The translations under genes were made by a program, and so were the position numbers. The notes under the pieces are model-generated. The model saw only the letters and a program-made list of their open reading frames with translations. It searched no databases and had not been told where the DNA came from. Of a stretch of 44,634 nucleotides of DNA, positions 1 to 44,634 are shown one piece after another. This stretch comes from a virus. The stretch covers positions 1-44,634 of the IMG/VR virus record IMGVR_UViG_3300030406_004104, one strand, 5' to 3'. Within the stretch, counting starts at the first letter, position 1, and every line of letters begins with the position of its first letter.

Positions 1-195
1 TGGTCCACGATAAAACGAATTTATCTTTATAGGACCACCCACGTGCATTCTAAGAGGTTCAAATACTTTTTCTGATATAAGCCTCATGTTGGCTAAATGA
101 ACATCAGAGGGATCATTTTTTAAACCTAGCCTTAAAGCAGTTATACTATGTATACCTTCTTTGTAACTGACGTGTTTACTTAATCTTTCCATCAT
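1..195 (-). CDS. M15-type peptidase (endolysin), truncated by window edge
   Basis: The first 65 codons of a gene run off the left edge with no stop. The peptide starts MMERLSKHVSYKEG and continues with the pattern 'ITALRLG..NDPSD.H..NMRL..E.VFEPLR...GGPIKINSFYRGP'. This matches the N-terminal half of the M15 D-Ala-D-Ala carboxypeptidase-like family (Peptidase_M15_3), which phages use as peptidoglycan-cleaving endolysins. The zinc ligands of that family (SxHxxGxAxD and a later His) would lie beyond the edge, so activity cannot be judged. Two ATGs are adjacent (193-195 and 190-192) and either could start translation. It is the most downstream gene seen in the late transcript, following a one-TM protein and a beta-barrel, as expected for a lysis cassette. 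Confidence 0.75.
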   Translation of the reverse strand, partial: MMERLSKHVSYKEGIHSITALRLGLKNDPSDVHLANMRLISEKVFEPLRMHVGGPIKINSFYRGP

Positions 196-203
196 TTATT
201 TTT

Positions 204-242
204 TTAACAAAGGCCACAGTGACCTCCACATAGTTCACACAT
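204..242 (-). CDS. 12-codon Cys-rich micro-ORF, putative metal-binding peptide
   Basis: Between the thioredoxin-fold gene and the peptidase gene lies ATG plus 11 codons and TAA, giving MCELCGGHCGLC. Four of its twelve residues are Cys and one is His, in a CxxCxxxCxxC arrangement that could bind one metal ion. Its ATG lies 4 nt after the upstream stop and its stop lies 8 nt before the next ATG, which is the same tight spacing as real genes here. Such a short frame can arise by chance. Coding status is inferred only from the Cys density and the spacing. I know no named family for it. Confidence 0.35.
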   Translation of the reverse strand: MCELCGGHCGLC

Positions 243-246
243 ATTA

Positions 247-660
247 TTAAAATTTATTAGCGTTATTAATTTCGTTTATTGTTTGTTGTATTTCTTCTAA
301 ATCAGTAGGTAATTCTAAATCTAAACCAGCTTTAAAACTAGCTTCTACTGAACCGTTTTTAAATATTAAAATCGTGGGTGCCATACGAACCCTATATTCT
401 TTTTTTATTTTTGGAGCTTTAGCTATGTCTATTCTATAGTATAAAGCATCTTTTACCTGCTTCCACTCAGCAAAACAATTTGCTTCATTAAACTTAGCCC
501 AAAACTCTACTAAAATAGTTTCTTCGTTGTCATCACCAAAAGCACTATTATCGCTTATTTTATTTTCAAAACTATCATCATCTAACCATAATTCTTCTGG
601 TACTTCTGTTTGACTAAATGATAATAATGGTAGTAAAATTAAAATTAAAATGTTTTTCAT
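247..660 (-). CDS. Exported thioredoxin-fold protein lacking the CxxC pair
   Basis: 137 aa. Residues 1-16 form a clear signal peptide (MKNILILILLPLLSFS|QTE), typical of flavobacterial exported proteins, so the mature protein should be periplasmic or released. The body follows the thioredoxin pattern: 'ILVEFWAKF' (strand and helix entry, W54), then helix, 'YRIDIAKAP..KKEYRVRMAPTILIFKNG' with the conserved cis-proline loop at P95 and the KNG turn. The active-site position reads NEANC rather than WCGPC, leaving one Cys (C62) in the whole protein. It is therefore unlikely to be a dithiol oxidoreductase. It could act as a chaperone-like, mixed-disulfide or isomerase-type factor, or be a structural relic. 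It sits between a one-TM protein and the peptidase. Confidence 0.65.
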   Translation of the reverse strand: MKNILILILLPLLSFSQTEVPEELWLDDDSFENKISDNSAFGDDNEETILVEFWAKFNEANCFAEWKQVKDALYYRIDIAKAPKIKKEYRVRMAPTILIFKNGSVEASFKAGLDLELPTDLEEIQQTINEINNANKF

Positions 661-662
661 TA

Positions 663-944
663 TTATTTTTTTTGTAATTCATATAACCTCTCGTCGATCT
701 TATCTAGTTGTTCTCTCATTGCTTCGACATCTTCCTGTGTATCAAGTATTGTCTGACGAATCAACTCGTCTTTTAAATCATATTCTATTCTATCAATAAC
801 CGGAGCAGGAAGTTCTTTCGCTTCAGCTATATCAGCTTGTAAAGCAAACCACATACCAGCAAGCGTAACTATGCCTGCGCCTATTGCTCCTAATGTTTTT
901 AAATCGAGTGTTACTTTAGTTTCTTCTGATATTTGTTTTGCCAT
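663..944 (-). CDS. Small one-TM coiled-coil protein, holin/spanin-like candidate
   Basis: 93 aa from the ATG at 942-944, giving MAKQISEETK. A longer in-frame reading to 1022 would overlap the upstream gene and is not preferred. Residues about 18-36 form one hydrophobic helix (LGAIGAGIVTLAGMWFALQ). Residues about 50-93 are charged with heptad-like spacing and predict a coiled coil (..EDVEAMREQLDKIDERLYELQKK). The N-terminus is polar and uncleaved, so a single-pass inner-membrane protein with a soluble coiled coil is likely. Its position directly before the thioredoxin-fold and M15 peptidase genes suggests a role in lysis, such as a holin or an envelope-spanning helper. There is no sequence proof of either. 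The start is 2 nt from the stop of the beta-barrel gene. Confidence 0.55.
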   Translation of the reverse strand: MAKQISEETKVTLDLKTLGAIGAGIVTLAGMWFALQADIAEAKELPAPVIDRIEYDLKDELIRQTILDTQEDVEAMREQLDKIDERLYELQKK

Positions 945-945
945 T

Positions 946-2130
946 TTATCTAAATGTATAGTTAATTCCAATATTTGAGTTAAACATTTCTGAGTCCCAG
1001 AATTTAGTATATTCACCTTCAATAAATAAACCTATTGATTTACTAATCTTTAAACCAAATACTAAACCTGCTTGATAATCACTCCACTGTTCGCCTTCTA
1101 ATAAATCATTGTGACCACCTTTACCCCAGCTATTTCTATGTAGGTAACTAAAATCTTCGTTACCTTGTACGTATTTATGATATGGTAATATCCAGTTGCC
1201 ATATGCATGTAACCAGAAGTTTGACTTATAATGGTAGAAGTCAATACCGACAATAGGAGCAACTTCACCAAACGGATCTAGTTCAGCCCATGCTTCTTGA
1301 TTAAATCTGTTTAACAGCTGAGGCATTATAAGATCTCTAAACTGTTGATCAGTATGTGCAACTATAGTTCCATCTGCTTCATTTATCCAATACCAGTCAT
1401 ATATATTATTACCAAACTCATCTGTTGACTGATAGAATATATCATCATAACCATATTCAAAGCCCAGCGTATACCATGGATTTAATGCGTTACCATCTTC
1501 GTCCATTTCATTTAACCATATTTCTACAGGATTATAACCGTAAGGACGCTGATGTGTCCTATATATAGCACCTGCAGATACACTAAACTTCTTACCAATA
1601 GGTAACCTAGCTCTTAATTCACCAGACATATATTCAAAATCTATTTTACCAGTCTCTCTAGCTTCAAATTTTGCTATATGATATTTACCTGTATGTCTTA
1701 TAAATAATCTTTTATTATCAAACTCATTACCATTAAACCTTTCTTTTTCCCAATGTAATACATATTCAAAACCTTTAACAGAAGATGTTGGTGCAGATAA
1801 TCCTACATTACTTTCTGTACCGTTGTAAAAATTAGGTTTATCTTCATAACCAAATCTACCTAGTTTACGTATACCAAAACCATATCTATAATTAAACGGA
1901 TGGTATTTAGCTCTGTCTTCTACTCTAGGTATACCGTAAAAATCTTCTGGATCTGTACGTATAAAGTAATTAGGTTGTACTAGTTGTGAGTTTTCTATAT
2001 TACCAGCCGCATATACAGTACCATATTTTAAAAAGTCATTGTATACTTCTTTAAAAAAGTTTTTCTTTTGTTCTTGTGCTGTTAAATTAAAACTAACTAG
2101 TAGTATTAAAAATGTTATAAATTGTTTCAT
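946..2130 (-). CDS. Secreted outer-membrane beta-barrel protein encoded by the phage
   Basis: 394 aa. A signal peptide spans residues 1-18 (MKQFITFLILLVSFNLTA|QEQ). The mature chain is rich in aromatic and alternating polar/hydrophobic segments, including 'RYGFGIRKLGRFGYE', 'LHWEKERFNG.. NKRLFIRHTGKYHIAKFEARETGKIDFEYMSG', 'FSVSAGAIYR', 'GIDFYHYKSNFWLHAYGNWI', 'AGLVFGLKISKSIGLFIEGEYTKFW', and ends '..NIGINYTFR'. This is the look of an outer-membrane beta-barrel with a near-terminal aromatic beta-signal. I do not recognise a specific family. It heads the putative host-exit cassette. It could weaken the outer membrane at lysis, block superinfection by altering a receptor, or be a captured host porin-like gene. 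The outer-membrane location is inferred from sequence pattern only. Confidence 0.6.
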   Translation of the reverse strand: MKQFITFLILLVSFNLTAQEQKKNFFKEVYNDFLKYGTVYAAGNIENSQLVQPNYFIRTDPEDFYGIPRVEDRAKYHPFNYRYGFGIRKLGRFGYEDKPNFYNGTESNVGLSAPTSSVKGFEYVLHWEKERFNGNEFDNKRLFIRHTGKYHIAKFEARETGKIDFEYMSGELRARLPIGKKFSVSAGAIYRTHQRPYGYNPVEIWLNEMDEDGNALNPWYTLGFEYGYDDIFYQSTDEFGNNIYDWYWINEADGTIVAHTDQQFRDLIMPQLLNRFNQEAWAELDPFGEVAPIVGIDFYHYKSNFWLHAYGNWILPYHKYVQGNEDFSYLHRNSWGKGGHNDLLEGEQWSDYQAGLVFGLKISKSIGLFIEGEYTKFWDSEMFNSNIGINYTFR

Positions 2131-2181
2131 AATTTAGTAAAGTTATTATAGTATATGTAATCACTTGTTTTTAGCAAAAAT

Positions 2182-5100
2182 TTAATTTATAGTTCTTCTA
2201 TTAATTATTCTGTCTTTGCCTTCAATTGTTTTTCTGTTTTGTATCCTTGGACCGTATAATATAGGTTTTTTATCTTCTTTGTCAGCGCCTATTTCCCAGT
2301 CTTGCCAACCACCAAGTAAAGCTAATCTTTCCCACATCTCAAGATCTTGTGTAGTAGCTTGTACTACATTGTTAGTTTTCTTTACTAAACGATCTACTGG
2401 TACGTTTGTTGTAGCTGATATTACATTAGCCCCAGCTAGTAACGCTGGATTATCTATAGCAAAACCTTTTTCTCTCATTTCTTCTTTTTCCCATTGGAAA
2501 GCTCTTGCAGCTTGATTTATCCTAGATAATTTAGAAGATATTGGTGGTGATATTCTTGTTAATTCATAACCAACTTTCTCGTATTTAGGATTAGGTTTTT
2601 CCGACTCATCTATAACTCTCTTAATAACATTTTTACCTACAGATACAAAAGCACCTGCTACACCAAGTCCTCTTAATAACGAGTCAGCCATACCGTTAGC
2701 TATATTAATATACTTATCTTCCTCTTCTTCTTCATCAATATCACCAAATGCTATAGCAAATACAGCTTGTTGTAAAGCGTTGAATATTAAGTTTTGTACA
2801 GCTGCATAATATATTATTTTAGATATGTTAGTTTTCATATCACCTCTACGATTTATTAAATCAGAAGAAGCTTTCTTTATTAACCTAGCATACTGCATCG
2901 GTGTGTTACCAAATGCTAATATTATTCTACCTAATGGACCAGCTTGTTGAGCAGATATTCTATCAGGTCTACTAGACTGTTGCGACTCTTCAGCTATTTC
3001 TCTAAAATCTTTAAATGCTCTTTCTTCTGCAGCCTTTTGTTCTATACCTTGTTTCTTATATTTATTAATCCTGTTTCTATAAAAGCTAGCGCCACCTGAA
3101 GCAATAGCAAAGCTATCAGCTATTTGTGTAGGTAAAAATCCTAACTCAAGCATTTTACTTACAACACCTCTTGCACCACCTTGTCTCGCCATGTTTGCTA
3201 TATCAGCTTCGTTAACATTTATTCTTAAACCTCTACGTCTATCAACTAAAAACTCTGAGTTCATTAAGAACATAAAGTCTTTCCAAAACTGAGGTTGATT
3301 AGCAAAAGCTTTACCAGCTTTAAATATATTGTTATCGCTAAAGTTTATAAAGTTAACTGATGATATTGTTTGTAGTAACGCAGATCTAGTATTGAAAAAC
3401 ATTATAGTACCAATACTATTTGTTAACCAGTCTGTTACTCTACCTGTTATACTATCACTTTGGAAGTTTCTATTTCTACCTGTTTTCATACGCTCTAGTA
3501 TACCTTCTAAAGCAACTCTATGTGCTTTACCAAAAGCAGCTTCCATTTTATTTAAATTCTTTTCAGAAAATATTATATCAACATTGTTTTGCCACTGTTG
3601 TAAATGTTTAGCTCTCTTAGTAGTACCTAAGTTTTGTAATAAGTCAGTTGTTATAGTACCACCTAACCAACCAATATTTGGTTTAACGTAACCATCTTCT
3701 TTATTAATAGCTATTAATTGATCTGCAAAAGTTTTTAAATCTTGTTTACTATTAACATAATCAGTAAGTTCTTTTAAATCTGCCTTACTTAAATCAGGTA
3801 TAGTCATACCTTGTTTGTTCCAAATATATACTCTAACAGCTTGTTCGTTAGTAAATGTTTCACCTGCTATTTTTTTACGCAAGTTTTTTGGAACAATGCC
3901 TAGTTGTTTCTTTAATTGTTTATAATCATTCATTAAAGATATTCTCTCTCTTGATACAGCATGCATTGCTGTAGCAAACGGATCTAATAAATTCTTTTTA
4001 TACCAAGCCATTTGGCTATCACCTAGCTTACCTTTTGATAAAGTACTGTATAATAAACCTACAAAGTCTTCAGCTGATGGTGGTATAAAGAATTTAAACC
4101 TACCTTTATTAGCGCCAACAACAGTTGCTTTGGCTCTACTATATTCTTTTTCTGCAGCAATACCTGTCTTAGCTTCTAGTATATCATTAAAGTCTCGATC
4201 AAGTTTCTTTTGCATGTTCTTATAAGCTACTCTTGATTTTGATTTAACATCTAATACTTCAAGAGCATCTTGTACTGCTTTAACGTTTTTATATACATCA
4301 TCTGTAAAATAAAAATCATTATAACCTTCTGCAGCTTTACCAATAACCCAATTAGCTTTTGCTTGTGGTGTGCCATCCTCTAAACCTGTAATGTTTTCTA
4401 GCGGTACTTCTAAACCTATACCTTTTAAAAACTCGTATATAGCTTGAGCTGAAGCTTGTGGTCTAGCTGTTAAAACAAATACATCTTTATTACCAAATTT
4501 TTCTATAGCTTTTTTAAGCTTCTCTGATGCTAATGCAGGTTTACCGTCTATTACTTCATTAAACTCTGTAAAATCAAACTCAGCATTTTGTTCTTGTAGC
4601 TTGCTATGTTGTTTAGCAAACTCTGCAGGTGTAATCTTTTTAACTTTACCATCAGGCATTTTGACAATTATTTTACTAGCTGTTGTAGCTAGTGTATCGT
4701 CAAAGTCAAATATACTAATACCTTTTTTAGGTGCTTTAGTGTTTTTAGCATTACGTAAAGCTTTATCATGGTTGTTTAAATCGTTTTGTAATCCTTCGTT
4801 ATTAGTAGCTTTACTATATTTAGTTTTATTCTTTTTAAATGCTTTTGCTTTACTTTGTTCTATAGCTTGATTAGTTGAAAAGCCTTTAGCATCTATATTA
4901 AATTCTTGAACTATATTGTTACCATTTGCTAATATAATATTTGATGGATCAATACCAGCTACGTTTTCATTAAAATATCTAGCCCATATATTATCAGTTA
5001 TCTTCCAACCTTCTGGTGTTATTGATGTGTAATTAAATGGTTTACCGTTTGGTTTTATACCTTTTAATTTTCTATCATCTGCTTTTGATAATAAACCTTG

Positions 5101-8100
5101 TTGATAATTTTTTTCGATGTTTGCAAAGTTTTCATTTACCTTACCTTCTAATGCACTAGTAAATAAATATTTAGCAACTAAACTAGCGGGTAATGTATGC
5201 TCTTCTACTTTACCATCAGTTAGTATTTTTGAGTAAAAGTTTATTGGCGCAGATGTTCTAACAAAGTGTCCCATACCTTGACTAGTACTAGACAATAAAG
5301 CTCCTATAAATTTAGCATTGTTTTTATCTTCAGCTATTAACTTTTCAAATACATTAAATATTTTCTTTAAACCTTTTATACTAGATTTTTGTCTAGCTTG
5401 AAACTCACTATTACTTATTTTATTTTCTATGTTAGTATAACTTTCTCTATTAACAGCATTAGATATATCAACATCTGATTTAGCAAACTCAACACCTTCT
5501 ATAAGAGTTTCAAGATCGCTTATACTTGTAAAGAAAAAACCTCTTTTAGGTCCTGATACACCGGCGTTAGCAAAAGTACCTACAGTAAAAAACTCTTTAG
5601 GTAATCTTGGTGCTAATACTTCTTTAATAAATTTTCTAAACTCAACAACATCATTTTCATTATTAGAGTCTGGTAATATTATACCTATAGATTTTAATAT
5701 ACCTCTCCAGTTTTTATTTTCAGCAGCAAATTCAGTAGGGTTTTTTATAAAGCTATCATCTTCCATAAATTGGTTTTTGCTTTTTTCTATGTTAGCTTTT
5801 GAATATGCTATCCTACTTTTTTGAGCAGCTGTAACGCTAGCTGTTTGTTTTTTAACAGCAGGCGTTTGAGTTTGTTGTTCTAGTACTCTTTGCGCTGATG
5901 ACAAACTAGCTTGTTGTGAGTATGTTTTAGCAACACCTTTTAATAACTGACCTATACTTCTATTGTAGTTATTAAGTTGTCCAGTTGGAGTTATACCTAA
6001 ATCATTTTTAAATTGTTCAACAACTTGTGGTGATGGGTTTCTAAACTCTGGTTTTAATTCCCATATAGCTGGTTGTGATGTTAAACCTTTTGATCTTCTA
6101 TTTGTTTTATTATAAAAGTAATTTAACACTCTACCTTTCATACCAATAGATAAACCTTTAACATCTTTAGCTACATCTATGTTTTCACCTAACTCATTTA
6201 TATCCGCGGTGTCTGCACTTACATTTTCGTCAGGTAATATTCTTATAAATTTTTCTGCGTTTTGTCCTTGTCTAAACCAGTCTTGTATATTACCAGCTTC
6301 AGAAGCTTCTGGTATACCGTTAACTATTTTTTTAGCGTAAGTTAAATTTTTAGTTGGACTAGTTATTTTATCTGCAGGAACATTAAATACTTTATTAGCT
6401 ACATTGTTAACGTTGTTATCTATAACTTGTTTAAATGTATCGTTAGGATTTACTTTAACACTACTAACTAAATCACTTTCGTTTACTCTATCAAACCTAA
6501 GTATATTTATTTTACGTCTATCAGTAACATCTTGCGGTGTTGTTTCAGTTTGTGTATCAGCTATTTGTCTAGTAGACTGATCTATTCTTGTCTCTCTAGC
6601 TCTTCTAGCTTGCTCTTGTGCTAACTGTTTATTAGCATCTAATCTAGCGAAGTTAGTATTAGCAAAAACAAACTCACCAAACGTTTTATTCATAGCAGGA
6701 TCAAAGTTCATTAACCTGTCTTGTATACTTTGTATTGTAGCATCTGCTTGAGCTTTACTACTAGACCTAGATCTTACATAGTTACTTATAACACCATTAG
6801 GTTGTGTAGCGTCAAATGCTTTTGTAAACACTTCAGTATTATTTTGAAACTCTTGTTTTGTTTTTATAGTATTAGGTACTATAGCGTTAATAGCATCTAA
6901 CGCACCTTTTGACTCTTTAATTGTAGTTTCTTGTTCAACTGGTTGAGTACCTATTAAAGAACCTGTAGCTCCTTCAGCCGCTAATCTTCTTTGTGCTAAA
7001 TTTAAACCACCTTCACCAATACTTTTATTATAATCTCTTACAAAGTTGTATACGTCTCTACCGTTATTAAATTTAATATTAACGCCAAACCTTTGTAGTG
7101 TTCTTCTAATAACATCACCTATTCTAGTAAAAGAGTTTTCTTGGAACTTAATATCACCAGTAGCAATAGCATCTGAAAAAAGAGTTAATGCTTCTTCCAT
7201 TTGTACATCTCTTGACTGATCGTTATATAAAGCCATACGCTCTTTAAATTGACTGTCTTGTATTTGATTAACATCAATTTTATTTAACTCAGATAATAAA
7301 GAATTACCTAAGTTAATAGCGTTTTGTGGATTATCTTTAACTGTTTTAAATAATACAGCATGTAAAAACTCATGACCAGCTACATTAACAGCTTGATCTT
7401 TTACAGCTTGTTCTTTATTTAAAATAATATCTTGAGTACCATCAGCTCTTTGTATTACGAAACCTTGTTGACCAGCAGATCTTTTAACATCAGACACGTT
7501 AATATCTTCTGTTTCATTTAAAAAGTTTTCTACTTCTGCCGTAGTATTAAATCTTCTTACATTAACACCTTGTACATCTTCAGCTGCTTGAATTACATTA
7601 AAAGCGTTTTTATTAAATTCGTTTTCTATTCTAGCTTGTGAAGAATTAGCTATAGCTTGTTGTCTTTCTTGTATTGTAACATCAACAGTTGCATCAGCAT
7701 ACTTGCTTTGTATTTCTTTTATTTTATTTGATAGCTCAGTTTTTTTATTAACAGCTGATTTAGTATCATTGTTTTTTAAAGCATTTAACTTTACTTCTGC
7801 ATCTATTATATCTGCTCTATCGTTTACATCACTTATTTTAGGATCTATCTTTTGATCAAGATTTATTCGCTGCATGCGATTATCTATAATTTTAGACATG
7901 ACTTCGTCATTATCTATTTTAATAGTTGTTCCCATTATAGTAGAGTCGTCCATGCCTTTAATAACTTCTCTAAACTTAGATGCACTTAACACTTCACCAT
8001 TAATACTATATTTAGCTGGAGCTACTACATTAGCTGTAGCGTCTAATAAAGCTTTACCTGGTTTTATTTTTATACCTGAAGTTGCTTTACCAGCTTCAAG

Positions 8101-9414
8101 AATAGTAAATGATTTATCTGCAAAACCTTCTGTTAATATTTCTCTTGCATCAAACTCTTGACCAGCTGCATATTGACCACCTATTTCACTAGCTAAACCA
8201 CCAACTGTTTCTGTAGTACCAGCTGCAACAACTTGAGCACCTCTTGCTAAAGCAGTTCTACCAGTGCTAGCAACTACTTTTCTAGTTGCACCTGCAGCAC
8301 CACCAGTAACCATACCAGTTACAGTATCTATAAAACCAATAGTTAAACCTCTTTTTAATGCTCTATTTGTAATTTCTGATTTTAACTCTGGATTATTTAT
8401 TATTTCACTAGATATTGCAAACCTTTGCTCATCAGTCATATTAGCCCACTGTAATTTACTACCTCTTTTCTTTAATTCTTCTTCAGCTACTTCTTGTAAT
8501 AATTCAGCTGTAGTAAAACCTATTTCCATTGTAGTAGATAAACCACCCATTGCTCCAGATATAGTACCTGTTACTCCAGCTGCAACTGTACCAATACCAG
8601 GTATAACACTACCAGCAGCTGCAGCAGTACCACCAACAGTAATTGCGCCAGCTGAGGCAGCAGCAAAAGCTTCTTCTGATGATGTTAAACTAGCATACAT
8701 GTTACCCATAGACTGTGCTGAAAACTGAGTCATAGCTGTAGGATTTTCCCACCATGATGAAAAGAAAGCTTTAAAACCACCCATGTCTTCTTTTTTCTTA
8801 GCATAAGCTTCGCCAAACGCTATCATCTCATCTGTCTGTGCTTGGTTCTCCATTTGCCTAGCAGTTTTTAAAAACGCCATTAACTCTTCAGGTGTTGTGT
8901 CGTCTTTATATAATTCTAACGCTGTATCAAGACTATAACCTTGAGCTTTACCAGAGTCCCACGATCTTGATAAATCACCAAAAAAATCAGTAACTTCGTT
9001 GCTACCAAATACTTTTTCTGGTACTGTTAACAACTTACTAGGGTTTATATCTATAAATTTATCTAAACCTTTTTTCTCAACTTCTTCAGCTTCTTCAAAT
9101 CTTTCCTTTTCAGTTTTAAACTTAGGTAAAGTTAAATCAGGTATTGACTCTTGTTTAGGTTGTTTTAATTGTTCAGGTGTTAAACCAGATAATATAGCCG
9201 CTCTACTTGGAGCTGATCCCAACGAACCATCTTCCAAGCTGAACTCCGATTTTGGTGCTTGATTGTCCGGCGCCGCGTTCGCACCCACAGTCGTGGCACC
9301 TGTTATCTTTCCCACTTGCGCTAGTTTTTCATCAAACTCTGCTAGTAAAGCAATAAACTGTTCTTCACTAACGCCTGCGTCTTTGAGAGATTTTATATAT
9401 TCTTCTCTAGTCAT
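2182..9414 (-). CDS. Giant polyvalent virion/ejection protein with zincin and HAD-like motifs
   Basis: 2410 aa, the largest gene here. Visible parts in order: a charged N-terminus; a GC-rich Pro/Ser linker (about 31-58); a long Ala/Gly hydrophobic stretch (about 250-295) that could insert in a membrane; a zincin-type motif H681-E-F-L-H685; a region of repeated amphipathic helices; a HAD-type fold with D1570-F-D-D-T, T1649-A-R-P and D1705-D1706; then a helical C-terminal third with a hydrophobic segment near 2200 followed by an acidic run (DEEEEED). Long proteins stringing unrelated enzyme domains together are known as phage 'polyvalent' proteins. Their position after adaptor and core genes fits injection into the host with the DNA. 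Protease and phosphatase activity are inferred from motifs only. Confidence 0.7.
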   Translation of the reverse strand: MTREEYIKSLKDAGVSEEQFIALLAEFDEKLAQVGKITGATTVGANAAPDNQAPKSEFSLEDGSLGSAPSRAAILSGLTPEQLKQPKQESIPDLTLPKFKTEKERFEEAEEVEKKGLDKFIDINPSKLLTVPEKVFGSNEVTDFFGDLSRSWDSGKAQGYSLDTALELYKDDTTPEELMAFLKTARQMENQAQTDEMIAFGEAYAKKKEDMGGFKAFFSSWWENPTAMTQFSAQSMGNMYASLTSSEEAFAAASAGAITVGGTAAAAGSVIPGIGTVAAGVTGTISGAMGGLSTTMEIGFTTAELLQEVAEEELKKRGSKLQWANMTDEQRFAISSEIINNPELKSEITNRALKRGLTIGFIDTVTGMVTGGAAGATRKVVASTGRTALARGAQVVAAGTTETVGGLASEIGGQYAAGQEFDAREILTEGFADKSFTILEAGKATSGIKIKPGKALLDATANVVAPAKYSINGEVLSASKFREVIKGMDDSTIMGTTIKIDNDEVMSKIIDNRMQRINLDQKIDPKISDVNDRADIIDAEVKLNALKNNDTKSAVNKKTELSNKIKEIQSKYADATVDVTIQERQQAIANSSQARIENEFNKNAFNVIQAAEDVQGVNVRRFNTTAEVENFLNETEDINVSDVKRSAGQQGFVIQRADGTQDIILNKEQAVKDQAVNVAGHEFLHAVLFKTVKDNPQNAINLGNSLLSELNKIDVNQIQDSQFKERMALYNDQSRDVQMEEALTLFSDAIATGDIKFQENSFTRIGDVIRRTLQRFGVNIKFNNGRDVYNFVRDYNKSIGEGGLNLAQRRLAAEGATGSLIGTQPVEQETTIKESKGALDAINAIVPNTIKTKQEFQNNTEVFTKAFDATQPNGVISNYVRSRSSSKAQADATIQSIQDRLMNFDPAMNKTFGEFVFANTNFARLDANKQLAQEQARRARETRIDQSTRQIADTQTETTPQDVTDRRKINILRFDRVNESDLVSSVKVNPNDTFKQVIDNNVNNVANKVFNVPADKITSPTKNLTYAKKIVNGIPEASEAGNIQDWFRQGQNAEKFIRILPDENVSADTADINELGENIDVAKDVKGLSIGMKGRVLNYFYNKTNRRSKGLTSQPAIWELKPEFRNPSPQVVEQFKNDLGITPTGQLNNYNRSIGQLLKGVAKTYSQQASLSSAQRVLEQQTQTPAVKKQTASVTAAQKSRIAYSKANIEKSKNQFMEDDSFIKNPTEFAAENKNWRGILKSIGIILPDSNNENDVVEFRKFIKEVLAPRLPKEFFTVGTFANAGVSGPKRGFFFTSISDLETLIEGVEFAKSDVDISNAVNRESYTNIENKISNSEFQARQKSSIKGLKKIFNVFEKLIAEDKNNAKFIGALLSSTSQGMGHFVRTSAPINFYSKILTDGKVEEHTLPASLVAKYLFTSALEGKVNENFANIEKNYQQGLLSKADDRKLKGIKPNGKPFNYTSITPEGWKITDNIWARYFNENVAGIDPSNIILANGNNIVQEFNIDAKGFSTNQAIEQSKAKAFKKNKTKYSKATNNEGLQNDLNNHDKALRNAKNTKAPKKGISIFDFDDTLATTASKIIVKMPDGKVKKITPAEFAKQHSKLQEQNAEFDFTEFNEVIDGKPALASEKLKKAIEKFGNKDVFVLTARPQASAQAIYEFLKGIGLEVPLENITGLEDGTPQAKANWVIGKAAEGYNDFYFTDDVYKNVKAVQDALEVLDVKSKSRVAYKNMQKKLDRDFNDILEAKTGIAAEKEYSRAKATVVGANKGRFKFFIPPSAEDFVGLLYSTLSKGKLGDSQMAWYKKNLLDPFATAMHAVSRERISLMNDYKQLKKQLGIVPKNLRKKIAGETFTNEQAVRVYIWNKQGMTIPDLSKADLKELTDYVNSKQDLKTFADQLIAINKEDGYVKPNIGWLGGTITTDLLQNLGTTKRAKHLQQWQNNVDIIFSEKNLNKMEAAFGKAHRVALEGILERMKTGRNRNFQSDSITGRVTDWLTNSIGTIMFFNTRSALLQTISSVNFINFSDNNIFKAGKAFANQPQFWKDFMFLMNSEFLVDRRRGLRINVNEADIANMARQGGARGVVSKMLELGFLPTQIADSFAIASGGASFYRNRINKYKKQGIEQKAAEERAFKDFREIAEESQQSSRPDRISAQQAGPLGRIILAFGNTPMQYARLIKKASSDLINRRGDMKTNISKIIYYAAVQNLIFNALQQAVFAIAFGDIDEEEEEDKYINIANGMADSLLRGLGVAGAFVSVGKNVIKRVIDESEKPNPKYEKVGYELTRISPPISSKLSRINQAARAFQWEKEEMREKGFAIDNPALLAGANVISATTNVPVDRLVKKTNNVVQATTQDLEMWERLALLGGWQDWEIGADKEDKKPILYGPRIQNRKTIEGKDRIINRRTIN

Positions 9415-9424
9415 ATTATTTAAT

Positions 9425-11491
9425 TTATTGTGTGTTAGGTGTATATCCTCTAAATGTATTAATACCGTCTATATAAGATTTTAATGTTTGCTTAGTACCA
9501 GTAGCTGGGTTTGTTATCATAACAGCGCCTGCATCTCTACCACCAACTTGATATTTATCACCATCTTTAAAATGACTATATATATCTTCTTTGTTGTTTG
9601 CTAAAGTATATGATACCCATTTTTCCATGCCACCAACTTTTTTACCAGCAAATTGTCTATTGTTAATATCTACTTTACCAGTACTACCATCATCAAACAA
9701 GTGGTTATAAAAGTTTTGTAAACCATAGTTTTGAGCTAGTTGTTTATATTTAACTTCGTAAGCTCTAGCGTCTCTACTTTCACCATCTGCTTTAGTACCT
9801 ATTTTTAAATATAGTTTTTCAAAAGCAACAGGATCAGATAAATCAAATATAGCTGTTTCATCACCTAAATCACCAAACTCTTGTAAACCATCTTCATTAA
9901 CTTTTAATTTCATATTTTTATTAGCTACATATGAAAACGCTATTTGTTTACTATCAGGATTATATAGTACACCTTTTATATCTCTGTCACCTACGTCAGT
10001 AGATATTTTTTGATTTAAAAATATTTTATCCATATCAGTGTTGTATGTAGTTCCATACTCTTCTTGGAAATCACCAACGCCTACAAAACCACCTTCTTCA
10101 TCTGGTATAGGTGTTGATCCACCTAAAAAGCTACCTATTTCACCAAACTTCTTTTCTGAATAACCTTCTATTTGTGTATTAGTTCCACCACCTTTTGGAC
10201 CACTAGGATCTTTTGGTTGTGTAGGTGAAACAAACTTACTACCAATACCAGCACCAATAACTGAGTTAGTTAAATACCTTTTAACCATGTTATTTTTAGC
10301 TTCATTTAAACTACTTCTAACTTTTTTAACTTCTTCAGGATCTGTTATACCCATTTTTCTTAATATACTGTTTTGATATGATATATCGTTTTTAGGTAAA
10401 TCTAACAACATAGCTAGTTCATCTGCTAGATTAGGGTCTTTTACTTTATCCATTAATAACTTGGTACCTTCACCACCTACATTGTTTAACTCTTCAAGCC
10501 TTATAGCGTCGTTAAATTTAACTTTGTTATTAAATATATCATCAATAACGCTACCATCATCAGGGTTATTTTCATCTTGTTGTTGTAGTTCAGTAACAAA
10601 TTGCTCAACTCTATTTTTAACATCTGTTTCACCGTAATAAGCTCTACCTGCCATGTTACCTTCAGTACCTTTTACAGACTGACCGTATGCGTTTCTTTTT
10701 TCTAAATCAGACTTAGCTTGATTTAATAAACTTTCTTCAGCGGTTTTTATATTTTCTTCTATTTGTTTTCTAGTTTCAGGATCATTTTCACCTATAAGCC
10801 TTTGTATTTCTTGAGCATTATAAGTTAATTGTTTAGGATTATAATCTGGATTTATAGTTTTACCGTCTGCTAAAAACTTATTATCATCAACAGGTAATTC
10901 ACTATCAAACCTAGGGTTATTAATAGTAACACCCATACTAAAATCGTTGTCACCTTGATATTTAAAACTTATATTACCACCCTCTCTAAAATTACTTTTT
11001 AATCCTTTTATTACTGAAGCATATTCTAAATAACTACCAGAACCATGATCATAATCTTCGTCTATTTCTAAGTCTTGTATAAAAGCTCTATCAGTTATAC
11101 CGTTAGCAGCCGTTATTTTAGCTTTAAAATTAGCGTTAGCTTTGTCTAAATCTAATTTACTTTTTTTACCAGTCTCTTCTATCTTACTACCAAACAAACC
11201 AATACCACCACGTTTACCAGTAGCTTTTACCTCTAATCCTTGTTTTAAAAATGTTTGTATTTCTGCTTCTAATTCTTCTTGAAACTTAGCTCCAATATTA
11301 CCAGAGGCTTCAGCTTCTTCACGCATCTTATCTGCCTGTGCATATAAATCATTTTCATATTCTTTTCTTTCTGCGATTTTTTGATCGTAATAATCCATTA
11401 CGTTAGTAAACTGTTGATTAAACGACTGTTGCATAGCTCTGTTAAAACCTGTAAAATCTTCACGATAAAATCTTGGATGTCTATAACTCAT
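9425..11491 (-). CDS. Large internal virion/structural protein, function unknown
   Basis: 688 aa, hydrophilic, with no signal peptide or TM segment. The N-terminal 110 residues are helical and coiled-coil prone (MSYRHPRFYREDF.., 'DYYDQKIAERKEYENDLYAQADKMREEAEAS'). The middle is Asp/Asn/Lys rich with many predicted helices. The C-terminal 200 residues look more beta-rich ('GVLYNPDSKQIAFSYVANKNMKLKVNEDG'). It lies between the Ala/Gln-rich 228-aa protein and the giant polyvalent protein. This is the place where short-tailed phages carry ejected inner-core proteins (T7 gp15/gp16 type). Membership in that functional class is inference from position, length and helix content. I recognise no named domain. 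Confidence 0.6.
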   Translation of the reverse strand: MSYRHPRFYREDFTGFNRAMQQSFNQQFTNVMDYYDQKIAERKEYENDLYAQADKMREEAEASGNIGAKFQEELEAEIQTFLKQGLEVKATGKRGGIGLFGSKIEETGKKSKLDLDKANANFKAKITAANGITDRAFIQDLEIDEDYDHGSGSYLEYASVIKGLKSNFREGGNISFKYQGDNDFSMGVTINNPRFDSELPVDDNKFLADGKTINPDYNPKQLTYNAQEIQRLIGENDPETRKQIEENIKTAEESLLNQAKSDLEKRNAYGQSVKGTEGNMAGRAYYGETDVKNRVEQFVTELQQQDENNPDDGSVIDDIFNNKVKFNDAIRLEELNNVGGEGTKLLMDKVKDPNLADELAMLLDLPKNDISYQNSILRKMGITDPEEVKKVRSSLNEAKNNMVKRYLTNSVIGAGIGSKFVSPTQPKDPSGPKGGGTNTQIEGYSEKKFGEIGSFLGGSTPIPDEEGGFVGVGDFQEEYGTTYNTDMDKIFLNQKISTDVGDRDIKGVLYNPDSKQIAFSYVANKNMKLKVNEDGLQEFGDLGDETAIFDLSDPVAFEKLYLKIGTKADGESRDARAYEVKYKQLAQNYGLQNFYNHLFDDGSTGKVDINNRQFAGKKVGGMEKWVSYTLANNKEDIYSHFKDGDKYQVGGRDAGAVMITNPATGTKQTLKSYIDGINTFRGYTPNTQ

Positions 11492-11508
11492 ATTATTTTA
11501 TTTTTATA

Positions 11509-12195
11509 TTAAAGACCAAATGCTTTTTTAAGTCCACCACCTGCAGCTGCACCAGCACCTATACCACCAATAGCTCCTAACGCTTGACCAAATCCTTGAC
11601 TTGCTTGAGCTCTTAATGAAGCAGCTTGTGCTCTTGACTGATCTAATAAACCAGCTAATCTATCTTCATCTCTAAACTGTCTAGCTTCTTGAGCTTGGAA
11701 CTGGAATATATCACCTCTCATTCTTGCTGCATCAACTCTACCGCCTTCAGCTAATCTAGCTTGTTGTGCTTGTTGAGCGCCTTGTGCTCTTAATCTAGCG
11801 TTTTGTACTTCTTGTTGTTCTATAGTAGCTGATATACCAGCCTTACTTCTTAATGCTGCTTGCGCTAATGCCGTAGCACCACCAGATCCAGCACCTGTAG
11901 CTCTTAATGTATCTAACGTACTAGCTAGCGATAGATCAGCTTCTTCAGCTTGAAACTCTGCTGCTTGTGTTGATACTTGTAAATTACCCATTGTATTACT
12001 AATTAAACCAGATCTATCTACAATATTTTGTGATGGATCTATTACATCTTGTCTATTAGCAACTAATCTATTTAGTTTACCTTGTAATCTTCTAGCTCTA
12101 GCCGCTTGTCTACGTGCAGCTCGCCTAGCTCCAAACCCTTGGATTAAACCACCTATCATTGAAGACGCTGCACCTGCTATTAAACCTACTGACAT
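11509..12195 (-). CDS. Ala/Gln-rich internal core (gp14-like) protein
   Basis: 228 aa. The N-terminus is a short glycine-containing hydrophobic segment (MSVGLIAGAASSMIGGLIQGFG), followed by an Arg-rich stretch (ARRAARRQAARARR). A long Ala/Gln/Arg helical body follows, and the tail is Gly/Ala-rich (GFGQALGAIGGIGAGAAAGGG). This composition closely resembles small inner-core or ejection proteins of short-tailed phages (T7 gp14 type), which insert into the host outer membrane and form part of the DNA-ejection channel. It sits 16 nt upstream of the 688-aa protein and 16 nt downstream of the 474-aa nozzle-like protein. The assignment rests on composition and position, not on a conserved motif. Confidence 0.6.
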   Translation of the reverse strand: MSVGLIAGAASSMIGGLIQGFGARRAARRQAARARRLQGKLNRLVANRQDVIDPSQNIVDRSGLISNTMGNLQVSTQAAEFQAEEADLSLASTLDTLRATGAGSGGATALAQAALRSKAGISATIEQQEVQNARLRAQGAQQAQQARLAEGGRVDAARMRGDIFQFQAQEARQFRDEDRLAGLLDQSRAQAASLRAQASQGFGQALGAIGGIGAGAAAGGGLKKAFGL

Positions 12196-12211
12196 ATTTT
12201 TTTATTTAAAT

Positions 12212-13636
12212 TTATGATGATATATTTATTTCGTTACCTACCGCAAATAACTCTGCTTTTTCTTGACCTGAAATATTATTAGGTTCATAATATTGTAACT
12301 CAAACTCTGCAAAATAACCTTTAATACCTGTTGTTGTGTTAAACATATTTGGGTTAAAACCACTATTAAATGCACTAGATAAATAAGGTTCATCTTGCCT
12401 TAGCTCTTTGTAATACTTACTTTCCTTTAGTTCAAAACCCGCATTTATTGGCCTATTGTCTGCTCCTAGTATAGTTACACCACTTTTAGGAATTTTATAT
12501 ACTTTCTCTTCTTGGCTAGTGTACGTAACACCAGACCTAACTACGTTCTCTGCTTGACCTGATTCTAATGCCCAACCAGTACTACCCTCATAATAAAAAG
12601 TTAAAAATGATTTAATACTTCCTGCAGCATCGTTCATTATAAACTTAACATAAGAAGGATCACTATATACAGCTGAATAAAAGTTATTATATTGACCAGC
12701 TAAAGATCCTACGTAGTGTTTAAATATAAACTGTGTATTAAAAGTATAAAAATTATTAGCTACACTAGTTCCAAATAAAGGTTTGTAAGAATATAAACTA
12801 ACCCAACCATTTGCTTTTTCTGAATAAGATATTGTAGCAAAACCTGTATTAGCAGTGTCTATTTGTGGTTTAGTTGTTTTTGATTTTTTACCTTCATTTA
12901 TTGTAGCACCTTGTAAAGATACTATATATTGATCATGTACTTCATCGTACATACCATACGCTTTGTCTGTTATTTTTAATAAATCTCTAAAGTAATTTTT
13001 CATACCAGCGTTTGATATAGGTGTTAAACCTTGTCCACCACCTGCACCACCTGATAGTCTCATTACAACTCCTCTGTTTTTATCAGTAAAATATTTTCTG
13101 TTACCAAACACAGCAAAGCTTTCTGGGTTTTTACTTATACCATACTTACCTGTATATGCCGCAACTTGACCTATAACTTTCATACCACTAACTGTTAAGT
13201 TACCACCTTCAGCTGTAAATATAGCATCTTTATCTATCAAAGCTCTACTAACTTTATTTTCTTGAAATATATTTAAGTTAGTTTCTTCTGCGTGTAGTTT
13301 TTGTATACTACCATGTGATAAATCTACAGCTCTAGTTATTGCTGCGCCAATAGGATACTCATTAGTTTTGTTAACTTTTGTTTTAGAGTTATATATACCT
13401 GAATACATCATAGCATTAGGTCTTCTTCTTGGCCCATACTCATTATCTGTTGCGTAAGCTCTAGCACCAAAATCAACAGTAGTACCATTAAACTCACCAA
13501 ATATTCTAGCTTCTTCTACATGCCATTGACCTGGTGATGGACCTACACTTGAGCTTGTTGATAACGTAGTTCCAAGCGCCGTGCCTCCTGTTATTAAAAA
13601 CGAATTATAATAATTAATTTCTATCTCTTGTGCCAT
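12212..13636 (-). CDS. Tail nozzle/stabilisation protein, C-terminal part as separate gene
   Basis: 474 aa, beta-rich, with no TM. It contains 'SFAVFGNRKYFTDKNRGVVMRLSGG', 'YDEVHDQYIVSLQG' and 'NGWVSLYSYKPLFGTSVANNFYTFN..FIFKHY...NNFYSAVYSDPSYVKFIMNDAAGSIKSFLTFYYEG'. From memory, the last stretch is what ends the long 'tail stabilisation'/nozzle proteins of crAss-like and marine phages. Their N-terminus looks like that of the 1250-aa protein upstream. Here the two parts are separated by a nucleotidyltransferase gene. The start (MAQEIEINYYNS) lies inside the end of that gene, overlapping it by 23 nt. Two interacting subunits are the likeliest outcome. A disrupted single gene is the alternative. 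Confidence 0.6.
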   Translation of the reverse strand: MAQEIEINYYNSFLITGGTALGTTLSTSSSVGPSPGQWHVEEARIFGEFNGTTVDFGARAYATDNEYGPRRRPNAMMYSGIYNSKTKVNKTNEYPIGAAITRAVDLSHGSIQKLHAEETNLNIFQENKVSRALIDKDAIFTAEGGNLTVSGMKVIGQVAAYTGKYGISKNPESFAVFGNRKYFTDKNRGVVMRLSGGAGGGQGLTPISNAGMKNYFRDLLKITDKAYGMYDEVHDQYIVSLQGATINEGKKSKTTKPQIDTANTGFATISYSEKANGWVSLYSYKPLFGTSVANNFYTFNTQFIFKHYVGSLAGQYNNFYSAVYSDPSYVKFIMNDAAGSIKSFLTFYYEGSTGWALESGQAENVVRSGVTYTSQEEKVYKIPKSGVTILGADNRPINAGFELKESKYYKELRQDEPYLSSAFNSGFNPNMFNTTTGIKGYFAEFELQYYEPNNISGQEKAELFAVGNEINISS

Positions 13637-14111
13637 TAATATAATCTTGTATTTTTATATATTTGTTTTTGTAATCTTTACCTTTTAATATACCTCTGTT
13701 TGGTATTTTATATATAGTCTTATATAGATTATCTGATATTTTAGTACCACCATAATCGTATATATTTGTTTTATTATTCTTAGTTATTTTAAGTTTATTA
13801 AAATTTCTTATTTTAACTAAAGGTTCATATTCACCATTTGGAAAAGGATCTAGTACATCAGACCAAAATATATCTATAAGTATATCATCTTTTTCACCTA
13901 ACATTTTACCTAATGTTAATATAATACCTAAATCATCACGAACATTACCAGTTACAACTATATCTATATCTTTAGTTTTTTCTTTGTTTATAAAACCACC
14001 TACTAAATAGTATTCGTAATTATGTATATTAAAATCACTAAATGCTTTCCACCATTTAATTAATTTTTTTAATGTTGGTTTTTTCCAAACTCTATTAACT
14101 CTCTCTATCAT
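13614..14111 (-). CDS. Nucleotidyltransferase-fold protein inserted among tail genes
   Basis: 165 aa from the ATG at 14109-14111 (MIERVNRV). A GTG three codons upstream is possible but not needed. Numbered from that GTG, the protein shows 'YYLVGGFINKEKTKDIDIVVTG' with G41-G42 and D51-x-D53, then a third acidic site in 'LIDIFWSDV' (D83). The GG...DxD...D pattern is the signature of pol-beta-type minimal nucleotidyltransferases. These transfer NMP to RNA, proteins or small molecules, and include tRNA-CCA enzymes and MNT/AbiEii-type factors. The substrate is unknown. It overlaps the upstream gene by 17 nt and the downstream gene by 23 nt, so it is translationally embedded in the tail operon. It is AT-rich and Lys/Ile/Asn-rich, more so than its neighbours, which is consistent with a later insertion. 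Confidence 0.65.
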   Translation of the reverse strand: MIERVNRVWKKPTLKKLIKWWKAFSDFNIHNYEYYLVGGFINKEKTKDIDIVVTGNVRDDLGIILTLGKMLGEKDDILIDIFWSDVLDPFPNGEYEPLVKIRNFNKLKITKNNKTNIYDYGGTKISDNLYKTIYKIPNRGILKGKDYKNKYIKIQDYINGTRDRN

Positions 14112-17100
14112 CACAAGCACTAATATAACTTATAGTAGTTACTACACCTGATGAATTTGTTGTAACACAAACATATTCATTACTACCTCCACTAGATCCA
14201 CTAGGATTTAAATAAAAGAAGTTATCTGCACCAACTGGATTTTCACCAGCTGAGTCTTCATATATTTTATTACCTACAAACACTATTAAATAACCTGAAA
14301 CGTTGTTAACATAAGGTTGACTATTGCTCATAGATTCTCTTGAAGCATAATGAGTTACGGTGCTAGAATTACATGGATCACAAGCAGTGCTACTAACACT
14401 AACATCTAAATCACCACCACCAATTACAGTATTTTCTTCATCAATTTGTAAGGTAAATGTTGTAGCTGTAGATCCAGTAATATTTTCATCTAAACTTATA
14501 GTCATAGTTCTTTGAGCTGCAGTTCTAGTAAAAAATGTAGTAGCTGTTTGACTTATCCAAGCTGTAGTTGTTTTTACTTGTAAACTATTACCTGTTATAC
14601 CAAGTGTAAAAAATTGATTATGATTTGTAAAGCTAGCAAAATTATGAGTAGCAGTTAAACCAATATGATCTTCACTAGCTAGTAGTGAACCATTATTAAC
14701 TGTAAACGTAGCTACAACAGCATTGTTACCTTCGTTACCTGATAAAGATACAGAAGTAGGTCCTGCTGTTTTTTGTGGATTAGCATTTGTTACTGTTAAT
14801 GTTTTTGTTTCGTAAACAGTTACGTTATTATCAGGATCTGTTATAGAATATTCTATATCAATATTATCTTTATTCGTATCTGTTCTTCTTACATTACCTT
14901 GTAGTTTTGTTACACCTGTATTTGAATCTACACTAAAAAAGCTTGATCCTAAGTTTTGTCCTGATTGTGTAGCTACTGAGTTTATAGCAAATTGTAAGTT
15001 ATAACCAGCTTGACCACTTGTTAAAGGCGAACCAGTAGAATTATCTGTAGCACTAACTGTAGTTACTGTTGTATTAACAGCTGTGCTTTCTGAAAATGTA
15101 TTAGTATCTATAGAAACGTTATCAGCTCCATTAGCTGGTACGTTACTAGCTAACTGATCCGATAAATCTTCTACTAAACCGCATGTTCCTGTTTCATAAT
15201 AAATATCTATAAGAGACTCAAATGGTTTTGTTTCAAAAACAGTTAAACCTCCACTTTGTTCTCCAGTTGTTCCGTTAGTATGTGGATCACTAGGGAAACC
15301 AAACGGAGTGTCTAAATCTACGTTGCTAACATTTGTAACGCTCACGTTTGTATTAGTAACACCAACTGGTTCTTCTTTTAAGTTAGGTAATTCAGCTACT
15401 AAAGGGTTACGTTCTTTACCTACAACAAAGTTATATATTCTAGGTTTTTTCTGTAAACCAGTAGAACCTGTACCTAAATTCATTTCTGCGCCTCCAGAAA
15501 ATAAACCTTGCTCTATTGCTGAACCTATACTTATAACATCTATAAATTCTTGATTAGCAACACCAAGTTTTGATGGACCAGACGCATCTACAGATATAAC
15601 TTTTGGATATAGCTTTGTATCAGATCCACTTATACCTTCTCTTTCAAAATCTTGTTCAGTAGGGTTTCTAGGTACTTTATTTATATTATCACCTTCTAAT
15701 GTAAACCAACTTCTACCTTGAGAACTAGTATCTGCTTTACCGTCAATAACCTGTATTTCAGTACCATTTTGATCTGTTGTTTTTGTTGTTCCCGTGTTAG
15801 TCCAGCTATTAGAAGGATGTACACCGTATACATTATAATATTCTTGTTCAGTTTGTTTAACAACTAATCTATAAGAATACCAACCATGTGGATTATATGT
15901 ACTACTATTTTGTGTGCCGTTGTAAACACCCTTAGCACTACTAGGAAATAGTTGATCATCTGCAAAAGATATTTTTAACGATTGTCCATATGCGGTTTGA
16001 TTACTACTCCAACTATATCTTTTAAACGTTACTGTTACGTTATTACCAGCTGCACTTGAGTTACCTGTATTACCAGTTAAAGTAACAGTTGTTCCAATTA
16101 CACTAGCAACAACACTATCATCACTACCTGTATTAAAACTTAAACCAGTATATGAAACTCTATCACCAATTTTTATATCACTGTTAGCAGAACCTAAAGT
16201 TATAGTGTTACTATTAGCAGCAACAGTACAACCACTTACAGTAGCAACTGTAAAAGTAGTTCTTTGATCTACAACATTATATGGTACTGTAAAAGTATCT
16301 GTAACATCATCAGTGCTTGAAGATAATACAACAGGTGATTGTCTACCGTATTTATCAGCAAAAACAATACCTACTTGATATGTTCTATCTTGTTTTATGT
16401 TAGAGTGTTTATGTGCTCTATGTAAATTTTGTATTATACCAAAAGTATCGTTAAACTCTGTGTCTGCTTTAGTAGCTAAATTTATAAAATAGTTTTGACC
16501 TTTTGTTCCCAACTTATCTTTTGGGTGCTCGTAGTTTTCTACAAAATTACCAAACACAACTCTGTTGCCTACTATATCTAAAGCTTTAGCTTGTAATGGT
16601 ACTTGATCAAAAACTCTAGTTGTTTGATCCTCTGGTAATACTTGAAATGGTTTTTCTGATTTATAAATATATTTAAAACATTGTCTATAATAAGTGTTAC
16701 TACCTGCAGAAGCTGGTTTAATTGTATAGTAATCTAACTCATCAGCACTAGCAGGCAGTTCTAAATTTTTTACAACTTTTATAGCTCTACTATTTGCTTC
16801 TTTTAATACTACTTGTATTTCACTTATATTATATGGATTAGCATATGTGTTATTAAAATCATCACTAGTATGACCTCTTTCGTCTGCGTTTGGTATAGGT
16901 ATTCTTAAGTTGACTTGGTTTATAGCATTTTGCATTATATCAACTTTAGTTTTTCTAGTAACAAATCTGTCGCTAATAGAAACGTCAGGTTCATTTGATG
17001 TAGAGTTTCTAGCATCTTTATCAAACTCTAACTGACCGTTGTTTAAAGGTTCAAAAACTATTTGTGTAAACGGAGCAAAAACAGAATATTCACCATCTTC

Positions 17101-17847
17101 ATATTTGTATCTATAAGAAAACCTAACAAAATTTTCTTTTAAATAATCAGATTTAATATTACTATTTGTTTTATCGTTTACATTATCTGCGGTAGCTGTG
17201 TTGCTTTCTGCCCAGTAACCATTTCTATTTAATAATTTTATAGGTTCATACGGAGCATATTTAGCTATACTTATTTGGCTTTCATATTGATAATGTGAAG
17301 AGTTTCTTAATGCTTTTTTTATATTTATTTTTCTTGGTTGATTATAATCGTCTGTAAAAAACAATAAATCATCTAATACTTGAGCACCAGTAATTAAATG
17401 ATTTTTACTAAAGTTTAACCAAGCGCCTTCTACTAAAGTGTGTAGTTGTTCTGACTCAATATCGTATAACATTATTTGACAATTGTCTGTAGAAGAGTTA
17501 TCAAAACTATTTGATCCAGCACCTTTAGCTCTAGGTATAAGCCTAATGTTTTCAGTTGTTGGTGAAGTTCCAGCGAAGTTAGTAACAAAATATACTATTC
17601 TTTTTTCTTTAGTATCTGTCACTTGACCTATAACCTCAGCATCACCACTTAATGCAAATGATGGGTTTGATAAGTGTACATTTTGTATAAGATTACCTTT
17701 AACTGTTTCTAATGCGCCAACATCTGAATCTTCTGACTCAGATAATAATACATTTTGAGCTTCACGATATTCACCTTTAGGTATAAGTCTCTCATCGAGG
17801 TCTTTGTTCATTCTACCCTTGGTAAAGTTATTAGTTATATTTGGCAT
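14095..17847 (-). CDS. Tail nozzle/stabilisation protein, N-terminal part, with Ig/cadherin-like domains and adhesin-type tail
   Basis: 1250 aa. The N-terminus 'MPNITNNFTKGRMNKDLDERLIPKGEYREAQNVL' is one I recall from large beta-propeller-rich tail stabilisation proteins of crAss-like and marine phages. Repeated beta segments ('NRVVFGNF', 'TYQVGIVFADKYGRQSPVVLSSS') support a propeller-like body of about 800 residues. The last third is different. It holds two Ig/cadherin-like beta-sandwich segments ('YSITDPDNNVTVYETKTLTVTN', 'TTFTLQIDEEN') and a small C-terminal module (IYEDSAGENPVGADNFFYL..VVTTISYISAC) resembling the end of the Thr-rich 742-aa protein. It probably forms the tail nozzle and displays adhesion domains. 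It starts 3 nt after the adaptor gene ends and overlaps the nucleotidyltransferase gene by 17 nt. Confidence 0.6.
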   Translation of the reverse strand: MPNITNNFTKGRMNKDLDERLIPKGEYREAQNVLLSESEDSDVGALETVKGNLIQNVHLSNPSFALSGDAEVIGQVTDTKEKRIVYFVTNFAGTSPTTENIRLIPRAKGAGSNSFDNSSTDNCQIMLYDIESEQLHTLVEGAWLNFSKNHLITGAQVLDDLLFFTDDYNQPRKINIKKALRNSSHYQYESQISIAKYAPYEPIKLLNRNGYWAESNTATADNVNDKTNSNIKSDYLKENFVRFSYRYKYEDGEYSVFAPFTQIVFEPLNNGQLEFDKDARNSTSNEPDVSISDRFVTRKTKVDIMQNAINQVNLRIPIPNADERGHTSDDFNNTYANPYNISEIQVVLKEANSRAIKVVKNLELPASADELDYYTIKPASAGSNTYYRQCFKYIYKSEKPFQVLPEDQTTRVFDQVPLQAKALDIVGNRVVFGNFVENYEHPKDKLGTKGQNYFINLATKADTEFNDTFGIIQNLHRAHKHSNIKQDRTYQVGIVFADKYGRQSPVVLSSSTDDVTDTFTVPYNVVDQRTTFTVATVSGCTVAANSNTITLGSANSDIKIGDRVSYTGLSFNTGSDDSVVASVIGTTVTLTGNTGNSSAAGNNVTVTFKRYSWSSNQTAYGQSLKISFADDQLFPSSAKGVYNGTQNSSTYNPHGWYSYRLVVKQTEQEYYNVYGVHPSNSWTNTGTTKTTDQNGTEIQVIDGKADTSSQGRSWFTLEGDNINKVPRNPTEQDFEREGISGSDTKLYPKVISVDASGPSKLGVANQEFIDVISIGSAIEQGLFSGGAEMNLGTGSTGLQKKPRIYNFVVGKERNPLVAELPNLKEEPVGVTNTNVSVTNVSNVDLDTPFGFPSDPHTNGTTGEQSGGLTVFETKPFESLIDIYYETGTCGLVEDLSDQLASNVPANGADNVSIDTNTFSESTAVNTTVTTVSATDNSTGSPLTSGQAGYNLQFAINSVATQSGQNLGSSFFSVDSNTGVTKLQGNVRRTDTNKDNIDIEYSITDPDNNVTVYETKTLTVTNANPQKTAGPTSVSLSGNEGNNAVVATFTVNNGSLLASEDHIGLTATHNFASFTNHNQFFTLGITGNSLQVKTTTAWISQTATTFFTRTAAQRTMTISLDENITGSTATTFTLQIDEENTVIGGGDLDVSVSSTACDPCNSSTVTHYASRESMSNSQPYVNNVSGYLIVFVGNKIYEDSAGENPVGADNFFYLNPSGSSGGSNEYVCVTTNSSGVVTTISYISACDDRES

Positions 17848-17849
17848 GT

Positions 17850-18959
17850 TTAATGTTTGATATGTTTAGATTTACCTCTCATTACTTGAGTAAGCTCACC
17901 TAGTTTTAAACTTGATAATCTTAATTTAGCGTTACGCATTGCAGCTCTTCTGTCTCTTTTTGCTCTCATTATTTGAAACTCTGGTATACCAAGTTTAGTA
18001 GATATTATAGCGTGATATATGTATTTATATATAGCATCTTCAGCCATTTTATGTATTTTCATTTCATTATCAGTAGCTAAACCATCTGATACATACTTTA
18101 ATGTTATTGTTCTACCAGCTAGCGAGCTATCAAAACCAAACTGACCATTTACTTCATCAACAATAAATACACCGTTTATATTGCTTGTTTCAGGATTTAA
18201 ACCATATCTACCAGATTTAGTTTGTAATCTATTTGCTATATAGTGTACGAATAAATAATAATCATCTTGATTATTTGTTTTACCTGAAAAAGTATCAAGT
18301 TGAAACTGATTTGTAAATCTATCTTCAGCAACACTAGGGTTAACTGTTAATGTATTACCTTGTGCATCAAACAAGTAGTTAGCATCCGCGTCTTGCGCTA
18401 TAGCTTCACTAGGTCTTGACGTAAATCTTGCAGGCATTATTGGATGTTCTATACCAGCTGTATCTAACCAAGATAATCTAACATAATGAACATAGTCTTG
18501 TGGCATTGGTATTGTTAATGTAGGAGGCACATCAACTTCTTGTATTTTTTCTACACGTTTAATATCATAACTAAATTCTTGTATACCTCTTTTTGCTTGG
18601 AACAACACATCACTTCTACTTACATTATTTAACACTTTACCATTACCAGTGTATCCATATATAAAGTTGTTTACAATATCTAAAAGTTTTATATATCTAT
18701 AATCACCTAAACTTCTATCAACAAACTCTACTATTACTATATCGTCTTCTGTTAAACCAGAGTTAAAAGTTATAGTAGGTGATGAATATGAATACGTGTT
18801 AGTTAATGCTTCAACGCCGTTAACAAATACTAAAAACCCATCAGTTGATGCTGGTGGATTATCTACTGTTAAACTAAAAACAGTCTGACTTGCTGTCGCT
18901 ATAAATTTTTGACTACTGTTATAATATTGTTCTGCAGTAGTTGTTCCTAATAATCCCAT
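17850..18959 (-). CDS. Tail adaptor/ring-like protein with N-terminal beta domain
   Basis: 369 aa. The first 90 residues (MGLLGTTTAEQYYNSS..., 'QTVFSLTVDNPPASTDGFLVFVNGVEALTNTYSY') look like a small beta-sandwich of the kind found on virion surface proteins. The rest ('GNGKVLNNVSRSDVLFQAKRGIQEFSYDIKRVEKIQEVDVPP.. IPMPQDYVHYVRLSWLD') is a pattern I associate with conserved short-tail structural proteins between the capsid and nozzle genes. It ends in a strongly basic helix (RAKRDRRAAMRNAKLRLSSLK). Position between two ring/nozzle candidates supports an adaptor (T7 gp11-like) role. No enzyme motif is present. It ends 2 nt before the nozzle start and begins 3 nt after the 349/340-aa protein. Confidence 0.55.
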   Translation of the reverse strand: MGLLGTTTAEQYYNSSQKFIATASQTVFSLTVDNPPASTDGFLVFVNGVEALTNTYSYSSPTITFNSGLTEDDIVIVEFVDRSLGDYRYIKLLDIVNNFIYGYTGNGKVLNNVSRSDVLFQAKRGIQEFSYDIKRVEKIQEVDVPPTLTIPMPQDYVHYVRLSWLDTAGIEHPIMPARFTSRPSEAIAQDADANYLFDAQGNTLTVNPSVAEDRFTNQFQLDTFSGKTNNQDDYYLFVHYIANRLQTKSGRYGLNPETSNINGVFIVDEVNGQFGFDSSLAGRTITLKYVSDGLATDNEMKIHKMAEDAIYKYIYHAIISTKLGIPEFQIMRAKRDRRAAMRNAKLRLSSLKLGELTQVMRGKSKHIKH

Positions 18960-18962
18960 GTT

Positions 18963-19985
18963 TTATTGATTTTGTTTTGCTATTGCGTTACCTTGTGCTA
19001 ATTGTATAGCGCCTTGTAATACTTCTGGATTTTTAACTACAAATCCACTGTATGCTAATACGCTAGATATAACTTCTGTTTCTTGTGATTTATGTAAAGT
19101 AAAATCAGTTGAACCTTCAGTTGAACTACTATATAAATCCTGTGTTCTTAACGTTAATACTACAGGAGATAAACTACTACTAGGCATAGCTACGTTACTT
19201 ATGCTTATAGTATCACCTACAGAAAAACCACTACCAGCAGCGGTAAACTCAACACCTGTTACTGTGTTACCTACTACTGTTAAATTAAACGAAGCTCCAG
19301 TTCCTGATCCGCTTGTTGTTACACCACTATCTCCAATTGTGAAACTATATACTTGACTTGTAGTTATGTTTGTAATGTTTGTACTTATAATGTTTGTTGA
19401 CTTAGTGCCTAATATAATACCACCTTCAACAAAAGGGTTTGGATCATATATATTTATACCATAAGTAGTATCTGTTGTATAACCAAATCTAGGTTCTTGC
19501 GGCATCTTTATATATTGCAGTACTAAGTTTTTTATTGTTTGTGGGTTTACAACTAATGAATTATCTGTTTGATAATATACTGGAAAGTTAACTGATGGTA
19601 CAGTTAATGGTGAAGAGTTTAAATATGGTAATCTGTTTTTATCTATTTTTTCTATCTTTGTATTACCTGATACTAAATCTAATATCTGGTATACATTTGA
19701 TGGTAATGCAAATAAGTTACCATTTAATTCAGATAAAGTATGAGTTGCGTAAAACTCATCTATTTGTTCTTGTATTTTACTAGGAATATCAGCGAAACCT
19801 TCGTTTGTACGATTAACGTTTTCAATATTTAAAAACTTATTATAATCATAAAACAATTTATCTAACATTTCTAACTGTACTTGTCTAGCAATATTATTAA
19901 ACTCATAAGGAGTTAAATAACCTCTTTGTTCTTTGTTTAGTATAGACAAGGCTGTTTTATATACTTGGTTTACGTTAATTGCCAT
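18963..19985 (-). CDS. Ring/adaptor structural protein
   Basis: 340 aa from the ATG at 19983-19985 (MAINVNQVYKTALSILNKEQRGYLTPYEFNNIARQVQLEML). An in-frame GTG at 20010-20012 would add nine residues but lies inside an inverted repeat, so the ATG is preferred. The first 100 residues are helical, in the style of short-tail ring proteins that contact the portal. The middle is beta-rich, with a Ser/Gly/Thr segment (about 205-280) that looks like a surface-exposed insertion ('SGSGTGASFNLTVVGNTVTGVEFTAAGSGFSVGD', which resembles repeats found in phage neck and fibre proteins). It follows the 253-aa protein and precedes the 369-aa adaptor. The structural role is inferred from context. Confidence 0.55.
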   Translation of the reverse strand: MAINVNQVYKTALSILNKEQRGYLTPYEFNNIARQVQLEMLDKLFYDYNKFLNIENVNRTNEGFADIPSKIQEQIDEFYATHTLSELNGNLFALPSNVYQILDLVSGNTKIEKIDKNRLPYLNSSPLTVPSVNFPVYYQTDNSLVVNPQTIKNLVLQYIKMPQEPRFGYTTDTTYGINIYDPNPFVEGGIILGTKSTNIISTNITNITTSQVYSFTIGDSGVTTSGSGTGASFNLTVVGNTVTGVEFTAAGSGFSVGDTISISNVAMPSSSLSPVVLTLRTQDLYSSSTEGSTDFTLHKSQETEVISSVLAYSGFVVKNPEVLQGAIQLAQGNAIAKQNQ

Positions 19986-20004
19986 ATTATATTTTTTATA
20001 GTAA

Positions 20005-20035
20005 GTGGTCACCTATAGAGATGACCACCTCTATA
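20005..20035 (-). promoter_or_regulatory. Interleaved 7+7-bp inverted repeats in the leader of the ring-protein gene
   Basis: Read as - strand RNA, four 7-nt blocks follow in the order a-b-a'-b': UAUAGAG (20035-20029), GUGGUCA (20028-20022), CUCUAUA (20020-20014), UGACCAC (20011-20005). Both pairs are perfect. Spacers are 0, 1 and 2 nt, so both stems probably cannot form together comfortably. Alternative hairpins, or a pair of overlapping protein-binding dyads in DNA, are likelier than a stable pseudoknot. The element lies between the stop of the 253-aa gene (20044) and the ATG at 19985. Its topology matches the element at 41816-41857. Confidence 0.6.
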
Positions 20036-20043
20036 AATGATTA

Positions 20044-20805
20044 TTATTTTAATCTTTTTTCAACTGTTTTAAAAACATCAATACCATCGTCTGTTTTAAA
20101 CCATGCAGCTAATGCTGAATATGGGTTTTCATCAAACGGTACAGTAATTAATTTTTTACCAGTTGATTGCCATTTAAATGTTCTTTGATCTTGAGATAAT
20201 TCTATAATGCCAGCTTCAACAGCTCTAATACCTGTATTTCTAACATTAATATTATCATCATTAGCAAGTTCTAAGAACAATTGTGGTTGGTTTTGAGCAA
20301 ATACTAATAAGTCACGTTTAAGTTCCTTAGAAGTCATCTTAGTAACCTCTCTACCAATCTCTGTTCTTAATATAGCTTCAGCTTGATCAACATCAATGGT
20401 TTTTGCTAAATTCATAGCATCTAATTGTAGTTCGATAATATCAAGATCAGTAGTAGCTATCTCATCAGCGTTAAACTCTTTGAATATTGAACCTCTACCT
20501 GGGTGATACAAAGATAAAAACTTTTGTAATGCAACTTTTTCTTTTTCAACAAATAGTTTACCATTTCTAAATATAATGTGGCCTAACTTTGAGTGACCTT
20601 TCATTTCATCTACAAACGGAGTTTGTTGGTTTCTTGCATATTTAATTTCTCTTTCGTATCCTTTTTCTTTATCGAAATAAAATAATCCTCTTGATTTTAT
20701 AATATAGACAGGAGGATAGCTGTCCATTTTAAGCTCATATAATCTATCTTTAACTTCCCATTGTGGTTGAGCTACCACAGGGGTTTTTTTCTTTTGTTTT
20801 TCCAT
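20044..20805 (-). CDS. Conserved-looking head-associated protein, unknown function
   Basis: 253 aa, charged, with no TM or signal. The N-terminus is basic (MEKQKKKTPVVAQPQWEVKDRLYELK). A beta-like part follows ('PPVYIIKSRGLFYFDKEKGYEREIKYARNQQTPF'), then a mainly helical half ('LDIIELQLDAMNLAKTIDVDQAEAILRTEIGREVTKMTSKELKRDLLVFAQNQPQLFLELANDDN'). It is the first gene after the capsid terminator and the first of the adaptor block. It could therefore be a head-completion, decoration or portal-associated protein. I recognise no domain. Because the strong terminator precedes it, it probably has its own promoter or depends on read-through. Confidence 0.5.
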   Translation of the reverse strand: MEKQKKKTPVVAQPQWEVKDRLYELKMDSYPPVYIIKSRGLFYFDKEKGYEREIKYARNQQTPFVDEMKGHSKLGHIIFRNGKLFVEKEKVALQKFLSLYHPGRGSIFKEFNADEIATTDLDIIELQLDAMNLAKTIDVDQAEAILRTEIGREVTKMTSKELKRDLLVFAQNQPQLFLELANDDNINVRNTGIRAVEAGIIELSQDQRTFKWQSTGKKLITVPFDENPYSALAAWFKTDDGIDVFKTVEKRLK

Positions 20806-20834
20806 GATATAATATAATAAAAATTAAAAAATAT

Positions 20835-20867
20835 AAAGAGCTAGGGTGCCGAAGCACCCAACTCTTT
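20835..20867 (-). terminator. Strong Rho-independent terminator after the capsid gene
   Basis: As - strand RNA: AAAGAG, UU, GGGUGC, loop UUCG, GCACCC, UAG, CUCUUU, then a tract with AUAUUUUUUAAUUUUU. The 6-bp G:C-rich stem capped by a UUCG tetraloop, extended by a second 6-bp stem and followed by a U tract, is a textbook intrinsic terminator. It starts 10 nt past the capsid stop codon. This should set a high capsid-transcript level apart from the tail genes downstream. Confidence 0.9.
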
Positions 20868-20877
20868 AATAAATATA

Positions 20878-22341
20878 CTACTTGAATAATACGAAATTAT
20901 TAGCAGCTTGTACAACTAAACATCTTTCTGATAAGTAGTTGATTTCCATCTTATCGATGTTTGAACTTGTAGGTCCACCTACAGATCCAGTCACCCAAGA
21001 CTTCATCTTTCTATCATCAGCTTGAGATGCTCTATATCTAACGTGTAAGAAAGGTCTTCTTACGTTAGCAGCAACTTGCTGGTCATATACACTAGAAGTA
21101 CCTGCAGGTATTAATACACCTTTAATATCTCCTAATAATCCTCTTGTTGAAGAGTCATTTAAATATTTCCAGTCAGTTTTATAGAAGTCATAACCGCCTC
21201 TTCTAAATCCTGTAAATCCAAGGTTAAGTGCCATATCTTCTGAGTTTTCAAATACTCCGAAAGCAGTACCACCTTGAGCACCAGCTGATAGGTTAGCTAA
21301 GAAGTCATCAATGAAAAGATTAGAAGCTCTATCAAGATAAAGCATGTTTTCTTCAATTGATCCTTGTTTATCTAACTCAGCAAGTAATAGATCAAACTCA
21401 TCTAATTGATCTGCAGCTGCAGAAGTCGCAGAGTCAAAGTTGTTTGTTGATACTATACCTCTTGATTCAATAGCAGCAAATAAACCTTCAGAACCACCTA
21501 GTGCATTACCAGAAGCATCAGATAATGATACGCTTGGTTTTACAGCTTCAACCATTACCATTTCTAAGTAATCGTTAAATCTTGCTCTAGTATCTCCAGA
21601 AGATTTTAAGTACCATAAGTAACCGTTTTGTCCAGCTTCACCAGCAACTTCTACCCAGCCGATTTGTGCTGTGTCAGAACCGTTGATTTCAAAGTGATCT
21701 TTGATGATCATTGGTTTGTTAGTGAAAGTTTTGAACTGAGGCTCAATAGCACCTGCCATTTTGTCAGTACCTTTTGCAAATTCAGAACCATATACAAAGA
21801 AGCTTATTGATAAATCTGATACATCATCAATGTTTGATAATGCAGCAAAGTTAGCAGCAGCATAAGGTTTTACTAAGATGTAAACATCTGTAACCTCTGT
21901 TACTACACCTTTTTGTACTGAAGCGCTGTTTGATGCGTGAGCAGCAAATTTAATTGCAACTGTAGCACCAACTCTTACTGGGCATGTAGCCGCTGTGTAA
22001 GACTCAGCCGCGCCTGAATCAGCATTAGTTAATGAGCTAACTAAAATTTTGTTAACTCCTGTGTTCATTTGTGCACCGAAAGCTAAGTGTAGTCTACCTT
22101 GTTCTGACCAAATAATTTGATCTGACTGTAAAGGCTCTTCTGCACTTAACATCGATAAAAATCCAGATATAGTTCTGTTACCATATCTGTCTACTTCCTG
22201 CTCATATAGATCAGGTAAGTATTGCTTAGTCCAGCCATCGTTTTGAATATCTAAATAGTTTGAAACTAGCGGTACTTGTTTGTACGCTGGTGAAACTATT
22301 GAACTCGCACCTGGGCCAGAAAAACTAACATTTGTAGCCAT
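20878..22341 (-). CDS. Major capsid protein
   Basis: 487 aa. It starts MATNVSFSGPGASSIVSPAYKQVPLV, followed by 'SNYLDIQNDGWTKQYLPDLYEQEVDRYGNRTISGFLSMLSAEEPLQSDQIIWSEQGRLHLAFG', a pattern I associate with HK97-fold capsid proteins of crAss-like and marine short-tailed phages. It is slightly more G+C-rich than average for the window and free of low-complexity sequence, as expected for a highly expressed conserved protein. It lies directly after a scaffold-like gene and the portal gene in transcription order, and is followed by a strong terminator. No decoration domain is evident, although residues about 95-180 may form an inserted beta domain. The start has an A/T-rich leader (AAAATTATG). Confidence 0.85.
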   Translation of the reverse strand: MATNVSFSGPGASSIVSPAYKQVPLVSNYLDIQNDGWTKQYLPDLYEQEVDRYGNRTISGFLSMLSAEEPLQSDQIIWSEQGRLHLAFGAQMNTGVNKILVSSLTNADSGAAESYTAATCPVRVGATVAIKFAAHASNSASVQKGVVTEVTDVYILVKPYAAANFAALSNIDDVSDLSISFFVYGSEFAKGTDKMAGAIEPQFKTFTNKPMIIKDHFEINGSDTAQIGWVEVAGEAGQNGYLWYLKSSGDTRARFNDYLEMVMVEAVKPSVSLSDASGNALGGSEGLFAAIESRGIVSTNNFDSATSAAADQLDEFDLLLAELDKQGSIEENMLYLDRASNLFIDDFLANLSAGAQGGTAFGVFENSEDMALNLGFTGFRRGGYDFYKTDWKYLNDSSTRGLLGDIKGVLIPAGTSSVYDQQVAANVRRPFLHVRYRASQADDRKMKSWVTGSVGGPTSSNIDKMEINYLSERCLVVQAANNFVLFK

Positions 22342-22366
22342 AATTTTCTAATTTTTAAAGTGTTTG

Positions 22367-23542
22367 TTAATAATTTTTAAGTCGCTTTGAAGCAGTAGAA
22401 CTATTATCGCCGCTTATAACTCTCACTTTTACGCCGCCAGTATCAACTATACCATCAGCTGTTTTTCTATCCATATTAATATTTTTAGACTCAGCTGTTA
22501 TAGTTTTTAAAGCATCAGCTTTACCTTGTTCATAAAAGTGCGTTGCTAAAGCGTCAGCGTTTCGTGCAGCAAATAAAGACTTGTGATAACCTTTAGCATC
22601 TCCTAATAAGTTATCCTCATTGATATATTTACTAAAAACTTTCAATACATCGTTCTGAGCTTCTTTAGTTTGTTGCACATCTTTAACGTTGTAACGATAC
22701 TTTTTGTCCCCAACTTGAAAATCAAAACCTTTGAAGTTCTCATTAAAAACTTGATCAGTCTTTTTATTAAAGTGTTGTGTTTGCTTTGCGGTTAGTTCGT
22801 TAACCTCGGCTTGCTCTTTATTATAACGGTTGAAAAAGTCAATTGCCTTTTGTTGTTCCGGCGCTAACTTAGATCCCAACTTGACATCTTTGTAATATTG
22901 CGCTTTCATGTTTTCCAAATGGTTTTTGGCTTGTGCAACAGCTTCTTTATAAGCAAGCTTTTTTCGCTTTACGTCCCTTGGTTCATCTGTCTCTTCGTCG
23001 TAGCTAAAATTATCTTCTAACATAAAATTAACTTCTTCTGAAGACAAATGAGGTTTTGTAGATTTGTAGTACTCTCTCAAGAGCGCTTCGCTGTCTACAT
23101 TTGAGTAATCCGCGTTGAGTCGAACGTAGTCCTCTAACGTTCCACCAGTCTCATTCATAAACTTTACAAGTTCTTGTATGTTTTCTGGTAGTTCCACTTC
23201 TGGAGTTTTATCTTCAATTTTTTCTTCAACCTCTTCAACTACTTCTTCAGTAGGCTCAGGTTGCTCTTCTTCCTCTGTTATTTCTTGTAACACTGGAGTT
23301 TCTTCCTGTTCTGGTTGAGTAGTTTGTTCAACTACTTCTTCAACAGGTTTATCTTCAACTTTTTCTTCAGCAACTTTTTCTTCTTGTTCATTGCCAAGTT
23401 TAGTTAAATCTACTTTGTAAGTACCGTCTTCCTGGAAGCCAGTATCTTTTTTTGGTTGTTCAGCTTTAGTTTCTTCAACTTTAGTTTCTTCAACTTTAGT
23501 TTCTTCAACTGACTGATCAACCGCTTCTTGTTTTTCTGCCAT
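22367..23542 (-). CDS. Scaffolding protein
   Basis: 391 aa. The first 130 residues are extremely acidic and disordered, with repeated 'VEETKVEETK' and 'EEVVEE' runs. They are followed by charged helices ('LAYKEAVAQAKNHLENMKAQYYKDVK', 'NRYNKEQAEVNELTAKQTQHFNKKTDQVF') and a basic C-terminal end (NSSTASKRLKNY). Highly charged helical proteins between portal and capsid genes are scaffolds: they guide capsid assembly and then leave. The basic C-terminal tail is the usual capsid-binding part. No protease gene is adjacent, so removal would be by exit rather than cleavage. It ends 25 nt before the capsid gene. Confidence 0.75.
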   Translation of the reverse strand: MAEKQEAVDQSVEETKVEETKVEETKAEQPKKDTGFQEDGTYKVDLTKLGNEQEEKVAEEKVEDKPVEEVVEQTTQPEQEETPVLQEITEEEEQPEPTEEVVEEVEEKIEDKTPEVELPENIQELVKFMNETGGTLEDYVRLNADYSNVDSEALLREYYKSTKPHLSSEEVNFMLEDNFSYDEETDEPRDVKRKKLAYKEAVAQAKNHLENMKAQYYKDVKLGSKLAPEQQKAIDFFNRYNKEQAEVNELTAKQTQHFNKKTDQVFNENFKGFDFQVGDKKYRYNVKDVQQTKEAQNDVLKVFSKYINEDNLLGDAKGYHKSLFAARNADALATHFYEQGKADALKTITAESKNINMDRKTADGIVDTGGVKVRVISGDNSSTASKRLKNY

Positions 23543-23568
23543 AATATAATATTATAAAATTAGTAAAA

Positions 23569-25986
23569 TTATCTTGGATCAAATTGTTCCAAGCCAAAAC
23601 CACCTAAATTGTCAAAGCCTTTTGACTCAAACTTTTTAGCTGGTAAGTCTTTTTTTCTTTGATCGATTAACTCAGACTGTTGACTAGCTTGTATTCTAGT
23701 ACGCTCGTCTTTACGATCTTCTTTGTATTTCTCTTTATCTTTAATCACTTGTCTTTCGCTATCTTTAAGCTTCATATTAAAATCAAATTCTGTTTCCATT
23801 AATTGCATTTTAATTTGAGCTTCTCTTTCCATTTTTTTAATATCAAACTCTAACTGAGCTTGGTTAACACTAATCTTACTTTCAGCTAGTGCTTGTTCTT
23901 TTTGCATTTCAGCTTGCGCAGCCGCTTGTGCAGCTTGAGCGTTAGAGTCTGATTGAGCTTTTATATTTTCTTGTTGTATAGCTCTATCTCTATCTTGTTT
24001 TTTCTTTTGTCTTACTTTTAATAACTGATTAGCAAGTTTTAAATTTTTAACCTCTCTAATATCAATAGCATCTTGCAGACCAATTTGTTGTTGCTGCATT
24101 GCCATTTGTATATTGTTTTCTAATCTTTGTTTTTCTTCTTCATCAGGCGCTAACTCTAAGAATATACCAAAATCATGTAAGTGTAATTCCTTAACTTGGT
24201 TTAATGTACCTACGTTGAATCTACCTAATGATAATATAAATTGATTTTTAGTGTTAGAATATTCTAATACATCTGATATTCTTAATGATACTGCTTCAGC
24301 TGTTTTTAAAGCTAGATAAACACCTGCTTGTAATACGTGTCTTGTAGCTGTATTACTATTAGCTGCGGCTAGTTTCTGTAAACCAACTAGTGATTTTTGA
24401 TCTGGCATACTACCATCTCTAGCTTCGTTTAATCCGGTTACATCTCTTATCATTTGTAAATAGTAGTTGTATGATTGTATTAAACTAGATATTTTACCTT
24501 GACCTCCACTTGATCTTAATTCTTGTATAGGCATTTTACCTTGATTAAAATCACCATCTTGTGTCATTGATCTACCAATAACACTACCAGTTTGGAAATA
24601 CATGTTTAATGCTTCTTGTGGATTATAGTTTGTGCCATTACCTAAATCTATTTCAGCTAAACCATCTGCATCAAGATAAACACCGTCTGGTACTACTCTT
24701 GACATTACTTGTTGTAGTTTTAAATGTGTTAACTGTATCATGTCAGCAAAAGTAATCATACGAGCTACTAAAGACTCTGGTCTACCTTTATACATACGTG
24801 GAGCAACTATATTATAACTCATAGCTACTTTAGTAATATCTGACTTAGGTCTTGTCATGTTTTCACACATTTTCCACTCTAGCAAAGTATCATAACCTAC
24901 AATTTTTGTACCGCTGTATAATACTTCTATTGCTCTTGAAACTCTTTGAAATCTAGCTCTTTGATCTTTTGGCGGATTAAATGTGTCATCTTTTTTAAGT
25001 GCTTTATCACCACCGCTACTAGTTTGTTTTACTTTATAAACTTGATGATGAAAAGTTTTATATTCAAAATGTAAAACGTTTACGTATCCTTTTTCGTTAC
25101 TGTCTTGTGGGTAATATATATATCTATCATACGTAGCACTTTCATATCTCTTTTCAATTTCTTCTAACTCTTCAGTAGTTAAGTTAGGAAATTGTTTAGC
25201 TAAATCTTTTATCTGTACTCTTTTAACTTCACCAACATAATATAAATCATCAAAATATGGAGACTCACTATAAGAATAAACTAAGTTAGTAGGATCTATA
25301 TATTCTAATTTTATACCTTCTGCAGTATTAAAACTGTTTTTACAAGCAGCAATACCTAAAACAGTTAAATCATAATCTAATCTTTTCTTAATTAAATTAT
25401 ACTTATTTAAACGCATTACATTGTTTATAGCTTCTTCTTCAGCTATTTCAATTGATTGCTTGTAATCGAGCTGCATGTGAACCGCAAGCTCTTCGTCATT
25501 TTCTGGTAATTTTTCAGGATCGTTGTTAAAAGTATTTATAGCTGTTTCATCAACAACTGTTTGTTTAAAACTTTTAAACCTCATATCCTCTAGCATAGCT
25601 TCTATATACTCTGTTCTCTCTTGTGCTGCTAATGGATCAATTGAAAAAGCTTTAATATCGTACAACCTATCGTTTATACCATTAACTACTATATCTACAA
25701 ATTTAGGTATAATAGGTACTGGTTTCCAGTCTAAGTTTAAATAGCTTAAGTCACCATTAATTGATAACTCATCTTTATATTTTTGTATTGATTGTTCTCC
25801 TCTTGCGTATAATCTAAGTTCATGATTACGCATTTGCATATCATAATATCTATCGCTACCGCTGTCGCGTTTAAACCACTCGGCTTCTATGGCTCTTGCA
25901 ACTTGCAAACCATATTCTTTACTAGACTTCTCAGCGTCAGGCACTGCCTGGCTTGGAAATGTAGACTTTTTTTGCGTTTTAATCAT
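23569..25986 (-). CDS. Portal protein
   Basis: 805 aa. The N-terminal half contains 'NHELRLYARGEQSIQKYKDELSIN... LNLDWKPVPIIPKFVDIVVNGINDRLYDIKAFSIDP', a pattern typical of portal wings, followed by 'EYIDPTNLVYSYSESPYFDDLYYVGEVKRV'. Residues about 560-760 are helical and Gln/Lys-rich ('QQQQIGLQDAIDIREVKNLKLANQLLKVRQKKKQDRD..'), fitting the stem, crown and barrel of long portals. It overlaps the terminase gene by 8 nt upstream and is followed by the scaffold gene, the usual order. The length is within the 700-830 aa range of portals from this phage type. Assignment is by motif style and synteny. Confidence 0.8.
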   Translation of the reverse strand: MIKTQKKSTFPSQAVPDAEKSSKEYGLQVARAIEAEWFKRDSGSDRYYDMQMRNHELRLYARGEQSIQKYKDELSINGDLSYLNLDWKPVPIIPKFVDIVVNGINDRLYDIKAFSIDPLAAQERTEYIEAMLEDMRFKSFKQTVVDETAINTFNNDPEKLPENDEELAVHMQLDYKQSIEIAEEEAINNVMRLNKYNLIKKRLDYDLTVLGIAACKNSFNTAEGIKLEYIDPTNLVYSYSESPYFDDLYYVGEVKRVQIKDLAKQFPNLTTEELEEIEKRYESATYDRYIYYPQDSNEKGYVNVLHFEYKTFHHQVYKVKQTSSGGDKALKKDDTFNPPKDQRARFQRVSRAIEVLYSGTKIVGYDTLLEWKMCENMTRPKSDITKVAMSYNIVAPRMYKGRPESLVARMITFADMIQLTHLKLQQVMSRVVPDGVYLDADGLAEIDLGNGTNYNPQEALNMYFQTGSVIGRSMTQDGDFNQGKMPIQELRSSGGQGKISSLIQSYNYYLQMIRDVTGLNEARDGSMPDQKSLVGLQKLAAANSNTATRHVLQAGVYLALKTAEAVSLRISDVLEYSNTKNQFILSLGRFNVGTLNQVKELHLHDFGIFLELAPDEEEKQRLENNIQMAMQQQQIGLQDAIDIREVKNLKLANQLLKVRQKKKQDRDRAIQQENIKAQSDSNAQAAQAAAQAEMQKEQALAESKISVNQAQLEFDIKKMEREAQIKMQLMETEFDFNMKLKDSERQVIKDKEKYKEDRKDERTRIQASQQSELIDQRKKDLPAKKFESKGFDNLGGFGLEQFDPR

Positions 25987-28183
25987 TAGTTATTATTTTT
26001 GATAACATACCTTTATTGTCGTATTTAGTAAAACCAAACTCTACTTTGGCTTGAGTTCTTGCTGGTTTAGGGTGATATAAGTTTTTATTACAAGCCATTA
26101 TAGCAAGACCTGAGCTAATAGTAGCATCAAACCTTGTTCTATTATTTATGTCAAACTTTGACCAATCGTTTAATGTTGTATTAAAATTTATATTACCGTA
26201 ATCACCATTTTCTTTTAAACCTACATGTTGCTGTATATAACTTTCAATTGCAGCAGCATGAGCTTGTTTAATATCTTCGCTTGAGTTTGGTATACCGCCA
26301 ACTTCTTTTTCAGCTGTTGATAATTTATTCCATAATTTATCTGGTCTGTTCATTGAGTAACCTCTGTAACCTCTACGTTTTAAATAATATAAAAGTCTAG
26401 GTTTATTGTTTTCTGCTAATAATGGCATACCATAAAATACTAATGCCATCAATACATCTTCAAAAAACATTTCAGCTGTAGCTGGTCTAGCTACATATTC
26501 AAGAAAAAAAGTATTAGGTGGAGCGTCTTCCATGCTAAACTTAGTTAAACCGTGTAAAGCACCTTTTGATCCTTGATTATCTACAGTTCCTGATATATCA
26601 TAACTATCACAACCAAAAGCTCCTATGTGTTCGTTGCCTGGATATTTAGTACCATTTTTTATAAAATAACTGTTTTGTAATTCAAGCGGAGGTACCCAAG
26701 CTATATTAAATCTACCTGTTTTGTCTGGATAAAATTTTACTTTAGTATCTTTTATACCATCTTCCCAAACAAAACTACCTTGTATAGGTTTAGGATTTAT
26801 TTCATTATAATCTATTTGCTCGTATATCTTTACTAAATTAAATATACTATTTTTAGTTTCATCTCTGAAAGCATGTTCTTCAGTTCTTGGAAACTGTCTA
26901 TAAAATTCATTTAAAGCATCTTGATCATTTTTTAAACCATCTGCTTCGTTTTGCCAATGCGCTATAACACCTATATCTATTATATCGCCATAAGGTCCTT
27001 CAACCTCTGTGTCTGGCGTTTCCAATACAGGTAATCCAAAAGAATCAATGAATCCTTCGTAGTTCCATTCCATAGGTATGAACAAACTATATAGTCCCGA
27101 GCTAGTCTGTCCGTTGCGGTTTCTTTTTGTGACGTCTGAGTCATAGTATAATTTTTTAAATTCATTACCGCCTTTATCTAATGAGTTGCTTGTTGAACCC
27201 ATCATACACTTACCAATAATTCTACTACCTAATCTTAATGTTGTTTTCGTGACACGCCAGTTGTTGAGGATGTTGTTCGGCCGCTCCCACTTCCCCGACT
27301 CATCATGGACGAGGAGTTTAAGCTTCTCTCCATCGTAGGAGTTGTCACCTGTATTCTTCCAGTCGATGGTGGTGTCCAGTCCTGTGAGCTCCTCGGGCCT
27401 CTCACTCGTACTCGTGATTTTACGTCTAGTAAGTCTGGATGCGGGTACACGATAGGCCAGTTCGGTTTTTGGTCGATCCATACCATCTTGTATCGGTTTG
27501 AAAAAGAACGGATAGTTAACGGATATTGGAACGACTTTATCAGTAAACATCTTTTTTGCATCTGGCCCAGACTTGGATAATATTCCAAACCTAGCATCGC
27601 TTGATATGGTTGCCATATTAACAGTTTCCCCTGATGCCATAAAGGAGAACCCAGATCTTCTATTTTTAAGATAGCACATTCCGTAACATCTGGTATCCGC
27701 TTTACAAGCTTCCCAGAAAATGTAGAATAATCTATTTGCTTCCCTAAAGTCTGGGTGCCCGACATCAATCTTACTCCACTGCAAGTAGACATAGTGAGTG
27801 CCAGTAATGTAAGTAGGCTTATCTTTGTTATAAAACCAAAAGCCTTCTTCACGTTTTTTAAATTCATCATCAATATAATCTTCGTATTTATCTTTAAAAC
27901 TTTTAGGATATTCTCTCCAATCAAATATCGTGTTTATTCTTTTCAGCTGATCTGGTATAGGTGTTACTTCCCACTTATTATTCTTAAATTTGTGTACTTG
28001 TTTAGGTTGTTTAGGTAAAGCTATTTTTAAATTTTGTATTTCATATATCTCACCTATCATACCTGTTTTAGATATAACTACAACATCATGTTCTTTGTTA
28101 TATCCATATTTCCACTTTTTAGACTTGTTTAAACGTTTGATCGTATTAATTTTAATAGGATCTATTACTTCATATAATCCCAT
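25979..28183 (-). CDS. terL: Terminase large subunit (packaging ATPase/nuclease)
   Basis: 734 aa. The ATPase part shows a deviant Walker A 'N174-RRSGFS-180' (no invariant Lys in the GK[ST] position, as in many terminases with an N-terminally shifted Arg/Lys) and Walker B 'KLLVHD294-E295-SGKW'. The C-terminal nuclease begins at 'HIGAFGCD526SYDISG', giving the first RNase H-type catalytic Asp. Together these motors cut concatemeric DNA and pump it through the portal. The gene starts at an ATG overlapping the stop of the preceding small gene (TAATG) and overlaps portal by 8 nt. The stretch coding the ATPase core (about 27241-27480) is about 52% G+C, while flanking parts of the same gene are 30-33%. 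Confidence 0.88.
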   Translation of the reverse strand: MGLYEVIDPIKINTIKRLNKSKKWKYGYNKEHDVVVISKTGMIGEIYEIQNLKIALPKQPKQVHKFKNNKWEVTPIPDQLKRINTIFDWREYPKSFKDKYEDYIDDEFKKREEGFWFYNKDKPTYITGTHYVYLQWSKIDVGHPDFREANRLFYIFWEACKADTRCYGMCYLKNRRSGFSFMASGETVNMATISSDARFGILSKSGPDAKKMFTDKVVPISVNYPFFFKPIQDGMDRPKTELAYRVPASRLTRRKITSTSERPEELTGLDTTIDWKNTGDNSYDGEKLKLLVHDESGKWERPNNILNNWRVTKTTLRLGSRIIGKCMMGSTSNSLDKGGNEFKKLYYDSDVTKRNRNGQTSSGLYSLFIPMEWNYEGFIDSFGLPVLETPDTEVEGPYGDIIDIGVIAHWQNEADGLKNDQDALNEFYRQFPRTEEHAFRDETKNSIFNLVKIYEQIDYNEINPKPIQGSFVWEDGIKDTKVKFYPDKTGRFNIAWVPPLELQNSYFIKNGTKYPGNEHIGAFGCDSYDISGTVDNQGSKGALHGLTKFSMEDAPPNTFFLEYVARPATAEMFFEDVLMALVFYGMPLLAENNKPRLLYYLKRRGYRGYSMNRPDKLWNKLSTAEKEVGGIPNSSEDIKQAHAAAIESYIQQHVGLKENGDYGNINFNTTLNDWSKFDINNRTRFDATISSGLAIMACNKNLYHPKPARTQAKVEFGFTKYDNKGMLSKIITND

Positions 28184-28455
28184 TATCTTGATCTTCTTTC
28201 AGCAAAACCTGTAAATGATTTAGGTTTGTCTTGTTTAGGTTTATCCTCTAATATAGCTTTTTCTTCTTCAATACGATTTAATATTTCAAACGCATCGAAT
28301 ATAGCTAGCTTTTTTGTTGCTGCAGCATTTTTTAATCTATCAGCTGAAACATCATCATCACTATCAACTATTTTTTCTTTAGCTACTTTTATTAATTCAT
28401 CAACAGCTTTGTAGCCAGCTTCTATTATGTTTACTTTTTTCTTCTTCGGATCCAT
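28183..28455 (-). CDS. Small helical protein before terL, small-terminase candidate
   Basis: 90 aa from the ATG at 28453-28455 (MDPKKKKVNIIEAG). A TTG two codons upstream is possible. It is helical and charged, with 'IEAGYKAVDELIKVAKEKIV' and 'ADRLKNAAATKKLAIFDAFEILNRIEEEKAIL', and a basic tail (GFAERRSR). Small terminase subunits of short-tailed phages are often about 90 aa, helical, and encoded just upstream of the large subunit. No HTH is obvious, so the assignment rests on position and size. The stop overlaps the terL start (TAATG), suggesting coupled translation. The 5' 56 nt overlap the upstream gene in another frame. Confidence 0.45.
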   Translation of the reverse strand: MDPKKKKVNIIEAGYKAVDELIKVAKEKIVDSDDDVSADRLKNAAATKKLAIFDAFEILNRIEEEKAILEDKPKQDKPKSFTGFAERRSR

Positions 28456-28951
28456 ATTCAATTGTAATAAAATGTTCTAAAACTCTATATAATTTCTCGT
28501 TGTCTATAGTAAACTCATACTCACTGCTAGGTCTAAAACCTACTAACTTACCTTGGTGCTTACCGTATTTAACTACACCCATTAATTCTTTATCAATAGG
28601 TTTAACAAAACAATAACCATCAATAGCTTTCCACTCTTTGTCTCTTTTATAAGCGTATATCTGATCTACATTTACTTTATATAAATCATCACTTATCCAA
28701 TTAGTGCTATTACGTTCTTTACCTCTAGCATCGTGCCATCTTCTAAAAACGTTATGATGTATTATAAGTGTATCACCAACTTTTATTTTTGTTTTAAAGT
28801 TACTTGGTAAACCTACAACAACAGCCTCTCTGCTTATATACTCGTGACTAAATATTTCACTATTTAATATAAGCTCTTTATCTTTTATTTTTTTAGTATT
28901 ATTGTATCTTGAGGTTTTTGGTTTTACTAAAAAATAAAACGTACCTTTCAT
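28400..28951 (-). CDS. Beta-barrel protein with GroES-like pattern, unknown role
   Basis: 183 aa. The order 'FYFLVKP ... REAVVVGLPSNFKTKIKVGDTLIIHHNVFRRWHDARGK ... DDLYKVNVDQIYAYK' follows the layout of chaperonin-10 folds (VKP strand, gap, G.VVAVG, kVGD.V.F, then a terminal strand before DI.A). A second partial copy seems to begin at 'GYCFVKPIDKELMG'. This could be a co-chaperonin-like or simply a small barrel protein used in the virion. I would not name it GroES, because the mobile-loop IVL-type tripeptide is not evident. It sits between two small unknown genes and the terminase pair, with 1-nt and 56-nt overlaps. Confidence 0.4.
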   Translation of the reverse strand: MKGTFYFLVKPKTSRYNNTKKIKDKELILNSEIFSHEYISREAVVVGLPSNFKTKIKVGDTLIIHHNVFRRWHDARGKERNSTNWISDDLYKVNVDQIYAYKRDKEWKAIDGYCFVKPIDKELMGVVKYGKHQGKLVGFRPSSEYEFTIDNEKLYRVLEHFITIEYGSEEEKSKHNRSWLQSC

Positions 28952-29172
28952 TAATACTCTAAGTTATACTCTACAGATATAGCCATGTTTTTATTAAAAT
29001 CTTTCCACGGTATAACGTCATTATTTTTTTCAATAAATACACTGAACTTATCTTTAGACTCTACTATATCACATATTATATGACCTCCGTAAACCTCTTG
29101 GCCTACGGAGTAGTGCATAGCATCGTTTTTATAATCTCGCCCAATGCTAATTTTTCTTATTAACTTCGCCAT
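28951..29172 (-). CDS. Small conserved-looking protein, unknown
   Basis: 73 aa: MAKLIRKISIGRDYKNDAMHY..., then 'VGQEVYGGHIICDIVESKDKFSVFIEKNNDVIPWKDF'. It appears to be a compact alpha/beta or beta-rich protein with no Cys pairs, TM or signal peptide. The 'IGRDYKNDAMHYxVGQ' pattern looks familiar from uncultured marine phages, but I know no function for it. It overlaps the preceding gene by 22 nt and shares a base with the next, so it is part of the pre-terminase operon. Confidence 0.45.
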   Translation of the reverse strand: MAKLIRKISIGRDYKNDAMHYSVGQEVYGGHIICDIVESKDKFSVFIEKNNDVIPWKDFNKNMAISVEYNLEY

Positions 29173-29410
29173 CTTCAGAGTATTTTAAAGCTCCATCAGT
29201 TATACTTACACTGACTTTACCATATTTGTCTTCTAGTTTTTTATTAAAAGCTTGAAGCTCTGCTCTACATTTAAATGCATAATTTGCAGCGTCTAGCTTT
29301 TGCATCTCTATATTACCTAACTGTAATTGTGAGTTATTAATAGCTTGGATAATACCTTGCATATCTTTTAACTCTGTACTTGTTATTTTTTTTGCTTTAT
29401 TTTTAGCCAT
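29147..29410 (-). CDS. Small helical protein, unknown
   Basis: 87 aa: MAKNKAKKITSTELKDMQGIIQAINNSQLQLGNIEMQ.... It is almost entirely helical with heptad-like hydrophobic spacing from residue 12 to 60, then a short beta-like end ('GKVSVSITDGALKYSEDGEV'). It could be an oligomerising accessory protein for packaging or head assembly, judged by its place before the terminase block. It is the first gene after a 57-nt gap that carries A/T-rich sequence and may hold a promoter. No family is recognised. Confidence 0.45.
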   Translation of the reverse strand: MAKNKAKKITSTELKDMQGIIQAINNSQLQLGNIEMQKLDAANYAFKCRAELQAFNKKLEDKYGKVSVSITDGALKYSEDGEVNKKN

Positions 29411-29467
29411 AATTTTTAAATTTAATTAGATTTTCTTTTTTTATATATCACTCAATTGTCACACTTT

Positions 29468-30376
29468 TTACTTTTTCTTTGGTGGATTATCAATAAACCA
29501 GTTCTTATAACACTCACGTTTCATTAATATATATTCTAAGTAAGCGTCTATTTTTGCTTTCCAGTCTTTGTCTACAGCTGGGTTTATAATACCTGATTTA
29601 GGATTAGAAAATGTTTTATTAATAAATTTTTTACCATGTTGTTGATGATAAAATAAATGATTATTAATACAATAAAACGATCCTCTCTGTATATTATTCC
29701 AAACATCTATTGGTTGTGTATACTTACCTAATACTACAGCGTATGCACAACTTTCACTAATATGTGTTGTGTATACGTTTTCAGCTTTTTGTAAATAATA
29801 ATACATATTACAGTCTCTAGGTAATATACACTCTTCACCAAAAAAGTCTTTTAACTCACCTATAATTTGATGAGTTGTTATTGGGTGTGGTTTAAAATAA
29901 ACATCATCACCATGTTGTTTTTTAATAAACTTTAATTTATTTAAACATACATTTTCCCTAACTTTGTTTGATCCCGGTAGTACAACTATGTTGTTTTTAA
30001 AATCATACGACTTACTAACATCTCTTCTGTCAGTATATTTGTTACTATCGTTTTTTACAACTTTATTAATTAAGTAGCCAGAGTAATCTACTTCTGGAAA
30101 GTTAGGTTGCTTTTGATCATACCAAGCATCTACTAACTGTTCGTTTCTTAATTTATAATTTAAAGGTTGTAAATAAAAACTACCTGCATATTCCGTATAT
30201 GCTAATGTTCTAAAATATGGCATTTCTTCAGCCATAACATCGTAGCTAGACTCAATGCCCATTTCACTACATCTCCTCTTTAAATAACCTTCAACTTGTT
30301 CTAGGTCATAAAGGCTTTTTGATTTTTTTAAAGGACCTATACGTTTGTCTAGTTCCTTTTTATTAAACATTTCCAT
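29468..30376 (-). CDS. GT-B-type glycosyltransferase-like protein
   Basis: 302 aa. The C-terminal half reads 'NNIVVLPGSNKVRENVCLNKLKFIKKQHGDDVYFKPHP' (KPHP at 162-165) and 'NVYTTHISESCAYAVVLGKYTQPID' (205-223). A basic residue + HP loop and a later S/T-rich plus 'E..A...GK' nucleotide-binding helix are hallmarks of the KpsS/polysialyltransferase/CDP-glycerol-transferase group of GT-B enzymes. The N-terminal half (helical, Tyr-rich) would be the acceptor side. There is no TM or signal peptide. It lies directly downstream of the Thr/Ser-repeat protein genes, which offer hundreds of hydroxyl acceptors, so O-modification of those proteins is an attractive guess. The true substrate could instead be DNA bases or host polysaccharide. 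Confidence 0.5.
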   Translation of the reverse strand: MEMFNKKELDKRIGPLKKSKSLYDLEQVEGYLKRRCSEMGIESSYDVMAEEMPYFRTLAYTEYAGSFYLQPLNYKLRNEQLVDAWYDQKQPNFPEVDYSGYLINKVVKNDSNKYTDRRDVSKSYDFKNNIVVLPGSNKVRENVCLNKLKFIKKQHGDDVYFKPHPITTHQIIGELKDFFGEECILPRDCNMYYYLQKAENVYTTHISESCAYAVVLGKYTQPIDVWNNIQRGSFYCINNHLFYHQQHGKKFINKTFSNPKSGIINPAVDKDWKAKIDAYLEYILMKRECYKNWFIDNPPKKK

Positions 30377-30428
30377 AAAATTAAATTTGATTATTGATAT
30401 TATATTAGTTACATGTTTCTACACTTTT

Positions 30429-32441
30429 CTACCTACCATCACTAAAAGGCTTGTTACCAAGCTGTCCATGTTTATCTGTAGAAAATATTGCAGTATTTAA
30501 AGCGCCGCCAGTAGAAGTAGCAAAAGCAAGCTGATACCAACCAGTAGTTGTAGAATAACCAGTACTAAACGTAGTAGTTGTTGTAAACGTAGTAGTGGTA
30601 TTAAAAGTAGTGGTAGTATTAAACGTAGTAACTGTTGACGTACTAGTATTGAACGTAGTTAATGTACTAGTATTAAAAGTAGTTGTTGTGTTAGTACTAG
30701 TATTAAAAGTTGTTGTAGTAGCTGTACTTGTATTAAACGTTGTAGTAGTAGCCGTGCTAGTATTAAATGTGGTAGTAGTAGCCGTACTTGTATTAAACGT
30801 AGTCGTAGTATTTACATTTGTACTAAAAGTTGTTGTAGTAGAAGTAGAGGTATTAAATACAGTTGTTGTACTTACGTTAGTACTAAAAGTAGTAGTCGTT
30901 GATCTGTTAGTGCTTCTGCTAGTTGCAAACGTAGTAGTTGTTGACGTTGACGTATTAAAATTAGTAACAGTAGTAGTACTAGTATTAAACGTAGTAGTTG
31001 TACTCTTACTAGTTGCTGTACTTGTGTTAAATACTGTTACGGTAGCAGTGCTTGTGTTAAACACTGTAGTTGTTTGTGTATTAAATACTGTTGACGTAGA
31101 TTTACTAGTAGTAGTACTTGTGTTAAACGTTGTAGTATAAACAGTAGTAGTTGATCTTTGAGTTGGCAAGCTTTCATCACCTGCAGCTGTAGTTCTGCTT
31201 GTACTAACTACCGTATTAGTAGTATATACAGTTGACGTAGTATAAGTAGTTATAGTTGTATAAACTGTGCTAGTACTTCTACTCGTACTAAATGTTGTAG
31301 TTGTATTTCTATTAGTACTTACTGTTGTTGTTCTACTAGTAGATGTTGTTCTACTCGTGTTAAACGTTGTTACTGTCGAAGTACTTGTGTTAAATACTGT
31401 ATTAGTAGTATATGTAGTAGTAGTGCTCCTACTCTCTGTAGTACTTCTTGAAGTAGCAAAAGTTGTAGTTGTACTTTTATTAGTACTTATAGTAGTTGTT
31501 CTACTTGTAGCTGTAGACTTACTAGTGTTAAATGTAGTAACAGTACTAGTGCTCGTATTAAATGTAGTTGACGTAGTATACACGGTAGTAGTACTCCTAC
31601 TTTCAGTAGTATTTCTATTTGTAGAAAAAGTAGTAGTAGTAGACTTATTAGTTGTTCTACTAGTATTAAAAGTGGTGGTAGTACTTTTACTTGTTGAAAA
31701 AGTAGTAGTAGTACTTCTTGATGTAGCAAATGTAGTTGTATAAGTAGTTACAGTTGATGTGCTTGTATTAAATGTAGTAGAAGTTGTATATACAGTACTT
31801 GTAGTATAAACTGTACTTGTATTTCTACTTGTACTAATAGTTGTTGTTCTACTTGTAGAAGTTACAGTACTTGTATTAAATGCTGTACTTGTAGTGTACG
31901 TAGTTGTTGTATTTCTTGTTTCAGTAGTGTTTCTACTAGTAGAAAATGTTGTTGTCGTTGTTCTAGTAGTAGATACAGTTGTTGTTCTACTAGTACCTGT
32001 CGTCCTGCTAGTATTAAAAGTTGTAGTAGTACTATACTCTGTTATAGTATTACGACTTTCACCAGTGTTTCTAGACGTATTAAAAGTTGTAGTAGTTGCG
32101 TATACAGTAGTTGTATTTTTACTTGTTCCAGTAGATCTAGACGTATTAAATGTAGTCGTAGTATTATAAGCTGTTGTAGTATTAAATGTTGTAGTGGTGT
32201 TATAAGATGTAGTTGTGTTTCTACTTTCACCAGTGTTTCTACTTGTATTTCTAGTTGTATTAAATGTAGTTTCTCTATCAGTTTCTCTAATAGTATTAAA
32301 AACAGTAGATGTAGCATATACTGTATTAGTTGTATACGCTGTTGTAGTAGACCGACTAGTCGAGCCCTGCGACACATAAATCGTTATAAACGACGTCGTT
32401 GTATTTCTTGAAGTTGCTGTAGATCTACTAGTACTTGGCAT
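30429..32441 (-). CDS. Giant Thr/Ser decapeptide-repeat protein B
   Basis: 670 aa. Almost the whole chain is Thr, Ser, Asn, Phe/Tyr and Val in a 10-residue repeat of the type [ST]-T-x-T-[TV]-F-N-T-S-[TRK]. The register is clearest near the C-terminal end, where four consecutive units code 'TTTTFNTSTA'. The N-terminus (MPSTSRSTATSRNTTTSFITIYVSQGS) is only slightly different. The last 40 residues leave the repeat (TGWYQLAFATSTGG..GQLGNKPFSDGR). A single non-repeat island 'AAGDESLPTQ' lies near residue 420. There is no TM or signal peptide. It is probably a fibrous virion protein, as alternating Thr suggests stacked beta-strands. It is a paralogue of the 742-aa protein two genes upstream. Confidence 0.7.
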   Translation of the reverse strand: MPSTSRSTATSRNTTTSFITIYVSQGSTSRSTTTAYTTNTVYATSTVFNTIRETDRETTFNTTRNTSRNTGESRNTTTSYNTTTTFNTTTAYNTTTTFNTSRSTGTSKNTTTVYATTTTFNTSRNTGESRNTITEYSTTTTFNTSRTTGTSRTTTVSTTRTTTTTFSTSRNTTETRNTTTTYTTSTAFNTSTVTSTSRTTTISTSRNTSTVYTTSTVYTTSTTFNTSTSTVTTYTTTFATSRSTTTTFSTSKSTTTTFNTSRTTNKSTTTTFSTNRNTTESRSTTTVYTTSTTFNTSTSTVTTFNTSKSTATSRTTTISTNKSTTTTFATSRSTTESRSTTTTYTTNTVFNTSTSTVTTFNTSRTTSTSRTTTVSTNRNTTTTFSTSRSTSTVYTTITTYTTSTVYTTNTVVSTSRTTAAGDESLPTQRSTTTVYTTTFNTSTTTSKSTSTVFNTQTTTVFNTSTATVTVFNTSTATSKSTTTTFNTSTTTVTNFNTSTSTTTTFATSRSTNRSTTTTFSTNVSTTTVFNTSTSTTTTFSTNVNTTTTFNTSTATTTTFNTSTATTTTFNTSTATTTTFNTSTNTTTTFNTSTLTTFNTSTSTVTTFNTTTTFNTTTTFTTTTTFSTGYSTTTGWYQLAFATSTGGALNTAIFSTDKHGQLGNKPFSDGR
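30540..32430 (-). repeat. 30-bp tandem coding repeat (decapeptide array B)
   Basis: Adjacent 30-nt units can be lined up by eye. From about 30660 to 30840 the + strand shows the core 'GTATTAAA' (or 'GTACTAAA') once every 30 nt. Units differ mostly at third codon positions, mixing ACT, ACA, ACG and ACC for Thr while the encoded residues stay constant. The array is therefore old and kept by selection on the protein. The opposite strand shows long Val/Leu-rich open frames that are a by-product of this composition. Confidence 0.8.
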
Positions 32442-32442
32442 C

Positions 32443-33000
32443 TTATAATACTTTATTAATTACTGGAATAACAACATTACCATTATCTTTTAATAACGTT
32501 GAGTAATGTGTTTTTAAATCATTTTGAACTTGATCTGTATAATCATCTTGCCAGTTATAACACTGGATAATTATTAAATCATATTTTTTTACACTATCAT
32601 ATGTTAACATATTTGGAGTGTGTGTTATAGTTATATCTTCACTTAAATAATCTATATAGTTTATTAAATCTTGATTATCATCTATAACATCTAAACTTTT
32701 TACGTTTTTATTTTCTATAATATACTGAGCTTTATAACCTCCATGTATACCTATCATTAAAACGTCAACATTTTCCCACGTTATGTTTTCCCAACATGTA
32801 AAATAATTACACGCGTCATTATCACCAAACCAACATGTAGCTTCAGTATCTAAATTATGATATACAGCTCCATCTTCAAATGTAATAGTTGCTGCGTCTG
32901 GTTTGCTTCTACTGTCATCAAATTCACAAACTTGACTTGTTTTTGTTACAGTAAAACCTGCTCCGTTACGTGTGTTTATTAAGTTTTCATTTACTATCAT
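32443..33000 (-). CDS. SAM-binding, spermidine-synthase-fold-like protein
   Basis: 185 aa. After an N-terminal beta part ('AATITFEDGAVYHNLDTEATCWFGD'), residues 79-145 follow the class I methyltransferase/spermidine synthase order: strand 1 and loop 'VDVLMIGIHGGYKAQYI' (81-95), strand 2 'KSLDVIDDNQDLINY' with acidic D104/D107, 'ITITHTPNMLTYDSV', then 'KYDLIIIQCYNW' and 'LLKDNGNVVIPVI'. The glycine loop is degenerate (G-I-H-G-G) and the chain is short, so catalytic competence is uncertain. It lies between the two Thr-repeat genes, 2 nt from one and 10 nt from the other. This makes a modifying or assembly role for those proteins plausible. The repeat-gene linkage is observed; the function is inference. 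Confidence 0.45.
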   Translation of the reverse strand: MIVNENLINTRNGAGFTVTKTSQVCEFDDSRSKPDAATITFEDGAVYHNLDTEATCWFGDNDACNYFTCWENITWENVDVLMIGIHGGYKAQYIIENKNVKSLDVIDDNQDLINYIDYLSEDITITHTPNMLTYDSVKKYDLIIIQCYNWQDDYTDQVQNDLKTHYSTLLKDNGNVVIPVINKVL

Positions 33001-33010
33001 ATCGTTTTAT

Positions 33011-35239
33011 TTATCTAGGTCCACCTGGTCCATCACCACCATCTCCACCGCCTTCACAAGCTGTCACTCCAGTTACTAAACCATTGTTGCCTACAGTTAT
33101 AGCGTGTGATGCTCCGCTAATAGCGCTACTACCAATACCATAATTACCTGAAGCTAATGGGTTTGTACCACCTGAGTTAGTGTATAAGTAATCATTAACT
33201 TGAATAACTTGTGACGAACTATTACCACTACCAACTTGTCTATAAACAACAAAGTTAAGTGATGCAGTACAAGAGAAGAACGAGAATACTTGAGCGGCAC
33301 TTCTATATCTAGTTTGAAGAGCTGCAGCAGTGTTAAACGTTGTTATAGTGTTAAACTGTGTAAGCGTGCTTGTACTAGTAAATTTAACTTCTTGTGTACT
33401 TGTATTAAACGTCGTAGTAGTGTTTCTACTTTCCGCTGTATTTCTACTTTCTGTTGTAGATCTACTAGTAGAAGCAGTAGTATTAAACTCTGTATCATTA
33501 CTTACTTCAAACGTAGTACTATATGTTGTACTTGTAATGTATGATGTAGTAGTACTTCTACTTTCACCTGTACTTCTACTTGTAGCAGTTGATCTGCTTT
33601 CAGCTGTACTTCTACTAGTATTAAATGTTGTAGTAGTGTTAAATGCTGTAATTGTACTTCTACTTTCAGTAGTACTTCTACTAGTATTAAACGTAGTACT
33701 AGTTGTATAGCTAGTAAGTGTGCTTCTGTTTTCTAATGTACTTCTTGAAGTGTTAAACGTAGTAGTAGTGTTGAACGCTGTAGTTGTACTAGTGTTAAAT
33801 ACAGTTGTAGTAGATTTAGTAGTATTAAACGTAGTTAATGTAGTATATACTGTTGATGTAGTTCTACTCTCTGTTGTGTTTCTACTTGTACTAAATGTTG
33901 TAGTAGTAGTAAATACAGTTGTAGTACTTGTATTAAATACAGTACTTGTATTCCTAGTTTCTGTAGTGTTCCTACTTTCAGTTGTGTTTTTTGAAGTAGC
34001 AAACGTAGTCGTAGTACTTCTATTTGTTATTCTACTGGTATTAAAAGTAGTTGTAGTTGTTGTGCTAGTATTAAACGTTGTAGTTGTTGATCTATTAGTG
34101 CTAAACGTGGTTGTATATACTGTTATAGTTGATGTACTAGTATTAAACACTGTGTTTGTAGTATATACAGTTGTAGTAGATCTTGACTCAGTTGTATTTC
34201 TACTTGTTGCAAAAGTTGTTGTAGTACTACGAGTTGTATTGAAAGTAGTTGTAGTATTAAACACTGTAGTCGTGCTTGTATTATACACGGTGTTTGTAAC
34301 TGTACTTGTGTTAAAAGTAGTGGTTGTAGTGTATACGGTAGTTGTGCTTCTACTTTCAGTTGTATTTCTGTTAGTACTAAATGTTGTCGTTGTACTACGT
34401 GTAGTATTAAACGTAGTTGTTGTATTAAACGTAGTTGTAGTACTAGTATTGTAAACAGTATTAGTAACCGTACTAGTGTTAAACGTAGTTGTAGTATTTC
34501 TAGTTTCTGTAGTACTTCTTTGCTCTGTTGTGTTTCTACTTGTTGTTGTGGCTGTAGAAGTATTATAAACAGTTGTTGTTTGACTTGTATACTCAGTTAA
34601 CGTAACTCTACTTGTAGTCCTTGATGTGCTAAACGTAGTTGTATATACAGTATTTGTTGATCTAGTAGTAGATACAGTTGTAACTCTACTTGTGCTTACA
34701 ACAGTATTGGTTGATATACTAGTAGGTACTGTAGTACCAAAGCTTGTAGTAGTAGATCTAGTTGTTGCAAACGTTGTTGTTGTACTCCTTGATGTTGCGA
34801 AAGTAGTTGTAGTACTTTTGCTTGTATTAAATGTAGTGTTAAACGTTGTTACAGTTGATGTGCTAGTATTAAAAACTGTTATAGTTGATCGGGATGTGTT
34901 GAATACTGTGTTAGTAAGTGTTGATGTGTTAAAAACAGTATTAGTTGTTCTTGAAGTAGATACAACAGTATTAGTTGCTCTACTAGTTGAGAAAGTTGTA
35001 GTTGTATTTTTAGACGTGCTTACAACTGTACTTGTATTTTTAGATGTGCTTACAACTGTACTCGTTGATCTTGATGTAGAAAAGGTAGTTGTTCTTGATG
35101 TACTAAAAGTAGTAGTAGTGCTTCTTGAAGTACTAGTTGTTCTTGTTGTACTAGTTGACCTCGAAGTAGTTGTTGATCTAGTAGTGTTATTAGCAGTACC
35201 GGTGCCCCAAAAATCTATTCTGTTCCACAACCAGTTCAT
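33011..35239 (-). CDS. Giant Thr/Ser decapeptide-repeat protein A with C-terminal adhesin-like module
   Basis: 742 aa. It has a short N-terminal anchor (MNWLWNRIDFWGTGTANN), then about 590 residues of decapeptide repeats. In one hand-counted 100-residue stretch there are 44 Thr and 17 Ser, set as ten consecutive rows such as TNTVFNTSTL and TSRSTTTTFA. Higher-order duplications of about 55-60 residues occur in the middle. The last 120 residues are ordinary: 'FSFFSCTASLNFVVYRQVG' and 'YLYTNSGGTNPLASGNYGIG ... AITVGNNGLVTGVTAC', ending Gly/Asp-rich. That final module resembles the end of the 1250-aa nozzle protein. No signal peptide is present, so it is most likely a virion fibre or surface coat. 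The fibre genes lie immediately upstream. Confidence 0.7.
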   Translation of the reverse strand: MNWLWNRIDFWGTGTANNTTRSTTTSRSTSTTRTTSTSRSTTTTFSTSRTTTFSTSRSTSTVVSTSKNTSTVVSTSKNTTTTFSTSRATNTVVSTSRTTNTVFNTSTLTNTVFNTSRSTITVFNTSTSTVTTFNTTFNTSKSTTTTFATSRSTTTTFATTRSTTTSFGTTVPTSISTNTVVSTSRVTTVSTTRSTNTVYTTTFSTSRTTSRVTLTEYTSQTTTVYNTSTATTTSRNTTEQRSTTETRNTTTTFNTSTVTNTVYNTSTTTTFNTTTTFNTTRSTTTTFSTNRNTTESRSTTTVYTTTTTFNTSTVTNTVYNTSTTTVFNTTTTFNTTRSTTTTFATSRNTTESRSTTTVYTTNTVFNTSTSTITVYTTTFSTNRSTTTTFNTSTTTTTTFNTSRITNRSTTTTFATSKNTTESRNTTETRNTSTVFNTSTTTVFTTTTTFSTSRNTTESRTTSTVYTTLTTFNTTKSTTTVFNTSTTTAFNTTTTFNTSRSTLENRSTLTSYTTSTTFNTSRSTTESRSTITAFNTTTTFNTSRSTAESRSTATSRSTGESRSTTTSYITSTTYSTTFEVSNDTEFNTTASTSRSTTESRNTAESRNTTTTFNTSTQEVKFTSTSTLTQFNTITTFNTAAALQTRYRSAAQVFSFFSCTASLNFVVYRQVGSGNSSSQVIQVNDYLYTNSGGTNPLASGNYGIGSSAISGASHAITVGNNGLVTGVTACEGGGDGGDGPGGPR
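33380..35190 (-). repeat. 30-bp tandem coding repeat (decapeptide array A)
   Basis: The same 30-nt unit as in array B, with frequent 'AGTATTAAA' cores on the + strand and variable Thr codons. Units with 'TESRSTTT' and 'TVYTT' alternate with 'TTTTFNTS' units, so super-repeats of 50-60 residues are visible (for example the twice-occurring block from TFNTSTVTNTVYNTS to NTTESRSTTTVYTT). No frameshift breaks the 1.8-kb array. Confidence 0.8.
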
Positions 35240-35248
35240 GAGATAATT

Positions 35249-35656
35249 TTATGGTGCAGGATACGCGTCAAAGTTTCCTACATAGTTAATTAATACTTTA
35301 GTTGAAGATAATACTAAATATGATATTACAGCTATACCATTAGCTGTTGTATCCCAATTTATAAAACTACCACCGGGTGTATATGCCGAAGAGTCAACAG
35401 ATGCTCCAGTAAAACTACCTACACTACTTGGATTGTTGCATATAACATTTCCTGCTTTACCTACGTTACCACCTAGATTAGAAAAAGTTATATTATTAGT
35501 TCCGTTTCTAAAAGTCAATGTAAAGTTATTAGTATTAGAGTTCATGTCTACAGTATGTTGATAACCACTACTAGTAGCAGTTATAGTAGTAAACGTAGAC
35601 TTTTGAAAAGTAAAATCTCCAGTTACAAGGGCGTTTGATAGGATTTTTAAAGGCAT
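35249..35656 (-). CDS. Small beta-rich fibre-associated protein
   Basis: 135 aa: MPLKILSNALVTGDFTFQKSTFTT..., with 'HTVDMNSNTNNFTLTFRNGTNNITFSNLGGNVGKAGNVIC' and 'YTPGGSFINWDTTANGIAVISYLVLSSTKVLINYVG'. The pattern (short strands, Asn/Thr/Gly turns, one domain) is that of small phage receptor-binding or fibre-tip proteins. The 'FTFQKSTFTTI' start could join it to a fibre. It lies after the terminator that follows the 622-aa fibre gene and 10 nt before the Thr-repeat protein A gene. The fibre association is inferred from location and composition. Confidence 0.5.
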   Translation of the reverse strand: MPLKILSNALVTGDFTFQKSTFTTITATSSGYQHTVDMNSNTNNFTLTFRNGTNNITFSNLGGNVGKAGNVICNNPSSVGSFTGASVDSSAYTPGGSFINWDTTANGIAVISYLVLSSTKVLINYVGNFDAYPAP

Positions 35657-35669
35657 ATATATTATATTT

Positions 35670-35698
35670 AAAATAATACTGACGGCACCGAAGTGCCG
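35670..35698 (-). terminator. UUCG-loop terminator after the fibre gene
   Basis: As - strand RNA: CGGCAC, loop UUCG, GUGCCG (35698-35683), followed by UCAGUAUUAUUUUAAA. The 6-bp G:C-rich stem with a UUCG loop is the same design as the terminator after the capsid gene, but the downstream U tract is weaker. It begins 16 nt beyond the stop of the 622-aa gene and separates the fibre gene from the repeat-protein block. Confidence 0.8.
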
Positions 35699-35714
35699 CC
35701 GTATTTAATTATTA

Positions 35715-37583
35715 TTATGAGTAAGCTACAGTTCCAGCAGTTGATCCTTTGATTGAAGTAATTAAAACTTCTATATCATTTGAAGGAGCTGCGGCAAAAG
35801 TAATTTTAACTTTACTCGTTGATGCACTGTTTGATTTATCTGTTCTAGCTACATCAGCAAAAACTGTTTCTTTTGAGCTTGAATCAAATAATTGAACAAT
35901 TACATCTTCAGTACCTAAACTATGTGTAATCTCAGCATACAAGTTAGATGTAAACTGTGAATCAGATACATCTATTGTAGCATGTACAGACTTAGCAGCT
36001 AATGTATCAGGTGTTACAGCTTTAGTAGCATTAGTACCTGTTTGAACTTCAGCAGCTGAAGCTAAACTTAATTGAGTGTTGTCAGATACAAGATCTATTG
36101 TTCCATCACTATCTTGGTAAGTAGCTGATATATTAGTTTCAGTATTACCAGTGAACATAGCACCTACAATATCCTGTACTTCTTCAGTAGTTAACTGAGT
36201 GTTAGCTGTCATATCATCAACAACAAAATCTAAAGTACCATCACCATCTTCGTATGTTACAGCTACTCTAGTTTCTGTGTTGCCAGTTACCATAGCTCCA
36301 ACAGTATCTTGTATAAATTCTGTAAGAGTAGTACCGTCAACTGTTATCGCATCAGCTTCTAAAGTACCATCAATATCAGCATCACCCGATATATCTAATT
36401 CAGTACCTGTAAACTTAGCAGCTTTAATATCTTCAAATGAAGATCCTAATTTAAAATCAAACGCTTCTGTTGTAGCATTATAAGTAAATGTAGCATCATC
36501 GCCAGTACCACCTTCAAGTGTAATACCAGCACCATCAACAACCGCTGATGTACTGTTACCACTATCAAGTACTATGTTATGATCATTAAGATTTACTGTA
36601 GTTGAGTTTACTGTTGTAGTAGTACCTGAAACTTGTAAGTTACCAGTTATTACTATTGTATCACCACTATCAGCACCAATTGTAATGTTTTCATTTGCTG
36701 CACCACTTGCAGATTCTAAGTTAGCTAATCTAGTTAATAAGTTTGCGTTATTAACATCTACGTCAGTGTTTGAAGTAAATGTTAAGTTTGATTGTAAGTA
36801 TGACTGTAGCACACTAACATCCATTCTCTTAACAGTACCAGCGTCACTAATCATAAGTTCATCTGTACTTGCTAAACCTGATGTTAATGCTCCTTGACCA
36901 GAGATAATATCATCGTTTAACATACCGTGATGAACAGCTGCAGATGCTATTGTAGTAGCTATAGATACGTTACCTTTTGCTGTTTGTGTCTGCGTACCAG
37001 TGACATCACCTGTTAAAGCAAAGTCTGAGTCTGCTATAACAAAGTCTAAAGTACCATCTGAATCTTCATAAGTTACTGTAATACCTGTTTCAGTATTACC
37101 TGTTACCATACCACCTACAAAGTCTTCAACTTCTTCTTCAGTTAAATTTGTATCAGTTGTAAACGTTAAGTTGTTCTGCATGTATGTTTGTAATGCAGAT
37201 ACAGTTGTTAATTGTTCTGTTGAACCGTCAGAGTCTAAAGTTAAAAAAGAGTCTCCACTTGCAGGTGTTACTGCTGAAAACTCTGATATATCTATAGTTA
37301 TAGTCGAGCTATAATCTCCTGAGTTTGTGTTTGATTGGGTTATATCTAAACCAGTTCCAACTGATATATCTACACCCGTTATATCACCCGTTGCATTAGA
37401 AGTACCTAAGCTAACCCATGCGGAGCCGTTGTAAAACTTCAATGTACCCGAGTCATATATGATTTGTCCTGTTCCAGGGTTCGACACTGAACCTTGAGCT
37501 ACGTTATGTAATCGGACATTCCTAATTTCGGCTTTGTTTGTACCAATGCCAAAATCCATGTGATTTAAAATAGGTATTGCCAT
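35715..37583 (-). CDS. Tail fibre protein with triplicated ~38-aa motif
   Basis: 622 aa. The N-terminal 60 residues (MAIPILNHMDFGIGTNKAEIRNVRLHNVA..., 'NPGTGQIIYDSGTLKFYNGSAWVSLG') are the standard start of marine phage fibre proteins, with the 'FYNGSAWVSLG' turn. A repeated module with 'EEVxDxVGxMVTGNTET..ITVTYEDSDGTLDFV' occurs three times (about 146-184, 421-458, 466-503). It is familiar from cyanophage-type fibres. Further segments are beta-helix-like ('NLQVSGTTTTVNSTTVNLNDHNIVL'). The C-terminal domain ('SDSQFTSNLYAEITHSLGTEDVIVQLFDSSSKETVF') resembles fibre-tip domains. Host recognition is the likely role. The N-terminal coding stretch is about 47% G+C near 37441-37500, above the rest. 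Confidence 0.75.
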   Translation of the reverse strand: MAIPILNHMDFGIGTNKAEIRNVRLHNVAQGSVSNPGTGQIIYDSGTLKFYNGSAWVSLGTSNATGDITGVDISVGTGLDITQSNTNSGDYSSTITIDISEFSAVTPASGDSFLTLDSDGSTEQLTTVSALQTYMQNNLTFTTDTNLTEEEVEDFVGGMVTGNTETGITVTYEDSDGTLDFVIADSDFALTGDVTGTQTQTAKGNVSIATTIASAAVHHGMLNDDIISGQGALTSGLASTDELMISDAGTVKRMDVSVLQSYLQSNLTFTSNTDVDVNNANLLTRLANLESASGAANENITIGADSGDTIVITGNLQVSGTTTTVNSTTVNLNDHNIVLDSGNSTSAVVDGAGITLEGGTGDDATFTYNATTEAFDFKLGSSFEDIKAAKFTGTELDISGDADIDGTLEADAITVDGTTLTEFIQDTVGAMVTGNTETRVAVTYEDGDGTLDFVVDDMTANTQLTTEEVQDIVGAMFTGNTETNISATYQDSDGTIDLVSDNTQLSLASAAEVQTGTNATKAVTPDTLAAKSVHATIDVSDSQFTSNLYAEITHSLGTEDVIVQLFDSSSKETVFADVARTDKSNSASTSKVKITFAAAPSNDIEVLITSIKGSTAGTVAYS

Positions 37584-37611
37584 AGTTTTGTTTATTTATT
37601 GTTTTTGTTAA

Positions 37612-37962
37612 TTAAAGACTTATGTATGCGTAGCCACTCTCCGCGTTTAATAAGTTTATTGTTAAATTATCTTTATCTACATAAGTAACAAGCCCTAATG
37701 CTTGTATATTGTTTATTTGTATACCACCAGACATTTTAATACTTACGTTAGGTAAATAATCTGATAAATCCAAATTATGATTTACGCTCCATGTAGCTGA
37801 AGCATTATTCTGATGGTGTTTATGTGCTGTTCCTGAAGCTTTAATAAAATCAGCAAGATCACTAACTAAATAGTTTCTAGTTACACCGGTAACATCACTA
37901 CCAAGTAATTTATCATTAGCTTGTATAACCAGATCTCTATCTATGTTTTTAATCTTGGGCAT
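37612..37962 (-). CDS. Small fibre-like structural protein
   Basis: 116 aa: MPKIKNIDRDLVIQANDKLLGSDVTGVTRNYLVSDLADFI..., then 'HHQNNASATWSVNHNLDLSDYLPNVSIKMSGGIQINNIQALGLVTYVDKDNLTINLLNAESGYAYISL'. The first part is like the fibre N-terminal anchor 'ND..LGSD..TG.TRNY..SDLA'. The second part ('TWSVNHNL....PNVSI...G') is the short beta domain that ends many fibre proteins. It may be a short fibre or an adaptor linking the long fibre. It ends 28 nt before the fibre gene and starts 1 nt after the holin-like gene. Confidence 0.55.
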   Translation of the reverse strand: MPKIKNIDRDLVIQANDKLLGSDVTGVTRNYLVSDLADFIKASGTAHKHHQNNASATWSVNHNLDLSDYLPNVSIKMSGGIQINNIQALGLVTYVDKDNLTINLLNAESGYAYISL

Positions 37963-37963
37963 T

Positions 37964-38428
37964 TTATTTATTCTTTATCGTTTGAAATTTTTCAGCTCCT
38001 CGTGAACCGAAATAAGCTACGTAAACAGTAACTAATAGTGTTTGTAGTAAATCTACCCAACCGGCAGATACACTAAAGCTCCACTCAAAGCTATCAAGTA
38101 TTATTAATAATACCATAGATATAGTTAAGAATATTAAACTCATTGGCCTAGTGTTTTTACTTAACCATGAGTCTGATTTCATATCGCTGTCCCAACGTTT
38201 AGATACTTCTTGCATTTCAACCATATCCATTTCTAAAAGCTTCATTGCTTTTTCTTTATCTTCTGGTGGTAATACAGTATCCGGCTCTTTTTGAATTAAG
38301 TTTTTTACTAATCCAAAAACACCTGCATCTGGTAATACGTCACCGGCTATACCTAAAATACCTGGAGCGGCTTTACTCAAGAACGCTCCAACTTTAGTAT
38401 CTTTAAATTTTTTCTTATCTTTACTCAT
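37964..38428 (-). CDS. Holin-like protein with two C-terminal TM helices
   Basis: 154 aa. A soluble N-terminal part (about 1-90, including 'PPEDKEKAMKLLEMDMVEMQEVSKRWDSDMKSDSWLSKNTRP') precedes two hydrophobic helices at about 96-112 (MSLIFLTISMVLLIILD) and 124-140 (WVDLLQTLLVTVYVAYFG), ending 'SRGAEKFQTIKNK'. The 'W(L)SKNTRPMSL ... YFGSRGAEK' frame is the one I associate with the 3TM gene-transfer/holin-type family. Holins time lysis by making holes in the inner membrane. It is far from the peptidase at the left edge, so the lysis functions would be split between two loci. Alternatively it is a structural membrane protein. Its ATG overlaps the previous stop (ATGA). Confidence 0.55.
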   Translation of the reverse strand: MSKDKKKFKDTKVGAFLSKAAPGILGIAGDVLPDAGVFGLVKNLIQKEPDTVLPPEDKEKAMKLLEMDMVEMQEVSKRWDSDMKSDSWLSKNTRPMSLIFLTISMVLLIILDSFEWSFSVSAGWVDLLQTLLVTVYVAYFGSRGAEKFQTIKNK

Positions 38429-38589
38429 ACTTTACAATTATGCATGTTAATAAACCAGTTAGCAAGCTGCACATCTCTTTTAGTAGCACCCTTGCGTGAC
38501 TTTAGCTTTTTAACCTTACCGCAAGTTACATCTCCACCGTAGAGTTTATTAATTCTGGCTTTGAGTACGCCGCGATAAGCTTTAGCCAT
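38425..38589 (-). CDS. 54-aa basic protein, unknown
   Basis: MAKAYRGVLKARINKLYG, then 'GGDVTCGKVKKLKSRKGATKRDVQLANWFINMHNCKV'. It is Lys/Arg-rich (15 basic residues) with two Cys and an amphipathic end ('LANWFINMH'). The start overlaps the upstream stop (TAATG) and its stop overlaps the holin-like start (ATGA). It is thus bounded exactly by its neighbours, which strongly supports coding. It could be a small nucleic-acid-binding or virion protein. I know no function for it. Confidence 0.65.
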   Translation of the reverse strand: MAKAYRGVLKARINKLYGGDVTCGKVKKLKSRKGATKRDVQLANWFINMHNCKV

Positions 38590-39212
38590 TAGTGATGTTT
38601 TTTAGGCTTTTTATCTTTATCTTTATCTTTATCCTCTTCTTTCTTCTTATCAAAGCTATTAAACATGTTTTCGTTTACCTTTGAAGCTGAATAATCTGCT
38701 CTTGGATATTTCATAGGTTCACCATGTCCGTCCATAGGCGTAGGCATATCAGCCATGTTAGGTCCTTTATAAGCTTTAGGTCCATGATATTCCATAGGAT
38801 GTTCCATACGTACTTGATACTCTTTACCATTTACTGTGAAAGTGTCTTTACCAGCTTTTTCAGCTTTTACTTTTTCACCTATAAATTTATTACCTTGTGG
38901 GTACATATAAGAGAATTTTTGTACATGATGTTTTTTCATAGGACCTGGGCTAACATTGTCATGCATACCCATAACCATTTTAAAAGGCCCGTGTAAACCT
39001 ACATCAGTTTTTAATTTTTTAGGAGCCATCATATGAGGATATTTATGTTTCATTACATTATGATCCTTTTTTGAAGGGATAGCTATTTTGTCGTGTGAGC
39101 TAAGGTTTTGTTTATTCTTTCCTGTAAACTGGCCTTTTTTAGGATTAGGTACATGCTTATGTTTAAATCCTTCTCTCACATGAGATGGTTTAATTCCGTG
39201 TGTTCCTGGCAT
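38589..39212 (-). CDS. His/Met/Lys-rich low-complexity protein
   Basis: 207 aa. By hand count there are 17 His and about 18 Met, with many Lys and Pro and almost no hydrophobic core in the first half ('KHKHVPNPKKGQ', 'MKHKYPHMMAPKKLK', 'MVMGMHDNVSPGPMKKHHVQ'). One short fold-like unit follows ('KAGKDTFTVNGKEYQVRMEH'). The C-terminus is a K/D/E run ending KPKKHH. It has no signal peptide. His/Met clusters can bind copper, nickel or zinc, but a disordered assembly or DNA-binding role is equally possible. It sits between the winged-helix-like gene and the 54-aa basic gene, in the chaperonin operon. Confidence 0.6.
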   Translation of the reverse strand: MPGTHGIKPSHVREGFKHKHVPNPKKGQFTGKNKQNLSSHDKIAIPSKKDHNVMKHKYPHMMAPKKLKTDVGLHGPFKMVMGMHDNVSPGPMKKHHVQKFSYMYPQGNKFIGEKVKAEKAGKDTFTVNGKEYQVRMEHPMEYHGPKAYKGPNMADMPTPMDGHGEPMKYPRADYSASKVNENMFNSFDKKKEEDKDKDKDKKPKKHH

Positions 39213-39230
39213 AATTTTAATTTTTAATTG

Positions 39231-39671
39231 TTAACGATCGTTGTCTTTAATCATATCATCGATTGCTTTATTAAAGACTTTATCGCTATATGATTTATTA
39301 TTATAAAAAATACTTCGCTCACTAGTTGGTAAGTCTTCTTCACCTAGTAGTATGCGATATATTCTGCTAATTAATTGCGAACATTTAAATGAAGTTTTGA
39401 ATATAGAAAATTTAATTGAAGTGCGGTTGCGATGTCTCCATACCTCTATCCAACCTTTGGACCGTAGTCGTTCCCATCGCTGCTTATCCCATGAGTACGT
39501 GTAAGTACCGTCGATAAACTCTTGTCTTGTAAATCTTTGTTTACAGTCGAGATATATAAGTAATTCTAAGTCGGCATCATTTAAGTCATAAGTTTTACAG
39601 GCCCATTTACGTACGAGCCTGTAATACTTGAATAATTGTATTTCTCTTAAATCAGATGCACTTAATTTCAT
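39231..39671 (-). CDS. Winged-helix (MarR-like) putative transcription regulator
   Basis: 146 aa: MKLSASDLREIQLFKYYRLVRKWACKTYDLNDADLELLIYLDCKQRFTRQEFIDGTYTYSWDKQRWERLRSKGWIEVWRHRNRTSIKFSIF.... The order helix, 'LNDADLELLIYL' helix, 'FTRQEF' helix, 'DKQRWERLRSKGWIEVW' recognition helix plus turn, then the beta-wing, is a good fit to MarR-type winged helix-turn-helix proteins. The C-terminal helices ('CSQLISRIYRILLGEE') would dimerise. It may control late genes. The stretch coding the recognition region (39421-39480) is about 55% G+C, far above its flanks. Its ATG overlaps the end of the GroES-like gene by 4 nt. Confidence 0.5.
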   Translation of the reverse strand: MKLSASDLREIQLFKYYRLVRKWACKTYDLNDADLELLIYLDCKQRFTRQEFIDGTYTYSWDKQRWERLRSKGWIEVWRHRNRTSIKFSIFKTSFKCSQLISRIYRILLGEEDLPTSERSIFYNNKSYSDKVFNKAIDDMIKDNDR

Positions 39672-39925
39672 TCGATTATTACTACATCCGAGTGTTTAAT
39701 AACATAGTAATACTTATTATTAAACTCTATACCGTGGCCAGCGTGCTTATCGTACCATACTATATCACCAGCATTAATACCAACAACACTATCACCAACA
39801 CTTATAATCTCTCCTTTTAAATACCTAATGTCTATGTTCTGGTCTTCAGTTAATTCTAGACCAGCTATTTTATTAGCTTTAGGTTTTATTTTATTTATGA
39901 TTATGTAATTATTTACTGCTTTCAT
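39668..39925 (-). CDS. groES: Co-chaperonin (GroES/Cpn10 family)
   Basis: 85 aa. '[83 protein letters not shown]' aligns with GroES over its whole length: the first strand, a mobile loop with the hydrophobic tripeptide-like LEL (residues 23-25), KGEIISVG, the GDIVWYDK strand, and the terminal strands with the SDVVII end. The loop is shorter than in E. coli GroES (97 aa). It caps the GroEL cavity during folding. It overlaps the 3' end of the GroEL gene by 17 nt, so the two are coupled, in the order groEL-groES, opposite to most bacterial operons. Confidence 0.8.
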   Translation of the reverse strand: MKAVNNYIIINKIKPKANKIAGLELTEDQNIDIRYLKGEIISVGDSVVGINAGDIVWYDKHAGHGIEFNNKYYYVIKHSDVVIIE

Positions 39926-41474
39926 TTGTCCTCATGTTTGAAATTACACAATCAGCTGATATAATAGTACTAACAACAGATACTGCATTACGTAATGCGG
40001 ACTTAGTTACTAGTACTGGATCTATGATACCAGCTCTAATCATATTAACCTTTTTACCTGTTACAACGTTTATACCTTGACCTAAGTTTAATTTATCAGG
40101 GTGAGGTATGTTTGCGTTGTCTAATATTGTTTCAAAAGGTTTGCAAATTGATTTTAATAATATTTTTTCACCTACGTTAGCAGGCTTTATTGTAGTCGAT
40201 GCATTTAGTAATGCTACACCACCTCCAGGTACTATACCTTCTTGTAATGCGGCTTTTGTAGCGTATATAGCATCTTCAACTCGATCTTTCTTTTCTTTCA
40301 GCTCGATCTTTGAATTAGCACCTACAAAAACTATAGCGACTGATCCTGCTAGTATAGCTAGTCTTTGTTCTAGCTTTTTTCTTATATAAGGATTTTTGTC
40401 TTCTTTAGCAATTTGCTTCTTTATTCTTGTTACACGTTCTTGTAAATCTTTACCAGCTTTGTTAACTGTAAATACTGTTTTTTTATTATCGGTAACAACT
40501 TTAACTGCTTCGCCTAAACAATCAGGCTCTATAAAGTCAAAATCATCGCCTAATTCTTCATTTATTATTTTAGCCCCTAACACTATAGCAAGATCTTCTA
40601 TAGTATCTTGTTTAGTAGGACCAAAGCCTGGTAAGTCAACTATGTTAACTTTTATATTACCTTTTACTTTATTAGCTAGTAAAGCAGCTTTAGGTTGTTG
40701 ATCTAAGTCTGCTACTATTAATAAAGATCTATTAGATTTAATACAATGTTCTAATATATTTTGTATTCTTCTTATATTAGGTATTATAGAAGAAGATATA
40801 AGTACTAGTGGATTATCTAGCTCTGCTACGTTACGATCTTTATCAGTAACTAAATACTGAGATGTTAAACCTGAATCTATTTGTACACCATCAACAACAT
40901 CTACATAAGTATCACCTGTTGGTGACTCTTCCATCAACACAACACCGTCTTGCCCTACTTTTTTGTAAGCCTCCGATATAATTTCACCAAGTTGTTTATC
41001 ATTGTTTGTTGATATGGTGGACACGTGAGTAAGTAAACTATCATCAACGGCTTTACTTTTGTTTTCCAAAAACTTAATAACTTTGTCTGTACCGCTTTTA
41101 ATACCTTCTTTAACTTCTCGTAAACTATCATACTCTGTTTCTTCAACTGTTTTTAATAGCGAATGAGCAAGGACGGTAGCTGTAGTAGTACCGTCACCTG
41201 CTTCTTTCACAGTGTTATTCGCCGCCTCTTTAATTAATGTAGCGCCTATGTTTTCAACCGGATCATATAAGACAACAGATTGTGCAACTGTTACACCGTC
41301 TTTTGTAATCACCGGTTTACCTAGCGCGTCTTCGTAAACTACGCATTTACCTGAGGCACCAAGTGTAGACTTAACCGCATTGTTCAGCTTCTCTACACCC
41401 TTAATAACTTTATCTTTGGCTTCATTGCCAAACATCAGATCTTTGACGATCTGACTAGGTTGATTATATTCCAT
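39909..41474 (-). CDS. groL: Chaperonin GroEL homologue
   Basis: 521 aa. A clear GroEL throughout: '[38 protein letters not shown]' (ATP-site region), 'G93[10 protein letters not shown]' with D94 equal to catalytic D87 of E. coli, '[22 protein letters not shown]' apical domain, '[26 protein letters not shown]' with the conserved glycine run, and a C-terminus ending [10 protein letters not shown] without the usual GGM repeats. It refolds client proteins in a double ring. Phage-encoded GroEL is known in some large and marine phages but is uncommon. Together with the GroES gene just downstream it gives the phage its own folding machine, probably for capsid or repeat-fibre proteins. The 5' region (41281-41340) is about 47% G+C. 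Confidence 0.92.
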
Positions 41475-41497
41475 TTGATTAAATTGTTTTTAAATTA

Positions 41498-41791
41498 TTA
41501 TTTAAATGTTTTAACTACCTTAGGTCCTGACAAAAACTCTAGACGCTTGCTGTAGTGTTCGATACTACCATCAATTGCTGACTCAGCGGACTCTATAGTT
41601 TCCCTTCTTGTTACGTCGTGCCAAACGTCATCTACGATGTCTTTGTACTCTGTTTGGTAGTAACCATTAGGTAGTTGTGTAATTCTCCAGTTCTTTTTTT
41701 CACTTAGGTGTTGCCAAAAGTCTTTGGTTTCCTCGGACACATTAGGGTTGGAGTTATCCCATGTTGTGGTTTTGTAATAAAAATAATTCAT
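41498..41791 (-). CDS. Small acidic protein, first gene of late/chaperonin operon
   Basis: 97 aa from the ATG at 41789-41791 (MNYFYYKTTTWDNSNP). A longer frame to 41824 would run into the pseudoknot element and is not preferred. The sequence has aromatic and charged patches ('FWQHLSEKKNWRITQLPNGYYQTEYKDIVDDVWHDV', 'SAESAIDGSIEHYSKRLEFL'), looking like one small alpha/beta domain. No TM, Cys or known motif is seen. It lies 23 nt upstream of GroEL, so it is probably co-transcribed with it. Its leader carries the H-type pseudoknot. The function is unknown. Confidence 0.5.
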   Translation of the reverse strand: MNYFYYKTTTWDNSNPNVSEETKDFWQHLSEKKNWRITQLPNGYYQTEYKDIVDDVWHDVTRRETIESAESAIDGSIEHYSKRLEFLSGPKVVKTFK

Positions 41792-41815
41792 AATTAAGGT
41801 TTTTATTTTGGTTAT

Positions 41816-41857
41816 GCGAAACATGGTTAAATGTAGAGTGGTTTCGCTTACACTCTA
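41816..41857 (-). promoter_or_regulatory. H-type pseudoknot in the 5' leader of the chaperonin operon
   Basis: In the - strand RNA the blocks are UAGAGUG (41857-41851), UAA, GCGAAAC (41847-41841), CACUCUA (41840-41834), an 11-nt loop, and GUUUCGC (41822-41816). Stem 1 (7 bp) pairs blocks one and three. Stem 2 (7 bp) pairs blocks two and four. The stems abut with no linker (coaxial), loop 1 is 3 nt and loop 3 is 11 nt, an ideal classical geometry. Stem 2 ends 24 nt before the ATG at 41791. It could control translation of the first gene or act as a protein-binding site. Confidence 0.6.
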
Positions 41858-42134
41858 TAAGTTAGATAATTACATAAATTTAATTTAATTTAAAATAGTG
41901 ACACTTGCCTATTACTATTAAGATCTATATAGCTAATGTCATACTAGTTATAACGAGTATTTGTGTTGCCACTCTCTATACGTAGTACACTTGTATAATA
42001 AAAATGCATTTTGTAAATACCACGGGCCCACTATTTGTACATTTTTTATAAATATTTTCACATTTTACTATTATATACTTATATTTTTTATTTTTATATA
42101 ACAACTTTTTACAATGTTACTACATAGTTGTATT

Positions 42135-42158
42135 GATAATATATATGTAACTAAAAAA
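42135..42158 (+). repeat. 24-nt repeat upstream of early gene, copy 1
   Basis: GATAATATATATGTAACTAA followed by AAAA. It matches 23 of 24 positions with copy 2 at 42264-42287. It ends 9 nt before the ATG at 42168. A related 'ATGTAACTAATATA' occurs on the - strand (30414-30401) before the glycosyltransferase-like gene. It is a probable promoter or leader element. Confidence 0.55.
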
Positions 42159-42167
42159 TTATAAAAT

Positions 42168-42299
42168 ATGTTTAACAAAGCGAGACAGTGCGGAATACTA
42201 CAAAGCAAAAAAGTATTACTAAACAAACAACTTACTTTTACAAACAAAATACAAAGCATATTCGATAATATAAATGTAACTAAAAAAATAAATAATTAA
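42168..42299 (+). CDS. 43-aa basic protein, putative first early gene
   Basis: MFNKARQCGILQSKKVLL, then 'NKQLTFTNKIQSIFDNINVTKKINN'. It is Lys/Asn-rich with no TM or motif. It opens 9 nt after the first 24-nt repeat. Its last codons (DNINVTK) fall within the second copy of that repeat, so the 3' coding end and the leader of the next gene share sequence. Coding is supported only by the start context, its place in a dense operon and lack of conflict with other genes. Confidence 0.4.
   Translation: MFNKARQCGILQSKKVLLNKQLTFTNKIQSIFDNINVTKKINN
42264..42287 (+). repeat. 24-nt repeat upstream of early gene, copy 2
   Basis: GATAATATAAATGTAACTAA followed by AAAA. It differs from copy 1 at one position. 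It lies 30 nt before the ATG at 42318 and overlaps the end of the 43-aa frame. It could be a promoter for the 77-aa gene. Confidence 0.55.
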
Positions 42300-42317
42300 T
42301 ACTTAAATTTTATAACT

Positions 42318-42551
42318 ATGACTTCAAATTCAATTACTTCAAAAAGATTTGTACTAAGAAAATCACTAATCGGTTCTAATACAATCATAACATTCACTAA
42401 CAAAAAAGGTGACACAGTAAAATACTCACATGATAAAGCATTTGCTATTATGAAAGATACACTTACTAAATTACCATGTTGGTTAAAGTATAAATCTTAC
42501 ACTGCTACTAATAATATTCCAGTAGTACTTAGAGGTAAAGAGTTAGTATAA
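42318..42551 (+). CDS. Small early protein, unknown
   Basis: 77 aa: MTSNSITSKRFVLRKSLIGSNTIITFTNKKGDTVKYSHDKAF..., ending 'TNNIPVVLRGKELV'. It is a basic, probably compact beta/alpha protein with one Cys and no TM. The start sits in the motif ATAACTATG, which is shared by two other early genes. By location it may act in early host takeover, but nothing in the sequence shows how. The following 127 nt hold no gene but a tRNA-like element. Confidence 0.55.
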   Translation: MTSNSITSKRFVLRKSLIGSNTIITFTNKKGDTVKYSHDKAFAIMKDTLTKLPCWLKYKSYTATNNIPVVLRGKELV

Positions 42552-42613
42552 TCTAACTTTTTACAACTCGGCGTTACATTATTCTCTCGAGTATAAATAC
42601 AGTTGAATCATAA

Positions 42614-42657
42614 CTCGTCTTGGAGCAGTGGTGTGTTTCGATTACACACACGAGTAC
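42614..42657 (+). ncRNA. tRNA-like acceptor/T-arm minihelix
   Basis: ACTCGTC (42614-42620) can pair with CACGAGT (42650-42656) over six of seven positions. Between them a 12-nt linker precedes a T-arm-like hairpin: TGTGT (42633-42637), loop TTCGATT, ACACA (42645-42649). The 7-nt TTCGATT loop is exactly that of a tRNA T-loop, the 5-bp stem and 7-nt acceptor segment have tRNA lengths, and an A follows as a discriminator would. D and anticodon arms are absent, so this is not a working tRNA. It may be a tRNA-derived small RNA, an RNA mimic, or a remnant. Confidence 0.35.
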
Positions 42658-42678
42658 TAACAATTAAAAATAATAACT

Positions 42679-42864
42679 ATGTTTAAATTTCATTTCAATA
42701 AAGTATACAAATACGTAAAAAGTAAACCAGTAGTCGAAATATTTTTTGATGCTGTAGCGATGGGCTTAGGTACACTAGCAGTAACAGGTATCGCTTTCAT
42801 GATATTCACAATAGTAACTGGCGGAGCAGCTGATGCTAACTTTAACTGTGGAATTTGTTACTAA
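42679..42864 (+). CDS. Small membrane protein
   Basis: 61 aa: MFKFHFNKVYKYVKSKPVVEIFFDAVAMGLG..., with one long hydrophobic helix at about 22-47 (IFFDAVAMGLGTLAVTGIAFMIFTIV) and a short tail with two Cys (NFNCGICY). The basic N-terminus predicts an in-to-out orientation with the Cys end outside. It is likely inserted in the host inner membrane early in infection, perhaps for superinfection exclusion or membrane remodelling. It starts in the motif ATAACTATG, and its stop overlaps the next start (TAATG). Confidence 0.6.
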   Translation: MFKFHFNKVYKYVKSKPVVEIFFDAVAMGLGTLAVTGIAFMIFTIVTGGAADANFNCGICY

Positions 42865-42959
42865 TGAAAGATTTATTAAAAGTAATAGTAGAATTTACGT
42901 TTGTATTACTAATATTCTACTTACTATACGTTTCACTATGGATATTTTGTCCATGCTAA
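42864..42959 (+). CDS. 31-aa membrane micropeptide
   Basis: MKDLLKVIVEFTFVLLIF, then 'YLLYVSLWIFCPC'. It is nearly all hydrophobic after a 4-residue charged start and ends Cys-Pro-Cys. The start codon overlaps the preceding stop (TAATG), pointing to coupled translation with the 61-aa membrane protein. The two may form a complex. Its function is unknown. Confidence 0.5.
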   Translation: MKDLLKVIVEFTFVLLIFYLLYVSLWIFCPC

Positions 42960-42969
42960 CATAACAATT

Positions 42970-43089
42970 ATGGCGCATATTAATACATATAAATTAAAAG
43001 TAGGTTTCAGAATATACGGTAAACACTACAATTTACTAACCAGTGAGCAAAAATCTCACGTAAACAAAATAGTCTATGAGCAATACTAG
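42970..43089 (+). CDS. 39-aa early protein, unknown
   Basis: MAHINTYKLKVGFRIYGK, then 'HYNLLTSEQKSHVNKIVYEQY'. It is basic and aromatic, of one-domain size. It is preceded by a 10-nt gap with A/T-rich leader and overlaps the next gene by 14 nt. Coding is supported by dense packing with consistent start spacing. No motif is known. Confidence 0.45.
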   Translation: MAHINTYKLKVGFRIYGKHYNLLTSEQKSHVNKIVYEQY

Positions 43090-43213
43090 AAAATTTTCAC
43101 ATAACCAACTGTGGTTATCAGAGCATATAATAGATGGTATGATTTACTCACACGATTTAGATAAGTGGGTAACTGTTGAAGAATATACAGATGTACACTA
43201 TGGCACGCTCTAG
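43076..43213 (+). CDS. 45-aa early protein, unknown
   Basis: MSNTRKFSHNQLWLSEHI, then 'IDGMIYSHDLDKWVTVEEYTDVHYGTL'. It looks like a small alpha/beta unit with aromatic residues. It overlaps both neighbours by 14 nt, typical of translationally linked micro-genes. Its function is not visible. Confidence 0.45.
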   Translation: MSNTRKFSHNQLWLSEHIIDGMIYSHDLDKWVTVEEYTDVHYGTL

Positions 43214-43334
43214 AAAACATAAACATAAAGTAATATCAAAGCTTACTAAAAAAGAGTTTGACTTTGAAGTGGATCAGTGGTATGCTAGATTTAATAAAGC
43301 ATATTACAATATAAATACGAAAACAGTTAGATAA
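43200..43334 (+). CDS. 44-aa basic early protein
   Basis: MARSRKHKHKVISKLTKK, then 'EFDFEVDQWYARFNKAYYNINTKTVR'. The N-terminal 18 residues are strongly basic (R/K/H), followed by a short amphipathic helix. The last nine residues (YNINTKTVR) resemble those of the 156-aa early protein (YNTNTNKVR) because both gene ends lie in a duplicated 35-nt DNA element. It might bind nucleic acid. Confidence 0.5.
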   Translation: MARSRKHKHKVISKLTKKEFDFEVDQWYARFNKAYYNINTKTVR

Positions 43335-43338
43335 TATA
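43304..43338 (+). repeat. 35-nt gene-end/leader repeat, copy 1
   Basis: Starts TTACAATATAAATACG and ends AGATAATATA. It matches the copy at 44306-44340 at 31 of 35 positions. It codes the last codons and stop of the 44-aa gene and forms the leader of the next gene (ATG at 43352). Confidence 0.7.
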
Positions 43339-43351
43339 ATAAAATTAAATT

Positions 43352-43543
43352 ATGACAAACACTATTAAATTTCTTGGCGCTAATCCAAGCAACTTCAATC
43401 AACCACAAGCTGTAAAGCTTACTAAAAATGGCAAAACAGAACTACTAACGTTCGCTAAATATACAAGATACTATGATAGCGCTGACAAGCAATACAATAG
43501 TTTTAAATCATTTACTAAAATAAACAATAGAATTTATGTCTAA
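43352..43543 (+). CDS. 63-aa early protein, unknown
   Basis: MTNTIKFLGANPSNFNQPQAVKLTKNGKTELLTF..., ending 'KSFTKINNRIYV'. It is beta-like, basic and Asn/Lys-rich. It lies after the first 35-nt repeat and overlaps the next gene by 8 nt (ATGTCTAA). There is no TM or metal-binding motif. Its function is unknown. Confidence 0.5.
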   Translation: MTNTIKFLGANPSNFNQPQAVKLTKNGKTELLTFAKYTRYYDSADKQYNSFKSFTKINNRIYV

Positions 43544-43781
43544 ACAAGCAAAATACTACGATGACTTATCTGCTTTCGATATGATAGAACATCACGACTT
43601 CACTTATCAAATGTCAGATGACAATAGATACTACGAAGCAGGCAGAAGACAACTACAGTTAATCAATGAAGCTGTAGAAAAAGAATATGGTGGCTGGACT
43701 AAAGAAGTAGTCGACCACTGGAATAAGTTTGCACCGCATGGCGATGATATGTCATGGCGCAGAGAATATACAGCGGAGTAG
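43536..43781 (+). CDS. 81-aa early protein whose stop overlaps the tRNA
   Basis: MSKQAKYYDDLSAFDMIEHHDFTYQMSDDNRYYEAGRRQLQLINEAVEKEYGGW..., ending 'DDMSWRREYTAE'. It is mixed-charge and helical, with a likely amphipathic helix at 33-54. The UAG stop (43779-43781) lies inside the 5' part of the tRNA gene, so mRNA and tRNA overlap by 10 nt. tRNA 5' processing would cut this transcript. Its function is unknown. Confidence 0.55.
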   Translation: MSKQAKYYDDLSAFDMIEHHDFTYQMSDDNRYYEAGRRQLQLINEAVEKEYGGWTKEVVDHWNKFAPHGDDMSWRREYTAE

Positions 43782-43845
43782 AGCAGTTGGTCAGCTCGCG
43801 AGCCTCATAAGCTCGAGGTCGGTAGTTCGAATCTACCCTCCGCAA
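43772..43845 (+). tRNA. tRNA-Met(CAU), initiator-type (fMet-like)
   Basis: 74-nt cloverleaf: acceptor AGCGGAG/CTCCGCA with a 1:72 A-A mismatch; D stem GAGC/GCTC with A11-U24; anticodon stem CGAGC/GCTCG and loop CTCATAA; variable AGGTC; T stem GGTAG/CTACC with loop TTCGAAT; discriminator A73; CCA not encoded. The unpaired 1:72, the A11-U24 pair and the AGGTC variable loop are hallmarks of bacterial initiator tRNA, and elongator Met and Ile-CAU normally lack them. The three consecutive G-C pairs of the usual initiator anticodon stem are not all kept (pair 29:41 is A-U). It could still be a hybrid. Confidence 0.9.
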
Positions 43846-43865
43846 CTAATTTTAATTTAATAACT

Positions 43866-44336
43866 ATGGGAGATTTACATCACTTATCTTGGAAACAAGA
43901 ACAAGAGATGCTTGAGAACGCATTTGTAAGACAATTGCTTATTAAGCATAATATTAAAGAAGTAACTACACAAAGACAAGCAATAAATGGTACAAGAGAG
44001 TTTGAGTTTCCATGCTCTACTTATGAAAATACTAATGAATTTTACAAGAAATGGTTAAAATCTAAAGGTAGAACATTAGATGATACACCAAGATTAAGAA
44101 TAGCTTGCTTTAAATCTGGCTACGTTAGAAAACAAAATGGTACTTATTCACCATATCAGTTAAATAAAACTTATAATCAAAACAGAAGACACACTTATTT
44201 AATTGATGGTAAGCTAGTAACTAATGAATATAAAGTAAAAGCAAGAGCTTTAATATACTCTCAGCTAGCTAGATTAAACTATATGTTACAATACTATTTA
44301 AAGAATTACAATACAAATACGAATAAAGTAAGATAA
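43866..44336 (+). CDS. 156-aa early protein, unknown
   Basis: MGDLHHLSWKQEQEMLENAFVRQLLIKHNIKEVTTQRQAINGTREF..., with 'RTLDDTPRLRIACFKSGYVRKQNGTYSPYQLNKTYNQ' and 'YKVKARALIYSQLARLNYMLQYYLKNYNTNTNKVR'. It is basic and mostly helical at both ends, with a beta-like middle. It has no clear HTH or enzyme signature. It is the first gene after the tRNA and starts in the ATAACTATG context. The final codons lie in the second copy of the 35-nt repeat. Confidence 0.55.
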   Translation: MGDLHHLSWKQEQEMLENAFVRQLLIKHNIKEVTTQRQAINGTREFEFPCSTYENTNEFYKKWLKSKGRTLDDTPRLRIACFKSGYVRKQNGTYSPYQLNKTYNQNRRHTYLIDGKLVTNEYKVKARALIYSQLARLNYMLQYYLKNYNTNTNKVR

Positions 44337-44340
44337 TATA
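44306..44340 (+). repeat. 35-nt gene-end/leader repeat, copy 2
   Basis: Starts TTACAATACAAATACG and ends AGATAATATA, with four differences from the copy at 43304-43338. It covers the end of the 156-aa gene and the leader of the zinc-ribbon gene (ATG at 44346). The sequence TATATTTG at its end fits the -7 form TAnnTTTG of Bacteroidota promoters. Confidence 0.7.
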
Positions 44341-44345
44341 TTTGT

Positions 44346-44558
44346 ATGAAATGTACAAAATGTAAAAATATAATACCTCCGCAGCGCCTCGCACTAGGTT
44401 ACACCTCTTGCGTCTCCTGTAGCACAGTTCAACCTTATGGTTGCATACAGGTAACGTACCACAAAACCGGTAATACCATTCAGGTAGTTTCGAAGGAACA
44501 GGCGAAACGTGTAAGAAAGCTTGGCGCTAGAAGAGGTTATGGAACATGTTTAAGATAA
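44346..44558 (+). CDS. Small C4 zinc-ribbon protein (DksA/TraR-like)
   Basis: 70 aa: MKCTKCKNIIPPQRLALGYTSCVSCS..., with C3-x2-C6 and C22-x2-C25 forming a zinc ribbon, then 'HKTGNTIQVVSKEQAKRVRKLGARRGYGTC'. The 'CxxC..IPPxRLALGYTxCVxC' frame resembles the C-terminal zinc finger of DksA/TraR proteins, which bind RNA polymerase and alter transcription. The N-terminal coiled coil of that family is missing. A role as a small regulator of host transcription early in infection is reasonable but unproven. Its codons are more G+C-rich than neighbouring early genes. Confidence 0.6.
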   Translation: MKCTKCKNIIPPQRLALGYTSCVSCSTVQPYGCIQVTYHKTGNTIQVVSKEQAKRVRKLGARRGYGTCLR

Positions 44559-44562
44559 TACT

Positions 44563-44634
44563 ATGGGAGTAAATAAACAAATACATATAGTAGCTAAAGA
44601 AATAGCAGAAGATATAACAAAACAAATCAATAAG
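44563..44634 (+). CDS. Start of an early gene, truncated at right edge
   Basis: The ATG at 44563-44565 opens MGVNKQIHIVAKEIAEDI, then 'TKQINK', and the frame stays open to the edge (24 codons). It begins 4 nt after the zinc-ribbon stop, in the leader AGATAATACTATG. Too little is visible for a call. The helical, charged start is compatible with many small phage proteins. Confidence 0.45.
   Translation, partial: MGVNKQIHIVAKEIAEDITKQINK

Follow-up and report, generated by a model that had tools for sequence, protein, structure and literature searches.

Threonine-rich fibre-like proteins and a linked, predicted GT-B glycosyltransferase in a flavobacterial-type podovirus

The window analysed here, the whole 44,634-nt fragment IMGVR_UViG_3300030406_004104 of a flavobacterial-type podovirus, carries a cassette of four ORFs that an ORF check placed on the minus strand throughout. 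Protein B (33011 to 35239, minus strand) is a predicted tail-fibre protein of 742 amino acids, with a Thr-rich, two-residue-alternating shaft over about residues 8 to 640 and a non-repeat C-terminal domain. It is followed by a 185 amino acid protein, putatively of the class I SAM-methyltransferase or spermidine-synthase type (32443 to 33000, minus strand), and then by protein A (30429 to 32441, minus strand), whose 670 residues are nearly all Thr-rich alternating repeat with a short C-terminal tail, GQLGNKPFSDGR. The last gene (29468 to 30376, minus strand) encodes a 302 amino acid protein, a predicted GT-B glycosyltransferase that we call the KPHP protein. A sequence-only reading of the window had described the two Thr/Ser-repeat proteins and the two smaller genes, and all four are where it had placed them. 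Immediately upstream of protein B lies a gene for a 135 amino acid protein (35249 to 35656, minus strand) that has no family match and is possibly fibre-associated, and beyond it one for a 622 amino acid fibre-like protein with repeats (35715 to 37583, minus strand). MW202828, a genome without the cassette, has a fibre-like gene of 648 amino acids at the position of this 622 amino acid gene.

Threonine makes up 39% of protein B (286 Thr, with 118 Ser) and 46% of protein A (306 Thr, with 103 Ser). In both, repeat identity has its maxima at lags 6, 10, 14, 18, 20, 24, and 34, all of them even, and these trace to units of 6 and 4 residues, for example STTTTF and NTSR; the repetition reported earlier is real, but it is not the plain 10-residue repeat first described. 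The even-minus-odd autocorrelation measured against shuffles gave z = 15.8 and 13.4 for the two proteins, as against −2.9 to 3.2 for controls from the same window. Over about 630 residues, each protein follows a two-face model, with no phase slips in protein B and two in protein A. Between repeat lags, Thr codons match in 0.35–0.48 of cases, close to the 0.40 expected by chance, so the pattern is old and has been maintained at the protein level. The repeats are nearly free of Pro and Gly, the two proteins containing only four and three Pro in total. Given such strict, beta-type alternation with so few slips and so little Pro, the mucin-like character proposed earlier is not supported, and a disordered coat of that kind was rejected. 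N-x-S/T sites, proposed earlier as acceptors, number 45 and 43, a modest excess over the 35 in shuffles and close to what composition predicts; these are also cytoplasmic phage proteins, and N-glycosylation was rejected.

Among relatives, a Peptidase_S74 domain exceeded the cut-off only in the protein B of one locus, L033 (23 versus a cut-off of 22 bits), while C-terminal segments judged by eye to resemble S74 occur in other B proteins; no S74 segment was found in protein B of the window. The strict two-residue alternation, together with the C-terminus of trimerisation-chaperone type in relatives of B, indicates that A and B are probably beta-structured tail-fibre shafts, and trimeric. An AF2 model of protein B alone was uninformative (pLDDT 32), and tblastn searches with the Thr-rich proteins gave no matches across lineages, as is expected of low-complexity sequence.

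For the 185 amino acid protein, profile matches are weak but concordant, in keeping with the SAM-methyltransferase-type fold suggested originally. Fifteen of 27 family members match Spermine_synth at E ≤0.1 (best 6e-4), and the best MTS and PDB methyltransferase matches (4e-5 and 9e-4) are likewise weak; a Maf_flag10_N match (E 0.05) was taken as chance. The motif I glycine loop, GLGLG in relatives, is degenerate (GIHGG) in the phage of the window, and the gene has a dN/dS of ~0.33 against the relative L009. No methyltransferase-like gene separates the Thr-rich and KPHP genes in the neighbourhoods read in Vibrio and Caulobacter phages.

The 302 amino acid protein is named for the motif at residues 162–165. 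Its AF2 model has a pLDDT of 82.5 and a pTM of 0.82, and the best Foldseek matches in the PDB are the GT-B-type CMP-Kdo transferases KrkA, WbbB, and KpsC; the TM-scores are low (0.34–0.44), so the domain packing differs or is uncertain. In an alignment of 20 KPHP sequences from unrelated phages, K162, H164, and P165 are invariant, as are D46 and E208; S207 is nearly so, and the residue preceding it is variable; S207 and E208 may correspond to the S/T-S/T (phosphate) and E (ribose) element that follows the HP motif in CMP-sugar-dependent GT-B transferases. The loop ahead of the HP motif, LPGSNK, has an invariant Gly and Asn. The family thus keeps the KxHP of CMP-binding sialyl- and Kdo-transferases, and this CMP-binding motif and the putative S/T-E element persist in homologues down to 20% identity. 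The QxxxD nucleophile of GT99, GT107, and GT140 was not found in the alignment, and membership of those families is not claimed. A Pfam search with the protein of the window found no match. Against Capsule_synth and Glyco_transf_52, the homologues of phages BL199 (18.4 versus a cut-off of 20 bits) and phi-pp2 (18.4 versus 26.1 bits) both fell below the cut-off, with the phi-pp2 GT52 match borderline at E 0.0014. Neither hmmsearch nor phmmer matched the family to PDB sequences, and in a profile–profile comparison, Bacteroidota Capsule_synth proteins aligned weakly with it across the CMP domain (E ~7e-4 to 8e-4, probability ~25%), a result that we use only in support. A dN/dS of ~0.08–0.14 points to strong purifying selection on the gene. 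The GT-B similarity on which the sequence-only reading had staked its case was thus looked for and is present, in the AF2 model, the Foldseek matches, and the weak profile matches, and on this modelling we predict that the protein is a GT-B glycosyltransferase.

Linkage to Thr-rich proteins extends well beyond the window, as the earlier reading required. Among distinct marine KPHP genes with at least 400 nt of upstream sequence, a Thr-rich ORF ends no more than 150 nt upstream in 61 of 62 loci. Where 6 kb of upstream sequence was available, two Thr-rich ORFs were present in 26 of 27 loci, whereas none of 962 other ORFs of at least 150 amino acids was Thr-rich.

Distant KPHP homologues (20–27% identity) occur in Vibrio KVP40-like phages, Caulobacter podophages, and Stenotrophomonas phage DLP6, all of which have a Thr-rich protein. 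It is directly or nearly upstream of the KPHP gene except in DLP6, whose Thr-rich stretch is part of a baseplate wedge protein encoded over 15 kb from the KPHP gene. Lullwater and BL199 are KPHP-bearing Caulobacter phages, and in the 6E351A phage, whose virion proteome is reported in PMC12028318, the Thr-rich protein is MYOV011v1_p0320. Scanned as whole genomes, phi-pp2, BL199, and DLP6 each yielded a single Thr-rich protein of the T-x-[aromatic/Arg]-x type, whereas the relatives without KPHP (VH7D, Percy, and KSC) yielded none. In the partners from isolated phages, T recurs at ±4 in 54–76% of cases, with a hydrophobic residue or Arg at ±2; the Cr30 partner is both short and weak, and follows this grammar only weakly. 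VH7D and Va3, which have no KPHP gene, carry at the equivalent place a gene whose product shares the N-domain (BLASTP 4e-7) yet contains only 8% Thr; by sequence comparison, it is the Thr-rich domain that has been exchanged in Vibrio phages missing the KPHP gene. IMG/VR scans for distant relatives returned nothing for the BL199 and DLP6 proteins, and only KVP40 itself for the Vibrio protein. Of PHROG families 26179 and 30602, both annotated "unknown function", KVP40-type phages carry one. The paired retention or loss of enzyme and Thr-rich protein across unrelated phages suggests that such phages decorate their own fibres with an acidic sugar of an unusual kind; together with the domain swap, this co-occurrence lends indirect support to the earlier proposal that the Thr-rich protein is what the enzyme modifies.

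Three fuller relatives of the phage of the window carry kdsB-kdsA, of the CMP-Kdo pathway, adjoining a GT29-type sialyltransferase homologue. The pair is optional, being absent from four of seven relatives in which the region is present, and it was not seen within the 44.6-kb fragment. A search of the isolated KPHP phages for CTP_transf_3 gave no match, which implies that those would rely on host CMP-sugars.

We therefore favour, as somewhat probable, a cassette of tail-fibre shafts and a GT-B enzyme that O-glycosylates shaft Thr, with a CMP-ulosonic acid (possibly CMP-Kdo) as donor. A and B would form beta-structured shafts, with Thr and aromatic or Arg residues taking turns along one face. 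The enzyme would draw on an acidic sugar activated with CMP, namely a 3-deoxy-ulosonic acid for which Kdo is the first candidate, and would attach it to Thr hydroxyls in the host cytoplasm ahead of assembly; the outcome would be a negatively charged fibre densely covered with sugar. The kdsA-kdsB pair of the relatives would increase the CMP-Kdo supply.

In the cytoplasm, Maf-type transferases place CMP-ulosonic acids onto Ser/Thr of flagellin, which forms a surface filament; they belong to another enzyme family and act on bacterial flagella, whereas virion fibres are proposed here. With the retaining Kdo transferases KpsC (GT107), WbbB (GT99), and KrkA (GT140), whose motifs were taken from PMC12887879 and PMC9587256 (the former also gives the mass increment of Kdo, 220.06 Da), the KPHP protein shares the predicted fold and (K/R)xHP, but it has no QxxxD, its TM-scores are low, and its proposed acceptor is a Thr-rich protein rather than a polysaccharide. 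It shares the HP motif and possibly an S/T-E type phosphate/ribose element with the GT-B sialyltransferases GT38, GT52, and GT80, although the sequence likeness is borderline only and their acceptors are glycans. Phage glycosyltransferases modify capsid and tail-tube proteins of mycobacteriophages Che8, Corndog, and Myrna, according to a summary in PMC12363180; the hosts there are mycobacterial, and the summary itself mentions neither a Thr-rich fibre nor a CMP-sugar enzyme. S74-chaperoned fibres and spikes of the endosialidase type probably resemble the B proteins of relatives at the C-terminus, but B has a Thr-rich shaft several hundred residues long and, in the window, no such segment.

The KPHP enzyme might instead alter host LPS or capsule, giving receptor masking or superinfection exclusion; its place beside fibre genes would then reflect the binding of fibres to that glycan. 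Receptor-altering glycosyltransferases are known in phages, the structural relatives of the enzyme build surface polysaccharides, and kdsAB could serve LPS; however, the partner is always Thr-rich, even as a short domain in Vibrio phages or a distant wedge protein in DLP6, and VH7D has kept the N-domain while having neither enzyme nor Thr-rich domain. We consider this explanation unlikely. Slightly less likely again is that the Thr-rich proteins are unmodified beta-fibres and the enzyme targets another virion or DNA component: strict alternation suffices for a beta-fibre, and beta-rich fibres are often Thr-rich without glycans, but this would leave unexplained why several phage lineages pair the two and why the T-x-(aromatic/Arg)-x grammar is shared. 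Fibre chaperone genes often adjoin fibre genes in phages, and the nucleophile of Kdo transferases is missing, so the KPHP protein could be a non-catalytic or chaperone-like GT-B relative for folding or trimerising the Thr-rich fibres; given the deeply conserved CMP-binding element and the purifying selection on the gene, this is highly improbable.

More tentatively, O-glycosylation of shaft Thr may be the work of a mobile two-gene module in at least four unrelated phage groups with Gram-negative hosts, in which a CMP-ulosonic-acid transferase modifies Thr of T-x-(aromatic/Arg)-x beta-fibres, supplemented in some phages by a CMP-Kdo pathway of their own, yielding protein-linked Kdo on virions; this wider proposal is possible but doubtful. 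We know of no description of protein-linked Kdo on virions, and the pair was not found described in literature on Thr-rich phage repeats and phage virion glycosylation, a search that covered subscription journals thinly. If correct, the fibre-modification reading would name a widespread, unannotated phage system for modifying fibres, would give PHROG families 26179 and 30602 a function, and would account for kdsA and kdsB in some marine flavophages. T-x-aromatic/Arg-x would then be a simple sequence rule for a CMP-sugar protein glycosyltransferase, and fibres covered in acidic sugar would matter for adsorption, for the stability of the virion, and for escape from host-surface binding.

The four genes of the cassette lie on the minus strand of the window in the order B (742 aa, Thr-rich; 33011-35239), a 185-aa protein (32443-33000), A (670 aa, Thr-rich; 30429-32441), and the 302-aa KPHP protein (29468-30376), all where the sequence-only reading had placed them. 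Linkage in related phages, which that reading also expected, was found. Viral contigs yielded 90 close relatives, and 286 with a wider pattern. A Thr-rich ORF ends within 150 nt upstream of 61/62 distinct KPHP genes having at least 400 nt of upstream sequence, the sole exception being a truncated gene. Two Thr-rich ORFs are present in 26/27 KPHP loci with 6 kb upstream, and none of the 962 other ORFs is Thr-rich. A further relative was detected in a metagenome-assembled genome of Flavobacteriales.

The link between KPHP and Thr-rich proteins holds far outside the window's phage group. Phages of Stenotrophomonas (DLP6), of Vibrio (KVP40-type and related ones), and of Caulobacter (Autographiviridae and Cr30) encode KPHP homologues with 20-27% identity; in Cr30 the gene sits close to those for neck and baseplate wedge proteins. 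A Thr-rich protein is encoded directly or one small gene upstream of KPHP in BL199, Lullwater, phi-pp2/KVP40, 6E35.1a, D479, and F86; one such partner is annotated "cell wall mannoprotein", and that of Vibrio phage D479 (locus L139:2263-2775) carries no annotation in the deposited record. In DLP6 (locus L141:31408-35274), an alternating Thr-rich tract of several hundred residues extends a baseplate wedge protein at its C-terminus, and the gene for this protein and the KPHP gene are well over 15 kb apart; Cr30 has only a short protein of 20% Thr. Scanning whole genomes turned up a single Thr-rich protein in each of phi-pp2, BL199, and DLP6; the relatives without KPHP (VH7D, Percy, and KSC) gave none. 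The gene at the same position in VH7D and in Va3, also KPHP-less, retains the N-terminal domain (for VH7D, BLASTP 4e-7), the rest being sequence of 8% Thr; Percy and KSC have, as their fibre, a protein of 1,013 or 1,054 aa, the Percy N-terminus being homologous to the 408-aa fibre protein of BL199. By lineage, having KPHP and having a Thr-rich protein are associated (Fisher p 0.048 with Cr30 scored negative, 0.005 with it positive), on small numbers and with some genomes read in part. The partners in isolated phages also share a local grammar, with Thr four residues apart in 54-76% and a hydrophobic residue or Arg two away; A and B have this Thr spacing in 49-50%, plus extra Thr at +/-2, and the Cr30 partner has the flanking residues only. 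The nearest relative of the Caulobacter podovirus enzyme is the one in Cr30 (39% identity), a phage of a different type infecting that host, and this suggests transfer between phages.

The KPHP protein itself has no Pfam match and falls in PHROG families of unknown function. A dN/dS of about 0.08-0.14 indicates purifying selection on its gene. Its AlphaFold model, built from 25 aligned sequences (pLDDT 82.5, pTM 0.82), best matched the solved CMP-Kdo transferases KrkA, WbbB, and KpsC (E 1.6e-5 to 9e-5) and next the teichoic acid polymerase TagF, all at low TM-scores (0.34-0.44). Among predicted viral structures, the best matches were close in fold to its own family (one named as Vibrio phage VH1_2019), followed by capsule-synthesis-like proteins; two KPHP lineages gave borderline sequence matches to Capsule_synth and Glyco_transf_52. 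The (K/R)xHP motif binds CMP and is common to sialyltransferases and retaining Kdo transferases, QxxxD being the nucleophile (KrkA paper, PMC12887879; PMC9587256). KxHP is kept in every KPHP-family sequence aligned; QxxxD is not conserved in the KPHP alignment. On this basis we claim the protein as a predicted CMP-sugar-type GT-B enzyme and make no claim that it belongs to the Kdo transferase families.

A and B contain 46% and 39% Thr, respectively, and are self-similar at even lags only. A two-face model, with Thr accompanied by Arg, Phe, Tyr, Glu, and Lys on one face and Ser, Thr, Asn, Val, and Ala on the other, fits ~630 residues, B needing no phase slip and A two. Such alternation is a beta-strand pattern and not that of a mucin, and the earlier description "mucin-like" no longer applies. 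Thr codons at repeat lags agree about as often as by chance; the repeats therefore do not stem from recent duplication of DNA, and it is the pattern in the protein that is kept. In relatives, complete Thr-rich ORFs vary in length between 439 and 1850 aa, whereas the KPHP protein stays near 300 aa. In several relatives, B has at its C-terminus a segment matched in one case as Peptidase_S74, the endosialidase-type trimerisation chaperone. A and B are therefore read as fibre shafts; B alone yielded no usable AlphaFold model. Long Val/Leu-rich open frames on the plus strand opposite the two genes (30595-31743 and 33330-35246) reflect the repeats read in antisense and are not genes.

Similarity of the 185-aa family to class I methyltransferases and spermidine synthases is weak but concordant. 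The gene is conserved between B and A in the window's phage group, where some members have a second methyltransferase-like gene as well or a larger gene in its place; the Vibrio and Caulobacter phages read have no methyltransferase-like gene separating their Thr-rich and KPHP genes. The 185-aa protein may act on the sugar or the fibre, or elsewhere. At five loci (L062, L064, L071, L072, and L073) the replacement is a 349-353 aa protein, methyltransferase-like in its N-terminal part and resembling a Hint (intein/hedgehog-type) domain in its C-terminal part.

The window record (44,634 bases, linear in IMG/VR) is probably a fragment; it encodes a large terminase, portal, structural proteins, holin, GroEL, and a GroES-like protein, the GroES-like (28400-28951) and GroEL (39909-41474) genes being assigned by PHROG matches. 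A 2,410-aa protein (2182-9414) matches a PHROG of unknown function in part only. Nearest to the window's terminase and capsid proteins are those of uncultured podovirus MW202828 and of Flavobacterium, Cellulophaga, Tenacibaculum, and Maribacter phages. MW202828 has the same chaperonin-to-terminase order, and in it small genes resembling those after the window KPHP come straight after a fibre-like gene of 648 aa; the cassette is missing, its complete record gave no KPHP match, and the 42 kb read showed no Thr-rich protein.

A CMP-sugar synthetase search gave matches in 3/5 fuller relatives. The matched gene is kdsB-like, and immediately after it comes kdsA, scoring above the NCBIfam equivalog cut-off for Kdo-8-phosphate synthase (L210:8644-10000, L211:7500-8871, and L212:7938-9303, three marine relatives). 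This pair is optional, inserted into a nucleotide/sugar gene block that is otherwise conserved, with a cupin gene on one side and two conserved genes on the other; four other relatives have the cupin and the two conserved genes without the insert. Of those two genes, one is GT8-like by eye, with no Pfam match, and the other is a GT29-type sialyltransferase homologue, above the Pfam cut-off in both tested; they lie downstream of ribonucleotide reductase in all seven relatives with the region (L210:9997-11429, with matching genes in L211-L216, L212 partly). The window, in which no ribonucleotide reductase was found, lacks the half of the genome with the kds region. The fuller relatives whose KPHP proteins resemble that of the window most are the kds-bearing G150 (81%) and G151 (77%). 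No CMP-sugar synthetase was found in the isolated KPHP phages, which would use host CMP-Kdo; Gram-negative hosts make CMP-Kdo for LPS.

We propose that the KPHP enzyme would act in the cytoplasm, before assembly, binding a CMP-activated ulosonic acid and moving the sugar to Thr in the T-x-(aromatic/Arg)-x repeats; donor and acceptor, like the stereochemistry of transfer and the benefit of the coat, are what we infer. What the analysis itself shows is the motif, the fold as predicted, the linkage, the joint presence and absence, the shared grammar, and the kds genes of relatives. Glycosylation of capsid and tail-tube proteins by phage-encoded enzymes is reported for mycobacteriophages, which so avoid antibodies (PMC12363180), and virion glycosylation as such is thus already known. 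The acceptors there are capsid and tail-tube proteins, whereas a Thr-rich fibre and a CMP-sugar-type enzyme class are proposed here, and the result would be shafts with a dense acidic sugar coat. To our knowledge, a Thr-rich acceptor, this enzyme class, and kds genes have no precedent in virion glycosylation, and all three would be new.

Follow-up and report, generated by a model that had tools for sequence, protein, structure and literature searches.

A paired RNA element ahead of the first late gene

What does a small, tightly paired sequence do at the head of the late operon of an uncultured phage, and does it act as an RNA structure at all? The window analysed here is the entire 44,634-nucleotide stretch of IMG/VR virus record IMGVR_UViG_3300030406_004104. 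Its leftward late operon begins with ORF97 (97 amino acids; 41498..41791, minus strand), followed on the same strand by groEL (39909..41474; Pfam Cpn60_TCP1 1.9e-47, phrog_5725 8e-134), groES (39668..39925; Pfam Cpn10 6e-9) and g146, while the early genes diverge rightward. The initial annotation had placed an H-type pseudoknot in the leader of the first gene upstream of GroEL/GroES, and the order ORF97-GroEL-GroES agrees with this. Its description as the leader of a chaperonin operon is right in that the element precedes groEL and groES, but too narrow: the element heads the whole late block, consisting of ORF97, the chaperonins and then the structural genes in a transcription unit of roughly 40 kb, and is not chaperonin-specific. 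The minus strand also encodes two Thr/Ser/Asn-rich low-complexity proteins with NTSTTTTFNTS-like repeats (30429-32441 and 33011-35239), which are probably fibre-like structural proteins.

The element lies on the minus strand at 41857-41816. As first described, it comprises two interleaved, perfect 7-bp stems in H-type order: the S1 5' arm TAGAGTG (41851..41857), loop 1 TAA (41848..41850), the S2 5' arm GCGAAAC (41841..41847), a second loop of 0 nt, the S1 3' arm CACTCTA (41834..41840), the 11-nt loop 3 CATTTAACCAT (41823..41833), which contains AACC, and the S2 3' arm GTTTCGC (41816..41822). Geometrically, loops of 3, 0 and 11 nt with 7-bp stems fit an H-type pseudoknot, and 24 nt separate its 3' end from the ORF97 start codon at 41791.

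The stacking energy of this arrangement (-22.8) was reached by none of 5000 dinucleotide shuffles of the 90-nt leader, and by this measure it is one of the two strongest pseudoknots in a minus-strand scan with a cutoff of -19. Under a first-order Markov model with generous loops, about 0.075 perfect 7+7 bp H-type sets are expected per 44.6-kb strand. These figures support the earlier statement that chance occurrence is low, which is nevertheless weakened by further 7+7 sets in A/T-rich coding sequence of the window, at ~40740-40794 in groEL and at ~39723 in groES. Because such sets occur, the case for the pseudoknot rests on its evolution and not on pairing alone. Nested folding of the leader recovers S2 only, with an unremarkable z of -1.15, as expected for a pseudoknot.

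Two other roles for the sequence were considered and rejected. An in-frame ATG at 41824, inside the pseudoknot, could be an alternative start. The window and the one relative found to share this architecture (locus L001) both leave its frame open, but the added residues show no conservation, and type-B relatives (see below) have no ATG at that place. A stimulator of frameshifting or readthrough is likewise rejected, as S1 precedes or contains the stop codon wherever an upstream gene exists; no upstream gene was found 5' of the pseudoknot in the window. L001 and most type-B relatives retain the loop-1 UAA, which in type B serves as a stop codon but in the window closes no reading frame.

Pseudoknot architectures change while pairing is kept

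Covariation across related phages had been proposed as one check. ORF97 is encoded in at least 593 matching stretches, representing several hundred metagenomic phage contigs, and the ORF97-GroEL-GroES-g146 block is intact in nearly all of the 80 viral contigs inspected. Searches of viral contigs for the DNA pattern of the window pseudoknot, both exact and with gaps allowed, matched L001 alone. Its S1 (TAAGGTG/CACCTTA) differs from that of the window by two double compensatory changes and gains an eighth pair, and its S2 (GCGAAAAC/GTTTTCGC) is lengthened by 1 bp through a paired insertion.

We then compared the leaders of more distant ORF97 homologues, of which 157 were classified: 2 belong to type A (the architecture of the window and L001), 6 to type B, 14 to type C and 82 to type D, with 45 forming a hairpin and 8 showing no structure. 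Type B (S1-UAAN-S2-C-S1'-AACCAA-S2') is related to type A, and AACC(A) recurs in loop 3 of both L001 and type B. Type C follows the layout ACCGUG-GAAA-CAGAGGA-CACGGU-...-UCCUCUG, and type D the layout CCC-N-GCUC-GGG-NN-GAGC and variants. Types B and C overlap the end of an upstream gene.

Within these classes, the pairing is retained as the sequences diverge. In types A and B together, 92 of 93 cells of hand-assigned stems pair, compared with a mean of 77% and a maximum of 90% when the 3' arms are dealt at random; the uncompensated loss of pairing in relatives that would have argued against the element was therefore not what we found. Type C traces compensatory paths in both stems: one S1 pair is T-A in most members, T.G in L048 and C-G in L212, and S2 runs from CAGAGGA/UCCUCUG through CAGGGGA/UCCUCUG (L002) to CAGGGGA/UCCCCUG (L141). 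For type D, the 3' arm was not alignable by MAFFT and the statistics are therefore based on a structural parse, in which S1 and S2 fit 75 leaders, with one G.U in S2, and 213 of 217 cells pair over 31 different forms, and both partners show exchanges at 5 of the 7 pairs. S1 shows C-G/A-U exchange, while S2 occurs as GCUC/GAGC, GCCC/GGGC, ACUC/GAGU and GUCC/GGAC and, in later loci, as GCCA/UGGC and GCAC/GUGC.

The signal is also specific to this position. A best pseudoknot energy of -12 or lower was obtained for 73% of 197 ORF97 leaders, against 9% of shuffles. Before groEL the frequency did not exceed the control (5% versus 5.5%), and before groES (28.5% versus 22%) and g146 (33% versus 24%) there was only a slight excess. 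Comparison among relatives thus provides strong support for a functional H-type RNA pseudoknot ahead of ORF97, in the leader of the groEL- and groES-containing operon. Chance pairing, for which one could cite the other 7+7 sets in coding sequence, is contradicted by the covariation, that is by compensatory evolution at a conserved position, and we consider its probability negligible.

The class of leader has nonetheless switched at least 18 times along the GroEL tree, and recombination could lie behind part of these switches. Such freedom bears on the functions first proposed, namely a translational switch, a binding site for a phage repressor or a metabolite sensor. The element does share with the preQ1-I, SAM-II and SAM-V riboswitches a small H-type pseudoknot within a 5' leader. 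Unlike them, however, it has no Rfam match and no conserved ligand core: at gathering score, Rfam covariance models run on the window and seven related loci returned only tRNA, plus a sub-threshold chance hit to U11, and stems and loops differ wholly between types, leaving no conserved pocket beyond AACC. We therefore regard a small H-type metabolite riboswitch as very improbable and prefer, among the three proposals, a translational switch or protein operator.

A near-invariant AACC-repeat leader

Between the pseudoknot and the start codon lie ~25 nt of unstructured, A-rich RNA with AACC(A/T) repeats, which in the window carries two AACC (41813-41810 and 41801-41798, minus strand; overall 41798..41813). 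At least two ACC within 45 nt of the ATG were present in 197 of 198 distinct ORF97 leaders (154 of 154 in the first set), most commonly by far in the form AACCAA. The mean ACC count is 2.69 before ORF97, compared with 0.42 before GroEL, 0.19 before GroES and 0.10 before g146. Leaders that lack a pseudoknot retain the AACC motifs, and no such leader was found before the other late genes examined in the window.

These properties could be read as those of a ribosome standby site, in which the fold serves as a structural insulator that shields the A-rich AACC region from pairing with RNA further upstream; that region would itself be a strong ribosome-loading site for a Bacteroidetes-type host that initiates independently of Shine-Dalgarno sequences. 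Consistent with this, the fold stops ~20-35 nt short of the ATG, the leader beyond it stays open, and Flavobacteriia are the hosts of related phages: the terminase relatives of the window are mostly phages of Flavobacterium and Cellulophaga, along with Tenacibaculum and Maribacter, and the closest cultured relatives of these uncultured phages infect Flavobacteriia. An insulator, however, would have no need of covarying coaxial pseudoknots, and a general loading site sits poorly with the restriction of the leader to ORF97 among the late genes examined. On balance, we think this explanation improbable.

A conserved late promoter and the predicted 5' end

Upstream of the first late gene, many relatives share the motif TGTCAC-N-TTTAAAT-N-TGTAATTAT, present in L001 and, in the window, at 41866-41903 on the minus strand, with the TGTCAC box of a conserved late promoter at 41898..41903 and the -10-like element TGTAATTAT at 41866..41874. 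The latter 9-mer occurs in 20 of 44 divergent intergenic regions, whereas any 9-mer reached at most 8 in shuffles. In many relatives the ATG of the first gene often lies exactly 7 nt past TGTAATTAT, which suggests leaderless or near-leaderless late mRNAs. Applied to the window, the same spacing predicts an RNA start at ~41858, one base ahead of S1, and in L001 at the first base of its 8-bp S1; both promoter and start are assigned from motif spacing alone. A start downstream of 41816, which the initial annotation had named as a reason to abandon the element, is thus not what the promoter motif predicts.

In 35 of the 39 type-D leaders that bear an AAACAAGTRAT-like motif, S1 is found 17-18 nt from its AGT, and 43 type-D leaders, many of them directly behind an upstream gene, lack this motif. 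On this prediction, some phages have the pseudoknot at the very 5' end of the mRNA, whereas in others it lies within the transcript. We also noted a second promoter-like motif, AAACAAGTGATNA (2168-2131, minus strand), common to the gene at 2130 and many type-D leaders, and a G/C palindrome, GGGCCC, at ~42023-42029 (GGGGGCCCCC at 4750-4759 of L001), in an otherwise A/T-rich divergent intergenic region.

A fold at the very start of a transcript might stabilise it, and a 5' mRNA stabiliser is the chief rival to the operator discussed below. Here, 5'-end structure would block 5'-end-dependent decay, any stable fold would suffice, and AACC would be a separate ribosome-loading element that enhances translation. 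This accords with the fixed distance of S1 in the 35 type-D leaders and with the predicted start, which for both the window and L001 falls at +1/+2 of S1; it also accords with the class switches, which include plain hairpins, as though only some structure were required. Yet types B and C and many of type D are internal to an mRNA behind an upstream gene, where a primary 5' end is not expected; pseudoknots predominate although hairpins would serve; and the gene-specific AACC repeats are left unexplained. We judge this account unlikely, if still worth serious consideration.

The predicted 5' end also recalls leader RNAs that act on transcription in the manner of the put antiterminator RNAs, with the fold modifying RNA polymerase for a long operon, and the late unit does hold hairpins followed by T-rich DNA. 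But the element stays at ORF97, not at the promoter, when other genes intervene, and the AACC repeats adjoining the ATG point to translation, which makes a role of this kind a distinctly poor prospect.

Other RNA elements in the window

A second element lies at 20037-19995 (minus strand), before an ATG at 19985, and reads UUUAUAGAG-GUGGUCAU-CUCUAUA-GG-UGACCAC-UUA-CUAUAAA. Most of the relatives found (loci L261-L288) conserve this element, with clear compensatory changes and stem variants such as GUGGUCA/UGACCAC, GUAACCA/UGGUUAC and GUAGUCA/UGACUAC, among others. Since it is mainly an extended hairpin, we treat it apart from the ORF97 pseudoknot; a two-state or pseudoknotted form is possible, as the stem's 5' base is an alternative pairing partner for the loop. 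GC-rich UUCG-type hairpins occur between late genes at 20806-20877 and 35657-35714 (minus strand), the former after the probable major capsid gene and followed by a T-rich stretch, as in a terminator. Finally, a tRNA-like remnant with D-arm-like GGAGCAGTGG and T-arm-like GTGTGTTTCGATTACACAC sequences, not called by ARAGORN, precedes the ORF at 42679 (42610-42660, plus strand).

A candidate translational operator

The layout of the ORF97 leader resembles that of the T4 gene 32 operator, in which protein binding is nucleated at a pseudoknot and extends cooperatively across UUAAA repeats and the ribosome-binding site (PMC535899, PMC3014915), although the sequences are unrelated. Applied to a T4-like gene 32 leader, the same scan recovered its pseudoknot at positions -71 to -44; 1 of 1000 shuffles did as well. 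As in gene 32 of T4, T2 and RB69, an H-type pseudoknot occupies the 5' part of the leader, ahead of the initiation region, and an unstructured A/U-rich tract with short tandem repeats extends up to the start codon; sequence diverges between relatives while topology stays, and some relatives lack the pseudoknot. Moreover, just as the T4 pseudoknot overlaps segG, those of types B and C overlap the upstream ORF. There are also differences. The phages are of another lineage, with relatives that infect Flavobacteriia; the repeats are AACC(A/T) and not UUAAA, with no Shine-Dalgarno; several unrelated pseudoknot architectures occur among ORF97 leaders; protein binding is here only putative; and ORF97 heads a chaperonin and structural operon instead of encoding an SSB. 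As the downstream gene is no relative of gp32, we do not place the element in the gene 32 operator family.

Two further systems are instructive. The E. coli rpsO (S15) operator includes the ribosome-binding site, unlike the ORF97 pseudoknot, which stops 24 nt before the ATG. Nevertheless, this translational operator too contains a pseudoknot within the mRNA leader (PMC3014915). The T4 gene 43 operator, a protein-bound hairpin ~40 nt before the start codon (PMC3014915), is comparable to the hairpin-type ORF97 leaders, but has no pseudoknot and precedes a DNA polymerase gene.

By analogy, the 5' pseudoknot and the repeat-bearing, unstructured leader may together form a translational operator of the gene 32 kind, a reading to which we give somewhat less than even weight. 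The pseudoknot would sit at or beside the point where the late polycistronic mRNA begins, and its coaxial stems would offer a nucleation site for an RNA-binding protein of the phage (or host). Once bound, this protein would extend across the AACC repeats and keep 30S subunits from loading at ORF97; translational coupling would then lower expression of the genes behind it. ORF97 itself would be the simplest candidate repressor, because it always lies directly downstream of the leader. Against an operator, AACC is still there in the 45 hairpin-only and 8 structure-less leaders of the 157, so that the pseudoknot is not strictly required; moreover, the footprint expected for the 30S subunit stops just short of the pseudoknot, which by itself masks no ribosome site.

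ORF97 has 31 invariant columns in 58 homologues. It has no PHROG match and no significant Pfam match, is not encoded by any GenBank phage searched, and shows no detectable relationship to SSBs. Its predicted core (pLDDT 80, pTM 0.61) consists of a helix, three strands and a helix, and fold searches gave weak matches to YegP/UPF0339 (Z 6.2 over 51 residues) and weaker ones to the AP2 and lambda-Int DNA-binding (beta3-alpha) domains (Z near 3.5). The predicted beta3-alpha core would suit a nucleic-acid-binding protein but is no proof of one. Matches to ORF97 in bacterial and archaeal genome assemblies all come from metagenome-assembled bins, many labelled with unrelated taxa (loci L415-L432 carry relatives in bins labelled as archaea, Chloroflexi, Aliivibrio and others), and are probably mis-binned phage contigs.

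We tentatively propose, then, that the ORF97 leader is a candidate protein-bound translational operator of the late operon, with its chaperonin and structural genes, and represents an undescribed RNA family in an abundant marine clade of phages, in which pseudoknot architectures have been rebuilt lineage by lineage while joined to a near-invariant AACC leader. If this is true, it would be a second, independently evolved instance of the gene 32 principle. The leaders examined share a comparable layout with repeated turnover of the pseudoknot, a natural series for studying what such operators require. The element would also link a regulatory RNA with phage-encoded GroEL/GroES and with the timing of late genes in phages not yet cultured.
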